Source of the DNA: Kiloniellaceae bacterium
Lineage (GTDB): Bacteria > Pseudomonadota > Alphaproteobacteria > Kiloniellales > J153
Assembly: GCA_021776095.1 (NCBI GenBank)
Contig: JAJFGO010000122.1
Location: 1-64,000, forward strand
Direction of reading: 5' to 3'
DNA: 64,000 nt
The notes beneath the pieces were generated by a model. That model searched no databases. It was not told the DNA's origin and saw only the letters and a program-made list of their open reading frames with translations. Positions 1 through 64,000 of this stretch are shown one piece after another. The position numbers and the translations under genes are program-made. Every line of letters starts with the position of its first letter. Positions within the stretch are counted from its first letter, which is position 1.

Positions 1-164
1 TTAAGCCAATATTAACCACGGTCGCCAAGGATAGTACCCAGGCGGGACAGGGGCTCTGGCCCGTTCTCGGGGAACGAGGCCTGTTTCGTTGTTGAAAAAG
101 TGGAGTTCCTCGCGCCGCGGCTCGCCCGCGGTTTCATTACCCGCGTTCCATCTCGCAAAATACG

Positions 165-2258
165 GTGCCCATCATGCGACCACTGCGGATCTTCCTCGGC
201 GACCTGAGCTATTTTAACGCATACACCGAATACGGCGTCTACGTCCCCTTGAACATCGGTTTCCTGGCCGCTTACGCCAACAAAAAATTCGGCCGCGAGG
301 TTGAGATCACCCTGTTCAAGGACCCAGAGGTGCTGCTGCGTTCGGTCGCCGATGAGGCCCCTGACTTGGTTGGTCTGTCTTTTTACTATTGGAACTCGGC
401 GCTGAACCATCTGGTGACCCGGCGGATTCGTGCGCTGCGCGGTAATGACCTAAAAATCGTCTGGGGCGGTCCGTCTGTCGATACCGACCCTGGAGAGCAG
501 CGCGGCCTTTTCGCGCGTTTTCCCGAGGTCGATGCCTTCATTGCAAACGAAGGCGAAATCGGCTTTTCGAATGTGGTGTCGCATCTCCTATCGAGCAAGC
601 GTGGCGCGTTCGCCGATCCGCTGGACGGGGTCGTATTCAAGAGCGGCGACAATCTGGTGGAGGGCCTCCCGGTCGGACTTACCACGGACCTCGGCGAACT
701 GGAGTCGCCCTATCTTCTCGGGCTGCTGGATCCGTTCATGGATGGCAAGCTCATGCCGATCATCCAGACATCCCGGCTCTGTCCCTATACCTGCGCCTTT
801 TGCGTCTCGGGCAAATCGCGTGGCAAGTTACGGGCTTTCCCGATTGAGCAGGTCCGTGCGGAAATGGAATACATTTGCCGGCGGTTTTCGGACCGGCCTG
901 ATTTCACGATTTATATCTCGGACGAGAATTTCGGTATCCTCAAACGCGATGTCGAGGTCGCCGAGCATATTCGCGAGTGTTCCGAGAAGTTCGGTTATCC
1001 GCGCAAGGTTTTCTTCTATAACGACAAGAGATTCACTGAAACCTCTCGGCAGGTGCACGAGGCGGTGGGGGACCTGTGCCTTTACGGCTTGACCCTCTCG
1101 CTGCAATCCGAAAACCCAGATACCCTAGAAGCGATCAAGCGGCGGAACCTCTCGCCGGAGCAACTCGCCTCGGCAATCGATTGGGCCTCCGAGCAAAATC
1201 TGCCGACCACCACGGAGCTGATATTCGGGCTGCCGGCGGAGACGTTGGATTCCTTTACCCGTCTGCTTAACAAAACCAGTACCGCCGGATTCGATTCGAT
1301 TCAGTGTTACAACCTGATCGTCCTCGACGGCATCGAGTTGAATCGGCCGGACTATCGAGAGAAACACGGCCTAGTGACCAAGTTCCGTCACGTCAGCGCC
1401 AGCTATCAGACGATCGACTCGGAATTCTGCGGCGAGGCCGAAGAGGTGGTCATATCGAGCAATGCCTTTTCGTTCGACGACTTCTTATTGGTTCGCGGCC
1501 TGAACTTGATGTTTCACGCGATTTTCTATCTCAAATTGTATCACGGGTTCTTCAAGTACATCTGCGAGGCCGACATTCCCCTGGCCGACTTCCTTTGCCG
1601 TTTTCTCCGGCCCGGCCTCGAGGCCGAAAATTTGCCAGAGGCCTACCGTAATTTTCTGAGCGATTTCGAAACGTCGGCGAAGAGCGAACTCTTCGACACC
1701 AGAGAGGAAGTCGTGGCTTACATGAATCGGCTGTCTAAGGACGCCGATGGCGAGTTGGTCGAGCCGATCAAGATCACACCCCACTATGGCATGCGCCTAA
1801 TCCAGCACGAAATGTCCTGGGTCGCCCCGGTGTTACGGCGAATCTTGGAATCCATGGTCCCTGCGGAGCGCGCGGAGCAGATATTGCGCACGGCCAATTT
1901 TCTGCTCGAACTCGGCGATCGCGAGCGCGTCAACTTCAAGGCCAGCCACCTGCCCAAGCCGCTCGAAACCGAATTCGACGTCCTCGCCTGGAGGGCCGGC
2001 AAGTTCCGCCGGCCGCTGGAAAGCTATCGCAGATCCCGTTCCCGGATCGTCTTCACCGAGAGCGCGCGATTGCAAGAAGCCAGCGTGGACTTCAAAAAGA
2101 AGGCGGGCGAACAACCCGGCGGGCATTTCGCCCATCAAGAAGCGGAAGATTTCTATTTTTACGCCCTTGGCCACTTCACGCTCTCGCCGGTCGATCTGCT
2201 CTATAGAATGTCATATGCTGAAGACGCTTCGGCCGCGGTTGACGGCATGGTCGCCTGA
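165..2258 (+). CDS. B12-binding-domain radical SAM protein
   Basis: This 697-residue protein has a Rossmann-like cobalamin-binding N-terminal domain (about residues 1-170, with VGLSFYYWN and a VWGGPSVDT loop, then an ANEGE segment). A radical SAM core follows, with the cluster motif CPYTCAFC: C206, C210 and C213, spacing Cx3Cx2C. The C-terminal 250 residues are family-specific. No DxHxxG motif is seen, so cobalamin would bind without a lower histidine. Members of this class do radical methylations or rearrangements; the substrate here is unknown. The first start is GTG at 165, with an in-frame ATG at 174; neither has a strong ribosome binding site. It is convergent with the FAD gene and borders the glycan island, so sugar or lipid modification is an inference. 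The 164 bases before it hold no gene that I can see. Confidence 0.85.
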   Translation: MPIMRPLRIFLGDLSYFNAYTEYGVYVPLNIGFLAAYANKKFGREVEITLFKDPEVLLRSVADEAPDLVGLSFYYWNSALNHLVTRRIRALRGNDLKIVWGGPSVDTDPGEQRGLFARFPEVDAFIANEGEIGFSNVVSHLLSSKRGAFADPLDGVVFKSGDNLVEGLPVGLTTDLGELESPYLLGLLDPFMDGKLMPIIQTSRLCPYTCAFCVSGKSRGKLRAFPIEQVRAEMEYICRRFSDRPDFTIYISDENFGILKRDVEVAEHIRECSEKFGYPRKVFFYNDKRFTETSRQVHEAVGDLCLYGLTLSLQSENPDTLEAIKRRNLSPEQLASAIDWASEQNLPTTTELIFGLPAETLDSFTRLLNKTSTAGFDSIQCYNLIVLDGIELNRPDYREKHGLVTKFRHVSASYQTIDSEFCGEAEEVVISSNAFSFDDFLLVRGLNLMFHAIFYLKLYHGFFKYICEADIPLADFLCRFLRPGLEAENLPEAYRNFLSDFETSAKSELFDTREEVVAYMNRLSKDADGELVEPIKITPHYGMRLIQHEMSWVAPVLRRILESMVPAERAEQILRTANFLLELGDRERVNFKASHLPKPLETEFDVLAWRAGKFRRPLESYRRSRSRIVFTESARLQEASVDFKKKAGEQPGGHFAHQEAEDFYFYALGHFTLSPVDLLYRMSYAEDASAAVDGMVA

Positions 2259-2424
2259 CGCTGGTGCCGCCATCCTGGATACCGCAGCGGCCCGCTGGCG
2301 GACGGCAATGACCCCGGGGGTTTGGCCGGGGCCCGCCAAGGCGACCGAGGCCGAAGCCGCGACGGCGGCTGGATTGTTCACATATGATTGATTGGCGCTC
2401 GGAAGTAGCCGGAACGCCGCCAGT

Positions 2425-3780
2425 TCACGCAGCGACAAGCTGCCGCACAGCTCTAAGAATATCGTAGCGAAAGCAGGCGGCTTCGGTTTCGACGACGATT
2501 CTTGGGCTAGCTGCGGCGATCCGCTCTTTGAGGCTGCGCAACGCGGCCGAATGCCCGGGCTTTCCAACCTGATAGGAAACCGGCGTCTTCAATATATGCA
2601 CGTCATCGTAATCTTCGCCTGTCACGGCTCCGTGGGCCACCGCCGAGCCCCAGACAGACTCGGCGTGCCCCTCCGGATCCTCCCAGACCGGTGATCCAAT
2701 TTCGGTCGTAACCTCGCAGCAGATATAGGTGCTGCCGTCGTCCTTTATCTGTCGCCCATAATGGCCTGGCGCCGAGATCCGATAGACCAGATGCTCCGGC
2801 ATGAAATCATGAAGAAACTCGTAGGGGCCGACCCTGTCCTGAGGCAAAACGAAGTAGTAAAGGACCATAGGTACTTTGTGTACGAGGCCGGCGATGGAGT
2901 CTTCGCCGAATACGAGCTCCGATAATTGGCCTAGATCGGCCGCCCAAAAGACCCTGTCGAAGCGGCGCTCGGTGCCGTCCGTAAGCAGGGCCGAAACTCC
3001 CTGCGCGTCGGACTGCATCGATTTCAGGCGCGTGCCAAGGCGGAGCTCGATGCCGGCGGCGGCCAGGTAGCGTTCGGCCGCATCGCAAAACCCCTGCATA
3101 CCCTTTTCCGCGGGATAGAAATGCCGGTGAGGAAAGGTGGTCAATGCCCCGGGAACGTGGCGGAAGGGGTCGTCTTGGGTAGAGTCCGCCAGGCGCTCAT
3201 CCAGGACCGGGTGGGACTTCAGCATCCTGGTCGCGACCTCCGGCAGCAGCCGGATACGGCCGAAATTAGTCACCCGCAATACCGAGGCATCCAGTTCATT
3301 CGGATGGACGCGCAGAAATTTCCACGCCGCCTTTCCCAGATAATCAGCCGCAGTCGGCCCGAATTGTAAGTGCAGCGCCTGCTCAAGGGACTCGGCCTCT
3401 TGGGTGTCTTCGACGCCTTCGGCCTGGGCCTTGACCATCTCATAGAGAATTTTGGCGCAAACGTCCTTTCCCAAAACCGTAAGATCGGGAATCGTGAAGC
3501 CCTTGCTCAGCTTGCCCGCGGTAACGCTGGCATACCGAGCGGATACCGGCACGATTGCCCAGTCCATGATGTCGAGCAGGATCTCGGTCATTTCGCGATC
3601 ATCGTTGCCAAATATATGGCAGCCTTTGTCCAGGTAGAAGCCGTTCCACTCCTTGCCGCGCATCAAGCCGCCAAGAGCAGGAGAGCTTTCAACCAAGGTG
3701 ACCTTGCACCCAGAGCGCGAAAGGAAGTAGCTGGCAATGATGCCCTTAAATCCGCCTCCGACGATCAACACATGGTCCAC
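2425..3780 (-). CDS. FAD-dependent amine-oxidase/UDP-galactopyranose-mutase-like oxidoreductase
   Basis: The protein is 451 residues. The N-terminus is a dinucleotide-binding fold with VGGGFKG at residues 7-13, an acidic strand end (VTLVESS) and a GGLM segment. That pattern is shared by protoporphyrinogen-oxidase-like amine oxidases and UDP-galactopyranose mutases. The C-terminal half matches no specific reaction that I recognise. It is divergent from the acyltransferase gene at 3887, with an AT-rich 106-base gap between them, and convergent with the radical SAM gene. The position beside nonulosonate genes suggests a role in building a surface glycan, but that is inference only. The flavin fold is seen clearly; the substrate is unknown. 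Confidence 0.75.
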   Translation of the reverse strand: MDHVLIVGGGFKGIIASYFLSRSGCKVTLVESSPALGGLMRGKEWNGFYLDKGCHIFGNDDREMTEILLDIMDWAIVPVSARYASVTAGKLSKGFTIPDLTVLGKDVCAKILYEMVKAQAEGVEDTQEAESLEQALHLQFGPTAADYLGKAAWKFLRVHPNELDASVLRVTNFGRIRLLPEVATRMLKSHPVLDERLADSTQDDPFRHVPGALTTFPHRHFYPAEKGMQGFCDAAERYLAAAGIELRLGTRLKSMQSDAQGVSALLTDGTERRFDRVFWAADLGQLSELVFGEDSIAGLVHKVPMVLYYFVLPQDRVGPYEFLHDFMPEHLVYRISAPGHYGRQIKDDGSTYICCEVTTEIGSPVWEDPEGHAESVWGSAVAHGAVTGEDYDDVHILKTPVSYQVGKPGHSAALRSLKERIAAASPRIVVETEAACFRYDILRAVRQLVAA

Positions 3781-3886
3781 GGTCAGGTCCTCCCGGAATT
3801 TTCAAACCGATTTTGTTTATCCTTTGTTTATCTTAAGAAAACTATAAGTAGTTAAGGGAAATAGCTGGCACACCGCCAAGAAAAAT
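3781..3886. promoter_or_regulatory. AT-rich divergent promoter region
   Basis: This 106-base gap separates two divergent genes and is much more AT-rich than its surroundings. It holds a direct repeat of TTTGTTTATC (about 3812-3832) followed by TTAAG and TATAAG tracts. No pair of -35 and -10 boxes with good spacing could be assigned, so this is a probable shared promoter region without a defined start site. Confidence 0.4.
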
Positions 3887-4984
3887 GTGGATATGTGGAC
3901 GGTCATATCAGCCGCGCAGCACGACCGATGGATGGCCTGCCTCGAAAGGCTCGGGCGGTACGACGTCTATCACCTGCCCACCTACCACCGTGCTTACGAA
4001 GCGGACACCGCTTCACGTGCCCATGCCTATGTCGCGGAGATCGGCGGCGAGACCCTGTTCCATCCCATCATGCTGCGCCCGATCGATCGGGTCGGCGAGG
4101 CGCCGGCGCCTGAGGGTCTCTGCGACGCGGAAACGGTTTACGGCTATAGTGGCCCTTTGGCGAGCACGGTCGATCAGGATTTCTTGGCCGAGGCTTGGCG
4201 CGGTTATAGCGAGTGGTACGCCGAGCGCCGTGTGGTCTGCGAATTCACTCGCTTCAATCCCATGCTCAAGAATCACGACGTTGCCGCGCCGGGGTGCGAA
4301 ACCTGGCAGGACCGGCAGACGGTCGCCATAGACCTCGGCGCGGGCGAAGACGCCGTGTGGCAAGGCTACGCCGGTGTGCACCGCAACAGCATCCGTAAGG
4401 CCGTGAAGAATGGCCTTAAATGCGAACAACGCCCTGCGCACGAGGCCATGCTTGCATTCCGCGCTATCTACGAAGAAACCATGCGCGGGCTGGAAGCGGA
4501 CCCTGCATATTATTTCTCCGAAGATCACTATTTGAACTTGAGCGAAGGCCTCGGTTCGAGGCTTCGTCTGTTCATGGTATCGGCAAACGGCACCGATGTT
4601 GCCGGCGCCCTGTTCCTGGTTCACGGCGATACCCTGCATTACCATCTGGCTGGCAGTCTTCTATCGCACCGGCAATTGGCGCCGAACAACCTCTTGATCC
4701 ACAAGGCCGCCCGCTGGGCAATTGGACAAGGCCTCAAGACCTTCCATCTAGGTGGCGGGCGTGGGCCGGAGCCCGAAGACTCCCTATTCCGTTTCAAGGC
4801 GCGCTTTTCCGGGCGCCGCGAAGACATGTGGTTCGGCAAGCAGATCTTCGATTCCGCCGCCTATGAGGCATTGGTCTCACTCTGGCACGAACAATTCCAG
4901 GCGGAAGAGCCACCCGCCTACCTCCAGCTTTACCGGATCGATCCAAGAGGTGGCGGGCCGAGCGGCCGCCACGTGGCCGCATGA
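3887..4984 (+). CDS. FemAB/BioF2-like GNAT acyltransferase
   Basis: This 365-residue protein looks like the tandem-GNAT FemAB/BioF2 acyltransferase group. There is a conserved HRNSIRKAVKNG segment near residue 165 and a C-terminal half with LAPNNLLIHKAARWAIGQG and an LGGGRGPEPEDSLFRFKARFS-type loop. Such enzymes move an acyl or aminoacyl group onto an amine. Its stop overlaps the start of the legG/neuC-type gene by four bases (ATGA), so the two are translationally coupled. The cluster encodes no left-handed beta-helix N-acetyltransferase of the LegH type. I infer that this protein may acylate the 4-amino sugar intermediate or decorate the finished nonulosonate. ATG at 3887 is used; M3 is an alternative. 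Confidence 0.75.
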   Translation: MDMWTVISAAQHDRWMACLERLGRYDVYHLPTYHRAYEADTASRAHAYVAEIGGETLFHPIMLRPIDRVGEAPAPEGLCDAETVYGYSGPLASTVDQDFLAEAWRGYSEWYAERRVVCEFTRFNPMLKNHDVAAPGCETWQDRQTVAIDLGAGEDAVWQGYAGVHRNSIRKAVKNGLKCEQRPAHEAMLAFRAIYEETMRGLEADPAYYFSEDHYLNLSEGLGSRLRLFMVSANGTDVAGALFLVHGDTLHYHLAGSLLSHRQLAPNNLLIHKAARWAIGQGLKTFHLGGGRGPEPEDSLFRFKARFSGRREDMWFGKQIFDSAAYEALVSLWHEQFQAEEPPAYLQLYRIDPRGGGPSGRHVAA

Positions 4985-6171
4985 ACAGTTCCGCCATGAA
5001 GCGTATCGCTATCGTCACTGTCGCTCGGTCCGACTACGGCGTGTACCGGCCCCTGTTAAGGGCCCTCGACGCCGACCCCGACTTCGAGCCCCTGCTGATC
5101 GTGGCCGGTGCACACCTGGCCCCCACGTTCGGCGAAACTGCCGCGGAAATCGAGGCCGACGGGCTCAGGGCCGCTGCCACCTTGAATTTTACCCAGGCCG
5201 GCGACTCGCCTCTCGACGTGGCCCGCGCCATGGGCCAGGGCACCCAGCAGTTCGCCGAGGCCTACGCGCAGACCCAGCCCGATATGATTGTGGTGCTGGG
5301 CGACCGTTTCGAGATGCATGCCGCGGCCGTGGCCGCGGTGCCTTTCCTGATCCCGATGATCCATATCGACGGCGGCGCCTTAACCCTGGGCGCCATCGAC
5401 GACGCCTTCCGGCACGCCATGACCAAACTAGCCAGCCTTCACTTCGTGGAGACCGAGGCTCACGCCACCCGGGTGATCCAGATGGGCGAAGAGCCCTGGC
5501 GGGTGACCGTGGCCGGGGCTCTGGGCCTGGACAATCTGGCCGCGGTGCAATTGCTGACGCCGGGGCAGATTCAGCAGCGTTTCGGGCTGCCGCTGCCGCC
5601 CGGCCGGCCACCCCTGCTCGCGACCTTTCATCCGGTCACGCGGGAGTTCGCGGAGACGCGCGACCACATGCGCGCCTTCCTGGCCGCAATCGAGGAATGC
5701 GGATTGCCGGTCGTTTTCACTTATCCCAACGCCGACACCGGCGGTCGGATCATCATCGAGATGATCGAGGCCTATGTGGCGCGGCGGGAGGATGCTTGGG
5801 CCGTGCCGCACCTGGGCACTCAGGGATATTTCAGCCTCATGGCCCTGGCCGCGGCCATGGTCGGCAATTCCTCCAGCGGACTTATCGAGGCCGCGTCCTT
5901 CGAATTGCCGGTGGTCAACGTCGGCCACCGTCAAGACGGCCGCTTCGCCCCGCCCAACGTCATCGCCACAAGGTCCGCGAAAGCGGACATCCTCCAAGGT
6001 ATTCGTGAGGCGGTTTCCCCTGAGTTCCGGGCCGGCCTAGATTCTCTAGTCAATCCCTACGGCGACGGCCAGGCGGCGGCGCGCATAATCTCGGTTCTGC
6101 GGCAAACCGATCCGAAGAACCCCCGGCTTATCCGGAAGAGCTTCCACGACCTGCCACCTGCCGCGCCCTAG
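4981..6171 (+). CDS. neuC: Hydrolysing nucleotide-sugar 2-epimerase (LegG/NeuC family)
   Basis: At 396 residues this has the full length of the hydrolysing UDP-GlcNAc 2-epimerase family. Visible signatures are the N-terminal VARSDYGVYRPLL, then GDRFEMHAAA, MIHIDGG and the C-terminal GNSSSGLIEA nucleotide-binding loop. In sialic or legionaminic acid synthesis this enzyme removes the nucleotide and inverts C2 to give free ManNAc or 2,4-diacetamido-trideoxymannose. The neighbours legB, legC and a guanylyltransferase favour the GDP-linked legionaminic route (LegG) over plain NeuC. It overlaps the upstream acyltransferase by four bases, and its 3' end overlaps the convergent cytidylyltransferase gene by 44 bases. 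Confidence 0.9.
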   Translation: MNSSAMKRIAIVTVARSDYGVYRPLLRALDADPDFEPLLIVAGAHLAPTFGETAAEIEADGLRAAATLNFTQAGDSPLDVARAMGQGTQQFAEAYAQTQPDMIVVLGDRFEMHAAAVAAVPFLIPMIHIDGGALTLGAIDDAFRHAMTKLASLHFVETEAHATRVIQMGEEPWRVTVAGALGLDNLAAVQLLTPGQIQQRFGLPLPPGRPPLLATFHPVTREFAETRDHMRAFLAAIEECGLPVVFTYPNADTGGRIIIEMIEAYVARREDAWAVPHLGTQGYFSLMALAAAMVGNSSSGLIEAASFELPVVNVGHRQDGRFAPPNVIATRSAKADILQGIREAVSPEFRAGLDSLVNPYGDGQAAARIISVLRQTDPKNPRLIRKSFHDLPPAAP

Positions 6172-6892
6172 AGGGTGCCGCGTCGCTGTCTTCGGACTCC
6201 CGTTCGAGCCATGAGGCGACCGCCTCGGCCAGGACTAGGTCGAATTCGGTGTCGATGTCGAGCGACCGCTCCTTGGGCATGAGATAGCCGAGCGTCTCGG
6301 GCGAGACAAAGTCGGGCTGGTTCACAATCCAATCGCAACGGGCGGCGAAAACCGCACCGTTGGGCGCATAGGCCGGCGGCAGGTCCTGTCGGCGCGTAGC
6401 CAGATAGTGCTCGGGCATGATCGGCGTCATCCGCCCGCTATCGTCCAGCTCGAAGGTCCAGTGCGGCGGCTTGGCCGGAAGACAAACCGACACGCAGGCC
6501 GGCGCGCCGGACTCTATGCAAAGCCGCACCACGCCATCGATATCCGCGCCGGTGTAAAACGGCGAGGTCGGCTGCACCAGCACAATGAAGTCATAGCGCT
6601 CCGGCAGTGTCTCCAGGGCATGGCGCACCACGTCCATCGAGCACGCGCTGTCCGTCGCTAACTCAGCGGGGCGCACGAAGGGAACCTCACATCCGAGCAG
6701 AATGGCGGCCTGAATAATCTCCGGATCGTCGGACGATAGCACAACCCGGTCCACGCAGGCAGCCGCGCGCGCCGCCTCTACCGCCCGGGCGATAAGAGTT
6801 TTGCCGCCGACTTCCCGCAGGTTCTTGCGGAGCACCCCTTTCGAGCCACCGCGTGCGGTGATCAGGCCGAGAACCGTTAGATCGCCGATCAT
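6128..6892 (-). CDS. neuA: CMP-nonulosonate synthetase (acylneuraminate cytidylyltransferase)
   Basis: The protein has 254 residues. The diagnostic CTP-binding segment ITARGGSKGVLRKNL is at residues 11-25, followed by VVLSSDDPEI, VLVQPTSPF and YAPNGAVFA, all typical of NeuA/LegF/PseF. It activates a nine-carbon sugar as CMP-sugar for a glycosyltransferase in the cytoplasm. Its start overlaps the stop of legC by four bases. The last 44 bases of coding sequence run into the convergent neuC gene; the C-terminal tail there is low-complexity (Ser/Arg/Gly) and lies outside the catalytic fold. The substrate is probably legionaminic-type given legB and legC. Confidence 0.9.
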   Translation of the reverse strand: MIGDLTVLGLITARGGSKGVLRKNLREVGGKTLIARAVEAARAAACVDRVVLSSDDPEIIQAAILLGCEVPFVRPAELATDSACSMDVVRHALETLPERYDFIVLVQPTSPFYTGADIDGVVRLCIESGAPACVSVCLPAKPPHWTFELDDSGRMTPIMPEHYLATRRQDLPPAYAPNGAVFAARCDWIVNQPDFVSPETLGYLMPKERSLDIDTEFDLVLAEAVASWLERESEDSDAAPSRARQVAGRGSSSG

Positions 6893-8109
6893 GGCTCCAG
6901 ACTACCTCGCACGGCTCCGATCACGCGCTGTTGCGCCGCCTCGCTCAACCCGGTCGAACAGGGTAGCGACAGAATTTCACGGTGAAGCCACTCGGCGACC
7001 GCGCCGCCCAACACCTCGGCGCCGGTATGGGCCGGGCTGAGGTGCAGAGGCTGCCAGAAGGAACGGGTGTCAATTCCAGATTCGCGCAAGCGCCGACGAA
7101 GTTCCCGGCTGTCGCAAGCGGCCACCGCCGGGTCAAGGCGAATACTGTAGAGCCAAAACGCGCTTTTGGCCCAGGGTTCTTCCGGCATGAGCGAAAGGCC
7201 CGGCACCCCGTCCAAGGCTGCGGCGTAACCGGCCGCGATCCGGCGCTTGGCCGCCAGAAATCCTTCGAGTTGTTCGAGCTGCGCGCAACCCATGGCGGCC
7301 TGAATATTGGTCAGACGGTAGTTGAAGCCGACCTGCCCATGGATACCTTCATCCGCATCGTCCTTGGCGGTGGTGGTCAGATAGCGGACCCGCGCGGCCA
7401 GCGCCGGGTCGCCGGTCACCACCATGCCGCCGCCGCCGGTGGTCATGACCTTATTGCCATTGAAGCTGAAGCAGGCCAGGCGCCCGAATCGGCCGACATA
7501 CTGGTCGCGATAGGTGGCACCCAGGGATTCCGCCGCGTCCTCGATCACAGGAAGATCGAATTTAGCCGCGACCGCCAACAGCGGACCTAGATCGACCGGA
7601 TGGCCCAATACGTGGACCGGCAAAATAGCGGCAATTCGCCGGCCGCTTTTTGGATTGAGTAATTCGCCATCGGACCAACGGCAATGGGTCTCCAAGAACT
7701 CAACCGCCCGCCCGACATCCATCTGCCAGGTGCTAGGATCGGCGTCCACGAAGACTGGCCAGGCCCCGGCATAGCGCACGGCATTGGCCGGTGCGATGAA
7801 AGTGAAGCTGGGCATCAAGACTTCGTCGCCCGGCGCCACTCCGGCGGCGAGCAAGGCGACATGCAGCGCCGCGGTGCCGTTCACGGTCGCGACCGCGTGC
7901 CCGGTGCCCAAATAGGTCGCGAAATCCGCCTCGAAACGATCGACGAACGACCCGACCGAGGATACCCAACCGCTATCCAGGCAATCCTTAACGTAGGCCC
8001 ATTCGTTACCGCCAATCGCCGGTTCGGCCAGAGAGATCGGCAACTCGGACAGTGGCTCGGCGCCTCCGACGGCCGCCAGCGCGCGCTTCAGAGGTCGGCT
8101 CATGTTCAC
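6889..8109 (-). CDS. legC: LegC-type PLP aminotransferase (DegT/DnrJ/EryC1 family)
   Basis: The 406-residue protein is a sugar aminotransferase. Seen are NGTAALHVAL near the N-terminus (phosphate binding), VIEDAAESLGATY (the aspartate that contacts the PLP ring nitrogen) and CFSFNGNKVMTTGGGGMV with the Schiff-base lysine in the NGNK motif. The NGNK form and the length fit the LegC subgroup, which aminates C4 of the 4-keto-6-deoxy sugar made by LegB. It sits between legB and neuA on the same strand and overlaps neuA by four bases. A 57-base gap separates it from legB. Confidence 0.88.
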   Translation of the reverse strand: MNMSRPLKRALAAVGGAEPLSELPISLAEPAIGGNEWAYVKDCLDSGWVSSVGSFVDRFEADFATYLGTGHAVATVNGTAALHVALLAAGVAPGDEVLMPSFTFIAPANAVRYAGAWPVFVDADPSTWQMDVGRAVEFLETHCRWSDGELLNPKSGRRIAAILPVHVLGHPVDLGPLLAVAAKFDLPVIEDAAESLGATYRDQYVGRFGRLACFSFNGNKVMTTGGGGMVVTGDPALAARVRYLTTTAKDDADEGIHGQVGFNYRLTNIQAAMGCAQLEQLEGFLAAKRRIAAGYAAALDGVPGLSLMPEEPWAKSAFWLYSIRLDPAVAACDSRELRRRLRESGIDTRSFWQPLHLSPAHTGAEVLGGAVAEWLHREILSLPCSTGLSEAAQQRVIGAVRGSLEP

Positions 8110-8166
8110 AATGCTCCCTGGCCCACCTGGGGGCCCGGCACATGGTGTCCAAAATGGGGTAAGGCT

Positions 8167-9174
8167 TCACACATTGTAAATGCCGGCCTTATAGCTCTCG
8201 AGCTTCTTGGGATCGGCAAACCATTCGACCGTGCGTGTCAGGCCATCGCGCAAGGGCACTCGCGGTTCAAAATCAGTCAATTTTCGGATCAGGCTATTGT
8301 CGCACCAGAGCCGAAACACTTCGGAATTTTCCGGGCGGAGCCGTTCGGACTGTTCCAGAATCTCGATGTCGCTGCCCATGATTTCCTTGATCGTAGCGAC
8401 GGTCTCGCCGATCGATATCTCCCGGTTGGAGCCGATATTGACCGTCTTGCCCAAGGCGGCGTCGCAAGCGGCCAAGGCCATGAGCCCGGCGCAAGTATCC
8501 TCGACATAGGTGAAATCCCGGGTCGGCCGGGTATCGCCCAGCTTCAACTGCCGCACCCCGGTTGCGATCTGCGTGATGATCGTGGGAATCACCGCGCGCG
8601 CCGATTGGCGCGGGCCGTAGGTGTTGAACGGTCGGGCGATGGTCAAGGGAAGCTCGAAGGCGTGGTGATAACTCATGGCCATGGCGTCCGCGCCAATCTT
8701 GCTGGCGCTGTAGGGCGATTGCGGCTGAAGCGGATGCTCTTCGCTGATCGGCACCTGGCGCGCAGTGCCGTAAACCTCGCTGGTCGAGGTGTGAACCACC
8801 CTCGCGACCCCGGCCTCCAGGGCCGCCTGACAAATGTTTAGCGTGCCGGTGATGTTGGTTTCGACGTAGGTTTGCGGCGCGACGTAAGAATAGGGAATGG
8901 CGATCAACGAGGCCAGGTGGAAGACAATGTCCACGTCCTTGACCAGGGACTGACAGAAGAACGGGTCCCGGACGTCGCCGGTCCGAATGTCGATGGCGTC
9001 GCTGGGCTCAATGTCCTCGAGCCAGCCCCAGTTGTTGAATGAATTGTATTGCGCCAAGGCCCGCACCTGACAGCCACGCGCGATCAAGCTTTCGCAAAGG
9101 TGCGAACCAATGAAGCCATCCGCCCCGGTCACCAGGACGGTCTTGCCGGACAATCGATCCAAGAGCTTACTCAT
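8167..9174 (-). CDS. legB: LegB-type NAD-dependent nucleotide-sugar 4,6-dehydratase
   Basis: This 335-residue short-chain dehydrogenase-type protein has the Rossmann motif GADGFIGSHL (about residues 17-26), the substrate loop HTSTSEVYG, and the catalytic YSASK (Tyr-x3-Lys). The extended form and the RPFNTYGPRQSARAVIPTII segment match LegB/PtmB-like dehydratases. It should convert GDP- or UDP-GlcNAc to the 4-keto-6-deoxy sugar, the first committed step of the legionaminic pathway. Its start overlaps the stop of the guanylyltransferase gene by four bases, indicating one operon. Confidence in the dehydratase is high, in the nucleotide moderate. Confidence 0.88.
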   Translation of the reverse strand: MSKLLDRLSGKTVLVTGADGFIGSHLCESLIARGCQVRALAQYNSFNNWGWLEDIEPSDAIDIRTGDVRDPFFCQSLVKDVDIVFHLASLIAIPYSYVAPQTYVETNITGTLNICQAALEAGVARVVHTSTSEVYGTARQVPISEEHPLQPQSPYSASKIGADAMAMSYHHAFELPLTIARPFNTYGPRQSARAVIPTIITQIATGVRQLKLGDTRPTRDFTYVEDTCAGLMALAACDAALGKTVNIGSNREISIGETVATIKEIMGSDIEILEQSERLRPENSEVFRLWCDNSLIRKLTDFEPRVPLRDGLTRTVEWFADPKKLESYKAGIYNV

Positions 9175-10388
9175 GCTCTGAGCTTTCCAGCGGCTACGTC
9201 GAGTTGGGCCCGCTCGTAGTCGTCATGTTGGCCGATATCGAGCCAATACTCATGGATCGGAAAGCTCACGACCCGGCGTCCTTCGGCGATCAGAACGCTT
9301 ATCAGGTCGGTCATATCGAAGCGACGACCGTCGGGTATATGCCGACTGACCTTGCTCTCCATCAGGTAGATGCCGGCATTGACGAAGAGGCCGACGCTCG
9401 GTTTCTCTCGAATTTCTCGGACCAGCGGCCCCTCGCAGTCAACCACACCATAGGGCACGGTCATGGTGTAGTGGCGCACACCGACTGTCAGATCGGCCTT
9501 GTGCTCGCGGTGATACTCCAGCATGGCCGCATAATTGACGGTGGTCAGGATATCCCCATTGATCACCAAAGACGGCTCGTCATCGTCAATCTGCATCTGG
9601 CGCAGCGCACCGGCCGTGCCCAAGGGTTCGTTCTCGTGGCTGTAATGAACCACCGCGTCGAAAGGGCTGCCGTCGCCGATGAATTCCTCGATCTTTTCGG
9701 CCTGGAAATGGGTCGTGATATTGATGTTGCGGATTCCAGCACCGCGCAGGCCTTCGATGGTGCGCTGAAGCAAGGGCCGGTCGCCCACCTGCAGCATGGG
9801 CTTCGGCGTTTCCCGTGTCAGCGGCCTGAGCCGCATGCCGAGGCCGCCAGCCATGATGACGGCGCGCATGGGTAGCCCCTGCCCTCGGACAAAGCGGCTG
9901 AGCAGAGACAGCGCGACCAGGCAGCCGTTCTCGTCGGTCATCGGCACATGGCGAACGGCGGTTTCGCCCATCAGACGAAGAAGCTGCACCGCAGGCGTAT
10001 CGTGCGGCGCGGTGATCGGTTTTTCATAGACGCGTGGAATCCCGTCGTCGAGAAGCGTCTGTAGACGGTCGTTCAAGTCGACGCCACGCAGGATCGCGCG
10101 CCGGATATCCCCATCTGTGATCGTGCCCAGAAGCCGCCGTTTCGAATCGACCACCAAGACAAGTCCCTCGGCGTTGCGGTCAATCCGGGCAATGGCGTTC
10201 TTGATGGTGATGTCCGGGCTGGTGCAGAAAGGTTCGATGTCCCGGATCACCACGTCGGGGTTCATCGTGGGGCCGACCACGGGCATTTGGGATTCGAGCA
10301 AGTCGAAGGCGTCCGCGCGCTCGGCGCTTGTATCCGTGTCCGCCTGGCTGGCGGCGTCACCCGAATCCTGCACCTTGGTCTTAGCCAT
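9171..10388 (-). CDS. ptmE: CBS-domain sugar-1-phosphate nucleotidyltransferase (LegX/PtmE type)
   Basis: At 405 residues this is a fusion. A tandem CBS pair (about residues 45-165) is followed by a nucleotidyltransferase starting at MRAVIMAGGLGMRLRPLT (about residue 175) with the PKPM lysine and NINITTHF. The same CBS-plus-guanylyltransferase build is known in PtmE of Campylobacter jejuni, which makes GDP-GlcN for CMP-legionaminic acid. It is directly coupled to legB by an ATGA overlap, supporting that role. It leads the four-gene legX-legB-legC-neuA run. CTP or UTP specificity cannot be excluded from sequence alone. Confidence 0.85.
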   Translation of the reverse strand: MAKTKVQDSGDAASQADTDTSAERADAFDLLESQMPVVGPTMNPDVVIRDIEPFCTSPDITIKNAIARIDRNAEGLVLVVDSKRRLLGTITDGDIRRAILRGVDLNDRLQTLLDDGIPRVYEKPITAPHDTPAVQLLRLMGETAVRHVPMTDENGCLVALSLLSRFVRGQGLPMRAVIMAGGLGMRLRPLTRETPKPMLQVGDRPLLQRTIEGLRGAGIRNINITTHFQAEKIEEFIGDGSPFDAVVHYSHENEPLGTAGALRQMQIDDDEPSLVINGDILTTVNYAAMLEYHREHKADLTVGVRHYTMTVPYGVVDCEGPLVREIREKPSVGLFVNAGIYLMESKVSRHIPDGRRFDMTDLISVLIAEGRRVVSFPIHEYWLDIGQHDDYERAQLDVAAGKLRA

Positions 10389-10486
10389 GTCTTAGGCTCG
10401 TAGCCACTTTCCCCGCCGCTGGTCGGCTCGCCAGACGATGGCGCCGCGAACCGGGACCACCGCCCGGGACAGTATCGGGCCAAAGG

Positions 10487-10502
10487 TTAAGAAAGTTCTT
10501 AA
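10487..10502. promoter_or_regulatory. 16-bp perfect palindrome upstream of the leg operon
   Basis: The sequence TTAAGAAAGTTCTTAA reads as TTAAGAA - AG - TTCTTAA, a perfect inverted repeat. It lies in the 193-base gap between the Maf gene and the nucleotidyltransferase gene, 99 bases upstream of the latter, followed by an AT-rich tract. The symmetry suggests a dimeric regulator. The half-sites resemble CtrA halves but the spacing is N8 instead of N7, so I do not call it a CtrA box. Confidence 0.35.
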
Positions 10503-10581
10503 TATATTGAGAGAATTAGGTTTTTCTGCCCGGCCGCGCAGCCCCCGTGACGGTTACGGGCCGGCCGCACGATCATGGGCG

Positions 10582-12573
10582 TTACCCCCCGTCCAAGGTC
10601 GCCTCCATCTCGTCCAGGAGGTTCTCCAAACTTTCCCGAAGACGCCCGATCAAGGCTCTCAATTCCTCCGCGGCCATACGTCTATAGGCCTCACTTTTGG
10701 CCCTATCGCAAATACGGCGGTCGTACCAGGATGCGCACCCAACGGTTAGTTGCAGGGTGCCGCCCAGCAGCGTGGCATTGGCCGGACTCTGGTGCTCCAT
10801 CGCCTGAATCGCGTCACAAAAACTTTGGAGCCAATCGACGCTCGACCCCGGGTCGGTCGCCAAGGCCGCGAGCATCTCCTCCAGGTGATCGAAGATCGCC
10901 GCGCTCTGCGCGCGGATATCGGCCCCGCGCCACTGCTTGGACCACATCTCGGGTTTGCAGTGGGCGAGGCCTTGGGAAATTTCACTTCCCAGCGCAGCCC
11001 GGTCGATCGTGTTCTCCGGCAGCTCGATGGCGCGCGTGACTTTCGGTACGGCCCCGTCAATGCGAACACCGTCGCTGCAGTTGTAGACCTGAACCGAGCG
11101 ATAATGGCGCAGTGTGTTTTCGAAAACTTTACGCGACCAGTCGAAAACGTGAGACCCGACGGCGATACCGCCAAGGTTACCGGAAAAGGGTCTAGAGGCC
11201 GTCACAGTCTCGTCGAGCAGACCGGCGCCATAGGCCGACTCCTTGGCGTGAAATTTGCCCTCCGATTTGGTACCCATGTCGACGCCGAATAGATAGATTT
11301 TTCGAAAGCCGAGGCGGATGGACGAAACCAATGCCGCGTTCGCGACCGTCGGCCCGGCGGGCTGCAGGAATGGAAACGATCCGCCGAAGATTCGCGTTGG
11401 GGTCACTCGCTCGCGAAAGAAAAAGACCGCCCGATCTAAGAGGCGGGGCAGGTCGGGGTGAACCGTCGCCGAGGCAACAAGGGTCACGCCGCCAAGGTCG
11501 AACTCCTCAGCGATTGCCGCGATGATCTTGGGGTTCCCAACTCCATTCTCCAGCTCGATGTGGAAGTCGGGCCGGATGCCGTGAGCAAGAAGAGACCGCA
11601 AACCGGTTCCGATCGACATCAGCATCGCCCGCCCGGCGTGGGCAACGATGAAGTCCAAGTCCGCTTCAACGGAGGGGCCGCTGCCGATCACGAATATAGG
11701 CTCGTCACGCGCGGCTAGGTATTCGCCCAGGATCTCGGTAGTGCCCGCGGCGAGGTTGCCGGCCGCGTTGCGGCACATGATGCGCTCGTCCTCGAAAAAA
11801 CCCAGGCCAGAGACTGATAAGGAAAGATCTTGCCGGATGAGGTCTTTAGCCCGATCTAGAATGACCGAGCTGTAGTTCGTGAATAGGCTGATCCCGTCGA
11901 GCAGGGTGGGATTGTTGCCGCGCAGCACCTGGCTGACCTTGCCCGCGATCTCCGCCGGATTCTGGCCGACAATCAAGCTGAAGCGCACGCCGTTCCGGTC
12001 GCCGAATTCGAACAAGGCGGCCCAATCCGTCACGTAAAGCGAATGGTACAGATACTCGATGTTCGGCTCGATCAGGATCGCAACCTTGGCTTCGGTCCGC
12101 TCGACCAGGGTTTGCAGGTGAAGGCCCAGGCCGATTCCGAAGGCCAGCAGGAAATGGCTGTTCGGAAAGGTCTTGGCGGGATCGTAGGCGATTCCGACGT
12201 TCTTCATGCGATCGCGCAGCGCCACGCAGAAGTCGCCGGTTAGGCCCGGCATTTTTTCCGGGTCGGGCTCGTTGATGAATTCGCGGGTCGGTGCCTTGGC
12301 GAAGAGCGCGAGTTGGGCGCTAGCGTGGGCGACCGCATCCTGGCCATAGAGCCGCTGGCCTCGAAAGCCGATGTCGATTTCGCCGTCCGGATCGACGATT
12401 AAATCGGTGTTCGGCACCTCGATGACGGCTAGACGGCTATAGAGATGAGGGGCCCATCGCCGGATGGCGGCAAGGTTGTTCCGGAAGAAATCGTTGGCCC
12501 CTGGGGTTTCTGAGGCTCCGGGCACTACTAGGCTGTCAGGGGCCTTGGCTGTTGTTGCTGCCGATTCCGTCAC
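10582..12573 (-). CDS. maf: Maf-type motility-associated flagellin glycosyltransferase (DUF115)
   Basis: This 663-residue protein has the DUF115/MptE-like core: a FVIGSGPSVEADLDFI loop near residue 295, then PDFHIELENG, a VASATV strand and IYLFGVDMG, which together bind a nucleotide sugar in Maf proteins. Flanking helical regions of about 250 and 200 residues are typical of bacterial Maf. These enzymes transfer pseudaminic or legionaminic acid onto flagellin Ser/Thr before export. It sits between the nonulosonate genes and flbT-flaF, which is the expected context. It is divergent from flbT across a 217-base region holding a perfect CtrA-type box. Confidence 0.88.
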   Translation of the reverse strand: MTESAATTAKAPDSLVVPGASETPGANDFFRNNLAAIRRWAPHLYSRLAVIEVPNTDLIVDPDGEIDIGFRGQRLYGQDAVAHASAQLALFAKAPTREFINEPDPEKMPGLTGDFCVALRDRMKNVGIAYDPAKTFPNSHFLLAFGIGLGLHLQTLVERTEAKVAILIEPNIEYLYHSLYVTDWAALFEFGDRNGVRFSLIVGQNPAEIAGKVSQVLRGNNPTLLDGISLFTNYSSVILDRAKDLIRQDLSLSVSGLGFFEDERIMCRNAAGNLAAGTTEILGEYLAARDEPIFVIGSGPSVEADLDFIVAHAGRAMLMSIGTGLRSLLAHGIRPDFHIELENGVGNPKIIAAIAEEFDLGGVTLVASATVHPDLPRLLDRAVFFFRERVTPTRIFGGSFPFLQPAGPTVANAALVSSIRLGFRKIYLFGVDMGTKSEGKFHAKESAYGAGLLDETVTASRPFSGNLGGIAVGSHVFDWSRKVFENTLRHYRSVQVYNCSDGVRIDGAVPKVTRAIELPENTIDRAALGSEISQGLAHCKPEMWSKQWRGADIRAQSAAIFDHLEEMLAALATDPGSSVDWLQSFCDAIQAMEHQSPANATLLGGTLQLTVGCASWYDRRICDRAKSEAYRRMAAEELRALIGRLRESLENLLDEMEATLDGG

Positions 12574-12725
12574 GCCGATCTTCCTATTTTGATCCTGAAC
12601 CGGTCCAGAGGAGGCATTGTCCGCATGGCGCCTAAGGGGCCAGCGCGCCGCTTACCGATCAGCCCATTTTCCGCCCTCAGCCTTGTCGACAACGGCTCTA
12701 TACGATTTCTTTAGCATCCACGTGT

Positions 12726-12740
12726 TTAACCGTTCCTTAA
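12726..12740. promoter_or_regulatory. CtrA-type box, perfect TTAA-N7-TTAA
   Basis: TTAA at 12726-12729, seven bases (CCGTTCC), TTAA at 12737-12740: an exact match to the CtrA recognition sequence described in Caulobacter. It lies in the divergent gap between the Maf gene and flbT, 51 bases before the preferred flbT start. ctrA itself is encoded at 33047. The motif is seen directly; binding is inference. Confidence 0.6.
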
Positions 12741-12790
12741 GCGCGTTTCTTTATCGTTACCAAACTTCTTTGACCGATCGGAACTTAGAC

Positions 12791-13180
12791 ATGCCTTTAA
12801 AGCTGTCAGTCAGTAAGGGGGAGCGGTTCATCGTCAATGGCGTGGCGATCCGCAACGCCGGCGATTCCGCGGAACTCGTTTTCGAGAACCAGGCGCAGAT
12901 CCTTCGCCAGAAGGATGTGCTTACCACGGAAACGGCGACGACTCCGGCGGCGCGGGCCTATCTCGCCCTACAGTGCGCCTATCTATTTCCAGATAAGTCG
13001 GCGCACTATCTGGGCCACTTCCAAGGTTACCTCGACGACTTTCTCGACGCTGCGCCGAGCGCGCAGCCCATTGCCGACGAGATCATGGAGAACGTGCGCG
13101 CTGATAAGCTTTATCAGGGCTTGAAGGCATGTAGCCGTCTGATCAGTCATGAGCATGAGGCTCTATCGCATGTCGTATGA
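12791..13180 (+). CDS. flbT: Flagellin synthesis repressor FlbT
   Basis: The protein is 129 residues from ATG 12791 (MPLKLSVSKGERFIVNG), the usual FlbT length and start. An open frame reaches upstream to 12617, but those codons do not resemble FlbT and include the CtrA box, so the later start is preferred. FlbT is a family that binds flagellin mRNA and represses or times its translation in alphaproteobacteria. Visible family features are GERFIVNGA-like and AYLALQ segments and the C-terminal YQGLKACSRLI. It overlaps flaF by 11 bases. Confidence 0.9.
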   Translation: MPLKLSVSKGERFIVNGVAIRNAGDSAELVFENQAQILRQKDVLTTETATTPAARAYLALQCAYLFPDKSAHYLGHFQGYLDDFLDAAPSAQPIADEIMENVRADKLYQGLKACSRLISHEHEALSHVV

Positions 13181-13616
13181 GACAGCGGCCCGGACCTACG
13201 AACATCGACGAACCAAAGGAGGCAGCCCCCGAGAAACCGAGGGGCGGGCCTTGCTTGAATCGGCGCGGCGCATGGCCGATGCCCAAGACAAGCCCGAGGA
13301 TAAGGTTGGCTTAGCCGCAGCCGCACGACTGAACTGGAGGCTCTGGACCATTTTGCAGGCCGAGCTCTGCGCGCCGGAATGCCCCCTGCCGCCAGAGATC
13401 CGCGCTAACATGATCAATCTCAGCAATTTTATCGACAAGAAGATGGTCGGCATTCTGGCCAACCCTCAACCGGACAAGCTCGATGTTCTGATCAACATCA
13501 ATCGGCAGATCGCTGCCGGGTTGTTGACTGAGATCGGCCAGCCGGACGGCGGACCTAACGGCGATCCGGACAGCGGCCCCGGCCCCTCCATGGGCGGCCC
13601 TGGGCACTCCATCTAG
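13170..13616 (+). CDS. flaF: Flagellar biosynthesis regulator FlaF
   Basis: FlaF acts with FlbT in flagellin expression and secretion in alphaproteobacteria. The protein is 148 residues from ATG 13170 (MSYETAARTY), which has a GAGG sequence nine bases upstream; in-frame ATGs at 13149 and 13155 are less well placed. The SPRETEGRALL motif and the NWRLWTIL and LPPEIRANMINLSNFI segments are the family hallmarks. The last 25 residues are a Gly/Pro/Asp-rich tail beyond the usual FlaF length. It overlaps the flbT stop by 11 bases, so the pair is coupled. Confidence 0.9.
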   Translation: MSYETAARTYEHRRTKGGSPRETEGRALLESARRMADAQDKPEDKVGLAAAARLNWRLWTILQAELCAPECPLPPEIRANMINLSNFIDKKMVGILANPQPDKLDVLININRQIAAGLLTEIGQPDGGPNGDPDSGPGPSMGGPGHSI

Positions 13617-14126
13617 CCACAACTCGGAAGCCTGTTCGGCTCCGCATACGAGGGAATCGAGGCCAATGGCCCCGATCCGTCGTTTCCTGGATATTTGAGG
13701 AAAAGGTGCGGCTACCTGCCGCATTGCGACGGCTGCCTGCCGTCACTTGCCGGTCGGGAGTCCCGAACCAGCTCCGATAAAAATGCAAGCGGCGTGCCAG
13801 AGCGGATAAGACAGTCACGGCCGGAAAAACCGGGGCCAGGCCCCCTTGGGCTAGGCCTACCCGCCGCAAACACCAGGCAAGATCGACGCCCGACCGGCAC
13901 GATTTACCCGGCCGCACAGCAAGATCTGCCCCCATCCCCGCGCCTGCCCCAGCCGGGCCTGCCAGAAAGGCGCCGGGACGGCCCATTCCCAGGCTCCTCC
14001 CGCATGCCCCTCGGTTGGCACGGCGGTTGCTTTGAATATGAGGCCGGGGTGTCCCGGATTGGCCTTGTTCGCATGGAAATGGACCGCGCGGCGGGCTGGA
14101 ATTGGATCGAAGGATCGTTGGCCGCC
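13617..14126 (+). other. 510-base gene-free region with enhancer-like dyad and sigma-54 promoter
   Basis: The frame that is open across this stretch is Pro/Arg-rich and does not look like protein. The region carries the sigma-54 promoter at 14016-14031. About 190 bases further upstream is a dyad, GGCCGGAAAAACCGGGGCC (13819-13837), which could be an upstream activator site for a bacterial enhancer-binding protein such as FlbD. No terminator with a T-run was found after flaF. Confidence 0.4.
14016..14031 (+). promoter_or_regulatory. Sigma-54 (-24/-12) promoter
   Basis: TGGCACGGCGGTTGCT matches the RpoN consensus TGGCACG-N4-TTGCW at every defined base, with GG and GC correctly 12 apart. Transcription should start near 14042, just ahead of the fliS-like gene, and run through fliK, flgD and flgE. 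The sigma-54 activator FlbD is encoded at 23804. This site also argues that the fliS-like protein does not start at 13695. Confidence 0.75.
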
Positions 14127-14549
14127 ATGGCTTTGGTAGACCTGCACACCAGCGGATACCCACCCCACCCGGACATGGACTCGGGCGATCGAGCCCTATG
14201 CCCGCCACCTTGTCATTGTGCCATCGCGATCGGCGCCTTGGACAAAGCCACGCTCGCAATCGCCTACAGCGACATTGAGGCACGCTGCGTCGCTGTCGCC
14301 ACGGCCACTGAGGCCATGACGTCCCTCTTCTTGGAATTCGACGGCATCAATCAGGATTTCGCGGCCCAAGGCGCGGGCCGGCTGTACGAATCAATTCTGG
14401 GGTGCCTGATGCGTATCAATCTGGATAACGACTCCGAGACGGCTCGTGAGGCGATCGCCATGATCGAGCGGCTGCGAGATGCCTGCGCGCGCTGGAATGG
14501 CGCCGACGCGCGGCCAAAAAAGTTGGCCGTGCGGCGGGCCGAAACCTAA
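14127..14549 (+). CDS. fliS: FliS-like flagellar export chaperone
   Basis: The conserved part is the C-terminal 90 residues (about 14230-14520): ALDKATLAIAYSDIEARC, then a helical LFLEFDGINQDFAAQGAG loop and LMRINLDNDSETAREA. This aligns in pattern with the four-helix FliS fold that caps flagellin before export. Length is 140 residues from ATG 14127, which has AAGGA upstream. The frame is open back to 13695, but the sigma-54 promoter at 14016 lies inside that extension; ATGs at 14073 and 14079 are other options. The N-terminus (His/Pro/Cys-rich) is unlike FliS, so the start and exact subfamily are uncertain. Confidence 0.6.
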   Translation: MALVDLHTSGYPPHPDMDSGDRALCPPPCHCAIAIGALDKATLAIAYSDIEARCVAVATATEAMTSLFLEFDGINQDFAAQGAGRLYESILGCLMRINLDNDSETAREAIAMIERLRDACARWNGADARPKKLAVRRAET

Positions 14550-14574
14550 TATCTTCAAAAGGACGGCAACCAGG

Positions 14575-16227
14575 ATGGAAGCCCAAGCGATTTTACCAGT
14601 TAGGTCCGTCGGCGTGTTCAAGTCAGAAGACGCCGCGCGTGGTACGAGTGATCTGTTCCAAACTCTCTTGCGCAACAATGAAACGCGAGAATTCGCGCCG
14701 CGCGACGAAGCTGCGCCGGCACGCGAATCACGCGATCGCGCGGAATATGACGCGGGTCGGTCAAGCGAGGCACGGCATCGGTCCGACGAGGCGCCGGAGA
14801 CCCGGGGCGACGACCGGTACAACGACACGCACGACAAGCGGCCGGAGGCCGACGACATCGACCCGGCGGAGCGTAAGGCCCGGCCCGAGCGCCATGAAGA
14901 TGCGCCGCCACGTGCCGCCCATCCCGACCGGGATCGGGCGACGGCCACGGCCGAAGCCGGTGCCCAAGAACACGAAATCACCCCCGTCACCACAGAGGCA
15001 TCGGCCGAGATCGGTCCGGGCAACGAGGACGCGACGACAACGGTCGCGCCGGCCATCGCGGCCGATCCGGCCGCTGCGGGCAGCTCACCCACGGCTACTT
15101 TCGCCCAGGGCGCCGTCACCGTCCAAGCTCCGTCCGCCACAGCCCCAACCAAGCCGGCCGACCCCAAGGATACCGCGAACACAGCGCCGCGCCCGACAGC
15201 TGCCCCTGCCGTCGCAGCGCCAGGTCAGCAAGCGGCGACCGCGGATACCTCGGCAACCCCGGTGCTCAACGACGCCGAGACAGCGACCGCCCAGGCCGCT
15301 GCCAAAACCTCCACCAATTCTATTCAAGGCACCGTACCAGCGGCGCAGGCCGAAGCGGGACTCCTGCTCAACACGGCGCAGGTCAAACGGCCTCAGGCGC
15401 CAGGGCAAAAGGCCGGCACGTCCTCGGCTACGAGCGAAGTAACGCAAAGCGTGGCAAGCTCAGACAAAGAGGGCCGGGCCGCGACCACGGCTCGGGCCGA
15501 CCTTGCCGGGTCCAAGACCACAGCCAGCAACCCATCGCCGGTAAAGGACGCAGCGGTGCCAGGCACCCAAGCCGAGGCCATCCAAGCCGCGCGGGCCAAC
15601 CCGACTCAGTTGGCGGCGTCCGTGGCCAACCCGGGTCAACAGACCCCAGCGGCAGGCGACGCGGCGGCAGACGGCCTGAAGACCGCCGCTTCGAGCGGCA
15701 ACGCCGGACAGGCGCCGGCCGGGCTAATCGGACTGGACGCGGCGCAAAGCGCGGCCCGCGCGTCGGGCGCGGGCCCAGCCCCATCGTCGGCCGCGGATCG
15801 CCCCGTCGCCCCGAACGAGGTGGCGGTGACCATTCAACGCGCCGCGGCCCGGGGCGAGAACCGGATTCGGATCCAACTGCACCCGGCCGAGCTTGGACAA
15901 GTCGACGTTCGGCTGAAAGTCGGCGCCGATGGCGTCGTCCGGGCCATGATTCAGGTCGACCGTCCGGAAACCCTCGACATCATGCAACGCGACGCGCGGG
16001 GCCTGGAGCGTGCCTTGCAAGACGCCGGCCTCAAGACGGATTCCGGCAGCCTCAGCTTCAATCTGCGGGATGACGGCAAGGATGGCCTGCGGGACCAAGA
16101 CGGCAGCGGCGACACCGCCATGGCCGGGCACGAACAGACCGATGACAAGGCGCCAAACAACGCCGAGGCGGCCGAAATACCGGTTCACACGAGCGGATCC
16201 AACCGCGCCCTGGACATTCGTGTCTAG
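14575..16227 (+). CDS. fliK: Flagellar hook-length control protein FliK
   Basis: FliK is the secreted ruler that sets hook length and triggers the export switch. The 550-residue protein starts at ATG 14575 (MEAQAILPVRS), with AAAAGGA upstream. The first 410 residues are a disordered Ala/Thr/Pro/Asp-rich ruler-like region. The C-terminal domain (about residues 415-515) has the FliK signature IRIQLHPAELGQVDVRLKV and a LDIMQRDARGLERALQDAG helix. It lies 25 bases after the fliS-like gene and 24 before flgD, in the order fliK-flgD-flgE that is common in alphaproteobacteria. Confidence 0.9.
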   Translation: MEAQAILPVRSVGVFKSEDAARGTSDLFQTLLRNNETREFAPRDEAAPARESRDRAEYDAGRSSEARHRSDEAPETRGDDRYNDTHDKRPEADDIDPAERKARPERHEDAPPRAAHPDRDRATATAEAGAQEHEITPVTTEASAEIGPGNEDATTTVAPAIAADPAAAGSSPTATFAQGAVTVQAPSATAPTKPADPKDTANTAPRPTAAPAVAAPGQQAATADTSATPVLNDAETATAQAAAKTSTNSIQGTVPAAQAEAGLLLNTAQVKRPQAPGQKAGTSSATSEVTQSVASSDKEGRAATTARADLAGSKTTASNPSPVKDAAVPGTQAEAIQAARANPTQLAASVANPGQQTPAAGDAAADGLKTAASSGNAGQAPAGLIGLDAAQSAARASGAGPAPSSAADRPVAPNEVAVTIQRAAARGENRIRIQLHPAELGQVDVRLKVGADGVVRAMIQVDRPETLDIMQRDARGLERALQDAGLKTDSGSLSFNLRDDGKDGLRDQDGSGDTAMAGHEQTDDKAPNNAEAAEIPVHTSGSNRALDIRV

Positions 16228-16251
16228 AGCGAGTCCGAGGAGATCAGAATC

Positions 16252-16920
16252 ATGGAAATCAATGGCGTAGGTTTCAAGCCGGAGGGCGGTGAATCGGGCG
16301 CGGCCCAATCCCTCGCCGATAACTTCGATACCTTCTTAGCCCTGCTGACCACCCAGCTACAGAATCAGGACCCGCTCGAACCCCTGAAAAGTGAACAGTT
16401 CACCGAGCAATTGGTTCAGTTTAGCGGTGTGGAGCAAGCCATCTCGACCAACAAGAAACTGGACGCGTTGCTCGACCTCCAGACCTCCAATCAATTGAAC
16501 AGCTCGGTTTCCTATATCGGCAGGTCCGCCGAGTTCGTCTCGGACAAACTACTCCTGACGGACGAGGGCGGGAAAATCAGCTATGGCCTGGCGAGCAAGT
16601 CCGCGCAGACGACTATCTCCATTGTCGACTCCTCGGGGCGCGTGGTGCGCGCCGTCAATGGCGCGACCGGCGCCGGTCGCCATGAGTACGCCTGGGACGG
16701 TCGGGATGGCGGAGGGGTCGAATTGCCGGACGGCGTCTATAACTTTTCGGTGACCGCGGTCACCGCCGACAACGAAACTATTGACACGGTGAGCGCCACC
16801 TTCGGCACGGTCACCGGCGTCGAGATCGTCGACGGCGAGGCCACACTGATCATGGGCGATCTGGGGGGTGTGTCGTTCGAACAAATCTTTGCCATACGAG
16901 AGACTGAATCAGAGGCCTAG
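16252..16920 (+). CDS. flgD: Flagellar hook-capping protein FlgD
   Basis: The protein is 222 residues. The conserved N-terminal block NFDTFLALLTTQLQNQDPL followed by EPLKSEQFTEQLVQFSGVEQ (about residues 23-62) is diagnostic. The rest holds a FlgD Ig-like and Tudor-like part, with the YAWDGRDGGGVELPDGVYNF pattern near residue 145. FlgD caps the growing hook and guides FlgE polymerisation outside the cell. It follows fliK by 24 bases and precedes flgE, sharing the sigma-54 operon. Confidence 0.93.
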   Translation: MEINGVGFKPEGGESGAAQSLADNFDTFLALLTTQLQNQDPLEPLKSEQFTEQLVQFSGVEQAISTNKKLDALLDLQTSNQLNSSVSYIGRSAEFVSDKLLLTDEGGKISYGLASKSAQTTISIVDSSGRVVRAVNGATGAGRHEYAWDGRDGGGVELPDGVYNFSVTAVTADNETIDTVSATFGTVTGVEIVDGEATLIMGDLGGVSFEQIFAIRETESEA

Positions 16921-16930
16921 AAGGATATTC

Positions 16931-16947
16931 AGCCCACCCCTTGGGCT
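16931..16947 (+). repeat. Small hairpin between flgD and flgE
   Basis: AGCCCA and TGGGCT form a six-base stem with a five-base loop (CCCCT). There is no T-run, so it is more likely an mRNA structure in the 76-base flgD-flgE spacer than a terminator. Confidence 0.3.
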
Positions 16948-16996
16948 CTAAAGGCCGGGACAGGATGGCTCGGCCAACTTAGTAGGAGAGAATAAG

Positions 16997-18259
16997 ATGA
17001 GTATCTACGGCGCGATGTTTTCCGGTGTGTCGGGCTTGAATGCCAACAGCCAGGCCCTCGGCATGATCGCCGACAACATCTCCAACGTGAACACGGTCGG
17101 ATACAAAGGCACGACGGCGCAATTCAGCACTCTGATCACTCAATCGCCCTCGCGCACGACCTTTACCCCGGGCGGCGTCACCTCGACGCCGGTACCTTCA
17201 ATCGATAGACAGGGACTCCTGCAAGCCACCGCGTCCAAAACGGATATCGCAGTCGCGGGTTCCGGATTCTTCGTTGTCAACGAAGCAGCCACACCCGGCG
17301 CCGGTAACGAGTTCTTTTTCACTCGGGCCGGGTCCTTCACGTCGGATGAAAACGGGGCTCTCGTCAATACCGCCGGCTATTACCTACAAGGCTGGCCACT
17401 GACCAACGGCACCACATTGCCGGCAAACACGACCGTCCTAACTGGCGTAGAAACAGTAAACGTCTCGACATTGAACGGAACCGCCCAAGGCTCGGCAAGC
17501 GTTACCCTCGAACTCAACCTCCCCTCTACCGCCGCAGTGGCCGACACCCACTCGGCAACCGTTCAGGTCTTCGACTCCTTGGGCAACGCCCATGATCTGC
17601 AGATCGATTTCGTCAAAGCCGCGTCCAACTCCTGGACCATCAACGTACAGGATCCGGTTCTCGCTGGGACTGCCACGGTGAGCGGCACGGTCACGGCGGC
17701 GGTGCGCGGCATGACCTTCAATGGCGCCAACGGTACCCCTGCGACAATTACCCTTCCCGACATCGCCATTACCGCCTGGACCACGGGCGCCGCCAACAGC
17801 ACGATTGCCGTGAATGCCGGTACCGTGGGCCAGGCCGACGGCATTACCCAATTCGCCGGGCAGTTCTCGGTCGGCGAGCTCGATCAGGACGGTTTGCCCT
17901 TCGGCCAGTTTGCTGGTGTCACGATCGGTACCGACGGCATCGTCACGGCCGTGTTCGACAACGGCAGGCAGCTCAACATCTATCAGCTTCCCGTTGCCAT
18001 GTTTCCCAATCCCAATGGTCTTGAGGCCGTCAACGGCAACGCCTATCGCCAAACCACAAACTCGGGCAACCTTCTTCTACAACAGGCCAATGCTGGCGGT
18101 GCGGGCGCGGTGGCGTCGTCGGCGCTGGAGGCATCGACGGTCGATCTTGCCGAGGAGTTCACAAAGATGATCACCACCCAGCGGGCCTACTCGGCCAGCG
18201 CCAAGATCATCACTACGGCCGACGAGATGCTGGAAGAGCTGATCCGGATCCGCAGGTAA
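16997..18259 (+). CDS. flgE: Flagellar hook protein FlgE
   Basis: FlgE polymerises into the hook after secretion through the flagellar export system. The 420-residue protein begins MSIYGAMFSGVSGLNANSQ and has NISNVNTVGYKGT, the rod/hook N-terminal signature. It ends with EFTKMITTQRAYSASAKIITTADEMLEELI, the C-terminal D0 helix motif. The middle is a Thr/Ala/Gly-rich beta domain. AGGAG stands nine bases before the ATG. A pair of inverted repeats follows the gene. Confidence 0.95.
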   Translation: MSIYGAMFSGVSGLNANSQALGMIADNISNVNTVGYKGTTAQFSTLITQSPSRTTFTPGGVTSTPVPSIDRQGLLQATASKTDIAVAGSGFFVVNEAATPGAGNEFFFTRAGSFTSDENGALVNTAGYYLQGWPLTNGTTLPANTTVLTGVETVNVSTLNGTAQGSASVTLELNLPSTAAVADTHSATVQVFDSLGNAHDLQIDFVKAASNSWTINVQDPVLAGTATVSGTVTAAVRGMTFNGANGTPATITLPDIAITAWTTGAANSTIAVNAGTVGQADGITQFAGQFSVGELDQDGLPFGQFAGVTIGTDGIVTAVFDNGRQLNIYQLPVAMFPNPNGLEAVNGNAYRQTTNSGNLLLQQANAGGAGAVASSALEASTVDLAEEFTKMITTQRAYSASAKIITTADEMLEELIRIRR

Positions 18260-18283
18260 TCCCCACATTTAGTCCCTCAGAGC

Positions 18284-18324
18284 GGCGGTCCAATTTAGGA
18301 TAATTTTCCTTACTTTGGACCGCC
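18284..18324 (+). terminator. Stem-loop after flgE
   Basis: A ten-base perfect stem, GGCGGTCCAA (18284-18293) with TTGGACCGCC (18315-18324), encloses a 21-base loop that contains an inner AGGA/TCCT pair. A second stem, CCTCTT/AAGAGG (18331-18350), follows. No clean T-run is present. It is a plausible terminator or mRNA 3' end for the flgE operon, ahead of sciP. Confidence 0.5.
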
Positions 18325-18443
18325 ATCCGGCCTCTTATGGGGCCAAGAGGTCCTAATTCCCAACCCGCGAACATTTCGCTTAAACCTTGGAATTAATCGT
18401 TCTTCAAGGCGGCGGCGCTAATCTGATCGGAGTTGCTGCACAA

Positions 18444-18806
18444 GTGACCGAGACAGTGACTTACGAAGAGGTATCGAAGGTGTCTGAGAGTCCAAGTAGG
18501 GGCCAAGCGGTAATCGGACCGGCAGGACAGCCGTTGACCATCAACGACCTTCCGCCGCCCGAAACCAAGCGCTGGGTTATCCGGCGCAAGGCAGAGGTCG
18601 TGGCCGGGGTTCGCAACGGCCTGATCAGCCTGGAAGAAGCTTGCAACCGCTACAAGCTGTCGGTCGACGAGTTTCTGTCGTGGCAGCGCCTGATCGAGGA
18701 GCACGGCGTGCGTGGCCTGCGCACCACGCGCCTGCAGCAGTATCGTAAGAATGGCGATGAGCCGGACGTACCCGACCAGGATATGAAGCCAAAACCGACC
18801 TCCTGA
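18444..18806 (+). CDS. sciP: SciP-family (DUF1153) CtrA inhibitor
   Basis: The core, ETKRWVIRRKAEVVAGVRNG then LISLEEACNRYKLSVDEFLSWQ and GLRTTRLQQYR, is the DUF1153/SciP helix-turn-helix protein. In Caulobacter it binds CtrA and stops it activating target promoters. From GTG 18444 (with CGGAG upstream) it is 120 residues; the frame is open to TTG 18387, but that extension is not typical of the family. It lies alone between flgE and fliF, within the set of genes that CtrA would control, suggesting local feedback. Confidence 0.88.
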   Translation: MTETVTYEEVSKVSESPSRGQAVIGPAGQPLTINDLPPPETKRWVIRRKAEVVAGVRNGLISLEEACNRYKLSVDEFLSWQRLIEEHGVRGLRTTRLQQYRKNGDEPDVPDQDMKPKPTS

Positions 18807-19110
18807 ACGACCTCGCGGCCGGCACTTTTCTGGCCTTCGTCAAGACGTCTGGCGGATGCACGACCGAAGCAACGGAAACGGCGGCAAATGTATTCATTTG
18901 TGCTGAAATATCAAAAAGTTATTCGTCTACATTCGTAATTTGCGCTAGGCAAAAATTGCCCGCGATTAACGCCCCATTTACCGGGTCGCTTTACCTTCTT
19001 GTCCTGAGAAACACTGGCCCGGCGCACTTGCGTCCGCCGAGTGCATTAACAGAACCGCTCCGCGCGCCCCGCGAGGGGCCAGGACGGCAGACAAGCCAGG
19101 ACGGACGAGC
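18807..19110 (+). other. 304-base intergenic region before fliF
   Basis: No gene is seen here. The centre (18890-18990) is AT-rich and carries a one-mismatch CtrA-type box at 18966-18980. A weak sigma-54-like sequence (CGGCACTTTTCTGGC, 18820-18834) keeps the GG/GC spacing but misses the TTGC. The region probably holds the promoter for the fliF-G-H-N operon. Confidence 0.45.
18966..18980. promoter_or_regulatory. CtrA-type box, one mismatch (TTAA-N7-TTTA)
   Basis: TTAA (18966-18969), CGCCCCA, TTTA (18977-18980), each half followed by C as in the longer TTAAC form. It lies 131 bases before the fliF start. In Caulobacter fliF is a direct CtrA target. Seven of eight defined bases match. Confidence 0.4.
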
Positions 19111-20769
19111 TTGAACAGCCTAGTCGATACCTTGCGGAGCCTAGGGCCAGCGCGGCTTGGCCTTATGGGCGCGGTCGCGGCCGGTGTCATCGCTTTTATG
19201 ATCTACACCACCAGCCAGATCGCAACGCCGGATCTGTCCCTGCTCTATTCTGATTTGGACCCGCAGGATAGCGGCCAGATCGTCACCCGCCTGGAGACGA
19301 TGGACATCCCGTATCGCCTTGGCGGCGACGGCACCCAGGTTTTCGTGCCCCAGGATCAGGTCGCGCGCCTGCGTCTGACTATGGCCGAAGAAGGCCTGCC
19401 CAGCGGGGGATCCATCGGCTACGAGATCTTCGACCGCTCGGAAGGCCTGGGCACCACCAGTTTCGTGCAGGGAGTCAATCACCTTCGCGCTCTTGAGGGA
19501 GAGCTGGCGCGCACGATCCGCTCAATTGGATCGGTCAAGAGCGCCCGGGTCCACCTGGTTCTGCCGAAGCGTGAGCTTTTCACCCGCGACAAGCAGGACC
19601 CGACCGCCTCGATCGTGGTCGCAATGCGGTCCAGCCAGCGACTCAGCGGGCAGCAAGTTCAGGCGATCCAACACTTGGTTGCCGCCGCGGTTCCGGGCCT
19701 GAAGCCCAGTATGATCTCGATCATCGACAGCAAGGGCACCCTGCTGGCCAGGGGGACCGAGGAAGGCGATCTGGACCGCCTCGCCGCCTCGGCCGACGAG
19801 ATGCGGGTCTCCTACGAGGCTCGCTTGGCACGTACCGTGGAGGAGTTGCTCGAACGTTCGATGGGAATCGGCAACGTTCGGGTCCAGGTTTCTGCAGAAA
19901 TGGATTTCGACCGGGTTACCGAAAACGCCGAGATCTTCGACCCGGACGGCCAAGTCGTGCGTTCGACTCAGACCATAGAGGAAGAGACCGGCTCAACCGA
20001 CGGCGAAACGCCGCCCCCGGTAACTGTCGGCGGCAATCTTCCGGACGCTGGCCTGGCGCCAGGCGCGGCCGCTGGGTCGCAAAGCAATGCGGTCCGAAAC
20101 GAGGAAACCACGAATTTCGAGATCTCGCGCACGGTCAAGACCCATGTCCGAGAAAGCGGCACGGTGCGCCGCCTGTCGGTCGCGGTGCTGATCAACGGCA
20201 CCTTCGCGGCGGCAGCCGAGGGCGAAAGCACATATGAGGCGCGCAAACCGGCCGAGATGGATCAGATCTCCGCCCTGGTGCGTTCGGCGGTGGGTTTCGA
20301 CGAGGCGCGCGGCGATATCCTCGAGATCGTGAACATGCCCTTCGTCGATCCCACCAAGTCGCTCAACGACGACGATGCCGGGTCCCTGTTCGGGCTCGGA
20401 CAGGCGGGTCTGATGCGAATTGCAGAGGTCCTGGTTCTGGGTGTGGTGGCGATTCTGGTCCTGCTGCTGGTGGTGCGGCCCTTGGTCGGCCGGGTCATCG
20501 AGGGCCCACTGGATGAGAGCCTGGAGGGTCAATTGACGGATCAGAGAACCGGACGGCCGGCCTTGGCGGGCCCGAGCCAAGGCGCTGAGAGATCAGCCGA
20601 AGAGGATCAAGCCGAAGTCGTCGCCGAAGAGATCGAACAGATGATCGACCTGAACAAGGTTGAGGGCCGGGTCCGTGCCTCCTCAGTGCGGAAAATCGGC
20701 GAAATCGTCGACAAGCACCCCGACGAGGCCGTCGCGATCATCCGTAGCTGGCTGTACCAGGAGACCTAG
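19111..20769 (+). CDS. fliF: Flagellar MS-ring protein FliF
   Basis: FliF forms the inner-membrane MS ring on which the motor and export gate are built. The 552-residue protein has a first membrane helix at about residues 18-37 and a large periplasmic part with YscJ-like ring motifs (EGELARTIRSIGSVKSARVHLVLP). A second helix lies at about 431-455 (AEVLVLGVVAILVLLLVV), followed by a cytoplasmic tail ending in DEAVAIIRSWLYQ, the FliG-binding end. The start is TTG 19111 with AGGACGGACGAG upstream. It opens the operon that runs through fliG, fliH and fliN. Confidence 0.95.
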   Translation: MNSLVDTLRSLGPARLGLMGAVAAGVIAFMIYTTSQIATPDLSLLYSDLDPQDSGQIVTRLETMDIPYRLGGDGTQVFVPQDQVARLRLTMAEEGLPSGGSIGYEIFDRSEGLGTTSFVQGVNHLRALEGELARTIRSIGSVKSARVHLVLPKRELFTRDKQDPTASIVVAMRSSQRLSGQQVQAIQHLVAAAVPGLKPSMISIIDSKGTLLARGTEEGDLDRLAASADEMRVSYEARLARTVEELLERSMGIGNVRVQVSAEMDFDRVTENAEIFDPDGQVVRSTQTIEEETGSTDGETPPPVTVGGNLPDAGLAPGAAAGSQSNAVRNEETTNFEISRTVKTHVRESGTVRRLSVAVLINGTFAAAAEGESTYEARKPAEMDQISALVRSAVGFDEARGDILEIVNMPFVDPTKSLNDDDAGSLFGLGQAGLMRIAEVLVLGVVAILVLLLVVRPLVGRVIEGPLDESLEGQLTDQRTGRPALAGPSQGAERSAEEDQAEVVAEEIEQMIDLNKVEGRVRASSVRKIGEIVDKHPDEAVAIIRSWLYQET

Positions 20770-20802
20770 GCCACTGGCCCGGGAATTGAGGAAGCACTGA
20801 GT

Positions 20803-21819
20803 ATGCCTTTGCGCGAAGACTATAGAACCATGAGCGGCCCGGAGAAGGCCGCGCTGCTGATGATGTCGGTGGGCGAGGAGAACGCCTCGCGCCTGTTCTC
20901 GATCATGGACGACGACGAAATCAAGGAGCTTTCCCAGGCCATGGCCAACCTGGGCACAGTTAGCTCCCAGATGGTCGAGCGCCTGCTGGTCGAATTCGCC
21001 GATCAAATTTCCTCGACCGGTTCCCTGGTCGGCAACTTCGACAATACCGAACGGCTCTTGGCCAAGGTTCTCGACCGCGACCGGGTCGCGGGCATCATGG
21101 ACGAAATTCGCGGCCCAGCCGGCCGCACCATGTGGGAGAAGCTGACCAACGTCAACGAGACGGTCTTGGCCAACTATCTGAAGAACGAATATCCGCAAAC
21201 CGTCGCGGTGGTCCTGTCCAAGATCAAATCGGAACATGCGGCCAAGGTGCTCGGCCTCTTGCCAGAACCCTTCGCCATGGAAGTCATCATGCGCATGCTG
21301 CGCATGGAATCGGTTCAGAAAGAGGTACTGGACGACGTCGAGCGGACCCTGCGGAACGAGTTCATGTCCAATCTGGCACGCACCAACCGGCGCGATGCGC
21401 ACGAGATGATGGCCGATATCTTCAACTTCCTGGAGCGCAGCACCGAGGCCAAGTTCCTATCGTCCTTGGAAGAGCGAAACAAGGATTCGGCGGAAAGAAT
21501 CAAGGCCTTGATGTTCACCTTCGAGGACCTGGGCAAACTCGATCCCGGTGGCGTTCAGACCCTGCTGCGCAATGCCGAGAAAGACAAGATCGCCATCGCG
21601 CTCAAGGGATCCTCGGAGGAGTTGCGCAACCTGTTCTTCTCAAACATGTCGGAACGGGCAGCGAAGATCATGCGCGAGGACATGGGTGCCATGGGCCCGA
21701 TTCGCTTGCGCGATGTCGACGAGGCCCAGATGTACATCGTGCAGATCGCCAAGGACCTGGCTGCGAACGGCGAGATCATCATCGCCGAGGGCAAGGGCGA
21801 CGACGAGTTGGTGTATTGA
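20803..21819 (+). CDS. fliG: Flagellar motor switch protein FliG
   Basis: At 338 residues this has the standard FliG length. The N-terminal domain ([21 protein letters not shown]) binds FliF. The middle domain has the [13 protein letters not shown] and AAKVLGLLP armadillo motifs. The C-terminal domain ([20 protein letters not shown]) carries the charged torque helix that meets the stator. It follows fliF by 33 bases and is four bases ahead of fliH. Confidence 0.95.
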
Positions 21820-21822
21820 GCC

Positions 21823-22518
21823 ATGGTCGTCAACGCGCCAAAAAAATTCCTGTTCGACACCTCTTTCGAGCCGGAACACATAGCCGAAAAGGAAAAACCC
21901 GCCGAGGCGCCACCCGGGCCGAAGTACTTCGACGAGGATCTGGAGCGCGCCCGCGCCGAGGGCCTCGCCGCCGGCGAAGGGACCGGACGCGAGAGCGCCT
22001 TGCAAGGAGTCGAGCAATCCGCCACGCAAACCCTGGCGTCGATCGAAAAGCTATTGCCCGAACTACGTCAGGAATTGGCTGCCATCGAGGAACGTCAAGC
22101 CCATGCGGCGGTCGAGGTTTCGGTCGCCCTGGTGCGCAAGATCTTTCCGCGGCTGGTTCAAGACCACGGCCTGGGCGAAATCGAATCCGTGGTTCGCGAA
22201 GCTATGGCGCGCTTGCACGACGAACCGCGCATCGTTGTACGCGTTTGCGACGCCATGCTCGATACGGTCAAAGACCGGGTCGGCACCTTGGCCCGGGACG
22301 CGGGCTTCGAGGGGGCGATCGTATTTCTGGCGGAAAACGACATGGCGCCTGGAGACGTCCGCATCGAGTGGGCGGATGGCGGCGCCGAGCGCGATACCGG
22401 GCGGGTGTGGCAGGAAATTGAAGACATGATTCGGCACATGACCGGCGCGTTGAAGAGGTCGGAAGAAGCAGCCCCCACACCGTCGGGGCCCGACGGCACG
22501 CAAGGGGCGGCGGCTTAA
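21823..22518 (+). CDS. fliH: Flagellar export ATPase regulator FliH
   Basis: FliH binds the FliI ATPase and links it to the switch and export gate. The 231-residue protein shows an N-terminal KKFLFDTSFE segment, an Ala/Glu-rich helix (residues 40-90) and a C-terminal domain with VEVSVALVRKIFPRL and IEWADGGAERD, the last being typical of FliH/YscL. It lies between fliG and fliN as in other alphaproteobacteria, where it has also been named FlbE. fliI is 9 kb away on the other strand. Confidence 0.85.
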   Translation: MVVNAPKKFLFDTSFEPEHIAEKEKPAEAPPGPKYFDEDLERARAEGLAAGEGTGRESALQGVEQSATQTLASIEKLLPELRQELAAIEERQAHAAVEVSVALVRKIFPRLVQDHGLGEIESVVREAMARLHDEPRIVVRVCDAMLDTVKDRVGTLARDAGFEGAIVFLAENDMAPGDVRIEWADGGAERDTGRVWQEIEDMIRHMTGALKRSEEAAPTPSGPDGTQGAAA

Positions 22519-22544
22519 AGCCGCCCCTCTCATAGGAGACCGAT

Positions 22545-22913
22545 ATGGCAGAGGATCAAGAACTGGAATTGGCCGACCTGGATCAGGACGCCCAGGACGC
22601 CCCCCAAGACGATGAACAGGCCGACCTCGGTGCGGAGGCCGGCGACCTGGCCAAGGCACCGACCAACGCCAAAGAACTGGAGGCCGTTTACGACATCCCC
22701 GTGCAGGTTTCGGCGGTTCTGGGCAAGGCGAGCATGCAGGTAAGCCAGTTGCTCAAGCTAGGCCGCGGGGCGGTCGTCGAATTGGACCGCAAGGTCGGCG
22801 AGGCCATCGACATCTACGTCAACAACCGCCTGGTCGCGCGCGGCGAGGTCGTAGTCGTCGAAGACCGTCTCGGGGTCACCATGACCGAAATCATCAAGAT
22901 GGATCGCTCCTAG
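22545..22913 (+). CDS. fliN: Flagellar motor switch protein FliN
   Basis: The 122-residue protein has an acidic, Asp/Gln-rich N-terminal 35 residues and one SpoA domain: YDIPVQVSAVLGKASMQVSQLL, LGRGAVVELDRKVGEAIDIYVNN and ARGEVVVVEDRLGVTMTEI. FliN forms the lower C-ring with FliM and receives the export complex. fliM is not in this window. The ribosome site is AGGAGA before ATG 22545. It follows fliH by 26 bases and precedes the MotA-like gene by 28. Confidence 0.95.
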   Translation: MAEDQELELADLDQDAQDAPQDDEQADLGAEAGDLAKAPTNAKELEAVYDIPVQVSAVLGKASMQVSQLLKLGRGAVVELDRKVGEAIDIYVNNRLVARGEVVVVEDRLGVTMTEIIKMDRS

Positions 22914-22941
22914 ACGACGGACCGGCGGGGACAACCTCATC

Positions 22942-23781
22942 ATGGCCAATATCAGCGCGGCACAGAAGGCGCGGGCCCGCGGACCCGGCGGGCTCGCCTC
23001 GTCGCCGCACAGCATCGACACGGCAACCGTCTCGGGCGTCACCGGTGCCTTCGCGGTGATCGCGGCCGCTATGTTTTTGGGGGGCTCGCCCGAATCTTTT
23101 GTCGATATCCCGGCCATGCTGATCGTCTTCGGAGGAACCGCCCTGGTCACCTTGGCCTCGTTCCGCCTGGAGGAAATACGGGGCCTGCCGGCCATCGTCT
23201 ACCACACGATCATCTATCGCGCCGAGAACCCCAGCGACGCGGCCCGCCGGATCCTGCACTTAGCGGACCGGGCACGGCGCACCGGCGCGCTTTCCCTGAT
23301 CGAGATCAGCCGGAATATCGGCCAAAGCCGGTACCTCGGTCAGGCCGTCCAATTGGTCGCCGACGGCCTGCCCGTCGAAGAAATCGAGCAAGTCTTGATC
23401 CACGAGCGCGATGCCACGCACCAGCGCCATATCCGTTCGGCCGGAATCCTGCGCAAAGCCGGCGAGGTTGCGCCGGCCATGGGCCTGATCGGCACCTTGG
23501 TCGGATTGGTTCAGATGCTTGGCAACCTTGACGATCCCTCAACCATCGGTCCGAGCATGGCGGTCGCCCTTTTGACCACCTTCTACGGCGCCATCCTGGC
23601 CAACATGTTGTTCCACCCTCTGGCCAGTAAGCTCGAACGGAACTCGGAAATCGAGGCCGCGGTCCACGAGGTCTACACCATGGGCGCGGTATCGATCAGC
23701 CGGCAGGAAAACCCGCGCCGCCTAGAGGTCCTGATCAACACCATCTTGTCGCCCGCTCAGCGGGTCGAATACTTCGATTGA
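22942..23781 (+). CDS. motA: MotA/PomA-like flagellar stator (MotA/TolQ/ExbB family)
   Basis: This 279-residue inner-membrane protein has hydrophobic segments at about residues 36-52, 58-75, 170-190 and 200-222. It carries a family motif, RKAGEVAPAMGLIGTLVGLVQM, in the third helix with the proline that faces the ion path. The cytoplasmic loop (80-165) is of PomA/MotA type. It sits in the fliN-flbD stretch, as in related genomes. No MotB-like gene is adjacent, so the partner lies elsewhere. Ion type (proton or sodium) cannot be told from this. Confidence 0.82.
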   Translation: MANISAAQKARARGPGGLASSPHSIDTATVSGVTGAFAVIAAAMFLGGSPESFVDIPAMLIVFGGTALVTLASFRLEEIRGLPAIVYHTIIYRAENPSDAARRILHLADRARRTGALSLIEISRNIGQSRYLGQAVQLVADGLPVEEIEQVLIHERDATHQRHIRSAGILRKAGEVAPAMGLIGTLVGLVQMLGNLDDPSTIGPSMAVALLTTFYGAILANMLFHPLASKLERNSEIEAAVHEVYTMGAVSISRQENPRRLEVLINTILSPAQRVEYFD

Positions 23782-23803
23782 ATTCGAAAACCGGAGAGTC
23801 CGC

Positions 23804-25198
23804 ATGCGTCTCCTAATTATCGGTAACCTGGACGGCCATATCGCGACCGCCGGCAAGATCGCCCTGGAAAGCGGCGCCAAGGTGGCGCACGAGGAATCTG
23901 TCGAGCGGGCCATGACCGCCCTGCGCTCGGGCCAGGGCGCGGATCTGATCATGATCGATGTCCGCCTGGATATCCGCCAGCTCTGCACCAACCTGCAATC
24001 CGAACGTATTTCCGTGCCGGTGGTCGCCTTCGGTATCGGCGCCGAGACCAAACTGGCGGTCGACGCGATCAAGGCCGGCGCCAAGGAATACATCCCCCTA
24101 CCGCCCGACGCCGAGTTGATCGCCGCGGTGCTGAGCGCCGTGGCGGAGGAAACCAGCGCGGTCATTCACCACAGCTCAGCGATGAAAAACGTCCTCAGCC
24201 TGGCCGACCAGATCGCCCCGGCCGATGCGACCATTTTGATCACCGGCGAATCGGGCACAGGCAAAGAAGTGCTGGCGCGCTACATCCACTCCAAGTCGAA
24301 GCGTGCCCAGAAATCCTTTATCTCCCTCAACTGCGCGGCAATTCCGGAAAACCTATTGGAATCGGAATTGTTCGGGCACGAAAAGGGCGCCTTCACTGGC
24401 GCGATCAGCCGCCGGGTCGGGAAGTTCGAGGAAGCCAACGGCGGCACTTTGCTGCTCGACGAAATCTCCGAGATGCACCCGCGCCTACAGGCAAAATTGC
24501 TGCGCGCGATCCAAGAGCGCGAAGTCGACCGGGTCGGCGGTACTCAACCCATCAAGGTCGATATCCGCGTGCTCGCCACCTCCAACCGCGACATCGAGGA
24601 AGAGGTTCGCCAAGGCAACTTTCGGGAAGACCTCTATTTCCGGCTCAACGTCGTGAACCTGGTGTTGCCGCCCCTGCGCGAGCGCGACGGCGACATTGAG
24701 GCCCTGGCCACACATTTCATCGCGAAATACGCCGAAGCGAACGCCGTGCCCGCCCCAGCGTTGAGCGACGAGGTGCGCGCCATGATGCTGGCCCATGCCT
24801 GGCGCGGCAACGTGCGCGAGTTGGAAAACACCATGCATCGCGCGGTCCTGCTCTCGCACGATGGAGTGATCACACCGGACTCGATCCAGTTGCGGGGCGC
24901 CACGGCCGATGCCCGCGCACACGCACAAGTTGCTGCCGAGTCCACTAGCAGCGACGCCAATGGCGGTCAGGCCCAGGCCGCGCCGCCCAACGGCGCCACT
25001 GCCTTGGTCGGCCGGACGGTCGCCGCAGTCGAGCGTGACCTGATCATCGACACTCTGAATCACACTCTGGGCAATCGCACTCACGCGGCAAATATCTTGG
25101 GTATTTCCATAAGGACGCTGCGCAACAAGTTGAAGCTCTATAGCCAGGATGGCCTCTCCATACCCATGCCTGGCGAGGCCGAACGGTCGTCGGTGTAG
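23804..25198 (+). CDS. flbD: Sigma-54-dependent flagellar regulator FlbD
   Basis: The 464-residue protein is a bacterial enhancer-binding protein. Residues 1-115 form a degenerate receiver: D52 is kept, but the acidic pair at the N-terminus is replaced by NLD. The AAA+ domain has Walker A GESGTGKE (148-155), GAFTGA (195-200, the sigma-54 contact loop) and Walker B GGTLLLDE (213-220). The C-terminal helix-turn-helix includes NRTHAANILGISIRTLRNKL. The degenerate receiver and flagellar context match FlbD, which turns on class III/IV flagellar genes. A consensus sigma-54 promoter exists at 14016. Confidence 0.93.
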   Translation: MRLLIIGNLDGHIATAGKIALESGAKVAHEESVERAMTALRSGQGADLIMIDVRLDIRQLCTNLQSERISVPVVAFGIGAETKLAVDAIKAGAKEYIPLPPDAELIAAVLSAVAEETSAVIHHSSAMKNVLSLADQIAPADATILITGESGTGKEVLARYIHSKSKRAQKSFISLNCAAIPENLLESELFGHEKGAFTGAISRRVGKFEEANGGTLLLDEISEMHPRLQAKLLRAIQEREVDRVGGTQPIKVDIRVLATSNRDIEEEVRQGNFREDLYFRLNVVNLVLPPLRERDGDIEALATHFIAKYAEANAVPAPALSDEVRAMMLAHAWRGNVRELENTMHRAVLLSHDGVITPDSIQLRGATADARAHAQVAAESTSSDANGGQAQAAPPNGATALVGRTVAAVERDLIIDTLNHTLGNRTHAANILGISIRTLRNKLKLYSQDGLSIPMPGEAERSSV

Positions 25199-25217
25199 GC
25201 GAAGGTAAGACTGGTCC

Positions 25218-27356
25218 ATGGCTGAACAGTCGGTAACGGAAACGGCGAACCCGCAAGGTGCCGGCGCGGGAGATCCCGCTCCGGGCAGCGATGTCCTGAA
25301 TCGCCTGGTGGTCGCCCTCAAGCGGGGTGACATCGCGCTCGCCCTGGGCGTTGCCTGTATTCTGGTCGTCCTCATCTTGCCGATGCCCAGCTGGCTGCTG
25401 GACGTCTGCCTGGCAATTTCCATGACCCTGTCGGTTTTGGTTCTGATGACCGCCCTGTTCATCAGCCGGCCGCTCGATTTCAGTTCCTTTCCCACAGTGC
25501 TTCTGATCGCGACCATGTTGCGCCTGTCGCTCAACCTGGCCTCGACCCGCTTGATCCTGGCCAATGGCCACGAGGGCACCGACGCCGCCGGTCACGTCAT
25601 CGAAGCCTTCGGTGGTTTCGTGATGAGCGGCAACTTCGTCATCGGCATCATCGTTTTCGGCATTCTGGTGATCGTGAATTTCGTGGTCATCACCAAGGGC
25701 TCTGGGCGTATCGCCGAGGTCTCGGCGCGCTTCAGCCTCGATGCTATGCCGGGCAAGCAGATGGCAATCGATGCCGACCTCTCGGCCGGACTGATCGACG
25801 AATCGGAGGCCCGCCAGCGCCGCCGGTCGTTGGAGGACGAAAGCAACTTCTTCGGCTCTATGGACGGTGCGGCGAAGTTTGTGCGCGGCGATGCTATCGC
25901 CGGTCTGCTTATCACTTTCATCAACGTGATCGGTGGCGTGATTATCGGCGTCGCACAAAAGGACCTGAGCTTCGGCGAGGCTGGCCAAGTCTACACGCTG
26001 CTGACCGTCGGCGACGGTCTGGTCACCCAAATTCCCGCGATCATCGTGTCGACCGCAGCGGGCCTTCTAGTCTCCAAATCGAACACCGTCGGCTCGACGG
26101 ATAAGGCCTTGTTCGCGCAACTGGGCGGCTATCCCCGGGCGCTCGGCTTGTCATCCTTCATGATGCTCTCCCTCGCCCTCCTGCCGGGCATTCCGGCGGT
26201 GCCCTTTCTGCTGCTCGCCGGAGTCGCCGGCGCCATGGCCTGGAACACCACCAAGACCCAAGCCGCAACGGCGGCCGCCGAAGCGGCCAAGATCGAAGCC
26301 CAGACCACCACCCCGGTGGTCGAGGAAAAGATCAGCACCGCCCTGCAGATCGACCATGTGCGCCTCGAACTCGGATATGGCCTCTTGCCCATGATCAATG
26401 GTGAGGGCGGCCAGCGCCTGACAGATCAGATCAAATCGCTGCGCCGGCAACTGGCACAGGAGGTTGGCTTTGTGCTACCGTCCGTGCGCATCCAAGACAA
26501 CCTGCAACTGCCGGCCAACACCTATGTCATCCGGGTCAAGGAGATCCAGGCCGGCCAGGGTGAGTTGCGGCCCAGCATGTTGCTGGTCATGGATCCCAAA
26601 GGCGAGAAGATCGCCCTCAGCGGCGAGGAAACCATCGAGCCGACCTTTGGCTTGCCGGCGATCTGGCTCGACGCCAGCGCGCGCGAGGAAGCCTTGTTTC
26701 GAGGCTACACGGTGGTCGATCCACCCACCGTCATCACAACGCACCTGACTGAGTTGGTTAAGGACAACATGGCTGAGCTGTTGTCCTACGCTGAGACGCA
26801 GAAGCTGCTCGATGAAGTCGAGAGTATCCAGCAGAAGCTGATCGCTGATCTAATACCGAATATGATTTCGGCCACCGGCGTGCAGAGGGTCCTGCAGAAT
26901 CTCTTGGCAGAGCGCATATCGATCCGCGACCTGCCGACCATTCTGGAAGGGATTTCGGAGGCTTGCAGCTACACGCGCAACGTCGCCGGCATCACCGAAC
27001 ACGTGCGCAGCCGCCTAGCACGCCAAATTTCGTCGGCTCACATCAACCCGCAAGGGGTCCTGACCATGATTACGCTGTCGCCGCAGTGGGAGCAGGACTT
27101 CAGCGAGGCCGTGGTCGGCGAAGGCGAGGAACGGCGCCTATCCATGGCGCCGACCAAGTTGCAGGAGTTCATCCGCGCGGTGCGTACCACCTTCGAACGC
27201 CATGCCATGTCGGGCGAAGTTCCGGTCCTCTTGACCAGCCCCGGGATCCGGCCATTCGTCCGCTCGATCGTCGAGCGGTTCCGGCCCTCAACCACGGTCA
27301 TGTCGCAGAACGAAGTCTACGCCAAGACCCAGATCAAGACGCTGGGTCAGATTTGA
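25218..27356 (+). CDS. flhA: Flagellar export gate protein FlhA
   Basis: FlhA is the large export-gate subunit that takes substrates into the central channel using the proton motive force. The 712-residue protein has about eight membrane helices in the first 340 residues, the conserved FHIPEP-type loop region (SLDAMPGKQMAIDADLSAG) and a cytosolic C-terminal domain with HLTELVKDNMAELLSYAETQ. It follows flbD by 19 bases. The other gate genes fliQ, fliR and flhB are not in the window. Confidence 0.95.
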   Translation: MAEQSVTETANPQGAGAGDPAPGSDVLNRLVVALKRGDIALALGVACILVVLILPMPSWLLDVCLAISMTLSVLVLMTALFISRPLDFSSFPTVLLIATMLRLSLNLASTRLILANGHEGTDAAGHVIEAFGGFVMSGNFVIGIIVFGILVIVNFVVITKGSGRIAEVSARFSLDAMPGKQMAIDADLSAGLIDESEARQRRRSLEDESNFFGSMDGAAKFVRGDAIAGLLITFINVIGGVIIGVAQKDLSFGEAGQVYTLLTVGDGLVTQIPAIIVSTAAGLLVSKSNTVGSTDKALFAQLGGYPRALGLSSFMMLSLALLPGIPAVPFLLLAGVAGAMAWNTTKTQAATAAAEAAKIEAQTTTPVVEEKISTALQIDHVRLELGYGLLPMINGEGGQRLTDQIKSLRRQLAQEVGFVLPSVRIQDNLQLPANTYVIRVKEIQAGQGELRPSMLLVMDPKGEKIALSGEETIEPTFGLPAIWLDASAREEALFRGYTVVDPPTVITTHLTELVKDNMAELLSYAETQKLLDEVESIQQKLIADLIPNMISATGVQRVLQNLLAERISIRDLPTILEGISEACSYTRNVAGITEHVRSRLARQISSAHINPQGVLTMITLSPQWEQDFSEAVVGEGEERRLSMAPTKLQEFIRAVRTTFERHAMSGEVPVLLTSPGIRPFVRSIVERFRPSTTVMSQNEVYAKTQIKTLGQI

Positions 27357-27394
27357 TCACGCCGTTCGATCCGGCCTGAGGAGGCCCGCCATCC

Positions 27395-28387
27395 ATGCGG
27401 CTAAAGAGCTTTACCGGTAACTCCCTGCCCGAGGCCATGCAGCAGGTCCGCGACGCCATGGGCGTGGACGCGATCATCCTCTCAAGCCAGGCGGCCGAGG
27501 ACGGAACGGGCGTGCGGGTGACCGCCGCGCTCGAGGACTCGCCGCTCGACGACCTCCACTTCAACGACGAGCCAGCGTCCTATTGCGATCTGGATTCGAT
27601 TGCCGAGGCCCTGTCGTTTCACCGCACCCAGGCCGGTCTGTTCGACCGCTTGGTTGGCGCGGCTGCAGCTATGAACGCACCGGACAGCGTCATGGCCCTG
27701 GCCGGCGCGATCGATTCGGCCCTGACCTTCGCCGCGCTGCCGCCGCCGCTGAGTTCGCGCCCCACCATGCTGATCGGACCGCCCGGAGCGGGCAAATCGG
27801 CGACCGCCGCCAAGCTGTGCGCACGGGCCCGTTTGGCCGGCTGCCACCCGGCAATCGTGACCATGGATACCGCGAAATCAGGCGGCTTGGCCCAGGCGGC
27901 AGCCTTCTCCAAGGCGCTCGACGCCGAGCTTCTACAAGTCGAGCACCCCTCGGCCCTGCCCGACGCCGTGCTGGCCTGCGGCAACAACCGCTTTGTGGTG
28001 ATCGACACGCCGGGCGCCAATCCGTTTCTAGAGTCAGACCTGGCCCGGCTGGCCGAGGCCTCTGAAACGGCACGGGCGGAGACGGTTCTGGTGCTTCCTG
28101 CCGGCGGCGATGCGGCGGAATCGGCTGAAATGGCGGCGGCCTTCAAAGGCGCCGGCGCCCGCACCATGATCGCAACCCGTCTGGATACCGCCCGGCGGTT
28201 CGGCAGCCTGCTCAGCGCTGCGGCCGCGGGGCCCCTAGCCCTGCTGGCGGCCAGCGATTCGCCTCACATCGGCGAACCTTTGCGCCCTCTCAATCCAGTC
28301 GCCCTCGCCCGCATCTTTCTGCCAACCGAGATCACGGACGGTCCCGACAGTCACACGGAGGATTTGGAACCATGGTCGAAGCGGTGA
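27395..28387 (+). CDS. flhF: FlhF-like SRP-type GTPase (divergent)
   Basis: FlhF is an SRP-family GTPase that sets flagellar number and position. The N-terminal MRLKSFTGNSLPEAMQQVRDAMGVDAIIL is the FlhF start. A P-loop GPPGAGKSATAAKL lies near residue 128, and VVIDTPGANP is a DxxG-like segment near 208. It is only 330 residues, shorter than typical FlhF. The DTYR loop used by FlhF/FtsY for GTP and dimer contacts is replaced by DTAKSGG, so GTPase activity may be reduced. The last 16 bases overlap flhG. Confidence 0.82.
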   Translation: MRLKSFTGNSLPEAMQQVRDAMGVDAIILSSQAAEDGTGVRVTAALEDSPLDDLHFNDEPASYCDLDSIAEALSFHRTQAGLFDRLVGAAAAMNAPDSVMALAGAIDSALTFAALPPPLSSRPTMLIGPPGAGKSATAAKLCARARLAGCHPAIVTMDTAKSGGLAQAAAFSKALDAELLQVEHPSALPDAVLACGNNRFVVIDTPGANPFLESDLARLAEASETARAETVLVLPAGGDAAESAEMAAAFKGAGARTMIATRLDTARRFGSLLSAAAAGPLALLAASDSPHIGEPLRPLNPVALARIFLPTEITDGPDSHTEDLEPWSKR

Positions 28388-29160
28388 AATCGGACCCGGC
28401 GCCAAACCTGCCGCACCTGGCCAACGGCATCGCCGTTGCGTCGGGAAAAGGCGGCGTCGGCAAGACTTGGCTTTCGGTAACCCTGTGTCAGATCCTGGCG
28501 CGGCAGGGGCGCAACGTCTTGTTGTTCGACGGCGACCTGGGTTTGGCCAACGTCGATATCCAACTCGGCCTGGCTCCGGAAAAGGATTTGGGTGGAGTTC
28601 TGGCCGGAAAATATACCCTGGAGCAAGCGATCAGCCGTTGCCGCGAGGGCAGTTTCGACGTGATCGCCGGGCGCTCCGGCTCCGGCACCCTGGCCGGCGT
28701 GCCGTCCCAACGCCTGGCGCAAATCAGTGCCGGCCTGGTCAAACTCTCGCCCAAATACGATCTGGTGGTCCTCGACCTGGGCGCGGGGGTGGAGCGCACG
28801 GTGCGCCAGTTCGCCGCCATGGCGCGGACCTGCCTGGTGGTAACCACGGACGAGCCGACCGCCATGACCGATGCCTATGCCATGATCAAGCTGACTCGCA
28901 TGAACTACCCGAACGCGGATTTGCGCCTGGTCATCAACATGGTGCAGAGCAAACCGGACGGCGAGCGGACTTACGCGACCCTGCGTAAGGCCTGCCAGTC
29001 GTTCCTCAAGATCGCCCCGCCGCTGGCCGGCATCATCAAACGCGACCCTAAGGTCCGCGACGCGATCCAGCATCAGGCCCCGCTTCTGGTACGTCACCCG
29101 AACGCAACCGCCGCCTTGGATGTCGAGGCCGTGGTGCGGCGGATGTTGCAATCGCCATGA
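28372..29160 (+). CDS. flhG: MinD-like ATPase FlhG/FleN
   Basis: This 262-residue ParA/MinD-type ATPase has the deviant Walker A VASGKGGVGKTWLS (about residues 22-35), the switch segment LLFDGDLGLANVD, and VVLDLGAGVER. FlhG counteracts FlhF to limit the number of flagella. It overlaps flhF by 16 bases and the next gene by four, so three proteins are produced in a coupled unit. The C-terminal amphipathic helix seems short, ending AALDVEAVVRRMLQSP. Confidence 0.88.
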   Translation: MVEAVKSDPAPNLPHLANGIAVASGKGGVGKTWLSVTLCQILARQGRNVLLFDGDLGLANVDIQLGLAPEKDLGGVLAGKYTLEQAISRCREGSFDVIAGRSGSGTLAGVPSQRLAQISAGLVKLSPKYDLVVLDLGAGVERTVRQFAAMARTCLVVTTDEPTAMTDAYAMIKLTRMNYPNADLRLVINMVQSKPDGERTYATLRKACQSFLKIAPPLAGIIKRDPKVRDAIQHQAPLLVRHPNATAALDVEAVVRRMLQSP

Positions 29161-31028
29161 ACGACCTGGTCCGCCCAGCGTCCTATTACACGGGCGGGAT
29201 CGCGGCGAACGCCCCTTTGGGGGTGTTGGCCACGGTCCCAAACCCGCCACCCGATATCGCGCGCCTGCCGGCCGGCACCACCCTGCGCGGCGTGGTGATC
29301 GGCAGCGATGGCAAAGGCCACACCTTGATCAAGACCGATCAAGGTGTTCTGGCGGTCGCGACCAAGCTGGTTCTGGCCAAGGACAGCGAAGTCGTGCTTC
29401 AGATCCGCAGCAGCGGGGTCCAGCTTCACGTCATGGTCATGCAGGCGCGCGGGCAGGCGATAGCGCCCGCGCCCCAGGGCGACGGCCGTCCCGCGGGTCC
29501 CGGCCTGGCCCCGGGCGGCGGCCTTCCGCAGGTCCCGCCGCCATCATCGGGCGCCCTAGCAAATCCGCGCACAGCGACCACCGGCCTCTCCGCGCCGGGC
29601 GGCGGGCAAACCGACTTATTGAACCTGGGGCAAATCGTCAGGGCGGTGGTGCAAGGCCCAGCCAACCCAGGCCCAGCCACGGGCCTGGCCGGGCAGCCCG
29701 CCGTGGCCGGCCCTGTCGGTGCCGCCGCCGAGATTGCGGCTGGACGTGTTGCGGGCGTTGTCGCTGGGGGCCCTTTGCCGGCCGGCTTGACCGCGCTCGC
29801 GCCCGGCACCGTCCTCGCGCTCCAGATTCGCGCCGTCAGCCCCCCAGGCCTGCCCCAGGGGCAGGGTCCCGGCCAACTCCCTGGCGCAGCCGCAACAGCG
29901 GGCCCAACCACCCCGTCAGGCCCACTGGGCGCCTCCTACAGCGCCACGGGGGCCACAGTGAATCCAGGCGCCAGCGCGGTTTCGGCGCAGCCTGGCACGC
30001 CATTGAGCGGCCCCCAGGGGGCCATCGCGGCAGCGGCCCAGGGTTCGACGGGCAAGGCCCAGGCGCCAGCACAGCAGCCGGCCGCCCTAGGCCCTGGCCC
30101 GGCCGCCCTGCAGGCCCGGGCACTGGGTCTCGGCGCCGGTCCGGGCGGCGGCGCCTCGGGCTCGCCTCTGGTTTTCAGTGCCCAGGTCACCAGTATCACC
30201 CATGCCGGCCATCCGGTGCTCGGTACCCCCTTGGGAATCCTAACTCTCGAGGTCGAGGCTCGCATTCCGATCGGCAGTCGGCTTGCCTTGGAACTCGCGC
30301 CAAGCGGCCTGCCCCGAGGCGCGGAAGCGGCGGCCCGCTTTGGCACGGCGGGCGCTCTGGGCCATGCCTGGCCGGCATTGGAAGAAGCCTTGGTCGTCCT
30401 AAGCGAACCGGCCACCGGCTCGCCCGGCGTGCCCCAAGGGGTGCCCCAGCCAGGCCCGCGCCTGACTTCCGGACTGCTGTTCTTCATGGCCGCGCTCAGC
30501 GGCGGCGACCTTGGGCGCTGGCTCGGCGCTGAAGCGCTTCAAACCCTGCGCGGCACCGGCCGAGAGAGCTTGGTCGGCCGCTTGTCCCGCGACCTGGCCC
30601 AGATGGGCCGCATGGCCGAGGGCACAACCGGCACGACGGGCGATTGGCGAGTCCTGCCGATCCCACTGTGGGACGGCGATCACGTGCGCCAGTTGAGGCT
30701 GTTTCTGCGCCAGCAGGACGAACGCAAAGACGGCAAGCAGAAAGAGCGCTCCAATAACCGAACCCGATTTGTCCTGGAACTCGAAATGTCTCGCATGGGA
30801 GAGATGCAACTGGACGGCCTAGTCCGGGACAAGCGCTTTGACCTGGTCATGCGCACCCGCGCCGCCCTGCCCGTGGCGATGCAGCGCGATATCCAAAAAA
30901 TATTCGAAGACGCCAGCCAAGCCGCCGGCTATTCAGGACAACTGGGGTTTCAGGCCTCGGCCGATTGGCACTATCTGCCCTATGCCCAGGACGCGGCGTC
31001 CGGGCCACCGCCCGGCCTTATCGTCTGA
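29157..31028 (+). CDS. FliK-like Ala/Gly/Pro-rich protein coupled to flhG
   Basis: This 623-residue protein has a small beta-rich N-terminal domain (residues 1-100, with TLRGVVIGSDGKGHTLIKTD). A long low-complexity Ala/Gly/Pro/Gln stretch runs from about 100 to 330, and a folded C-terminal part (345-623) includes VLELEMSRMGEMQLDGLV and RFDLVMRT. That last pattern recalls the hook-length domain of FliK, where a leucine-glycine turn links two beta strands. Its ATG lies inside the flhG stop (ATGA). A genuine fliK is present at 14575, so this is a second, unassigned FliK-like protein. Function is inferred only from layout and position. Confidence 0.6.
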   Translation: MNDLVRPASYYTGGIAANAPLGVLATVPNPPPDIARLPAGTTLRGVVIGSDGKGHTLIKTDQGVLAVATKLVLAKDSEVVLQIRSSGVQLHVMVMQARGQAIAPAPQGDGRPAGPGLAPGGGLPQVPPPSSGALANPRTATTGLSAPGGGQTDLLNLGQIVRAVVQGPANPGPATGLAGQPAVAGPVGAAAEIAAGRVAGVVAGGPLPAGLTALAPGTVLALQIRAVSPPGLPQGQGPGQLPGAAATAGPTTPSGPLGASYSATGATVNPGASAVSAQPGTPLSGPQGAIAAAAQGSTGKAQAPAQQPAALGPGPAALQARALGLGAGPGGGASGSPLVFSAQVTSITHAGHPVLGTPLGILTLEVEARIPIGSRLALELAPSGLPRGAEAAARFGTAGALGHAWPALEEALVVLSEPATGSPGVPQGVPQPGPRLTSGLLFFMAALSGGDLGRWLGAEALQTLRGTGRESLVGRLSRDLAQMGRMAEGTTGTTGDWRVLPIPLWDGDHVRQLRLFLRQQDERKDGKQKERSNNRTRFVLELEMSRMGEMQLDGLVRDKRFDLVMRTRAALPVAMQRDIQKIFEDASQAAGYSGQLGFQASADWHYLPYAQDAASGPPPGLIV

Positions 31029-31070
31029 ACGCAGGCCCGGCGCCAATACGGCACCCAACATATTCGCGGT

Positions 31071-31499
31071 TCAATCTTCGCCCGCCGCCTGGCCCCGCCG
31101 AAAGATAACGGTGCCCAACTCGTCAAGTTCTATCTGCTCGCGCCGGCTGCGCTCGTCGCGCTTTTGGCGTGCCTCCAGTTCCTCAGCGTGTTGGTATTTT
31201 TTTACATCCTGGAAGGCGGCATGCACCTCCTCACGGGCGGCCTCGGCCGATTTCTCCAACTCGGCAATGGTCTGGCGCTGGCGCCGGCGGCGTTCCAGCG
31301 AGGCCGCAACAAAGGCAGGAAAGGCAATCGTGCCCTCGATCGAAGCGGTCGCCGCTTTATTCTCAGATTCTATTTCATCTTCAAGGTGTTGTAGATCAAT
31401 CTTCATCTTTTCAATCAACTCATCGATGCCAGCGAGCTTCTGCCGTTTCTCGTTCAGTATCCAATTGTGAACCCGAGTTAGGCTCTTGAAGGCCGTCAT
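31071..31499 (-). CDS. fliJ: Flagellar export chaperone FliJ
   Basis: The 142-residue protein is almost entirely a charged coiled coil, starting [22 protein letters not shown], which is typical of FliJ N-termini in alphaproteobacteria, where family members are about 140 residues. FliJ fits into the FliI hexamer and helps energise export. Its start overlaps the fliI stop by four bases. It is convergent with the FliK-like gene, 42 bases away. Confidence 0.85.
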
Positions 31500-32854
31500 G
31501 ATGGGTTATCCAGCGGGTCCCCGGGCGGCCACTCCAAGCCCAAAATTCGTGCCAAGTCGGCATAGCCAGTGTCCAGGTCGGCGCGCTCCCCTCGGCTCTG
31601 GCTCAGAAAGGCTTCCAGCTCCGGCTGATAGCCGATGGCTTCATCGATCAGGGGATCGCTGCCCTTCTTGTAGGCGCCGATCCGGATCAATTCGCCCATG
31701 TCGTCATAGGTCGAAAGCAAGGTGCGCGCCCGGTCGACTAACTCGTTCTCGGCTGTCTGGTTACAGTTGGGCATGGTCCGCGACACGCTGCGCAGCACGT
31801 CGATCGCCGGATAGCGGTTGCGCTGCGCTATGGTGCGGTCGAGGACGATCTGGCCGTCTAAAATGCCACGCACGGCATCGGCGATCGGTTCATTGTGGTC
31901 ATCGCCTTCGACCAGCACCGTAAACAAGCCAGTGATCGAACCGCCGTCGACCCCGGGGCCAGCGCGTTCCAAAAGCTGCGGCAACTGGGCGAACACGCTG
32001 GGGGTATAGCCCTTGCTGGCCGGCGGTTCGCCAGCCGAAAGACCAATCTCGCGCATGGACATGGCAATTCGGGTGATCGAATCGATCAAGCACAGGACGT
32101 GCGCGCCCCGGTCGCGAAAATACTCGGCGACACTGAGAGTCATATAGGCGGCCTGGCGGCGGACTAGCGGCGCCTCGTCGGAGGTCGCGACCACAACCAC
32201 CGAACGAGCCAAGCCCTCGGGCCCGAGGTCGTCCTCGAGCCATTCCTGAACTTCGCGGCCGCGCTCGCCGATCAACCCGATGACGTTCACGTCCGAGGCG
32301 GTGTAGCGGGCCAGCATCGACAGAAGCACCGATTTGCCCACGCCCGAGCCCGCGAAGATTCCCATGCGCTGACCACGGCAGCAGGTCGTAAATGTATTGA
32401 TCGTCCGCACACCCAGATCCATTTTGCTGCCTACCCGCTGGCGACCGTGGGCCGGCGGTGGTGGGCGACGCAGGTGGCAGGGCAACTCACCGGACGGTAA
32501 GGGTCCCTTACCGTCGATCGGCTCGCCAAGTGCATTGATAACCCGGCCCAGCCAGGCCTCGCAGGGCCAGACAACCGGGTCCGTCTTGACCAATTCGGCC
32601 TTGCAGCCCAGCCCGATCCCCTCAACCGAACCGAATGGCAGCAACAGGGCCCGGCCATGGCGGAAGCCGACGACCTCGCAAGACACCGGGCCACGGCCTC
32701 GCGCGACGACATCGCACCGCTGCCCTATGCTCAGATCGCGTTCCAGGCCCGCGACCTCGATCATCAAGCCCATGACGCCGGCAATCCGCCCATAAAGCCG
32801 ATAATCCGGGATCTGATCGATTCCCTCGATCAGCGACTTAACCGCGAGCCCCAC
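31496..32854 (-). CDS. fliI: Flagellar export ATPase FliI
   Basis: FliI is the F1-beta-like ATPase of the export apparatus. Walker A is GSGVGKS (about residues 169-175, K174 from the chosen start), and [17 protein letters not shown] carries the Walker B/DELSEED-like region. The start is GTG 32854 (452 residues), because GGGAGG stands six bases upstream; the frame is open to TTG 32896, but that has no ribosome site. It is divergent from ctrA across a short region with a CtrA-type box. Confidence 0.95.
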
Positions 32855-32916
32855 AGATATCCTCCCAAGGGCGAACCGGGAATCCGGCCACCACAAGTAC
32901 GTACGGCGCAGTATGC

Positions 32917-32931
32917 GTAAGCGCCCTTTAA
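32917..32931. promoter_or_regulatory. CtrA-type box, one mismatch, between fliI and ctrA
   Basis: On the plus strand GTAA-GCGCCCT-TTAA, on the minus strand TTAA-AGGGCGC-TTAC: seven of eight defined bases of TTAA-N7-TTAA. It is 63 bases before fliI and 116 before ctrA, so it could serve either gene. The gap also contains TTAATAC and GTTAAC half-sites near 32978 and 33002. Confidence 0.45.
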
Positions 32932-33046
32932 AGTTACGTAAAACAAAATGAAAACAGACTTGCGGCGCTAAGGGTTTCTTAATACAAGGTCAGCAAAATG
33001 GTTAACGACAAAGATACCTATTCACGAAGACGTCAGGATTAGATTC

Positions 33047-33778
33047 ATGAGAGTGCTGCTAGTCGAGGATGATCCCGCAACTGCCCAAAGCATTGAAATG
33101 ATGCTTCGGTCGGAAAGCTATGTCTGTGACACGACGGACATGGGTGAAGACGGTCTCGAAATCGGAAAGCTTTACGACTACGACATTATCGTGCTCGACC
33201 TGATGCTTCCCGATATGGATGGTTACGAGGTGCTACGCCGCCTCCGCGCCGCCCGGGTCAAGACGCCGATCTTGATCCTTTCCGGGCTGAATGGCCTGGA
33301 CGACAAGATTAAGGGCCTGGGCGTGGGTGCCGACGATTACCTCACCAAGCCTTTCGACAAGCGCGAGCTGATCGCACGCATTCAAGCGATCGTCCGGCGC
33401 TCCAAGGGCCATTCGGATTCGATCATTAAGACGGCGAAGCTGACGGTTAACCTGGATACCCGCACTGTCGAGGTCGATAGCCATCCCTTGCATCTAACCG
33501 GCAAGGAATACGGGATCCTGGAGCTCCTCTCGCTTCGCAAGGGCACGACGCTGACCAAGGAGATGTTTCTCAACCACCTCTATGGCGGCATGGACGAGCC
33601 CGAGTTGAAGATCATCGACGTCTTCGTCTGCAAGCTGCGCAAGAAGCTGACCGCGGCGACCGGCGGCGACAACTATATCGAGACGGTTTGGGGTCGCGGC
33701 TATGTGCTGCGCGACCCGACACCGGCCCAGGACAGCGGCAAGGCCCCGGCCCCGCAACAGCAAGCCGCTGCGGGCTAA
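33047..33778 (+). CDS. ctrA: Cell-cycle/motility response regulator CtrA
   Basis: The 243-residue protein is an OmpR-type regulator nearly identical in pattern to CtrA. The receiver has ED pair E7/D8/D9, phospho-acceptor D51 in [11 protein letters not shown] and a [23 protein letters not shown] linker. The DNA-binding domain contains [20 protein letters not shown], then [16 protein letters not shown], the CtrA hallmark. In Rhodospirillales CtrA mainly controls motility and is often not essential. The C-terminus ends QQQAAAG; the ClpXP signal of Caulobacter CtrA ends in AA, so the extra Gly is notable. A strong terminator follows. Confidence 0.96.
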
Positions 33779-33830
33779 AGCTTTCCACCATGTGAGCTGG
33801 CGGCAAGCGTCGCCTCGATTCAAGAACAGA

Positions 33831-33858
33831 AAAGCGCGCCCTCTCGAGGGCGCGCTTT
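33831..33858 (+). terminator. Intrinsic terminator after ctrA
   Basis: AAAGCGCGCCCT (33831-33842), loop CTCG, AGGGCGCGCTTT (33847-33858), then TTCTTT. The 12-base perfect stem plus T-run is a classical terminator for ctrA. The A-run on the left means it could also end the cheR transcript coming from the right. Confidence 0.9.
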
Positions 33859-33903
33859 TTCTTTGGGCCGATCCCGTCGGTCTCAATTTAAAGAGGGTTC
33901 GGC

Positions 33904-34749
33904 CTAGCTTCCCGCTGCGGCGATGCTCGCGGCAGCCGGGGAAACAAGGTTGTATACCCCCCGCTGCCCGGGCATGAGCTGAAAACGGTCGGTCGTTCCC
34001 AGGACCGTCTCGGCCCCGCCGAGATAAAGGAAGCCATCCTTCGGCATCAGACCCGCGATACCGTCCAGAACCTTGGCCTTGGTTTCCGGGTCAAAATAGA
34101 TCAGCACATTGCGGCAGAACACGATGTCGAACTTGCCGAGCGTGGCCGGGCTGCCCAAGAGATTGAACGGCTGAAACTTGACCATGCTGCGGATGTCTTC
34201 GCTGATCTCCCAACGGTCGCCGACCTGCTTGAAGTACTTGACCAAAAGGGTAATCGGCAAGCCGCGCTGCACTTCGAACTGAGAATACATGCCGTCTTTG
34301 GCTTTCTGAAGGATCTCAGTCGAAAGGTCGGTCGCGATAATCTCGACCCGCCAACCGGCCAGCTTGGCCGCGTTTTCCTTCAACAGCATGGCCAGAGTAT
34401 AGGGCTCCTGACCCGACGAGCAGGCGGCGCTCCAGATCCGGATCGACTTGACGCCGGCCCGGTGTTCCAGCATGTGCGGCAGAACCAAGTCCTTGAACTG
34501 ATCGAACGGCCGTTGATCGCGAAAGAAGAACGACTCGTTGGTCGTCATGGCCTCCGTAACGTCGACCATGAGCTTCTCGTTGCCGCCGGCACGAACCGCC
34601 TGCACCAACTCGTCGAAACCGCCGAAGCTCCACTTGCGCGCCACGGGATTCAGGCGGCTCTCCATTAAGTACGCCTTCTCCTTGGTCAGCGCCAATCCGC
34701 TGCGCTGCTTCAGGAGTTCTGCGATATATTCGAAATCACCTACATTCAT
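33904..34749 (-). CDS. cheR: Chemotaxis protein methyltransferase CheR
   Basis: CheR methylates glutamates of chemoreceptors using SAM. The 281-residue protein shows an N-terminal helical domain and the methyltransferase core with TTNESFFFRDQRPF and IRIWSAACSSGQEPYTLAML (the SAM loop). Further on are ATDLSTEILQKAKDG and the DIVFCRNVLIYFD motif, then LGGAETVLGTTDRFQL. It is the last gene of the che operon and overlaps cheB by four bases. Confidence 0.95.
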   Translation of the reverse strand: MNVGDFEYIAELLKQRSGLALTKEKAYLMESRLNPVARKWSFGGFDELVQAVRAGGNEKLMVDVTEAMTTNESFFFRDQRPFDQFKDLVLPHMLEHRAGVKSIRIWSAACSSGQEPYTLAMLLKENAAKLAGWRVEIIATDLSTEILQKAKDGMYSQFEVQRGLPITLLVKYFKQVGDRWEISEDIRSMVKFQPFNLLGSPATLGKFDIVFCRNVLIYFDPETKAKVLDGIAGLMPKDGFLYLGGAETVLGTTDRFQLMPGQRGVYNLVSPAAASIAAAGS

Positions 34750-35870
34750 GCGGCGGACCTCAGGGCAATCTTTCGCACATACGATGCGATATCATTAATG
34801 GGCAACACGGCGGAACACAGATCGGCGGTCGCAACCGCACCCGGCATGCCCCACACCACGCTGCTCGCCTCATCTTGCGCAACAACAGAGCCGCCGGCCT
34901 CGACGACGGCCTTCGATCCATCGCGCCCGTCATGGCCCATGCCGGTCAGCATGACCACCAAGAGCCGCGACCCGTAGATGGTTGCCATGCTGTACAGCAT
35001 TGGATCGACCGCCGGCCGGCAGAAATTGACAGGCTCTCCCGAATTGATTCGGATTACGTCATTCCTCTCGCCGCGCTCAACCGTCATGTGAAAGTTGCCC
35101 GGCGCGACATAGACATTGCCCGGTAGAATATCGTCGCCATCCTTGGCCTCTTTGGCCGGAACTTTGCAAGACCGGGTTATGTGTTCCGCCAGCAGCGCGG
35201 TAAAAGTCGCCGGCATGTGCTGGGTGATCAGGATCGGCTGCGATACGTCGGTGCAAAGGTCGGCAAGCAGCTTGAACAAAGCGGGCGGGCCCCCGGTGGA
35301 GCTACCGATGGCTATGATGTCGGGCCGCTTTTGAGGCGGCGGGCGGAGGCTGAACTGCTTCGCTGGGGCGGTTCTCTTGGCTGGCGCGGCCTTGAAGGCC
35401 GAAACCGAGGAGGCGCCACCGGCCCGGGCGCTCGCCTGGCCTTTTGCCGCGCGCCCGGCTTGCGCCACCGCCTTGATTTTGTCGATCAGCTCGCGCTTGA
35501 ATGTATCGGTCGAATGGATCTCGCTGGTCGAGCTGGGCTTGGCCACGTAGTCGGTGGCGCCCTCGGCCATGGCGCGCAGGCTGATCTCGGCGTTATGGCG
35601 CGTCAGGGTGGAGGCCATGATGACCTGCACGCCGGGCCGCTCCTTCAGGATCAGCGGCAAAGCGGTCATGCCGTCCATGACGGGCATCTCGATATCCAAA
35701 ACCACGATCTCGATATCGCGCGCCGCCACGGTCTTCACGGCGATCTCACCATTGGATGCCGACGCGACGACCTTGATCGCCGGATCGCTCTCCAAGTTAC
35801 GGGCGAGCAGACCGCGAATCACGGCGGAGTCGTCGACGACCATCACTCTGTAGGGATCACCCGATGGCAT
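34746..35870 (-). CDS. cheB: Chemotaxis methylesterase CheB
   Basis: The 374-residue protein has an N-terminal receiver (D59 in VVLDIEMPVMDG) and a C-terminal methylesterase. The catalytic residues are visible: Ser in IGSSTGGPPAL, His in ITQHMPATF and Asp in GMGHDGRDG. A Lys/Ala/Pro-rich linker of about 50 residues separates the domains. CheB removes methyl groups from receptors once phosphorylated by CheA. It is coupled to cheR by a four-base overlap and lies 40 bases after cheY. Confidence 0.95.
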   Translation of the reverse strand: MPSGDPYRVMVVDDSAVIRGLLARNLESDPAIKVVASASNGEIAVKTVAARDIEIVVLDIEMPVMDGMTALPLILKERPGVQVIMASTLTRHNAEISLRAMAEGATDYVAKPSSTSEIHSTDTFKRELIDKIKAVAQAGRAAKGQASARAGGASSVSAFKAAPAKRTAPAKQFSLRPPPQKRPDIIAIGSSTGGPPALFKLLADLCTDVSQPILITQHMPATFTALLAEHITRSCKVPAKEAKDGDDILPGNVYVAPGNFHMTVERGERNDVIRINSGEPVNFCRPAVDPMLYSMATIYGSRLLVVMLTGMGHDGRDGSKAVVEAGGSVVAQDEASSVVWGMPGAVATADLCSAVLPINDIASYVRKIALRSAA

Positions 35871-35910
35871 CTTATTCGATCCTAACTACCCGGCGGTAAC
35901 CCTTGGCGCC

Positions 35911-36276
35911 CTAAAGCAAGCCAACCTGAATGAACTTCGACTCAATGATCTCGCTGTCGAAGGGCTTCATAATGTATTCGTTCGCACCTGCCTTGATTGC
36001 TTCCTGGATGTGCGACATATCGTTCTCGGTTGTGCAGAACACGACGATCGGCTGATTCACACCATCCAAGGCTCGCAGTTCCTGCAAGAACTCCAGGCCA
36101 CTCTTGACTGGCATATTCCAATCCAGAAGTACGGCGTTCGGCATCTGGCGAAGGCAGGCATCCATGGCCTTCTGACCGTCCTCCGCCTCGTCAATTTCGA
36201 AATCTAAACCTTCGAGGATCTTGCGGGCGACCATGCGGACGACCTTAGAGTCATCAACAATGAGACAGCTTTTCAT
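35911..36276 (-). CDS. cheY: Chemotaxis response regulator CheY
   Basis: The protein is a 121-residue single receiver domain. The acidic pair is D8/D9, the phospho-acceptor D52 in LLDWNMPVKSG, the Thr in FCTTEND and the Lys in IMKPFD. CheY carries the signal from CheA to the motor switch. It lies 93 bases after cheW in the same direction and shares the operon with cheB and cheR. Whether it binds FliM or acts as a phosphate sink cannot be read from sequence. Confidence 0.95.
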   Translation of the reverse strand: MKSCLIVDDSKVVRMVARKILEGLDFEIDEAEDGQKAMDACLRQMPNAVLLDWNMPVKSGLEFLQELRALDGVNQPIVVFCTTENDMSHIQEAIKAGANEYIMKPFDSEIIESKFIQVGLL

Positions 36277-36369
36277 ATTCGCTCACTCCGTAACGCGGGC
36301 AGTCGGGCGGTCAATCCGCGAGCTCCTGCGCCAAACAAGTTGCATCTGCCCCGCGTTGTCATCGCGGAC

Positions 36370-36867
36370 CTAGGTTAGCGCCGCCGGCTCACGCCCATAA
36401 TCGAGCAACCGGTTGACATCTAGGACGACCAGAAGTTTTTCATCCAGGCGATAGATACCGTCCGATACGGCCCGGAATTTCGAACCGAGAGTAGGCGGAT
36501 TGCGATCGAAGGTGGCCGCCGACATGGCAAGAACTTCGCCCACCGTGTCGACGACAAGGCTATAAAGTTCGTGTTCGTGTTCGGCGACGATGCTCATGCA
36601 CTCGCCACCGTCCGAGCGCGGCGGCAGACCGAGTCGCGCACGCATGTCGATTGCCGTAACAACGCGTCCACGCAGGTTCAAAGAACCCATGATTTCCGGC
36701 GGCGCTAGAGGAATACGGGTAATCTGATAGGAACTAAGAACATCCTGGACTTTAAGCACCGGAATGCCAAAGAGCTGATCGGCGATCGTGAAAGTCACGA
36801 ACTCCTGGGTCGCATCGGAGTGCAAAGGATGTGCTGGCTCGGATGCAGCTGCGTTCGCTTGGGTCAT
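36370..36867 (-). CDS. cheW: Chemotaxis coupling protein CheW
   Basis: The 165-residue protein is a CheW fold, about 20 residues longer than usual because of an N-terminal tail. Typical strands are FVTFTIADQLFGIPVLKVQDVL, MGSLNLRGRVVTAIDMRARLGL and LYSLVVDTVGEVL. It links receptors to CheA. The start overlaps the cheA stop by four bases. Confidence 0.95.
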   Translation of the reverse strand: MTQANAAASEPAHPLHSDATQEFVTFTIADQLFGIPVLKVQDVLSSYQITRIPLAPPEIMGSLNLRGRVVTAIDMRARLGLPPRSDGGECMSIVAEHEHELYSLVVDTVGEVLAMSAATFDRNPPTLGSKFRAVSDGIYRLDEKLLVVLDVNRLLDYGREPAALT

Positions 36868-39644
36868 GCGGCACCTCTAATATCGGCCAGCGCCTCATGC
36901 AAGGAACTGAGCAGGGCATCCCGATCGCTCTTCGCGACATAGTCCTGGAAGCCGACTGCCCGGCCCCGCGCCAGGTCCTTTTGGGTGGCGAAGGACGATA
37001 GGGCCACCATCGGCACCTTCGACCATCGAGAATCCTTCTTCACGGCTTCCGCGAACTCAAATCCGCTCATGCCGGGCATTTCAATGTCGGAGATGATCAC
37101 GTCGAAACTCTCGCCGGCATCGCATCGCGCCAAGGCCTCGCTCGCGCTCGCCGAGCAGGTCACATCGTATCCGGCGACTGAGAGCAACGGCTGCAGGAGA
37201 TTGCGGAAGAACGGGCTATCGTCGACCAGTAGCAACCGCGAATGGGTCTCGTCGCCATAGGAGTCGCTGCCATCCTCACCGAACCAATCCTTGAAAGCGA
37301 GGGTTAGAAAGTGCGCGACATCGACAATGTCGGTAGCGTTTCCGTTGATTACCGCGCTGCCGACATAACCGACCTCTTTTGAGGTCAGTTCGACATTCAA
37401 GGGTTCCTCGACGATATCAATGATCTCATCGACCGCCAGACCCATGGTGCGATCGCGGTCGGTGAAGACCAGGACCGGCTGACGGCCCTCGGTACCGAGT
37501 TTTTCGTCGCCAATGACCTGAACTAGGGGCATAAGTTGACCGCGATACTGTACGACTTGCTGCCCGTTAGAGACTTCGACTTTGGACAAGTCGACTTCTT
37601 CCAAACGAGCGACCAAAGCCAGAGGCACCGCTTTGGGGCTCTTGCCGCCGGCTCGGAAGACCAACATGGCGACCGTTTCCTCACCCCGCGTGGCGTGGCG
37701 CTCGTTCATGATTTCGCTGCTTTCCTCGGCCAGCTCAACCTCGCCGGTCGCAGCGGCGATACCATTGGGATCAAGGATCATGACCACGCTGCCGTCACCA
37801 AGAATCGTGTTGCCGGAGAACATCTGATTGTCGCGCATGATCCGCGCGACCGGCTTGACCACGATCTCCTCGGTATCGAATACGCGATCGACGATGATAC
37901 CGAAGGTATAGCTGCCGACCTGCGACACGACGATAAAGCCTTCGTTCAGGCCTTGAGGCGCTGGATCGGCGGCGATCTGAGCAACCTCGGCCTCGTCTTC
38001 CACCGCGACATCGTTCGTCTGTTGACTTTCCGGTCCATCGGGCTTCTGCAGCTTCATGAGGTTGCGCAAGTTGACCAAGGGCAGCAGCCGGTTGCGCAAG
38101 CGCAGAACCGGCGTGTCGTTTATGCGCTCGATGGAGTTTTCGGAGTGCGCGGAGGCCCGGACCAACTCTAGGACGCTGAGTTGCGGGATCGCAAAACGCT
38201 GGCCCGCGCACTCGACGATCAATGCCGAGACGATCGCAAGGGTCAGCGGGATCTTGATGGTGAAACTGGTCCCCTTGCCCTCGGTGGAAGTCAATTCGAC
38301 CGTACCACCGATTTTTTCGATGTTGGTCCGCACAACATCCATACCAACGCCGCGCCCCGACACCGACGTAACCTTTGCCGCGGTCGAAAACCCAGCCTTG
38401 AAAATGAACCTTTGGATCTGCTGCTCCGTCATCGTTTCCAGCTCGGCTTCGGTAGCCAAACCGTTCGCGATGACCTTGCCCTTGATAACGTCGAGCGGCA
38501 GGCCACGCCCGTCGTCGGAGATCTGGATGATGATATGACCGCCCTCGTGATAGGCGTTCAGGATGACCTTGCCGGTTTCCGGCTTCCCGGCCTCGATGCG
38601 GCCAGCGGTGGTCTCCAGGCCATGGTCCGCCGAATTTCGGACCATGTGGGTCAGGGGATCTTTGATTAGCTCCAGAACCTGTCGGTCCAGTTCGGTCTCC
38701 GCGCCTTTCATGACCAGGTCGATCTTCTTGTCCAGTTCGATCGAGAGGTCGCGGATAATGCGCGGGAGCTTGGCCCAGGCATTGCCGATCGGCTGCATGC
38801 GGGTCTTCATCACGCCTTCCTGAAGCTCGGAAACCACGTGATTAAGGCGCTGCAGGGGCGCAGCGAATTCGCTGTCCTTCTGGCCGCGCAGGATTTGGAG
38901 CAATTGGTTCCGGGTCAGGACGAGCTCCGAAACCATGGTCATCAGGTTTTCCAGCAGCTCGACGTTGACCCGGATCGACTGGTTGGCGACCGCCGATTCG
39001 GTGACCTCCTTGGCCTCACCGGTTGCGGCTTTCGGATTTGCCGCGGCGGCTTTGGGCTCCGGTGCGGTCGCCGTCTCGGCGACCGGCGCGGGCTCAGCCG
39101 CCGCCAACTCTATCGGTTCCTCAGCTTGTGTATCCTCGGCGGTGTCTTCGGAAATGGCCTCGGTCTCGCTGGCGGCCTCGGCAACCGGCTCATCCTCGAC
39201 CACCGGTTCTTCCTCGACAACCGCCACTTCCGCCTCGGCCGGTTCGCCACCGCCGCTTTCGACGTTGCCGCCCTCGGCAAAGGCATTGAGACGGGCAATC
39301 AGGTCGGCGTCCTCGCCCTCGGGCTCTGCCTCGGTGCTCTCCAAAATCTCGAGGATCGAGCGAATCTGATCCAGGCATTCCAGAATCAGAGACACCGCCG
39401 TCGGGCTGACCTCCAGACCGCCTTCCCGGATCTTACCGAGCACGTTCTCGCCGGCGTGCGCCACCGATTCCAGACGGGGCAGGCCCAAGAATCCACAGGT
39501 CCCCTTGATGGTGTGCATCAGGCGGAAGATGTTGCTGAGCAACTCCTGATCGTTCGGATTCTGCTCTAACTTGACCAGCTCAACGTCGAGAACCGCAAGG
39601 CCCTCGCTCGTCTCGGTCAGGAATTCGCTTAACAGATCATCCAT
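36864..39644 (-). CDS. cheA: Hybrid chemotaxis histidine kinase CheA with two CheW domains and a receiver
   Basis: The order of domains in this 926-residue kinase is as follows. HPt comes first, with H44 in LMHTIKGTCG. An acidic Glu/Ala-rich linker follows (about 125-215), then the dimerisation helix pair, the ATP domain (HMVRNSADHGLE, SDDGRGLPL, GRGVGMDVV) and a CheW domain (about 470-640). A second CheW-like domain (about 660-790) precedes the C-terminal receiver (LLVDDSPFFRNLL; acceptor D in IISDIEMPGMSG). The extra CheW and receiver mark the hybrid type seen in alphaproteobacterial che clusters. It heads the cheA-W-Y-B-R operon. Confidence 0.95.
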   Translation of the reverse strand: MDDLLSEFLTETSEGLAVLDVELVKLEQNPNDQELLSNIFRLMHTIKGTCGFLGLPRLESVAHAGENVLGKIREGGLEVSPTAVSLILECLDQIRSILEILESTEAEPEGEDADLIARLNAFAEGGNVESGGGEPAEAEVAVVEEEPVVEDEPVAEAASETEAISEDTAEDTQAEEPIELAAAEPAPVAETATAPEPKAAAANPKAATGEAKEVTESAVANQSIRVNVELLENLMTMVSELVLTRNQLLQILRGQKDSEFAAPLQRLNHVVSELQEGVMKTRMQPIGNAWAKLPRIIRDLSIELDKKIDLVMKGAETELDRQVLELIKDPLTHMVRNSADHGLETTAGRIEAGKPETGKVILNAYHEGGHIIIQISDDGRGLPLDVIKGKVIANGLATEAELETMTEQQIQRFIFKAGFSTAAKVTSVSGRGVGMDVVRTNIEKIGGTVELTSTEGKGTSFTIKIPLTLAIVSALIVECAGQRFAIPQLSVLELVRASAHSENSIERINDTPVLRLRNRLLPLVNLRNLMKLQKPDGPESQQTNDVAVEDEAEVAQIAADPAPQGLNEGFIVVSQVGSYTFGIIVDRVFDTEEIVVKPVARIMRDNQMFSGNTILGDGSVVMILDPNGIAAATGEVELAEESSEIMNERHATRGEETVAMLVFRAGGKSPKAVPLALVARLEEVDLSKVEVSNGQQVVQYRGQLMPLVQVIGDEKLGTEGRQPVLVFTDRDRTMGLAVDEIIDIVEEPLNVELTSKEVGYVGSAVINGNATDIVDVAHFLTLAFKDWFGEDGSDSYGDETHSRLLLVDDSPFFRNLLQPLLSVAGYDVTCSASASEALARCDAGESFDVIISDIEMPGMSGFEFAEAVKKDSRWSKVPMVALSSFATQKDLARGRAVGFQDYVAKSDRDALLSSLHEALADIRGAA

Positions 39645-39995
39645 CGCGGCGCTCCGCCTCTTTATCGTTCATCTAACTTCGGGCACGCCCACATGGCAGG
39701 TTTGGCTCAGTCCCAGTTTCCCTTTGGGAACAGTGACGAAAGGAGATTAAAATCCCCTTACTTGTGCCCCTGCACACCCTCCGGACCTTCGTTCGTGCTC
39801 AAACGTATCCTCAACAAATTGCGTGAATTTCCCGTAAAGGACACGACGCCAATTTCGAATAGAGCCCGGCGGGAGCTGCGGTGGGCGCGGTCCCGCTAGC
39901 CGCGAAACCAACTCCGATCGCTTAAGGCATGAGCGGCCGAGCGCCAGGCCGCCGGCCCCGGCGCCATTGCCCGCCTCTTATGTAGCTGATAAGGC
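39645..39995. other. 351-base divergent region between cheA and the iron permease
   Basis: No gene is seen; the open frame at 39693-39899 lacks coding character. A CtrA-like box is at 39747-39761, embedded in an imperfect 20-base dyad (39740-39759: AAGGAGATT and AATCCCCTT around AA). The region should contain the cheA promoter on the minus strand and one for the permease on the plus strand. Confidence 0.4.
39747..39761. promoter_or_regulatory. CtrA-type box, one mismatch (TTAA-N7-TTAC), upstream of cheA
   Basis: TTAA (39747-39750), AATCCCC, TTAC (39758-39761), 103 bases upstream of the cheA start. It has the same TTAA-N7-TTAC form as the minus-strand reading of the box between fliI and ctrA. 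CtrA control of chemotaxis genes is known in Rhodospirillales. Confidence 0.4.
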
Positions 39996-41804
39996 ATGGC
40001 CACGGCCTCGCCCCTAAGAATTCCCATGGCACATATGGACAGTCCCGCACAATCGCCCCTGCCCGCGAGCGCCAGCCGGAGCGTCAAGCGCGGCGGCGGC
40101 GGGAGGCCGCTAGACCGCCGCCCCAGGTATCCGGGTCCGGTGGGCCGATGGGTCAACAGAGGCGCACGACGCGGCCCCGCCCTGACCTGGGTCGCCCTCA
40201 TCATAGCGGCCTTGTTCTCGGTGCCGGTGTTCAGCGTCCTGGCAAATGTCTTTGTGCCCAGCCAGGGCACCTGGGCGCACTTGGCCGGAACGGTCTTGCC
40301 GGGCTATGTCGCCAACACCGTTCTGTTGGTGCTGGGCGTCGGCAGCGGTGTCCTGATCTTGGGCCTAAGCACGGCCTGGCTGGTGACCATGTGCCGCTTT
40401 CCCGGCCGGCGTGTGTTCGAGTGGGCACTGATCCTGCCGCTCGCCGTTCCGGCCTATGTCATGGCCTATACCTATACGGACTTCCTGCAGTTCACCGGGC
40501 CGGTTCAAACCTTGCTGCGCGAGCTAACCGGTTGGGGGCCGCGCGACTATTGGTTCCCGAATATCCGTTCCCTGGGCGGCGCCGCCGCGCTTCTAAGCCT
40601 GGTGCTTTATCCCTACGTCTACCTCTTGGCCCGCGCCGCCTTTCTCGAGCAATCGGTCTGCGCCCTGGAGGTCAGCCGGACCCTGGGCTGTGGCCCCTGG
40701 GCGAGTTTCTTTCGGGTTGCCCTGCCGCTCGCCCGGCCCGCGGTGGTGAGCGGGGTCGCCTTAGCCTTGATGGAGACCATCGCCGATTTCGGCACGGTCT
40801 CGTTCTTCGGCGTGCCGACCTTCACCACCGGCATCGTGCGCGCCTGGTTCTCCTTGGGCGACCGGATCGCCGCGGCGCAGTTGGCCTCGGCACTGCTATG
40901 TTTCGTTCTGGTGCTCGTGGTGATGGAGCGGATCAGCCGCGGCCGCGCGCGCTATTATCATACCTCGGGCAAGTATCAGCATCTGCCCAGCTTTCGGCTC
41001 TCGGGCTGGCGCGCCTTGGCAGCCAGCCTGGCCTGCTTTCTGCCCCTGCTGCTGGGTTTCCTTTTGCCGGCGGCGGTGCTGTTCGGGATGACCGTCGAGG
41101 CAGGCGACGCGCAGCTCGGCCCGCGTTTCCTGCGCCTGGCCGGCAACAGCTTCACTCTGGCCGCCGTGACCTCGTTGACCGCGGTGATCCTGGCGGCGCT
41201 CATGGCCTATAGCGTGCGCCTGAACCCGGGCGCCCTGAGCCTGGGCGCGAACCGTGTGGCGGCCATGGGCTACGCCGTACCGGGCACCGTGATCGCGGTC
41301 GGCACCTTGATTCCTTTCGCGGTCTTCGACAACACGCTGGACGCCTGGATGCGCGCGGCCTTCGGCGTCTCCACCGGCCTGCTTCTGACCGGCACCATCG
41401 CAGCCTTGGTCTTCGCCTATTTGGTGCGGTTCTTGGCGGTCTCCCTGAATGCGGTCGATTCGAGCTTGAGCAAGATCCAGCCCTCCATGGACGACGCCGC
41501 TCGCAGCCTGGGCCATGGGCCGGCGAGTACCTTGGTCAAGATTCACGCGCCGCTAATGTGGGGCAGTCTCTTGACCGCGGGCCTCATGGTCTTCGTCGAT
41601 GTTATGAAGGAGTTGCCGGCAACCTTGATCATGCGCCCGTTCAATTTCGACACCCTGGCCGTTCAAGCCTACAACCTAGCGTCCGACGAGCGTCTGACCG
41701 AGGCCTCGACCGCCTCGCTGGCCATCGTCGCGGTCGGCATCCTACCATTGATCTTGCTCAGCCGCACCATCGCCCACGCCCGGCCCGGCGGCCGCGCCAC
41801 CTAG
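39996..41804 (+). CDS. fbpB: Iron(III) ABC transporter permease (FbpB type)
   Basis: The 602-residue inner-membrane protein is a fused double permease with about 12 membrane helices. Each half has the EAA-type loop: CALEVSRTLGCGPWASFFRVALPLARP near residue 225, and MDDAARSLGHGPASTLVKIHAPLM near 505. This is the layout of FbpB/HitB/ThiP-like permeases. The N-terminal 60 residues are Arg/Pro-rich; ATGs at 40026 and 40035 are alternative starts. No ATP-binding FbpC gene is adjacent. The convergent FbpA-like gene suggests ferric iron as substrate. Confidence 0.88.
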   Translation: MATASPLRIPMAHMDSPAQSPLPASASRSVKRGGGGRPLDRRPRYPGPVGRWVNRGARRGPALTWVALIIAALFSVPVFSVLANVFVPSQGTWAHLAGTVLPGYVANTVLLVLGVGSGVLILGLSTAWLVTMCRFPGRRVFEWALILPLAVPAYVMAYTYTDFLQFTGPVQTLLRELTGWGPRDYWFPNIRSLGGAAALLSLVLYPYVYLLARAAFLEQSVCALEVSRTLGCGPWASFFRVALPLARPAVVSGVALALMETIADFGTVSFFGVPTFTTGIVRAWFSLGDRIAAAQLASALLCFVLVLVVMERISRGRARYYHTSGKYQHLPSFRLSGWRALAASLACFLPLLLGFLLPAAVLFGMTVEAGDAQLGPRFLRLAGNSFTLAAVTSLTAVILAALMAYSVRLNPGALSLGANRVAAMGYAVPGTVIAVGTLIPFAVFDNTLDAWMRAAFGVSTGLLLTGTIAALVFAYLVRFLAVSLNAVDSSLSKIQPSMDDAARSLGHGPASTLVKIHAPLMWGSLLTAGLMVFVDVMKELPATLIMRPFNFDTLAVQAYNLASDERLTEASTASLAIVAVGILPLILLSRTIAHARPGGRAT

Positions 41805-41835
41805 GCGTCCTCGGCCCTCCTCAGGTCAAAGAAAA

Positions 41836-41858
41836 GGCCCCGCCGAACCGGCGGGGCC
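41836..41858 (-). terminator. Terminator between fbpB and fbpA
   Basis: GGCCCCGCCG (41836-41845), loop AAC, CGGCGGGGCC (41849-41858). On the minus strand the stem is followed by TTTTCTTT, making it an intrinsic terminator for the fbpA-like gene. It may also act on the convergent permease gene. Confidence 0.75.
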
Positions 41859-41881
41859 CATGGCAAGACCGGCCGCGCAGG

Positions 41882-42916
41882 CTATTTCCAGCCGGCCCGG
41901 TCGAAGATTTTCTGGGCGAGCGGTTGGTTCTCGCCAAGCGCCGCAATAGCAACCGTATCCTGTTTGAAATCGCCGAGCGAGCGAAGCGCGTCGTTCGCCG
42001 GCACACCGGCCACCACGGGATACTCGTTGTTGCCGTCGGCGAAGAAACGCTGGGCCTCGTCGCTGGTCATGTATTCCAGAAAACGGATGGCATGGTCGGT
42101 GTGCTTGGCACTCTTTAGGACACCGGCGCCCGAGATGTTCACGTGGGTGCCGCGCCCGTCCTGGTTGGGGAACACGACGCCGAGCGACTGGGCGATTTTC
42201 CGGTTGGCCTCCTTGGTGCTCTTGAGCAAGCGTGCGTAATAGTAGGAGTTGGCCACCGCGATGGCGCACTCGCCAGCCGCCGCCGCCTTGATCTGGTCGG
42301 TATCGCCGCCCTGGGGGTCGCGCGCGAAGTTGGCGACCACACCCTTGGCCCAGGCCTCCGCCGCCGCCTCACCCTTGGCCGCGATGATCGAGCTTAGCAG
42401 GGACAGGTTGTAGACGTTACTGCTGGAGCGGATACAAATCTTGCCGCGCCATTTCGGATCGGCCAAGTCCTCGTAGGAGGCGATCTCGCCCGCCTTCACC
42501 ACGTCCTTGTTGTAGAAAATCAAACGGGCCCGCTGAGAAAAGCCATACCAGTGACCGTTCGGATGGCGCAGATTGGCCGGTACGCGCTTTTCCAGGATCT
42601 CGGATGAGGTGTCCCTAAACAAGCCGGCCTGGTCGGCGCGCCACAGCAAGGCGACGTCGACAGTGATAAAGACATCTGCCGGGCTGTTGGCACCCTCGCT
42701 CTTCAGGCGCTCGATCAAGGCATTGCCCTTGCCCTCGATGCGGTTGATCTCGATCCCCGTCAACTTGGTGAAGCCTTCGTAAAAGGCCTCGTCAGTCTGA
42801 TAATGGCGCGAGGTGTAGATGTTCAAGACATCGGCCGCATTCGCCGCGGCGGCGAAGCCCAAGACGGCGGCGCTTAGGGCCAAGGTCTTGCCCAAGGCGC
42901 GCAAGGTTGTGGTCAT
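41882..42916 (-). CDS. fbpA: Periplasmic iron(III)-binding protein (FbpA/FutA family)
   Basis: The 344-residue exported protein has a Sec signal with cleavage near AANA-A (residues 24-28). The mature start VLNIYTSRHYQTDEAFYEGF is typical of class II ferric-binding proteins. Tyr-rich VANSYYYARLL (about 215) supplies the paired tyrosines that bind Fe(III). It delivers iron to an ABC permease. It is convergent with fbpB and separated by a terminator, so the two are transcribed separately. A Fur-like dyad lies 86 bases upstream. Confidence 0.9.
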   Translation of the reverse strand: MTTTLRALGKTLALSAAVLGFAAAANAADVLNIYTSRHYQTDEAFYEGFTKLTGIEINRIEGKGNALIERLKSEGANSPADVFITVDVALLWRADQAGLFRDTSSEILEKRVPANLRHPNGHWYGFSQRARLIFYNKDVVKAGEIASYEDLADPKWRGKICIRSSSNVYNLSLLSSIIAAKGEAAAEAWAKGVVANFARDPQGGDTDQIKAAAAGECAIAVANSYYYARLLKSTKEANRKIAQSLGVVFPNQDGRGTHVNISGAGVLKSAKHTDHAIRFLEYMTSDEAQRFFADGNNEYPVVAGVPANDALRSLGDFKQDTVAIAALGENQPLAQKIFDRAGWK

Positions 42917-43295
42917 CGATAGTTCCTTCCTAAAGGTGCCGGATACAGACCATTTGATCGGCCGCCGTCCGGTCAGGTCATCTTGGATCGCTCAATGCAA
43001 CTGCAAATCATTCGCGTTTAATACCTAGGAGTGCCCGCATGGTCAAGCCCTCTTGAGCGTAGGGAGAATTCGGGGTGAATCGCCTGAGCCAGTCCAGCAA
43101 TAATGCCGCCGATAACCGCCGAGGGCCGCGATATAGGTCAATTTACCCCATAAAGCCTCAGCCTCGCCCTGGTTTGGCGTCGCGGGCGCATTGGCCGGGA
43201 TAGGCTGATAAATCTTGAGCCGAAGCCGCCTCCTGTCACGGCTCCGCAGTGGACCTGCGGCACCAGAGGGATGGCTCGCCGGGCCCTGGGCCCCC
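42917..43295. other. 379-base region upstream of fbpA and downstream of chpT
   Basis: No gene is seen. It holds the Fur-like dyad at 43002-43016 near the fbpA side, and a CCGCAG/CTGCGG hairpin (43244-43260) just after chpT without a T-run. The middle (43040-43200) shows nothing I can assign. Confidence 0.4.
43002..43016. promoter_or_regulatory. Fur-like dyad upstream of fbpA
   Basis: TGCAAAT-C-ATTCGCG: the right half matches the reverse complement of the left at five of seven bases. It resembles TGCAAAT-type operators of alphaproteobacterial Fur-family iron regulators, and lies 86 bases before the ferric-binding protein start. The position and type of target fit iron repression. Confidence 0.4.
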
Positions 43296-43946
43296 CTAGG
43301 CCGGCAGGCTTACCGTGAAGCGGACCGTCCCTGGCGTGGTTTCATCCACCGCCAAATCGCCGCCCAAACGCTCCGCAACCCGGCAGGTGAAAAAGGCGTG
43401 CACGTTGCGCGGCGTCAGGTCCTCTGGCTTGGTGTTGGAGACCAGGGCCGGGCGGGTTTCGTCGCGTAGGGCCGCGCGGTCGCCGGAGGCCGAGAGGGCA
43501 ACATTCAGCCTGCCCTCCCCCACTCCGATACCGACCGTCATCTCACCGCCAAGGGGCAGAGCCTCGGAGCCCAGCAAGAGCAGGTTGAGTAGGAGTTTGC
43601 CGGTGTCGTCCGGCGTCTCCGCTGGAATATCATGATCCGGCCAGATCAGCTTGAATTTGTCCTCGGCGAAGAAATTGGCGGCCAGCTCACGCAATTCGGT
43701 CAACTGGCCACCCAAGCGGGAGCCAGCCATGCCGTAGGCGAAACGGAAATACTGCAGGGCCCGGGCCGCCCGCGCGCCGCTCTCGCTGGCCAATTTCATG
43801 GCCTCCGGCCCCATGTCGTCCATGTCGTCCTCGAGCAACTCCAGCCCGTTGTTGACCGCCCCGACCGGCCCAACCAGATCGTGGCACAGCCGCGACGACA
43901 ATAGCTCCGCCACGCGTAGATCGATTTGCACGTTCATGTCGCTCAA
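43296..43946 (-). CDS. chpT: Histidine phosphotransferase ChpT
   Basis: ChpT passes phosphate from the hybrid kinase CckA to CtrA and CpdR. The 216-residue protein has the dimerisation helix with the phospho-acceptor H22 in LSSRLCHDLVGPVGAVNNGLELL and a degenerate kinase-like C-terminal domain (GKLLLNLLLLGSEALPLGGEM and a GTVRFTVSLP end). CckA and CpdR are not in the window. Its partner ctrA is 10 kb away. It is transcribed leftward and is divergent from the DUF3553 gene. Confidence 0.92.
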   Translation of the reverse strand: MSDMNVQIDLRVAELLSSRLCHDLVGPVGAVNNGLELLEDDMDDMGPEAMKLASESGARAARALQYFRFAYGMAGSRLGGQLTELRELAANFFAEDKFKLIWPDHDIPAETPDDTGKLLLNLLLLGSEALPLGGEMTVGIGVGEGRLNVALSASGDRAALRDETRPALVSNTKPEDLTPRNVHAFFTCRVAERLGGDLAVDETTPGTVRFTVSLPA

Positions 43947-44263
43947 GTTACCTCCCGCGATCGCTCAAGCCGGCCCCTGACGAAGTCCCTCAAGACAGCC
44001 TCCGCCCCTTGTCGTTGCCGTACTCTAAAATGTCGATGATGGAACGCCTCCCCCGAAGGGCGCAGGTTATACAGCATGGTGCCGGGGGAAAAGAAGCGCC
44101 GCGTGCGGTGGAGCTTTTTTCATTGGGCGGCCCTTCCGGGCGCCAAGGCTGGGCCGGTGCATTGATGTTGTCCTGATCCCTGACGGTGGTATACGATATA
44201 CCAAATGGCTAATCCATTGTTTGGCCGGCGCCTGCACGGGCCGCTAGACCCGGGTCGGTCCGC
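43947..44263. other. 317-base divergent region between chpT and the DUF3553 gene
   Basis: No gene is seen. It contains the 7-3-7 perfect dyad at 44187-44203. GC-rich imperfect repeats lie near 44045-44090, close to chpT. No convincing -35/-10 pair was found on either strand. Confidence 0.35.
44187..44203. promoter_or_regulatory. Perfect 7-3-7 dyad, GntR-like operator
   Basis: TGGTATA-CGA-TATACCA is a perfect inverted repeat. TGGTATACCA-type cores are used by GntR/FadR-family repressors. It lies 61 bases before the DUF3553 start and 390 before the NAD-formate dehydrogenase genes. No GntR gene is in the window. Confidence 0.45.
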
Positions 44264-44443
44264 GTGAACGCGGAGTTCGCCCCGGGGCAGAGGGTGCGCC
44301 ACCCCGGGCAACCGGATTGGGGCGATGGCCAGGTGCAGTCGGCAATCGGCAATCGCGTGACCGTGAACTTCGAGAATGCCGGCAAGGTGCTAATAAATAT
44401 CGAGAAGGTGACCTTGGAGCCGATTGATGAGGCGATCGGTTGA
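44264..44443 (+). CDS. Small DUF3553 protein
   Basis: This 59-residue gene starts with GTG 44264; the frame is open only back to a stop at 44210-44212 and has no other good start. The protein shows the DUF3553 pattern: FAPGQRVRHPGQPDWGDGQV followed by AIGNRVTVNFENAGKVLI. It looks like a small beta-barrel (SH3-like) fold of unknown role, found in alphaproteobacteria. I recall it next to chpT in relatives. Between this gene and the formate dehydrogenase there are 149 bases without features. Confidence 0.7.
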   Translation: MNAEFAPGQRVRHPGQPDWGDGQVQSAIGNRVTVNFENAGKVLINIEKVTLEPIDEAIG

Positions 44444-44592
44444 CCAGTGCGTATATCCACACCCGGCAATGGGTTGAGCCGGATTTCACAGTACGTTTAG
44501 AGTGCGGGACGGCGGCGGGCCGGGCGTGAGACAATGGACCGGCGGCGATCGAAGCCGGCGGCATTAGGCGAAGAAGGGACGAAACGGTAGGC

Positions 44593-46308
44593 ATGGCGGA
44601 GGGTCTTGGACAGGGCGGCGGCCCATTGAAACGGTCGATTCATCCCGGCTCCAGCCGGCGCAAGACGACGCCCTTTCCCAAGGGCCGGCAGCTCGACCCC
44701 GACGCGCATACCGAGGTGTGTGCACTGCTGGATGGCCGCCCGCGCCAACGAGACCTGCTGATCGAGTACCTGCACTTAATTCAGGATCGTTACGGCCACC
44801 TCTCCGCCATCCATCTACAGGCCCTCGCTGCAGAGATGACTCTGCCCATGGCCGAGGTTTTCGAGGTGGCGTCGTTCTATGCTCATTTCGATATCGTCCT
44901 GGACGGCGAGGCGGCACCGCCGGAGATTACGATCCGGATTTGCGATAGCTTGACCTGTGAATTAATGGGCGCGCGCAAGCTATTGGAAAACCTTCCAGGT
45001 CACCTCGGCGATAAAGTGCGCGTCGTGCCAGCGCCTTGCATGGGCCGTTGCGATAGTGCGCCGGTTGCCGAGGTCGGCCATGGTCACGTCGACCACGCCA
45101 CGCTGGACACCTTGGCCGAGGCGGTCTTGGGCGGCCGCACCCATGCGATCATCCCGGCCTACCAGGACCTGGCGGCCTACAGGGCCGAAGGCGGCAATGG
45201 TTGCCTGAAGGACTGCCTGAGCGGCGCCCTTCCGGCGGAAACGGTGATCGAGACTTTGTCCGACTCCGGCTTGCGCGGCCTGGGCGGGGCCGGCTTCCCG
45301 ACCGGGCGTAAATGGAGCCTGGTCCGGGCCGAGCCGGGCCCCCGCTTGATGGCGGTCAACGCCGACGAGGGCGAGCCGGGCACCTTCAAGGACCGCCACT
45401 ACCTGGAGACCAAGCCGCACCAGTTCCTGGAAGGCACCCTGATCGGTGCTTGGGCCGTCGAGGCGGCGGAGGTTTACATCTATCTACGCGACGAATACCC
45501 GGCGGCGCGCGAGATCCTGTTGCGGGAAATCGCGGCCCTGGAGGACTCGGGCTTGTCGCCGCATACCAAGCTGCATCTGCGACGCGGCGCCGGCGCCTAT
45601 ATCTGCGGCGAGGAGTCGGCGATGATCGAATCGATTGAGGGCAAACGCGGCCTGCCCCGCCATCGCCCGCCCTACGTCGCCCAGGTTGGCATCTTCGGCC
45701 GACCAACCCTGGTCAACAACGTCGAGACCCTTTACTGGGTGCCGCCGATCGTAACTCAGGGCGCGGACTGGTTCGCCGCCCAGGGCACCAACGGCAGCAA
45801 GGGCCTGCGTAGCTATTCGGTGTCGGGCCGGGTCAAGAACCCGGGAGTCAAGCTGACCCCGGCCGGGGTCACCTTGCGTCAGTTAATCGACGACCACTGC
45901 GGCGGCATGGCCGAAGGCCACAGCCTCAAGGGCTATCTGCCCGGTGGTGCCTCGGGCGGAATCCTGCCCGCCAGCATGGCTGACATCCCGCTCGATTTCG
46001 GCAAGCTGGAAGAGCACGGCAGTTTCGTCGGCTCGCACGCCGTGGTCGTCCTCTCGGACCAAGACGACATAAAGGCCGTCGCGCTCAATCTCATGCGCTT
46101 TTTCGAGGACGAGAGCTGCGGCCAGTGCACGCCCTGCCGCAACGGTACGGAAAAGGCGGTCAAGCTGATGAGCATGGGGGCCTGGGACAAACCCATGCTG
46201 GAGGATCTGGCGGTGGTTATGCGCGACGCCTCGATCTGCGGCCTGGGCCAGGCCGCGCCCAACCCCTTGCTCAGCGTATTGAAGTACTTCCCGGAGGATC
46301 TGTCATGA
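44593..46308 (+). CDS. fdsB: NAD-dependent formate dehydrogenase beta subunit (NuoE-NuoF fusion)
   Basis: The 571-residue protein joins two Complex I-like parts. Residues about 30-165 are NuoE-like with four Cys for a 2Fe-2S cluster (CDSLTC and APCMGRC). Residues about 195-571 are NuoF-like, with the FMN/NADH segments GLGGAGFPTGRKW, NADEGEPGTFKDR and GAGAYICGEESA, and the 4Fe-4S motif CGQCTPCR plus a later Cys in DASICGLG. It passes electrons from FdsA to NAD+. The fused build matches the two-subunit FDH1 of Methylorubrum extorquens (beta about 570 residues). It overlaps fdsA by four bases. Confidence 0.9.
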   Translation: MAEGLGQGGGPLKRSIHPGSSRRKTTPFPKGRQLDPDAHTEVCALLDGRPRQRDLLIEYLHLIQDRYGHLSAIHLQALAAEMTLPMAEVFEVASFYAHFDIVLDGEAAPPEITIRICDSLTCELMGARKLLENLPGHLGDKVRVVPAPCMGRCDSAPVAEVGHGHVDHATLDTLAEAVLGGRTHAIIPAYQDLAAYRAEGGNGCLKDCLSGALPAETVIETLSDSGLRGLGGAGFPTGRKWSLVRAEPGPRLMAVNADEGEPGTFKDRHYLETKPHQFLEGTLIGAWAVEAAEVYIYLRDEYPAAREILLREIAALEDSGLSPHTKLHLRRGAGAYICGEESAMIESIEGKRGLPRHRPPYVAQVGIFGRPTLVNNVETLYWVPPIVTQGADWFAAQGTNGSKGLRSYSVSGRVKNPGVKLTPAGVTLRQLIDDHCGGMAEGHSLKGYLPGGASGGILPASMADIPLDFGKLEEHGSFVGSHAVVVLSDQDDIKAVALNLMRFFEDESCGQCTPCRNGTEKAVKLMSMGAWDKPMLEDLAVVMRDASICGLGQAAPNPLLSVLKYFPEDLS

Positions 46309-49070
46309 GCGGCGCGGTCAGCTTTAACCTGAACGGCCAAGAGGTCGAGGCCGCGCCCGGTGAGACCATCTGGCAGGTTGCCAAGCGCCTGGGCGTCGAG
46401 ATCCCGCACCTGTGTTACGCGCCCGAGCCCGGCTACCGACCGGACGGAAATTGCCGCGCCTGCATGGTGGAGATCGAGGGCGAGCGCGTGCTGGCCGCCT
46501 CCTGCATCCGCATGCCGAGCGCGGGCATGAAGGTGTCCAGCGCTTCGGAACGGGCCAAAAAATCGCGCGAGATGGTCTTCGAATTGCTGGTCGCCGACCA
46601 GCCGGCGCGCGAGCAGGCACACGACCCACAATCGAAATTCTGGAACTGGGCCGACGCGGTCGGTGTCGAGGATAGCCGTTTTCCTGCAGCCGAGCGCTTT
46701 GCACCGGATTCCAGCCACGCCGCCATGCGTGTCAATCTGGATGCCTGCATAAACTGCACCCTGTGCGTGCGCGCCTGCCGCGAGGTCCAGGTCAACGATG
46801 TGATCGGCATGGCCTTTCGCGGCCATGGGGCCAAGGTCGTGTTCGACTTCGACGACCCCATGGGCGAGAGCACCTGCGTCGCCTGCGGCGAATGCGTCCA
46901 GGCCTGTCCGACCGGCGCCTTGATGGAAGCCAGCTTGCTGGACAAAGCCGGCGTGCGGACCGGCTACGAGGACCGCTCGGTCGATACCGTCTGCCCCTAT
47001 TGCGGTGTCGGTTGCCAGATCAAGCTGAACATCAAGGACGATAAGATCCTCTATGTGGACGGCCGTGACGGGCCTTCGAACAGCAACCGCCTGTGCGTAA
47101 AGGGCCGGTTCGGCTTCGACTACATTTCGCACCCGCATCGCCTGACCAAGCCAATGATCCGGCGCGATGACGCGCCGAAGTCAGCCGATTGCCAGGTCGA
47201 CCCCGCAAATCCCTGGAGCCACTTCCGCGAGGCGAGTTGGGAAGAGGCGCTCGAGGCCGCTGGCAAGGGTCTGAAGAAGGTCCTGGATCGGGACGGCTCC
47301 CAAGCCATGGCGGGGTTCGGCTCGGCCAAGGGCACCAACGAAGAGGCCTATCTGTTTCAAAAGCTGGTGCGCACCGGTTTTCACACCAATAACGTCGATC
47401 ACTGCACCCGGTTGTGCCACGCCTCCTCGGTCGCGGCCTTGATGGAGGGCATCGGATCGGGCGCGGTGACCGCACCCTTCATGGCGGCCAAGGACGCCGA
47501 ATGCATCGTGGTGATCGGCGCCCGCCCAGCCCAGAACCATCCAGTCGCCGCGACGTTCCTGAAGAACGCCGCTAAGAACGGCGCCAAGCTGATCGTCATG
47601 GACCCGCGCCGCCAAGGCCTGGGACGCTATGCGACGCACATGCTGCAGTTCAAGCCAGGCCGGGACGTCGCCCTGCTGAACGCCATGATCCACACCATCA
47701 TCGAGGAAGGCCTGACCGACCGGCAGTACATCCAGGCTAACACCGAGGGCTTCGAGGAATTGAAGGAACGGATCAAGGCCTTCAGTCCGGAAAAGATGGC
47801 TGAGGTGTGCGGCATCGACGCTGCGACCATTCGCGAGGTCGCGCGCATCTACGCCACGTCACGCACCTCGATCATCTTTTGGGGCATGGGCATATCGCAG
47901 TCGGTGCATGGTACCGACAACGCACGCTGTTTGATTTCGCTGTCCTTGATCACCGGCCAGGTCGGACGGCCCGGTACCGGCCTGCACCCTCTGCGCGGTC
48001 AAAATAACGTGCAGGGCGCCTCCGACGCCGGTCTGATCCCCATGGTGTTTCCGGATTACCGCTCGGTCGAGTCGGTCGAGATCCGCAGCGAATACGAAGC
48101 CTTCTGGGGCACCGAACTCGACCCCAAGCGCGGCCTGACCGTGGTCGAGATCGTGAACGCAATCATCGCCGGCCAGATCAAGGCCATGTACATCATGGGC
48201 GAGAACCCGGCCATGTCCGACCCGGACCAGCGGCACGCCCGCGAGGCCCTGGCCAAGCTCGACCATCTGGTGGTCCAGGATATCTTCCTGACCGAAACCG
48301 CCTGGCACGCCGATGTGGTGCTGCCTGCCTCCGCCGCCGCGGAAAAGTGGGGCAGTTTCACCAACACCAACCGTCAGGTGCAGATCGGCCGGCCGGCCTT
48401 CGACCCGCCGGGCGAAGCGCGCCAGGATTGGGAACTCATCCAAGAGATCGCCCGGCAGCTCGGCCTCAATTGGAGTTATACGCACCCCAAGGACGTCTTC
48501 GCCGAGATGGCATGCATAATGCCTTCGCTCAAGAACATCACCTGGGAACGGCTGGAGCGCGAGGATTCGGTTACCTATCCCTGCGACGCGCCAGACCGGC
48601 CGGGCAACGAAATCATCTTCGGCAACGGTTTCCCGACACAGAGCGGACGCGCCCGCATCGTGCCGACCGACTTGGTGCCACCGGACGAGTTGCCGGACGA
48701 CGAATACCCCATGGTGCTAACCACCGGGCGCATGCTTGAGCACTGGCACACTGGGGCCATGACCCGGCGCTCAGAGACCCTCGATAGCCTGGAGCCGGAA
48801 GCGGTCGCCCTACTCAACCGGCACGATCTGGCGCGCCTGGCAGTGGGCCCCGGCGATAGGATTACGGTCGCGACCCGGCGCGGCGAAATTACGATCAAGG
48901 TGCGCCAGGACAACGAGGTGCCGGAAGGCATGATCTTCATCCCCTTCTGTTTCGCGGAGGCGGCGGCCAACGTGCTGACCAATCCGCAGCTCGACCCCTT
49001 TGGCAAGATCCCGGAGTTCAAGTTCTGCGCAGCGCGTGTGGAAGCCTTAGAGGCCGTGGCGGCGGAATAG
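46305..49070 (+). CDS. fdsA: NAD-dependent formate dehydrogenase alpha subunit (Mo/W-bisMGD)
   Basis: The 921-residue catalytic subunit starts at ATG 46305 inside the fdsB stop, with GGAGG upstream. A longer open frame to 46125 is only read-through of fdsB. N-terminal 2Fe-2S Cys are C37, C50, C53 and C67. Two 4Fe-4S ferredoxin motifs follow (CINCTLCVRAC and CVACGECVQAC), then the NarB/FdhF-type cluster CPYCGVGC. The metal ligand is Cys in RLCHASS, not selenocysteine. The C-terminus has the pterin-binding HWHTGAMTRR block. It oxidises formate to CO2 in the cytoplasm. FdhD is not in the window. Confidence 0.93.
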   Translation: MSGAVSFNLNGQEVEAAPGETIWQVAKRLGVEIPHLCYAPEPGYRPDGNCRACMVEIEGERVLAASCIRMPSAGMKVSSASERAKKSREMVFELLVADQPAREQAHDPQSKFWNWADAVGVEDSRFPAAERFAPDSSHAAMRVNLDACINCTLCVRACREVQVNDVIGMAFRGHGAKVVFDFDDPMGESTCVACGECVQACPTGALMEASLLDKAGVRTGYEDRSVDTVCPYCGVGCQIKLNIKDDKILYVDGRDGPSNSNRLCVKGRFGFDYISHPHRLTKPMIRRDDAPKSADCQVDPANPWSHFREASWEEALEAAGKGLKKVLDRDGSQAMAGFGSAKGTNEEAYLFQKLVRTGFHTNNVDHCTRLCHASSVAALMEGIGSGAVTAPFMAAKDAECIVVIGARPAQNHPVAATFLKNAAKNGAKLIVMDPRRQGLGRYATHMLQFKPGRDVALLNAMIHTIIEEGLTDRQYIQANTEGFEELKERIKAFSPEKMAEVCGIDAATIREVARIYATSRTSIIFWGMGISQSVHGTDNARCLISLSLITGQVGRPGTGLHPLRGQNNVQGASDAGLIPMVFPDYRSVESVEIRSEYEAFWGTELDPKRGLTVVEIVNAIIAGQIKAMYIMGENPAMSDPDQRHAREALAKLDHLVVQDIFLTETAWHADVVLPASAAAEKWGSFTNTNRQVQIGRPAFDPPGEARQDWELIQEIARQLGLNWSYTHPKDVFAEMACIMPSLKNITWERLEREDSVTYPCDAPDRPGNEIIFGNGFPTQSGRARIVPTDLVPPDELPDDEYPMVLTTGRMLEHWHTGAMTRRSETLDSLEPEAVALLNRHDLARLAVGPGDRITVATRRGEITIKVRQDNEVPEGMIFIPFCFAEAAANVLTNPQLDPFGKIPEFKFCAARVEALEAVAAE

Positions 49071-49118
49071 CGGCGGCGCAAGCGCAAAAGCCGGTGCGGG
49101 CAAAGGGGAACTAACCTC

Positions 49119-50324
49119 ATGAGCCACCGCTGGCCAGCTTGGCTATTAGTTCTGGGTTTGGCTCTGGCCCCGGCGTTGGCGATGCAGTCGCTTTGGGCGG
49201 CTCAAATTGCCCAGACGTCGGACGCCAATGGCGTTGCCCAGCAAGCCCTTTTCCAGGCTGCGCAAAGTAATGACCCGGACCTCGCCCAATTCGCCCTGAC
49301 CAAGGGCGCCGATCTGGAAACGCGCGAGGGCGACGGCCTAACGCCCCTCTTGATCGCCGCCCTGCTCGGCAATCGCAGCGTCTTGGAGGTCTTCGTGGCG
49401 GCGGGTGCGTCGTTGAACGCGCGCGAGCCGCGAAGCGGCGCCATGGCGCTGCACCTAGCTGCCTCCGAGGGCCACGACCAGGTGGTACGCAGCTTGATCG
49501 CGGCCGGTGCACCGGCGAACGCAGAACGCGAAAGCGACGGCCGCACGGCCCTGCACCTGGCCGCGCGGGCGACCCACGCCCTGGCCGTCACCGCCTTGAT
49601 CGATGCCGGTGCGGCGCTCGAGGCGCGGGCGAAGGACCGTGGCAACACCCCCATGATCGACGCGGCCTTCGGAGCCAACAATTTGGGCATCGTCGCCGAG
49701 CTGTTGGCCGCCGGCGCGGCGGTCGACGCCGCAGCGGACGACGGGACCAGTGCCTTGCTCGCGGCGGCGCGCCTGGGCAACCGAGGTATCGTGCAGATTC
49801 TCCTCTCGGCCGGAGCAGGTATCGCTCAGAGCGATGCCTATGGCCGGAACGCCCTGTTCCTAGCGGCGGAGACCGGCCACGGTCGAGTTGTCCACGATTT
49901 GCTACGTGCCGGGGCCAATCCGGAATCAACGAACCGTGACGGCCAAAGCGCCTTGGGCCGTGCCGCCCTCAGTGGCCATATCGTGACCGTGGCCGCCCTG
50001 CTCGACGCCGGCGCGTGGATCGAGCAACGCGAGGCTAACGGCCGAACGTCGCTCATCCTAGCCGCCATGGCGGGGCACGAAGCGACCCTGCGCCTTTTGA
50101 TCGAACGCGGCGCGCGGGTCAACGCGCGTGAGACCGGTTCCGGCAACACAGCGATCATGCTAGCGGCCAACCGGGGCCATATTGACGTGGTGCGCCGCCT
50201 GATCGCCTCCGGCGCGGATGTCGGCGTACGCGCCGAAGACGGCTGGACCGCCCTTCAGGCAGCTGAAATGGTTGGGGATGACGGAATCGCCGCGATCCTG
50301 CGCGCCGCCGGCGCGAAAGATTAG
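49119..50324 (+). CDS. Exported ankyrin-repeat protein
   Basis: The 401-residue protein has a Sec-type signal (LLVLGLALAPALAMQ, residues 6-20, cleaved near residues 24-27). About ten to eleven ankyrin repeats follow, each with the pattern G-x-T/A-x-L-x-x-A-x-x-x-G-H and AGA turns, for example GRTALHLAARATHALAVTAL. No catalytic domain is seen. It follows fdsA by 48 bases on the same strand, so it may be co-transcribed. It most likely acts as a protein-binding scaffold in the periplasm. A link to formate metabolism is unproven. Confidence 0.85.
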   Translation: MSHRWPAWLLVLGLALAPALAMQSLWAAQIAQTSDANGVAQQALFQAAQSNDPDLAQFALTKGADLETREGDGLTPLLIAALLGNRSVLEVFVAAGASLNAREPRSGAMALHLAASEGHDQVVRSLIAAGAPANAERESDGRTALHLAARATHALAVTALIDAGAALEARAKDRGNTPMIDAAFGANNLGIVAELLAAGAAVDAAADDGTSALLAAARLGNRGIVQILLSAGAGIAQSDAYGRNALFLAAETGHGRVVHDLLRAGANPESTNRDGQSALGRAALSGHIVTVAALLDAGAWIEQREANGRTSLILAAMAGHEATLRLLIERGARVNARETGSGNTAIMLAANRGHIDVVRRLIASGADVGVRAEDGWTALQAAEMVGDDGIAAILRAAGAKD

Positions 50325-50347
50325 GCGGCCGTTCGCTTAGGTTGCCA

Positions 50348-50470
50348 CTATTGGCGCACGTTGGCGGACGAGTAAGTGCTGGCCGAGTTCAGTTGCAGTG
50401 CGTCCAAAGCGACCCAGGCAACAATGGCGATCAAGATGGCCGCCGCCGTCCCCGCGATGAAAGACTTCAT
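50348..50470 (-). CDS. 40-residue single-helix membrane peptide
   Basis: A short gene that usual length cut-offs would miss. It starts at ATG 50470, with GGGAGGG upstream, and ends at TAG 50348. The protein begins MKSFIAGTAAAILIAIVAWV and continues with ALDALQLNSASTYSSANVRQ: one hydrophobic helix (residues 4-23) and a polar tail outside. It lies 39 bases after the WD40-cytochrome gene, on the same strand, at the end of the formate dehydrogenase cluster. It may be a small subunit or assembly factor. Codon use matches its neighbours. Confidence 0.65.
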   Translation of the reverse strand: MKSFIAGTAAAILIAIVAWVALDALQLNSASTYSSANVRQ

Positions 50471-50509
50471 GCAATCCCTCCCATTTTTAGATCCTTAGCC
50501 GGCGGCCGA

Positions 50510-51847
50510 TTAGTCCCGCAGCGCCGTGATGCGCTTCAGATAGGCGATAAGTTCCCGCCTTTCGTCTTGGCGTGGCATGCGCTGCAGTGGCATCTTGCTG
50601 CCGGGCGTGTATTCGTGCGGGCCTTCCGCGAACAAAGCATCGATCGTCGTCTCGGTCCAGATCACATCGCTATTCTTCAGGGCGTCCGAATACTTGTACC
50701 CCGAAACCGTGCCAGCGCGGCGCCCGAATATGCCGTAAAGAGTCGGCCCGGCGCGCTTGCCGCTATCGGCGGTCACCGTATGGCAAACCGCGCAACGGCG
50801 GAACAAGGCCGCGCCCCGCTCGGCGCCTTCGACCTCGGGAACCGTGGGGCCGGCTGCGACCCGGCGTTCGCCATTGTTACCGATCTCCACGCCCTGCGCC
50901 AGATCCCAGACCCGCACAACCTCGTCCGAGCCGGCCGAAAGCAAGTACCGACCGTCCGGGGTAAAGGCCAAGGACCAGACCGGCTGATCGTGCCCATAGA
51001 GCGCGCGGACGAAGGTCTGGGTCTCCAAGTTCCATAGCATGACCGTGCGGTCCGCCCCGCCGGAAGCGGCGAAACGCCCATCGCGCGAAATCGCAAGGCC
51101 GAAAATGGGATCCTCGTGACCGGCCATGGACGCGATCTCTGTGCCCTGCTCCAGATCCCAAAGGCGCACCGTCTTGTCGATCGAAACCGAGATCGCCCGG
51201 CGGCCATCCGGCATGAACGAGAGCGCGGTGACGCTGAAGTCGTGGCCGCCGAACTGCCGCAGAAGCTTGGCGTCCGAAACCTGCCACAGACGCAGACGGG
51301 AATCGTAACCGCCGGTCAGGAGCCGCCGGCCATCGGGCGAAAACGCCACCGCATTCACATTACCGGCCTTGGATTCGATCATCGCCGTCTGCGTTAAAGC
51401 GACGAGGTCCCAAAGCCGCGCGCTGCGATCCCATCCGGCGGTCGCGGCGAGACGGCCGTCGGGGGAGACGGCCACGTCGGCAACCTTTCCCTGGTGGCCC
51501 TCGAAAGTATGGAGCAAGGCCCCGGTCTCCACCTCCCAAAGGCGCAAGGTGCCGTCGTCGCCTCCCGACAACATCCGCTCGCCGCCAGGCAAGAAGGCGA
51601 CGCTGTTCACCCCGGCCGCATGCCCCTCGAATCGGCGCAAGGCTCGCTGCGTTGCGATATCCCATAGCATGACGCTGTAATCGAAACTGGCAGTGGCGGC
51701 AGTGCGGCCATCGGGCGAGACCGCCAAGCCTTTCACGAAACCACCGTGACCGGAAAGCTCCGCCCGGGGACCGGTGCTGGCAAACAAGGCGGCCGCAAGA
51801 GCCAATGCCAGGGGGACAAACTTAACGTGCTGGACCGACCGCGGCAT
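50510..51847 (-). CDS. WD40 beta-propeller fused to cytochrome c
   Basis: The 445-residue exported protein has a Sec signal (residues 8-28). WD40 repeats (about seven) fill residues 30-340, each with GH, a LW-type dipeptide and AFSPDGR-like turns. A class I cytochrome c domain occupies the last 110 residues: haem motif CAVCH and a distal Met in GSKMPL. It would carry electrons in the periplasm while docking to a partner through the propeller. It follows the cytochrome b subunit gene of the formate dehydrogenase and probably belongs to that operon. The fusion is uncommon. Confidence 0.88.
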   Translation of the reverse strand: MPRSVQHVKFVPLALALAAALFASTGPRAELSGHGGFVKGLAVSPDGRTAATASFDYSVMLWDIATQRALRRFEGHAAGVNSVAFLPGGERMLSGGDDGTLRLWEVETGALLHTFEGHQGKVADVAVSPDGRLAATAGWDRSARLWDLVALTQTAMIESKAGNVNAVAFSPDGRRLLTGGYDSRLRLWQVSDAKLLRQFGGHDFSVTALSFMPDGRRAISVSIDKTVRLWDLEQGTEIASMAGHEDPIFGLAISRDGRFAASGGADRTVMLWNLETQTFVRALYGHDQPVWSLAFTPDGRYLLSAGSDEVVRVWDLAQGVEIGNNGERRVAAGPTVPEVEGAERGAALFRRCAVCHTVTADSGKRAGPTLYGIFGRRAGTVSGYKYSDALKNSDVIWTETTIDALFAEGPHEYTPGSKMPLQRMPRQDERRELIAYLKRITALRD

Positions 51848-51974
51848 GGACTGCGCCTAAAGGATCGCGAAGCCGTTCATTGGCCACTCAGGACCGAGGC
51901 GGCGGGCGTTTGGGCCAAGTATCTTGAACACCGGATCCGCGCTCCCTTCCCATTCCCCTGCTTGAGACGCCGCG

Positions 51975-53105
51975 TTATTCGGCGGGCTGGCGTTGTCCCC
52001 CGCCACCGGCACCGCCGTCTTGATCCAGCTTCGCATACCAGAGGTTGTGATGCTCGCGCGCCCAGTTCCGATCGACCTGTCCGCTGCCCATGGCGGCGAA
52101 TGCCCCCTCCATGCCCAGGGAACCAATGTAGATGTGGGCCAAGATGATCGCGACCATCACCGCCGCAACCGCATTGTGCCAGAGTTGCGCGTATTGCATC
52201 TCCTGCAACGGCGTAAGAACCGTCGGCAGGTCAAACCCGAAAACGTTTAGGACCGAGAAGGTTGCCGCGAACACGGAGATCTGGAACGGAAACAGCAGAG
52301 AAACCCCCGAAAGCGCGAGCGAAAATCCGCCAAGCATGACGGCCCAGAAGATGATCTTCTGGCCCGCGTTGAACTTATCGGATGGCGGGTGGACGTTCCG
52401 CGCAAAAAGGCCGCCACCTTTCGACAACCAGATCAGATCGTTCTTATTCGGGATGTTATGAACAACCCAGAGCACGAACATGAGAACGATGCCGGCCATG
52501 AAGGCAAAGGATATGTAATTGTGCACATACTTGCCGAGCTGCGCGATGGTCGCGAAGACCTCCTTCCCTAGCACCGGCACCAGGATATAGCGGCCGTAGA
52601 ACAGGTTGAGGCCGGTTAGCGCGAGCAGGACGAAGGAAACCGCGGTCAGCCAGTGTGCGAATCTTTCCAGGCCGTTGAAGCGCTCGACCGTGCGACCGCT
52701 CGGCCCGGCGTCGATCTTGATCCGGCCGCGTAACGCGAAGAACAGGGCCAAGAACCCGAGCATGCCAAGCAGCGCCCAGGCGCCGTAAATCGCCACCGGC
52801 CCATTGCGCCAGGCGCGCCAGTTATCACCTTCGGACTGAATCAACACACCGGCTTGCTTGTTGGGGATCGATACATTGCCTTGCAGACCCCGGCGCACCG
52901 CGCGCCAGATTTCGGCGTCGCTCGAGGCACCGAGGGCATCGCCCGGCACCTGCCCGGCCACCGGCGCGGCCGGTTGCACATTCCGCCCTTCGGTCTGGGC
53001 CAGGGCCGGGGTGCCGGCGGCAACCGCAATCGTCAGGGCGAGCGCGGCAAGGCTTGTCTTGAAGGTTAGAGATAGGGCGCTCATCTGTCCGTTCATCCCT
53101 CTCAT
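51975..53105 (-). CDS. fdoI: Formate dehydrogenase cytochrome b subunit (gamma)
   Basis: This is the membrane anchor that takes electrons to quinone. From ATG 53105 it is 376 residues; ATGs at 53096 and 53084 are also possible, and the longer open frame to 53327 reads through the lipoprotein gene in another frame and is rejected. It has an N-terminal signal (ALALTIAVAAGTPALAQ) and a periplasmic stretch of about 100 residues. Four to five membrane helices of the FdnI/FdoI cytochrome b561 type follow, with haem histidines in RFAHWLTA and YAQLWHNAV. The N-terminal extension is longer than in E. coli FdnI (about 217 residues). Confidence 0.88.
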   Translation of the reverse strand: MRGMNGQMSALSLTFKTSLAALALTIAVAAGTPALAQTEGRNVQPAAPVAGQVPGDALGASSDAEIWRAVRRGLQGNVSIPNKQAGVLIQSEGDNWRAWRNGPVAIYGAWALLGMLGFLALFFALRGRIKIDAGPSGRTVERFNGLERFAHWLTAVSFVLLALTGLNLFYGRYILVPVLGKEVFATIAQLGKYVHNYISFAFMAGIVLMFVLWVVHNIPNKNDLIWLSKGGGLFARNVHPPSDKFNAGQKIIFWAVMLGGFSLALSGVSLLFPFQISVFAATFSVLNVFGFDLPTVLTPLQEMQYAQLWHNAVAAVMVAIILAHIYIGSLGMEGAFAAMGSGQVDRNWAREHHNLWYAKLDQDGGAGGGGQRQPAE

Positions 53106-53143
53106 CGTTCCGCGATCCAACGGCGGCATGCAGCGAAAATCAC

Positions 53144-53341
53144 TTAGGTGCCTTGCTGCATTAGCGTGCGCTGACGCAATTCCTCTTTGTCTTGGTCGCT
53201 CAGGGCCTGGTCCTTTTGGCCCAGATAGGTCCCCTTCTGATAATTCAGAACCCGCCCCTGTTCGGCTTCGTCGCATCCGGCGAGCATGAAGGCGGCGGCG
53301 AAAATAGGGACAAGGGGGAAAAGCCAAGGTCTCGATCGCAT
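53144..53341 (-). CDS. Small lipoprotein of the formate dehydrogenase cluster
   Basis: The 65-residue protein starts at ATG 53341 with GGAGGG seven bases upstream. It begins with a lipoprotein signal, FPLVPIFAAAFMLAGC, with the lipobox LAGC and acylated Cys23. The mature part (DEAEQGRVLNYQKGTYLGQK and a QALSDQDKEELRQRT helix) is short and polar. It lies between the FdhB-type and cytochrome b genes. Function is unknown; similar small lipoproteins appear in this type of cluster. A larger open frame across it (to 54034) is mostly a shadow of the FeS gene. Confidence 0.75.
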   Translation of the reverse strand: MRSRPWLFPLVPIFAAAFMLAGCDEAEQGRVLNYQKGTYLGQKDQALSDQDKEELRQRTLMQQGT

Positions 53342-53594
53342 GAAAAATCCCTCCGGATTTGGTCTTGTCAGGATCGGCGTCCCGGCGTCGCCGGGGACTG
53401 ACTCGAGCCGCTCCGCGCCCGCTCTATCGGTTGCGCGCGCGCTCGCAAAGCTTCGGCATGGGCGCTCCGCCCGCCGCCGCCATCCCACGCGTCGCATAGA
53501 CATGGTGAAGATTCTATTAAAATTCCAGGATCGTGGGGACGGCGGTTGCCCGCCGCCCCCTGTCCCGTCCCCCCGTCTTCCGGGAGCAATCGGC

Positions 53595-54191
53595 CTAGGA
53601 GCCCGACTTCTGCTGGTACGCCGTGCCCCAGCCCCAAGCGCCCGACCCAAAGCCGCGGGCGACCACGCGCTCGCGGTAGATGTCGGACACAATAGAGCCG
53701 TCGCCGGCGAGCAGGGCCTTAGTCGCGCACATTTCCGCGCATAGCGGCAATTTGCCCTCGGCCAGACGGTTGCGCCCGTACTTGGCGAACTCGGCGGAGG
53801 AATGATCCTCCTCCGGCCCACCAGCACAGAAGGTGCACTTGTCCATCTTGCCGCGACTGCCGAAATTGCCCGCCTGCGGAAACTGCGGCGCCCCGAAGGG
53901 ACAAGCATAGAAGCAGTAACCACAACCGATGCACAGATCCTTGGAGTGCAGGACCACGCCCTCGTCGCTCTGATAGAAGCAATCGACCGGGCACACCGCC
54001 ATGCATGGCGCGTCCGAGCAATGCATGCAGGCAACCGAGATCGAACGCTCGCCCGGCTTACCGTCGTTGATTGTTACGACGCGGCGCCTGTTCACGCCCC
54101 ATGGCACTTCGTGCTCGTTCTTGCACGCCGTGACACAGGCATTGCATTCAATGCAGCGCTCCGCGTCGCAGAGGAATTTCATTCTTGCCAT
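53595..54191 (-). CDS. fdoH: Formate dehydrogenase iron-sulfur subunit (beta)
   Basis: The 198-residue ferredoxin-type protein has four Cys clusters: CIECNACVTACKNEH, CMHCSDAPCMAVCPVDC, CIGCGYCFYACPFGAP and a final CTFC/C pair. It therefore carries four 4Fe-4S centres, like FdnH/FdoH and related subunits. It relays electrons from the catalytic subunit to the cytochrome b. It lacks the C-terminal membrane helix of E. coli FdnH. It follows the alpha gene by 14 bases. Confidence 0.93.
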   Translation of the reverse strand: MARMKFLCDAERCIECNACVTACKNEHEVPWGVNRRRVVTINDGKPGERSISVACMHCSDAPCMAVCPVDCFYQSDEGVVLHSKDLCIGCGYCFYACPFGAPQFPQAGNFGSRGKMDKCTFCAGGPEEDHSSAEFAKYGRNRLAEGKLPLCAEMCATKALLAGDGSIVSDIYRERVVARGFGSGAWGWGTAYQQKSGS

Positions 54192-54205
54192 AATTCATTT
54201 CCTCC

Positions 54206-57079
54206 TTAGGCCGGTTCGATGCGGCACAGGGTGGTCTTGGATTCCTGCATATTGGTCACCGAGTCGTACCCATAGGTTTGCGCCGTATTGCTGGCCTCGC
54301 CCAAGACATAGGGGTCGGCCCCGGCCGGGTATTTACTTCTCTGGTCCTCACCCATCCAGTGACCCCCGAAGTGGAAAGGCATGAAAGCGACGCCGCGCCC
54401 GACACGTTGGGTCACCAGCGCTTTGACCTTTAACTTGGCGTTATTCTCCGGACCATGCAGCCAGACCATCTGACCGTCCCGGACGCCCAGGTTGTTCGCG
54501 TCGACCGTATTGATCTCGACGAACATGTCCTGCTGCAACTCGGCCAGCCAGGGGTTGGAGCGGGTTTCTTCGCCGCCGCCCTCGTATTCGACCAAGCGGC
54601 CGGAGGTGAGGATCATCGGGAAGTTCTTGGAGAAGTCCTTGTCCTGGATCGACTTGTACATGATCGGCAGGCGATACATGCGCCGGTCCGTATAGGTCGG
54701 ATAATCGGCCACCAGATCGCGCCGCGGCGTATACAGCGGCTCGCGGTGAATCGGCACCGGATCCGGGAAGTTCCAGACCACGGTACGGGCCTTGGCATTG
54801 CCGAAGGGGGCGCAGCCATGCTTGATCGCGACCCGCTGGATGCCACCGGACAGGTCGGTCTTCCAGTTGGTCTTGTCGCCCGCGATCTTTTCGATCACTT
54901 CCACTTCCGCTGCAGTCAGATCCTTGTCCCAACCGAGCTTTTTCAGCATGGCCATGGAGAACTCGGGATAGCCGTCCTTGATCTCCGAGCCAACCGGGTA
55001 GCTGCCTTCGGCCAGCAGGTTCTGGCCGTCGCGCTCCACGCCGAAACGGGCACGGAAGCACAGACCACCCTCCGCCACCGGTTTGGACGGATCGTAAAGC
55101 ACTGGGGTCCCCGGATGCTTCATTTCCGGCGTCCCCCAACTCGGCCACGGCATGCCGTAATAATCGCCGTCGGCCGGACCGCCCAAGGCACGCAGGCTGG
55201 TCCTGTCGAAGGTGTGCTGGTTCGCCATGTGCAACTTAAGGCGTTCCGGCGATTGTCCGGTATAGCCGATGGTCCACATACCGCGGTTGATTTCGCGGGT
55301 GATATCCTCGACGACCGGGGCTTCGCCCTTCACCTCGATGTGCTTGAAGAACTCATCGGCGAAGCCAAGCTTTTTGGCGAAGAGGTACATGATGTCCTGG
55401 TCGGGCTTCGACTCGAACAACGGCGCGACCACTCTTTCGCGCCACTGGATCGAGCGATTCGAAGCCGTGACCGAGCCATAGGTCTCGAACTGCGTCGCCG
55501 CGGGTAAGAGGTAGACCCCGTCGGTCCGGTCGTGCATGACCGCAGTCATGGTCGGATAGGGATCGACTACGACCAAAAGATCGAGCTTCGACATCGCCTT
55601 CTTCATGTCGGGCAAGCGCGTCTGCGAGTTCGGCGCGTGGCCCCAGAAGACCATGGCCCGCAAGTTATCGGGCTGGTCGATGTTCTCCTTGGCTTCGAGC
55701 GCCAAGTCGAACCAGCGCGACACCGGCACACCCGCCGACTCCATCAGCTTCTTGGAGGCGAAACGGCCGAGCAAGTAGTCGTAATCCACATCCCAGACCC
55801 GCGCCCAGTGCTTCCAGGAACCGGTCTTGATGCCGTAGTAACCCGGCAAAGTGTGACACAGCACGCCCAGATCGGTCGCGCCCTGCACGTTGTCGTGGCC
55901 GCGGTAGATATTGGCGCCACCGCCGGAGGTGCCGATGGTGCCCAAGGCCAGACCCAGGATGCAGTACGCCCGGGTGTTGTTGTTCCCGTTCGTGTGCTGC
56001 GTCCCGCCCATGCACCAGATGATGGTGAAGGGCCGGTTGTTGGCTAGGGTCCGCGCGACCCGGCGAAGCTGCGAGCCCGGCACGCCGGTTACCCTTTCAA
56101 CTTCTTCCGGGGCCCACTTTTTGACCTCCTGCCGGATCTGATCCATGCCCCAGACGCGCTGGCGGATGAACTCCTTGTCCTCCCAGCTGTTCTCGAACAC
56201 GTGCCAGAGGATGCCCCAGATCAAGGCGACGTCTGTGCCCGGGCGGAACCGGACATATTCGTCGGCATGCGCGGCCGTGCGGGTAAACCGCGGGTCGCAC
56301 ACGATGAAGGGCGCGTTGTTCTGTTCCTTGGCCTTCAGCATATGCTGCATGGCCACCGGATGCGCCTCGGCCGGATTGCCGCCGATCTGGAAGATCGCGC
56401 GGGAGTTATGGATGTCGTTGTAAGAATTGGTCATGGCGCCGTAGCCCCAGGTGTTAGCAACACCCGCGACCGTGGTCGAATGACAGATGCGCGCCTGGTG
56501 ATCGCCGTTGTTCGATCCCCAGAAGGCATAGAATTTGCGGAACAGATAAGCCTGCTCGTTGCTGTGCTTGGCGGAGCCCAGCCAATACACCGAGTCGGGG
56601 CCCGATTTCTCGCGGATCTCGAGCATCTTGTCGCCGATCTCGTTGATCGCTTCTTCCCAGGAGACTTTGGTCCACTTGCCGTTGACCAGCTTGGTCGGGC
56701 TCTTCAAGCGCCGTTCGCCATGGGCGTGCTCGCGCACCGATGCGCCCTTGGCGCAGTGCGCGCCCAAGTTGAAGGGGCTGTCCCAGCCGGGCTCCTGCCC
56801 GATCCAAACCCCATCGCGCACCTCCGCGATGACCGTGCATCCGACAGAACAGTGCGTGCAAACCGATTTGATCTGCTTGACTCGGCTGTCGCCCGCGCTT
56901 TGCGCTGCAGCCTTCTCGACTCTCCCGAAGGAAAGAGCGGTCCCGGCCGCGACGCCGCCGGCGGTCAGGCCGGAGCGCTTCAAGAAAGTGCGACGGTCAA
57001 TAGCGTTGCCGGTCACCCCGGCGAGCGCTTTTGACAAACGGGGGCCATTCGCAACCCCATTCGTCTTTTTCGTAAGCAT
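54206..57079 (-). CDS. fdoG: Periplasmic formate dehydrogenase alpha subunit (Tat-exported)
   Basis: This is the catalytic molybdo/tungsto-bisMGD subunit, 957 residues. The Tat signal is RRTFLKRSG (residues 29-37) with cleavage after AAAQ near residue 60. The 4Fe-4S Cys are C74, C77, C81 and C109. The metal ligand is C199 in ARICHSTTVAG, where E. coli FdnG has selenocysteine, so no SECIS is needed. WGYGAMTNSYNDI and GGNPAEAHP follow. It oxidises formate in the periplasm and gives electrons to FdoH and FdoI. Upstream lie a small Tat protein and a TorD-like chaperone, which fits Tat export. Confidence 0.94.
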   Translation of the reverse strand: MLTKKTNGVANGPRLSKALAGVTGNAIDRRTFLKRSGLTAGGVAAGTALSFGRVEKAAAQSAGDSRVKQIKSVCTHCSVGCTVIAEVRDGVWIGQEPGWDSPFNLGAHCAKGASVREHAHGERRLKSPTKLVNGKWTKVSWEEAINEIGDKMLEIREKSGPDSVYWLGSAKHSNEQAYLFRKFYAFWGSNNGDHQARICHSTTVAGVANTWGYGAMTNSYNDIHNSRAIFQIGGNPAEAHPVAMQHMLKAKEQNNAPFIVCDPRFTRTAAHADEYVRFRPGTDVALIWGILWHVFENSWEDKEFIRQRVWGMDQIRQEVKKWAPEEVERVTGVPGSQLRRVARTLANNRPFTIIWCMGGTQHTNGNNNTRAYCILGLALGTIGTSGGGANIYRGHDNVQGATDLGVLCHTLPGYYGIKTGSWKHWARVWDVDYDYLLGRFASKKLMESAGVPVSRWFDLALEAKENIDQPDNLRAMVFWGHAPNSQTRLPDMKKAMSKLDLLVVVDPYPTMTAVMHDRTDGVYLLPAATQFETYGSVTASNRSIQWRERVVAPLFESKPDQDIMYLFAKKLGFADEFFKHIEVKGEAPVVEDITREINRGMWTIGYTGQSPERLKLHMANQHTFDRTSLRALGGPADGDYYGMPWPSWGTPEMKHPGTPVLYDPSKPVAEGGLCFRARFGVERDGQNLLAEGSYPVGSEIKDGYPEFSMAMLKKLGWDKDLTAAEVEVIEKIAGDKTNWKTDLSGGIQRVAIKHGCAPFGNAKARTVVWNFPDPVPIHREPLYTPRRDLVADYPTYTDRRMYRLPIMYKSIQDKDFSKNFPMILTSGRLVEYEGGGEETRSNPWLAELQQDMFVEINTVDANNLGVRDGQMVWLHGPENNAKLKVKALVTQRVGRGVAFMPFHFGGHWMGEDQRSKYPAGADPYVLGEASNTAQTYGYDSVTNMQESKTTLCRIEPA

Positions 57080-57156
57080 TGACCTCTCCTGTGTTTCGCC
57101 GTTCCGAACCGCCCGCGAGCGACCGGAACCCTATGCGCCTAGAAAATCCCGAATTT

Positions 57157-57351
57157 CTAGAAGCGCGCCAATTTGTAGAACGTCTTCACATGCTCCGTCT
57201 CTTGATAGCCGGAGCCTCCGGTCGGCTTTTCCGCCGGCGCCGCTTGGGTCACCGAGGCGCTTAGCCCCGCTGCCGCCGCCGCGCCGGTTCCGAGACCGAC
57301 CTTGCGGAAGAAGTCCCGACGGTCCAGGGCCGCCGTTTCCTTCTTACTCAT
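57157..57351 (-). CDS. Small Tat-signal protein of the formate dehydrogenase cluster
   Basis: The protein is 64 residues from ATG 57351 (MSKKETAALDRRDFFRKVG); an open frame to 57384 precedes it. RRDFFRK with a Gly/Ala-rich hydrophobic stretch is a twin-arginine signal. The mature part is only about 28 residues (EKPTGGSGYQETEHVKTFY). Such a small Tat protein is a regular neighbour of this class of formate dehydrogenase, annotated as a formate dehydrogenase region protein. It may travel with the enzyme as a helper. It lies 77 bases before the alpha gene. Confidence 0.75.
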   Translation of the reverse strand: MSKKETAALDRRDFFRKVGLGTGAAAAAGLSASVTQAAPAEKPTGGSGYQETEHVKTFYKLARF

Positions 57352-57465
57352 GTCACTTTCCCTTTCCTTCTGACTTGAAATCATCGTGCTCCAGATACGT
57401 CGTGGGCGATCCTTAGTCTCGATCCGCCGGGCCCGCCCCGCCTCACCGGATCGCCGCGATCTCGC

Positions 57466-58071
57466 TCAGGCCGCCATCTCGAAGGCCTGATTCTCGATCG
57501 CCAGGAATACCTTGCCGATCGTGCCGATCGGCATGTAAAGCGCGGCCGAACGCGCCGCCTCCAAATCCTCGAAGAATCGCGGCGCCCAACAGCCGATGTG
57601 ACGCGCGAAAAATTCCTGCTGTTGGGCAAGGCTCATGGGCTCGCCGAAGGCGCCCGTAATCAGGCCCGCCATGATCTCGCACAGGCTGGCGATATGGTCT
57701 TCCGGCTCCGTCACCTGACCGATACGGGCGATGCCCAGCTTAGCCATGTCGGCGCGCAAGGTCGCCAGCGGCTTTTCGTTGAGAAAACCGGTTAGGTAGT
57801 AAGAGCCGTAAGGCAAGAGCTCGCCCTGCCCCACACCCACGAAAAGATCGAAGTATTCTTGCTCGGCCTGCGCCGCAGTCGCGCCGCGTGCCGCCGCCGC
57901 CAGAGCCTTCACGCCTTTGCCCAGCGCAGTATCGTCACCGGTCAGGCCGCGCATGAATTTAAGCGTCGCCAGGTCCGGGGATGTGGTCAGGAAGCGCGCG
58001 ATCAGCGCATACCAATGGGCCCGAAGCCGGTCCTCATCGGCAATTTCGCTTACGGCTACGTCGTCCGCCAA
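57466..58071 (-). CDS. TorD/DmsD-family Tat chaperone
   Basis: The 201-residue all-helical protein has the family core EQEYFDLFVGVGQGELLPYGSYYLTGF (residues 70-96), then EPEDHIASLCEIMAGL, the histidine and aspartate motif of TorD-like chaperones. It should bind the Tat signal or the apoenzyme of the formate dehydrogenase during cofactor loading. It opens the formate dehydrogenase operon. A sigma-70 type promoter lies 150 bases upstream. Confidence 0.85.
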   Translation of the reverse strand: MADDVAVSEIADEDRLRAHWYALIARFLTTSPDLATLKFMRGLTGDDTALGKGVKALAAAARGATAAQAEQEYFDLFVGVGQGELLPYGSYYLTGFLNEKPLATLRADMAKLGIARIGQVTEPEDHIASLCEIMAGLITGAFGEPMSLAQQQEFFARHIGCWAPRFFEDLEAARSAALYMPIGTIGKVFLAIENQAFEMAA

Positions 58072-58411
58072 GCGGCCCTCCCGTTGGCGCCAGTTGCGCC
58101 ATTTCAGACCTTCGATTCGGTCTTTGTCTATTTTGGGGCCCGGCCGCTTCCATTAGAACCGGCCGCGCGCACTAAAAACCATTAACTTTCAAAGGTTTTT
58201 CGCATGCCCAGAAAGAAATTAGAGAAGCTTTCCGTTAACCTGTCAAGAAAATGCGTTGCTGCACCCGCGAAGACATAAATCGACACTAAACGTCTAACGA
58301 AGGCCGAAACCGATTTCGACATAAAGCGCGCCCATGGGCACGGTCAGTTACATCGCTGATCGATGTCAAAGTGGTATGAATATTAGCCCGGTCACAGTGC
58401 AGGCGGGGAAT
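58072..58411 (-). other. 340-base intergenic region before the TorD-like gene
   Basis: No gene is seen. It holds the sigma-70 type promoter at 58218-58246. A weak FNR-like sequence, CTGAT-CGAT-GTCAA (58356-58369, eight of ten defined bases), lies about 110 bases further upstream, too far for class II activation. The right end (58250-58330) is ordinary intergenic DNA. Confidence 0.4.
58218..58246 (-). promoter_or_regulatory. Sigma-70 promoter for the formate dehydrogenase operon
   Basis: On the minus strand: TTGACA (58246-58241), 17-base spacer, TCTAAT (58223-58218). The -35 is perfect, the -10 has one mismatch and the spacing is ideal. Transcription should start near 58211, giving a leader of about 140 bases before the TorD-like start. 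Confidence 0.6.
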
Positions 58412-59071
58412 TCAATCCTCTGTGCGACCCCAGCGCCGCTCCAGCGCGCCGCGCCGCCGGGCCAGGGGGGCGGGCGACGTCGCCGCGGACGGCGCCGTTT
58501 CATCTTCGAGCGCGGCGACAACCGCCGGCTCCCCGGTGGTTTCCTCGTCCGTCGATAGTTCGCCCGGGTCTTGATCGCTTTCTTCCGCGGGCGCTTCGGA
58601 CGCCGATTCGTCGGTTTTCGAATCGTCCGCTTTCTGAGCCTCTTCCTCCTCGACCACGAAACCCTTGCCAACCTGATACAGCGTCTTCAGGCCAGCGACG
58701 ACCGTGGCGGCGTCGGTGAAATCGTCGTCGTAATCGTTCAGGCCATCCAGGCCGGCGAGCAATGGATTAGACCGCCATAAGCAGCGCAGGGCCCGGCGGC
58801 GAAGCACCTCCGGCACGTTTTGCTTCATGAAGACGGTGAAATCGGCGTCGGCATCCAAGGTCTCGGGATCGGGCAGCGCCGCCAATTCCTCATCGCTCAG
58901 GACATCCGCTTCATCCCGATCGCCCCCCACCGGGGCCGCGCCCTGGTCCACCGATTCGGGCAAGGCCGTGCCCGCCTCCGCCGATGGCATGGGGCCGGGC
59001 GCCGGCTCGGCCAAATCGCTGCGTTTGCGGCGCGACCAGCGCGAGAGAATGTTTTCGTCGGAGTCAGCCAT
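58412..59071 (-). CDS. DUF3306 protein
   Basis: The 219-residue acidic protein carries the DUF3306 pattern: ENILSRWSRRK at the start, then LPDPETLDADADFTVFMKQNVPEVLRRRALRCLWRSNP and GLNDYDDDFTDA. Its C-terminal 70 residues are an acidic, low-complexity tail. This family accompanies formate dehydrogenase genes in alpha- and betaproteobacteria; the role is unknown but probably in assembly or maturation. It follows the DUF3305 gene by 20 bases. Confidence 0.85.
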   Translation of the reverse strand: MADSDENILSRWSRRKRSDLAEPAPGPMPSAEAGTALPESVDQGAAPVGGDRDEADVLSDEELAALPDPETLDADADFTVFMKQNVPEVLRRRALRCLWRSNPLLAGLDGLNDYDDDFTDAATVVAGLKTLYQVGKGFVVEEEEAQKADDSKTDESASEAPAEESDQDPGELSTDEETTGEPAVVAALEDETAPSAATSPAPLARRRGALERRWGRTED

Positions 59072-59091
59072 GACGTCTCTTGGTCCTGCCC

Positions 59092-59631
59092 CTAGCCCTC
59101 GCCGGTGCCGCCCGCGGCTGCCGACGGTTTTCGGACGAAGCCGGTCTCATTTGGATCGTAGCGCTTGCGCTTGCGTTTATAGAACGGCTCATCGACATGA
59201 TGCTGCGCCACGTAATTCTCGACGAAAGCGATGACGTCGGCCGGCATGGGTACGGCCTCGACGATTTCCTCGCCGCTGTCCAGATAGTCCTGGGCCTCGT
59301 AAGGGCTCGCGGTAACCAGGAAGGGTACCATCTCGTGCATCGCGTCGGGTTCCTCGTCGCCGCGCAGAACCACGAAGATGCGCGGCGGCGTCTGCGAAAG
59401 ATTCACCTTGTAGGCTTCGGTCTCCTTGCGGAACAGCGATAGGGTCAGGGTCCCGCCGTGATACTGATCCCAGCCCTCGCCTTGGCTTAGCAAGGTCCAG
59501 GCCTCCCTGGGTTCGCAAGCGGGGGCGCCCGGGAACACAGCCACCGGGCGCCAGGAATAATCCTGCCAGGGATGGGCGCTCTCACGCCGCTCCAACACCA
59601 CGCCGAGCGGTAGGGTTTCCTCAATCGCCAT
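59092..59631 (-). CDS. DUF3305 protein
   Basis: This protein is 179 residues from ATG 59631 (MAIEETLPLGVVLERRES); a frame open to 59658 gives nine more codons and is less likely. It matches DUF3305: ERRESAHPWQDYSWRPVAV, then GTLTLSLFRKETEAYKVNL and PYEAQDYLDSGEEIVEAVPMP, and a basic C-terminal segment PFYKRKRKRYDP. It is the standard partner of DUF3306 upstream of FdhABC genes. Function is unknown. It is probably the first gene of the accessory pair. Confidence 0.85.
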   Translation of the reverse strand: MAIEETLPLGVVLERRESAHPWQDYSWRPVAVFPGAPACEPREAWTLLSQGEGWDQYHGGTLTLSLFRKETEAYKVNLSQTPPRIFVVLRGDEEPDAMHEMVPFLVTASPYEAQDYLDSGEEIVEAVPMPADVIAFVENYVAQHHVDEPFYKRKRKRYDPNETGFVRKPSAAAGGTGEG

Positions 59632-59760
59632 CGATCGCCATTTCGCTTGCGGCCGCAACGGCCTTCATAATGGGGAAATCGACGCCAATCGGCAAAGCCG
59701 TTCTTCGCAGCCCCACGCCAAGGTAGGGCGGCCCAACCATTCGGGGCGCCTCACCAAGTC

Positions 59761-60242
59761 TCACTTGATCAAGAAGCGCAAGGTCAGCTCCCGCCAGTAG
59801 GCGTACTGCTCGGCCGGCAACTTGAATGGCGCACAGGCCAAGACCGCCCCTTGCGCGGCATTCGCGGTCTGACGATAGCTCCGATCCGCAAAGCTGCGCT
59901 CAATGTCGCTGACATAGGCTTACGGATGGTCCCGCTGCGGTTCAAGGAAACGTCGATCACGACCGGCCCCGGCGCGCCCTGAGCCGTTTGCGTTGAGCCG
60001 GGCCAGCAGCGTGCGATCTGTGCCCGTATCGCCGCGGCTAGCTCTTGCAAGATCGCCAGGTCCTGGGCTGCCATGTCGTCGACGGCCTCACCAATCATGG
60101 TCACCCCCGGTCCGGGCGCCTCAGGCTGCTCAGGCGCGGAATCCGGTTCCACGACCTCCGGCAGGGCGATCCGCGGTGGAGCCGGAGCTCCCGTCGAAGC
60201 CCATTCCGACACTCGTCCCCAAGGCCAAGCCCCCGCAAGCAA
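59761..60242 (-). pseudogene. Frameshifted TolA/TonB C-terminal-like gene
   Basis: Read in the first frame from TTG 60242, the protein shows QELAAAIRAQIARCWPGS, then VVIDVSLNRSGTIRKP (to residue 109). The frame then breaks. In the next frame from 59916 it continues YVSDIERSFADRSYRQTANA, AAQGAVLACAPFKLPAEQYA and YWRELTLRFLIK to TGA 59761. Together these make a complete TolA-type C-terminal domain. One base is missing at about 59917, after AAG-CC. The N-terminus also lacks the membrane helix of TolA/TonB. It is a decayed gene, or a sequencing error at one position. Confidence 0.7.
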
Positions 60243-60309
60243 TTAGATCGCAGGCATACCAACAACTATTGGCACCGAGGGACTATTTGTCATTATAAAA
60301 GGTACCGAT

Positions 60310-60363
60310 CGTTCGGCGCGCGACCGAACGGTCGCCGAGGGCCTCTCTAGGGGACCCTCGGCG
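60310..60363 (-). terminator. Tandem stem-loops after the dihaem cytochrome gene
   Basis: CGCCGAGGG (60333-60341) pairs with CCCTCGGCG (60355-60363), and CGTTCGG (60310-60316) with CCGAACG (60324-60330). On the minus strand the second stem is followed by a short TTTT. They lie just after the stop at 60376 and fit a terminator of the cytochrome gene. Confidence 0.6.
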
Positions 60364-60375
60364 CATAGACTCCGG

Positions 60376-61146
60376 CTACTTGGCCGGGAGGGTTTGCGCG
60401 TAGGCCAGGATGTCGACCTGGTCCTGTACGCTGAGTGCGGCCAGAGCGACCATCGGGATGCCCGGCTGGCCGTTACGGATCTTGTGTAATGTCTCCCAGG
60501 GGTTTGCCTGGGCCACCGTGCCGATGTACTCCGGCTTTTTCTCGTCTTTAAAATTTATCTCCTTGCCGTCGAAGCCGTGACACACGGCGCAGACAGTCTG
60601 GTACAGGCGCGCACCGTTGGCCGCATTGCCACGTGCCTTTTTCGTCGCGCGGTCGATATATTGGTCCATGTCGACTTGCCCAAGGCTGACAAACATGGCC
60701 AGCTTCCTCACAGCACTTTCGGGAATCAGGTCCTCAGTGAAACCGTGGGTGCTATCGCGAATCACCGCGACGATCTTCTCCACTGGCTGACCCACCATGC
60801 TACGAACACCCTTGAGGCCGCTATAGTGCGAGCCTTTGGCGTAGGCGCCCTCGGCGCCCCTGTAATCCCAACCGTGGCATTCCTTGCAGCGCCAGGTTGT
60901 GGCGCCCTTCTTTTTGCCCGCGGCCGGATAGGCCGGGTGGGTCTCCTCGGGCGGGTCGTGCTCCAACACCGCCCACCACTTGTCGTAGAGGAGGCCACCA
61001 CGAGCGATCGTGAATATACCGGTCTCGGTCGTCGGATCGTCCGCCTGAACCACGTCACTCGACAGCCCTAATACAGCGACCGCGAAAACACCGGAGACGA
61101 CGGCAATACAACATCGCAAAATTGGAATTCGGTCGTCCTTGAGCAT
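60376..61146 (-). CDS. Exported dihaem cytochrome c
   Basis: The protein is 256 residues from ATG 61146 (MLKDDRIPILRCCIAVV), which has AAAGGGAG upstream; the longer frame to 61401 is not supported. A Sec signal ends near VVQA-D. Two haem motifs are seen: CKECH (about residue 85) and CAVCH (about 180), the second in a classical cytochrome c domain ending QVDILAYAQTLPAK. It likely carries electrons in the periplasm for the nearby formate dehydrogenase or another reductase. An FNR-type box precedes it. Confidence 0.88.
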   Translation of the reverse strand: MLKDDRIPILRCCIAVVSGVFAVAVLGLSSDVVQADDPTTETGIFTIARGGLLYDKWWAVLEHDPPEETHPAYPAAGKKKGATTWRCKECHGWDYRGAEGAYAKGSHYSGLKGVRSMVGQPVEKIVAVIRDSTHGFTEDLIPESAVRKLAMFVSLGQVDMDQYIDRATKKARGNAANGARLYQTVCAVCHGFDGKEINFKDEKKPEYIGTVAQANPWETLHKIRNGQPGIPMVALAALSVQDQVDILAYAQTLPAK

Positions 61147-61467
61147 GACAATCTCCCTTTTTTGGGATTGGCGCCGACTGTCATGAAGTACGGGCCACCG
61201 TCGCGCCAGATCCCCGCCGATTATTTCACATACGCTTTTGGCGCGAGGATCGCGTTGATCTAAATCATCAAAACGCGCGAAACGCGGCGTAGCGCCTAAG
61301 CGCACGGTCAGTGTAGTCGTCACGGGCCATGGCCGCCGGTCGGTCCGGCTAACCCGACATCGGGCCGTCGGGCTCATCTGCCTTGCGCTTGAAGATCTCA
61401 ACCCGGCGGGCCCCCGGAGCCCCGGCTCGCTTGCCGTTTCTGCCGCTAAGAAAAGCTATAAATCGCC
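61147..61467 (-). other. 321-base region upstream of the dihaem cytochrome
   Basis: No gene is seen. It contains the FNR-type box at 61255-61268 and a possible -10 element (TATGTG at 61232-61227 on the minus strand, or the AAATAAT just after it) at the right distance for class II activation. The left part has nothing else that I can assign. Confidence 0.45.
61255..61268. promoter_or_regulatory. FNR/FixK-type box, nine of ten bases
   Basis: TTGAT-CTAA-ATCAT against TTGAT-N4-ATCAA. It lies 109 bases upstream of the cytochrome start. Its centre is about 32 bases from the TATGTG element, which gives the -41.5 spacing seen in FNR-activated promoters. Low-oxygen induction of the cytochrome is inferred. 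Confidence 0.55.
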
Positions 61468-61566
61468 ATGATCGGTAACCTGTGGACCTGGTTCTGGGCG
61501 CCCACGGCCAGATACGGCTGGGGCGCAATCTTCATTGTCGGCGGAAACCCTTGGAGCCGTGGGTGA
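61468..61566 (+). pseudogene. Truncated NapC/NirT-type cytochrome c N-terminus
   Basis: The short frame from ATG 61468 reads MIGNLWTWFWAPTARYGWGA then IFIVGGNPWSRG and stops. The first 26 residues match the membrane anchor of NapC/NirT/TorC cytochromes (W-x-FW-x-P-[ST]-x-RY-x-x-GA). The rest of the gene, including all CxxCH motifs, is missing. The break lies next to a transposase remnant on the other strand, so insertion or deletion probably destroyed the gene. Confidence 0.55.
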
Positions 61567-61568
61567 TC

Positions 61569-61685
61569 CTAGGCGGCGGATTTATCCCACTTGAGCGGCC
61601 TGCGGACCTCTTGGCGGGTCATCGGCATGCGATGCAGCACCACGGCGAGCTTGTAGGCTAATTTACGAACGACACGAAATTGAGC
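61569..61685 (-). pseudogene. Transposase C-terminal remnant (IS110-like)
   Basis: In frame on the minus strand: AQFRVVRKLAYKLAVVLHRM then PMTRQEVRRPLKWDKSAA and a stop at 61569-61571. The R-x-LA-x-x-LHRM segment resembles the end of IS110-family transposases. No upstream part of a transposase is recognisable. It abuts the NapC remnant. Confidence 0.4.
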
Positions 61686-61737
61686 GAAAGGCGGGGCAGG
61701 ACAAACCGTGGGCCATAGTGCCACGAAGAGTGCTCAC

Positions 61738-62391
61738 CTAATAGACGCACTTGTGTGCGTAAAAGCCCTCCGCGTATCCGGAAGCGGAGTTCGACTCGAT
61801 CCCACGCAATCGCAGAATTGCCCAGAATGTCTCTTTGGTGAACCAGCTTCGGCCTTGCTGGGAGGCGAAGCAATCGTAGATGGTGTCGACCTTGTATGCG
61901 CAAAGGTCGCGCTCGACCGGTATGAAAAAGTTAGGAGCGTTCAAGTCGCCGTCGTACTTCGGGATCTCGTACTCGAGGATGAAGTGATCGCGGAAGGCGT
62001 TCCTGGTCAATTCGGAAACCAGCCGGTGATCCTGATGCGCGTCGCCCCGATAATGGGTGAGGATCAAGTCGGGCTCAGTCTCGTTTCGAAGCGCTTGGAT
62101 GTAGTCCTTTATTTCGGCGCCCGTGTACGGGAAGTAGCTATCCCGGAAAGACCCAAGCTTGATCGTTTTGCTCTGCGTCCCGTTCAGGAAAACCTCGGCG
62201 GCGCGGGTCGCCTCCTTGGCCCGCGCAGAATCGGAACTGAGAACGACCCAGGTGACGTGCAGGCCCGGATTGTCCTGCACCAAACGCAGGACAGAGGCGC
62301 CGCAGCCGATCTCGATGTCGTCGCAATGCGCGCCCAAACACAGGACCGACTTTAGCTTTCTACCGCCTGCGCTCAATGCCAGCATGACCAC
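61738..62391 (-). CDS. PIG-L/LmbE-family deacetylase
   Basis: The 217-residue protein has the zinc motif GAHCDDIEIGCG (His and two Asp, about residues 20-31) and HYRGDAHQDHRLVSELTRNAF (the second histidine site). Both are hallmarks of LmbE-like N-acetylglucosaminyl deacetylases. Together with the adjacent RfbF-like and pyruvyl transferase genes, it probably de-N-acetylates a sugar in a surface polysaccharide. GTG 62391 or ATG 62385 may be the start. The 80-base gap before it shows no gene. Confidence 0.88.
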   Translation of the reverse strand: MVMLALSAGGRKLKSVLCLGAHCDDIEIGCGASVLRLVQDNPGLHVTWVVLSSDSARAKEATRAAEVFLNGTQSKTIKLGSFRDSYFPYTGAEIKDYIQALRNETEPDLILTHYRGDAHQDHRLVSELTRNAFRDHFILEYEIPKYDGDLNAPNFFIPVERDLCAYKVDTIYDCFASQQGRSWFTKETFWAILRLRGIESNSASGYAEGFYAHKCVY

Positions 62392-62472
62392 CGTCTTGGA
62401 ATGAACGCGGCCCCTCGGGCCGCTGAGTGGAGAGAACCCAATACATGGGTATCGTTTGTTAGATCCTATCCA

Positions 62473-63261
62473 CTAGTCTTTCTTGGCCTGCACATGCAGG
62501 TCCCATGGACGCTGACCGCTATGGTACATTTCCTCGAGGTTTTTCCAATCCTTGTAGGTGTCCATGGCTTCCCAGAACCCTCGGTACTTCCAGGTCATCA
62601 GTTTGCCCTCGGAGATCAACCGCTGGAATGGATCCTCGACTAGCTCCTCGCCCGGACGCATGTAATCAAAGATCTGCGGCCGCAGCGCAAAGAACCCGCC
62701 ATTCACCCAGACCTCTGAATCCTGTACGCTTTGAATCAACGTGACGCGGGAATTCTCATCGGATTCAACGATGTGATAGCTCGAATAAGGACGCACGCTG
62801 GCGAAAGCGGCGACGGCATCCGAGTTCCGAAATTCCTCGATATGGGTATCGAGCGGCAAGTCCGAGAGGCCGTCGCTGTAATTTGCGAGGAAAATTTCTT
62901 CGTCGGCGACATGCTCTCTTACCGCCATGAGGCGCTGGCCAAGATTCGCGTGCATACCCGTATCGACAAAAGTTATCTTCCAGTCCTTGAGGTCGCTATT
63001 GAGAAGCTCGACTTTCCCTTTCGGGCCGAACAGAGTGAAGTCATTCGAGCGGCACTCATCATAATTCAGGAAATAGTCCTTGATCATACCCCCCTCGTAG
63101 CCGAGGCACAGGATGAATTCGGAATGCCCAAATCCGGCATAGTATCGCATCAAGTGCCAGATGATCGGACGCGGCCCGATCTCGACCAGCGGTTTCGGAA
63201 TGGTCCCCGAATGTTCTTTCAGGCGGGTTCCCATGCCCCCGCAAAAAAGCACAACTTTCAT
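62473..63261 (-). CDS. RfbF-like sugar-1-phosphate nucleotidyltransferase
   Basis: At 262 residues this has the length of glucose-1-phosphate cytidylyltransferases (RfbF, about 257). The N-terminus VVLFCGGMGTRLKEHSG with PKPLVEIGPRPIIWHLMRYY is the nucleotide-binding signature. LANYSDGLSD and VNGGFFAL supply the metal and sugar contacts. It makes a nucleotide-activated sugar; whether CDP or another is uncertain. Its start overlaps the stop of a small upstream ORF by one base (TAATG), which suggests translational coupling. Confidence 0.85.
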   Translation of the reverse strand: MKVVLFCGGMGTRLKEHSGTIPKPLVEIGPRPIIWHLMRYYAGFGHSEFILCLGYEGGMIKDYFLNYDECRSNDFTLFGPKGKVELLNSDLKDWKITFVDTGMHANLGQRLMAVREHVADEEIFLANYSDGLSDLPLDTHIEEFRNSDAVAAFASVRPYSSYHIVESDENSRVTLIQSVQDSEVWVNGGFFALRPQIFDYMRPGEELVEDPFQRLISEGKLMTWKYRGFWEAMDTYKDWKNLEEMYHSGQRPWDLHVQAKKD

Positions 63262-63428
63262 TACCGAATCCCGATAGAGAGGATGTTCGAATAAAGTACG
63301 CGGGCGTTCAGCACCGTTGCGCCGAAGTTCGCCGTGTACTTGATCGGCCGTGCGACCACGTTTTCCAAGTCAAGGATATCCACTCTTAATGATGCCGGTT
63401 TCGTGAGGTCGTGGGTTGCGCAAATCAT
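63261..63428 (-). CDS. Small unassigned ORF coupled to the RfbF-like gene
   Basis: A 55-residue frame from ATG 63428 runs MICATHDLTKPASLRVDILD, LENVVARPIKYTANFGATVL, NARVLYSNILSIGIR, ending TAA at 63261 and sharing one base with the next ATG. The frame is open for 17 more codons upstream to about 63479 without a better start. Codon third positions are GC-rich in the second half, as in real genes here. I do not recognise a family. It may be a small protein or the tail of a larger gene whose front was lost. Confidence 0.45.
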   Translation of the reverse strand: MICATHDLTKPASLRVDILDLENVVARPIKYTANFGATVLNARVLYSNILSIGIR

Positions 63429-63634
63429 CAGCAACCGATCCGAAGGCCGATTTCGAATTTGAAGCGATCCCCGAAACTGTTATCCGTAATCTGTTCCAAA
63501 ACCTTTGTCGCAAAAATATTTACAATCCCTTATTCCGAGCCCCGAATTCCATCCGAACCGGACAGAACTCGCGAATCATGACAAATCGACGTCTCGAAGG
63601 TTAATCGCAAATAAGAAGTACTCATAGTCAAAAA

Positions 63635-64000
63635 TCAAACAGAAAAAATAGATGCAAGGTGCATATATTGTTGCTCCAAAAGATCCCGGTATTTTATGCT
63701 TGCTTGCTCGATCGTGCTACTCTCCAGATCTAGGTTCCTTTCGAGCAATTTGAATTTTTCGTATGCTTCTTCAACATCAAAGTCATCGAGCATAACAAAA
63801 TACTTCTCTTGTCCCATCTCACGCAACAGGTCGGCCGCCTTTCTATAATAGCAAATGCCAAGTACTGGGACGCCCGCGACGAGCGACAGCACCGTACCAT
63901 GGAACCGTGTCGCAACCACAATGTTCGCACCCGAGATCACTGTCATCAAATCCTGGACAGATGTTGCGGCCTGAACCAGCTCCGTCCCTTGCGGGTCGCT
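63635..64000 (-). CDS. Polysaccharide pyruvyl transferase family protein (partial, window edge)
   Basis: Only the C-terminal 121 residues are inside the window; the gene continues past 64000. The segment IVVATRFHGTVLSLVAGVPVLGICYYRKAADLLREMG is the conserved end of polysaccharide pyruvyl transferases (the RFHG motif). They add pyruvate ketals or act as glycan-modifying transferases. The DNA here is markedly more AT-rich than the rest of the window, which points to recent transfer of the glycan locus. The 206 bases between this gene and the small ORF are AT-rich and hold no gene that I can see. Confidence 0.8.
   Translation of the reverse strand, partial: SDPQGTELVQAATSVQDLMTVISGANIVVATRFHGTVLSLVAGVPVLGICYYRKAADLLREMGQEKYFVMLDDFDVEEAYEKFKLLERNLDLESSTIEQASIKYRDLLEQQYMHLASIFSV

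Follow-up and report, generated by a model that had tools for sequence, protein, structure and literature searches.

In Campylobacter jejuni, CMP-legionaminic acid is made from GDP-GlcNAc by LegB, LegC, LegH, LegG, LegI and LegF, according to the accessible part of PMC9298399. Flagellar nonulosonates owe much of their variety to the acyl groups borne by their amino nitrogens, which are a main source of it. In Clostridium botulinum, flagellin carries an N-methyl-glutamyl legionaminic acid, the position of which is written in two ways, 5-GluNMe,7-Ac and 5-Ac,7-NMeGlu, in the accessible parts of PMC5207245 and PMC2674064. A LegH-less locus has also been described: the available text of a 2026 paper on Clostridium butyricum (PMC13317340) reports a flagellar locus without LegH orthologue, pointing in its stead to a protein that contains an N-acetyltransferase domain, so that the displacement of LegH as such has already been noticed.

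The window, namely the whole stretch of 64,000 nucleotides analysed here (C27:1-64000, its first letter being base 1 of contig C27), belongs to the genome of a Kiloniellaceae bacterium (assembly 95.4% complete, 122 contigs). Its gene content supports the legionaminic-type flagellin glycosylation island with a Maf transferase that had been recognized in the initial annotation, and Pfam and NCBIfam profile matches place the leg/Maf gene run at the positions originally given. LegB, LegC, NeuC/LegG and NeuB/LegI homologues, together with a probable NeuA/LegF homologue, a PtmE-like nucleotidyltransferase, a Maf protein and a flagellar locus, are common to this bacterium and to C. jejuni, as far as the latter is covered by the accessible sources; in contrast to C. 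jejuni, LegH is lacking here and a FemX-type protein and a putative tailoring cassette are present instead.

The window encodes a B12-binding radical SAM protein (165..2258, +; PF04055, 43.3 bits, and PF02310, 33.6 bits, both above cut-off), for which the nearest NCBIfam model is a KedN5-type C-methyltransferase (157 bits, well under the cut-off of 700), and a flavin amine-oxidase-like protein (2425..3780, −; PF01593, 59.4 bits, cut-off 19.8), both belonging to an exchangeable cassette. At E<=1e-30, this flavin oxidase is found in this genome only, among 385 of the class. Next to them are encoded (i) a FemAB/FemX-type transferase (3887..4984, +; PF13480, PF02388 and PF04339 above cut-off), (ii) a hydrolysing 2-epimerase NeuC/LegG (4981..6171, +; 409.5 bits, cut-off 235.9, with TIGR03568, a model that makes no distinction between LegG and NeuC), (iii) a NeuA/LegF-type CMP-sugar synthetase (6128..6892, −; PF02348, 66.6 bits, cut-off 22.6), for which no NCBIfam equivalog exceeds its cut-off and the top model is PseF (151.3 bits, cut-off 205.7), (iv) a LegC aminotransferase (6889..8109, −; TIGR04181, 443.1 bits, cut-off 420), (v) a LegB 4,6-dehydratase (8167..9174, −; TIGR04180, 497.7 bits, cut-off 475), (vi) a PtmE/LegX-like protein with CBS and nucleotidyltransferase domains (9171..10388, −; PF00571 and PF00483 above cut-off), which matches no NCBIfam model above cut-off, the top one being a guanylyltransferase model (158.3 of 440 bits), and (vii) a Maf flagellin glycosyltransferase (10582..12573, −), both domains of which, the N-terminal Maf domain and the MptE-like domain, score above cut-off (PF20157, 152.7 bits, cut-off 23.5; PF01973, 89.6 bits, cut-off 34.6). 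The Maf gene adjoins the flagellar genes flbT (12617..13180, +; PF07378, 107.1 bits, cut-off 27) and flaF (13149..13616, +; NF009435, 95.8 bits, cut-off 91), as had been proposed. The FemAB-type gene is coupled to neuC by a shared ATGA, and neuC is convergent to the neuA run, with an overlap of 44 bases. The description of this run as tightly overlapping holds for most joins, ptmE/legB and legC/neuA overlapping by 4 bases each, but not for legB-legC, which are separated by 57 bases.

The NeuB/LegI synthase had been considered absent from this island. NeuB does not lie in the window since the latter opens at base 1 of its contig. Bases 1..15 of the window are identical to the final 15 bases of contig C51 (exact suffix-prefix match), and the sole NeuB of the genome is encoded on that contig (C51:112207-113277), 748 bases from its end, behind flagellin genes and together with the cassette methyltransferase. 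This protein is a NeuB by model score, its substrate being a prediction (TIGR03569, 450.5 bits, above the cut-off of 399.65; PseI model, 281.7 bits, below the cut-off of 340.25). The synteny flanking NeuB is kept in the congeners G006 and G008; NeuB lies inside the island in all three congeners (G006, G007 and G008), that of G007 being different and scoring lower. In G008 the island is unbroken, in the order flagellins-TPR/GT41-NeuB-...-NeuC-NeuA-LegC-LegB-PtmE-Maf-FlbT-FlaF. Judging from the overlap of their ends and the synteny, C51 and C27 very likely abut in the genome, and the break falls between the methyltransferase gene behind neuB and the radical SAM gene, where it cuts the pathway. 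A missing or distant NeuB is ruled out by the position at the contig end, the 15-base overlap and the synteny; that the island truly lacks NeuB/LegI, as first annotated from the ORFs of the window's part of it, among which there is no NeuB, is thus hardly credible. The missing synthase was a false one, created by the assembly gap, and is now corrected. Furthermore, no second complete leg or pse cluster, which would have spoken against the initial reading, was seen: the assembly contains a single NeuB and a single LegB match, which speaks against a second nonulosonate cluster.

The absence of a LegH-type acetyltransferase, in contrast, was borne out by genome-wide searches of the 122 contigs (95.4% complete). 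The LegH model TIGR03570 gave 13 matches, none above cut-off (top match 58.5 bits, cut-off 160.8); those on C82 are presumably LpxD/LpxA, from gene neighbours recognized by eye. With a congener LegH as query, the top match in the genome reached 26.5 bits, against 402.1 bits for the LegH of G007, and tblastn revealed no LegH remnant within the island (lowest E value 4.5). These sub-threshold scores speak against a LegH located elsewhere, within the limits of an assembly of this completeness. Of the two options left by the initial annotation, the first, that missing steps are encoded elsewhere, turned out to be true for NeuB, on another contig, and the second, an unusual acyl variant, is the best reading for LegH, since FemAB occupies the LegH stretch.

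Indeed, the FemAB-type gene takes the slot of LegH. Gene order in G008 is the same as here on both sides, with flagellins, TPR/GT41 and NeuB on the left and NeuC through FlaF on the right, whereas the interval between neuB and neuC differs: in G008 it encodes an acetamidino set (amidotransferase, HisH-like and HisF-like proteins) and LegH, and in the analysed genome a methyltransferase, the B12-radical SAM protein, the flavin oxidase and FemAB. In a comparison of four genomes from the genus, the neuB to neuC/neuA stretch contains LegH in two and a FemAB-type protein in the other two. The radical SAM gene has no counterpart in G007 and G008, and a weak match (21%) in G006.

The predicted model of the FemAB protein (pLDDT 92.9) has a double GNAT fold of FemX type, with Z scores of 24.6-25.8 over 298-312 residues against FemX/FemA and of 14.5-16.7 against the tandem GNATs among the matches listed. 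Its fold resembles that of FemX of Weissella viridescens (Z ~25), with which it shares 15% identity over the structural match, and a profile alignment pairs F303-K304 of the window protein with F304-K305 of FemX (position counted by hand). This lysine is invariant in ten of ten FemAB proteins from leg loci, and K305 is reported as essential in FemX in the accessible part of PMC4964394. The protein is a distant relative of FemX and not FemX itself (44.4 bits of 500 with the FemX equivalog NF047883); the expected acceptor here would be an amino sugar nucleotide, whereas that of the W. viridescens enzyme is UDP-MurNAc-pentapeptide. FemX-like enzymes acting on an amino sugar intermediate are described in the accessible part of PMC12945691: Orf11 of BD-12 aminoacylates such an intermediate with Gly-tRNA, and Orf11 and the solved Sba18/Sbb17 act on streptothrisamine. 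Sba18/Sbb17 match the model with Z scores of 23.3-23.6; these enzymes serve antibiotic synthesis, whereas flagellin glycans are proposed here.

On balance, we infer that FemAB probably replaces LegH as 4-N-acyltransferase in a complete, flagellum-linked CMP-legionaminic-type pathway, the acyl group added being probably an amino acid from an aminoacyl-tRNA. In brief, the gene set would comprise PtmE, LegB, LegC, the acylation step, NeuC/LegG, NeuB/LegI, NeuA/LegF and then Maf. LegC would yield GDP-2-acetamido-4-amino-2,4,6-trideoxyhexose, the 4-amino group of which (the C7-N of the final sugar) would be acylated by FemAB, most likely from an aminoacyl-tRNA through the substrate-assisted mechanism of FemX. 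NeuC would then hydrolyse and epimerise the product, NeuB condense it with PEP, NeuA activate the sugar and Maf place it on flagellin. Tailoring of the aminoacyl group is a possible role for the methyltransferase and for the B12-radical SAM and flavin enzymes of the cassette. The flagella may therefore carry an amino-acid-capped sugar, since the protein that stands in the place of LegH is related to enzymes using tRNA-bound amino acids. The C. botulinum sugar, a legionaminic acid with an N-methylated amino acid on flagellin according to the accessible text of PMC5207245 and PMC2674064, is a product of this kind.

The FemX-type fold is no proof that the donor is a tRNA, the top Pfam match of the protein being PF13480, 'Acetyltransf_6'. 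This match, the replacement of LegH in its own slot and the double GNAT fold common to the acetyl-CoA enzymes VipF and MAB_4324 (Z 15-17) would also agree with a FemAB using acetyl-CoA or another acyl-CoA in the manner of an ordinary GNAT, and giving either Leg5Ac7Ac itself or a derivative with another simple N-acyl group. However, FemX-type aminoacyl-tRNA enzymes fit far better (Z ~25) and the catalytic lysine of FemX is invariant, and we regard an acyl-CoA donor as rather improbable. It is likewise unlikely, and slightly more so, that FemAB acts on another substrate or at a later step (a sugar, whether free or CMP-activated, a different amine or the product of an extra aminotransferase), the 4-amino group being either acetylated by an unrecognised enzyme encoded elsewhere or left free. 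In favour of such a division, 18 of 52 LegB loci with NeuB or NeuC have neither LegH nor FemAB nearby, so that other genes, or genes at a distance, can provide the step and the absence of LegH by itself says little. On the side of a replacement, 28 of these 52 loci contain LegH only, six FemAB only and none both, but the test of mutual exclusion in loci chosen independently of FemAB is weak (p=0.03, uncorrected for kinship). In addition, a second aminotransferase-like protein is present in every FemAB leg locus except that of the window, so that FemAB may there serve the product of this protein. The pair occurs in 17 of 53 loci with FemAB relatives, mostly outside leg islands, and in L150 and L205 the aminotransferase-like protein is present with no LegC seen. 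Against this reading, the extra protein is absent from the window's genome, which nonetheless retains, in the stretch otherwise occupied by LegH, a FemAB gene that shares ATGA with neuC.

As a point against the replacement, FemAB relatives lie mostly outside leg loci (3/53 and 3/13 in leg loci in two surveys). A FemAB-type protein is also encoded in eight clostridial leg loci, and no convincing LegH was detected in the ten FemAB leg loci, the model giving at E<=10 a single match of 29.8 bits, 6 kb beyond LegB. Tentatively, and with rather less confidence than for the single island, these loci could reflect a tRNA-dependent branch of nonulosonate synthesis, in which a FemX-type enzyme would have taken over from LegH, both in the leg loci of several Clostridia and in the legionaminic islands linked to Kiloniellaceae flagellar genes, and would transfer an amino acid from a charged tRNA onto the 4-amino sugar nucleotide, with tailoring by a linked methyltransferase and, in this species, by B12-radical SAM and flavin enzymes. 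If true, flagellin nonulosonates with an aminoacyl group, for example the N-methyl-glutamyl legionaminic acid of Clostridium, could be formed in this way, and the swap of a FemX-type enzyme for the acetyltransferase of sister species would explain the origin of amino-acid-bearing legionaminic acids. Exchange of the cassette would link charged tRNA to flagellin glycans, with natural variants within one genus. No published report of FemAB in legionaminic acid synthesis was found in a search that covered few subscription papers, and a literature search combining FlmG, legionaminic acid and Brevundimonas yielded nothing beyond PMC7591256.

Two further candidates were set aside. A formyltransferase is present without LegH in three loci, and its occurrence together with LegH in five of eight excludes it as a general substitute for LegH. 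The other FemAB match of the genome (contig C96, 39.7 bits) lies in surroundings which, by eye, we take to be an exosortase/PEP-CTERM exopolysaccharide cluster.

All genes named in the initial annotation of the legionaminic-type island were recovered in the window at the stated coordinates. LegB, LegC and NeuC score above curated cut-offs; for the cytidylyltransferase and for the PtmE-like protein, the Pfam domains are clear, yet both score under all NCBIfam equivalog cut-offs. Maf, FlbT and FlaF are all encoded. The ATGA common to femAB (3887-4984, + strand) and neuC (4981-6171, + strand) was confirmed, as was the convergence of neuC and neuA, which overlap by 44 bases. The NeuB/LegI synthase, which had been reported missing, is not: the annotation had met a contig end. 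The window spans C27:1-64000, from the first base of its contig. The genome assembly, in 122 contigs and 95.4% complete, encodes exactly one NeuB (contig C51:112207-113277), which lies 748 bases from the end of this 114,025-base contig and scores 450.5 bits against the NeuB cut-off of 399.65 and 281.7 bits on the PseI model, below its cut-off of 340.25. Upstream on C51 are FlgI, FlgK and FlgL (named by eye), two flagellin-like proteins (the one scanned has PF00669 and PF00700) and a TPR/GT41 protein (PF13844). NeuB is followed downstream by a SAM methyltransferase, whose stop lies 11 bases short of the contig end. The first 15 bases of the window's contig, C27, are exactly the last 15 of C51 (chance about 4^-15 for two given ends, by simple arithmetic). 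In the congener G006, a single contig carries the left flank, NeuB (87% identity), the methyltransferase (77%), FemAB (84%), NeuA (81%), LegC (83%), LegB (89%), PtmE (90%), Maf (81%), FlbT and FlaF, and in the congener G008 the island runs without a break from flagellins through FlaF, including NeuB and NeuC. NeuB is thus an island gene, given its position at the C51 end, the 15-base overlap, the G006 flanks and the unbroken G008 island. C51 and C27 very likely abut directly, to judge from overlap and flanks, which fall short of proof because the join lies in a stretch with genes that differ between species. By its gene content, this is a complete flagellar island of legionaminic type that an assembly gap has split, and in it a predicted FemX-type transferase replaces LegH in place. 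In addition to Maf, all four genus members encode a TPR and GT41-like protein (here L002:12204-14183, on C51), located between flagellin genes and NeuB, that could be a second flagellin glycosyltransferase.

The reported absence of LegH was borne out: no LegH was found in the genome with TIGR03570 (best score 58.5 bits, none above the cut-off of 160.8) or with the G008 LegH, which gave 26.5 bits here, 23.7 in G006 and 402.1 in the third congener, G007. The window FemAB behaves the opposite way: its G006 match reaches 711 bits, and neither G007 nor G008 has one at E<=1e-20; at E<=1e-3, G007 gives 21 bits and G008 still nothing. According to these scores, LegH and FemAB alternate two to two in the genus, all four members having LegB. 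Another FemAB-like gene lies in a cluster that, by eye, resembles an exosortase/PEP-CTERM-type exopolysaccharide cluster (L020, C96:18000-34000 of the genome studied here).

DNA homology with G008 ends about 20 bases before the neuB end and restarts about 250 bases inside neuC. In between, G008 encodes an N-acetyl sugar amidotransferase (over cut-off), HisH-like and HisF-like proteins and a full-length LegH (160.0 bits, 0.8 short of the TIGR03570 cut-off), and the genome studied here encodes the methyltransferase, a B12-radical SAM protein, a flavin oxidase and FemAB. G006 keeps the methyltransferase and FemAB and inserts a radical-SAM protein other than the window's, a NeuC of 42% identity and an aminotransferase-like protein, just 60 NeuC residues aligning after FemAB. 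The neuB-neuC stretch is an exchange site. In the G007 island, LegH is accompanied by a NeuB (304.7 bits, below cut-off) and a NeuA that are both different, and NeuC was not seen there; its cassette (L182:1832-5241) is a third version, with LegH, a 315-residue protein without NCBIfam match and NeuA/NeuB of other lineages. In G008, the amidotransferase and HisH-/HisF-like proteins adjoining LegH (L184:5410-8989) suggest an acetamidino-modified sugar. For the flavin amine-oxidase-like protein (window 2425-3780), a comparison with the 384 other genomes of the class yielded no relative at E<=1e-30.

The predicted FemAB structure (mean pLDDT 92.9) has FemX, FemA and the aminoacyl-tRNA-dependent synthases Sba18/Sbb17 as its top eleven Foldseek matches. 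VIA-align Z scores were 24.6-25.8 for FemX/FemA and 23.3-23.6 for Sba18/Sbb17; MprF types reached 16.4-18.4, and the tandem GNATs listed, of which several were solved with acetyl-CoA, 14.5-16.7. In a profile alignment with positions counted by hand, F303-K304 falls on F304-K305 of FemX, both reported essential (PMC4964394); K304 is invariant in the ten FemAB proteins of leg loci and F303 is variable. Neither the fold nor the lysine is proof of the donor.

Scanning genomes for two FemAB peptide patterns yielded 53 loci. Three of these encode both NeuB and NeuC, one in the Kiloniellaceae MAG and two in Butyrivibrio (both with NeuB then FemAB); the retrieved DNA of 33 of the 53 has a LegC-like aminotransferase of at least 60 bits (a raw hand count). 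LegB surveys independent of FemAB were positive in 45 of 387 genomes of the class and, within the family of Butyrivibrio G443 (itself picked for its FemAB), in 27 of 299. The other 44 stretches and all 27, several cut by contig ends, were compared together with the window and G006; LegB is present in 73/73 and NeuB or NeuC also in 52. These 52 loci comprise 28 with LegH only, six with FemAB only, none with both and 18 with neither (Fisher p=0.007, kinship ignored), or 28, 4, 0 and 18 (p=0.03, kinship ignored) minus G006 and L165 (the G443 locus), both reached via FemAB. A formyltransferase is encoded in 3 of the 18; formyltransferase-domain proteins in leg loci without LegH (L061:13963-14961; L071:10427-11371) suggest N-formyl variants there, and formyltransferase and LegH occur together in other loci. 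FemAB was found in 14 of 391 genomes of G443's class; 13 of the loci were new, and three among them belong to leg islands: L205, L206 and L208, the last with an in-frame TAG in the FemAB match and no NeuB or NeuC seen in the stretch. Ten distinct FemAB leg loci are thus known (window, G006, L099, L100, L150, L169, L170, L205, L206, L208), the L099 contig beginning too late to display LegB or LegC. The LegH model at E<=10 matched nothing in nine of them, the sole match (L169, 29.8 bits) lying about 6 kb beyond LegB. In a 55-row tree with long branches and composition warnings, the two Kiloniellaceae FemABs group with six from Bacillota, at a support of 92/98, short of the tree's own mark of 95.

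In Campylobacter jejuni, the reported order from GDP-GlcNAc is LegB, LegC, LegH, LegG, LegI, LegF (PMC9298399). The simplest reading is that FemAB would acylate the LegC product, since LegH is gone and FemAB lies in the LegH stretch. The 4-N of the hexose becomes the C7-N of the nonulosonate. Clostridium botulinum flagellin is reported to carry N-methyl-glutamyl legionaminic acid, the amino acid being written at N5 (PMC5207245) or N7 (PMC2674064). In Clostridium difficile type B, a FemAB-like gene is described downstream of the flagellin's glycosyltransferase genes, and the flagellin's Fuc3N bears a glycine-linked peptide on its amine (PMC5207246, PMC5207245). A tRNA-dependent nonulosonate branch, via a FemX-type enzyme in place of LegH, is a tentative proposal, somewhat more doubtful than evenly balanced; its odds are slightly lowered by the one leg locus of the ten in which neither NeuB nor NeuC was seen.

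As regards partner genes, the window-family methyltransferase (at least 60 bits) is present in 4/6 FemAB loci versus 0/46 others of the 52-locus set and in 4/10 FemAB leg loci, the window-derived query favouring its kin in both counts. The aminotransferase-like protein is encoded in 9/10 FemAB leg loci, and its family is paired with FemAB in 17/53 FemAB loci (members: L100:11032-12108; L098:8973-9989; L102:1317-2411; L097:8643-9860). The family has a DegT-type predicted fold with invariant Lys and Asp, and no Pfam match in four members scanned; a search of the Kiloniellaceae genome studied here found it absent. The L150 and L205 stretches encode this protein, and LegC was not seen in either. 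Without recognised LegC, the L150 order (4411-18313, Butyrivibrio relative) is flagellin-methyltransferase-NeuB-NeuC-aminotransferase-like-FemAB-NeuA-LegB-PtmE.
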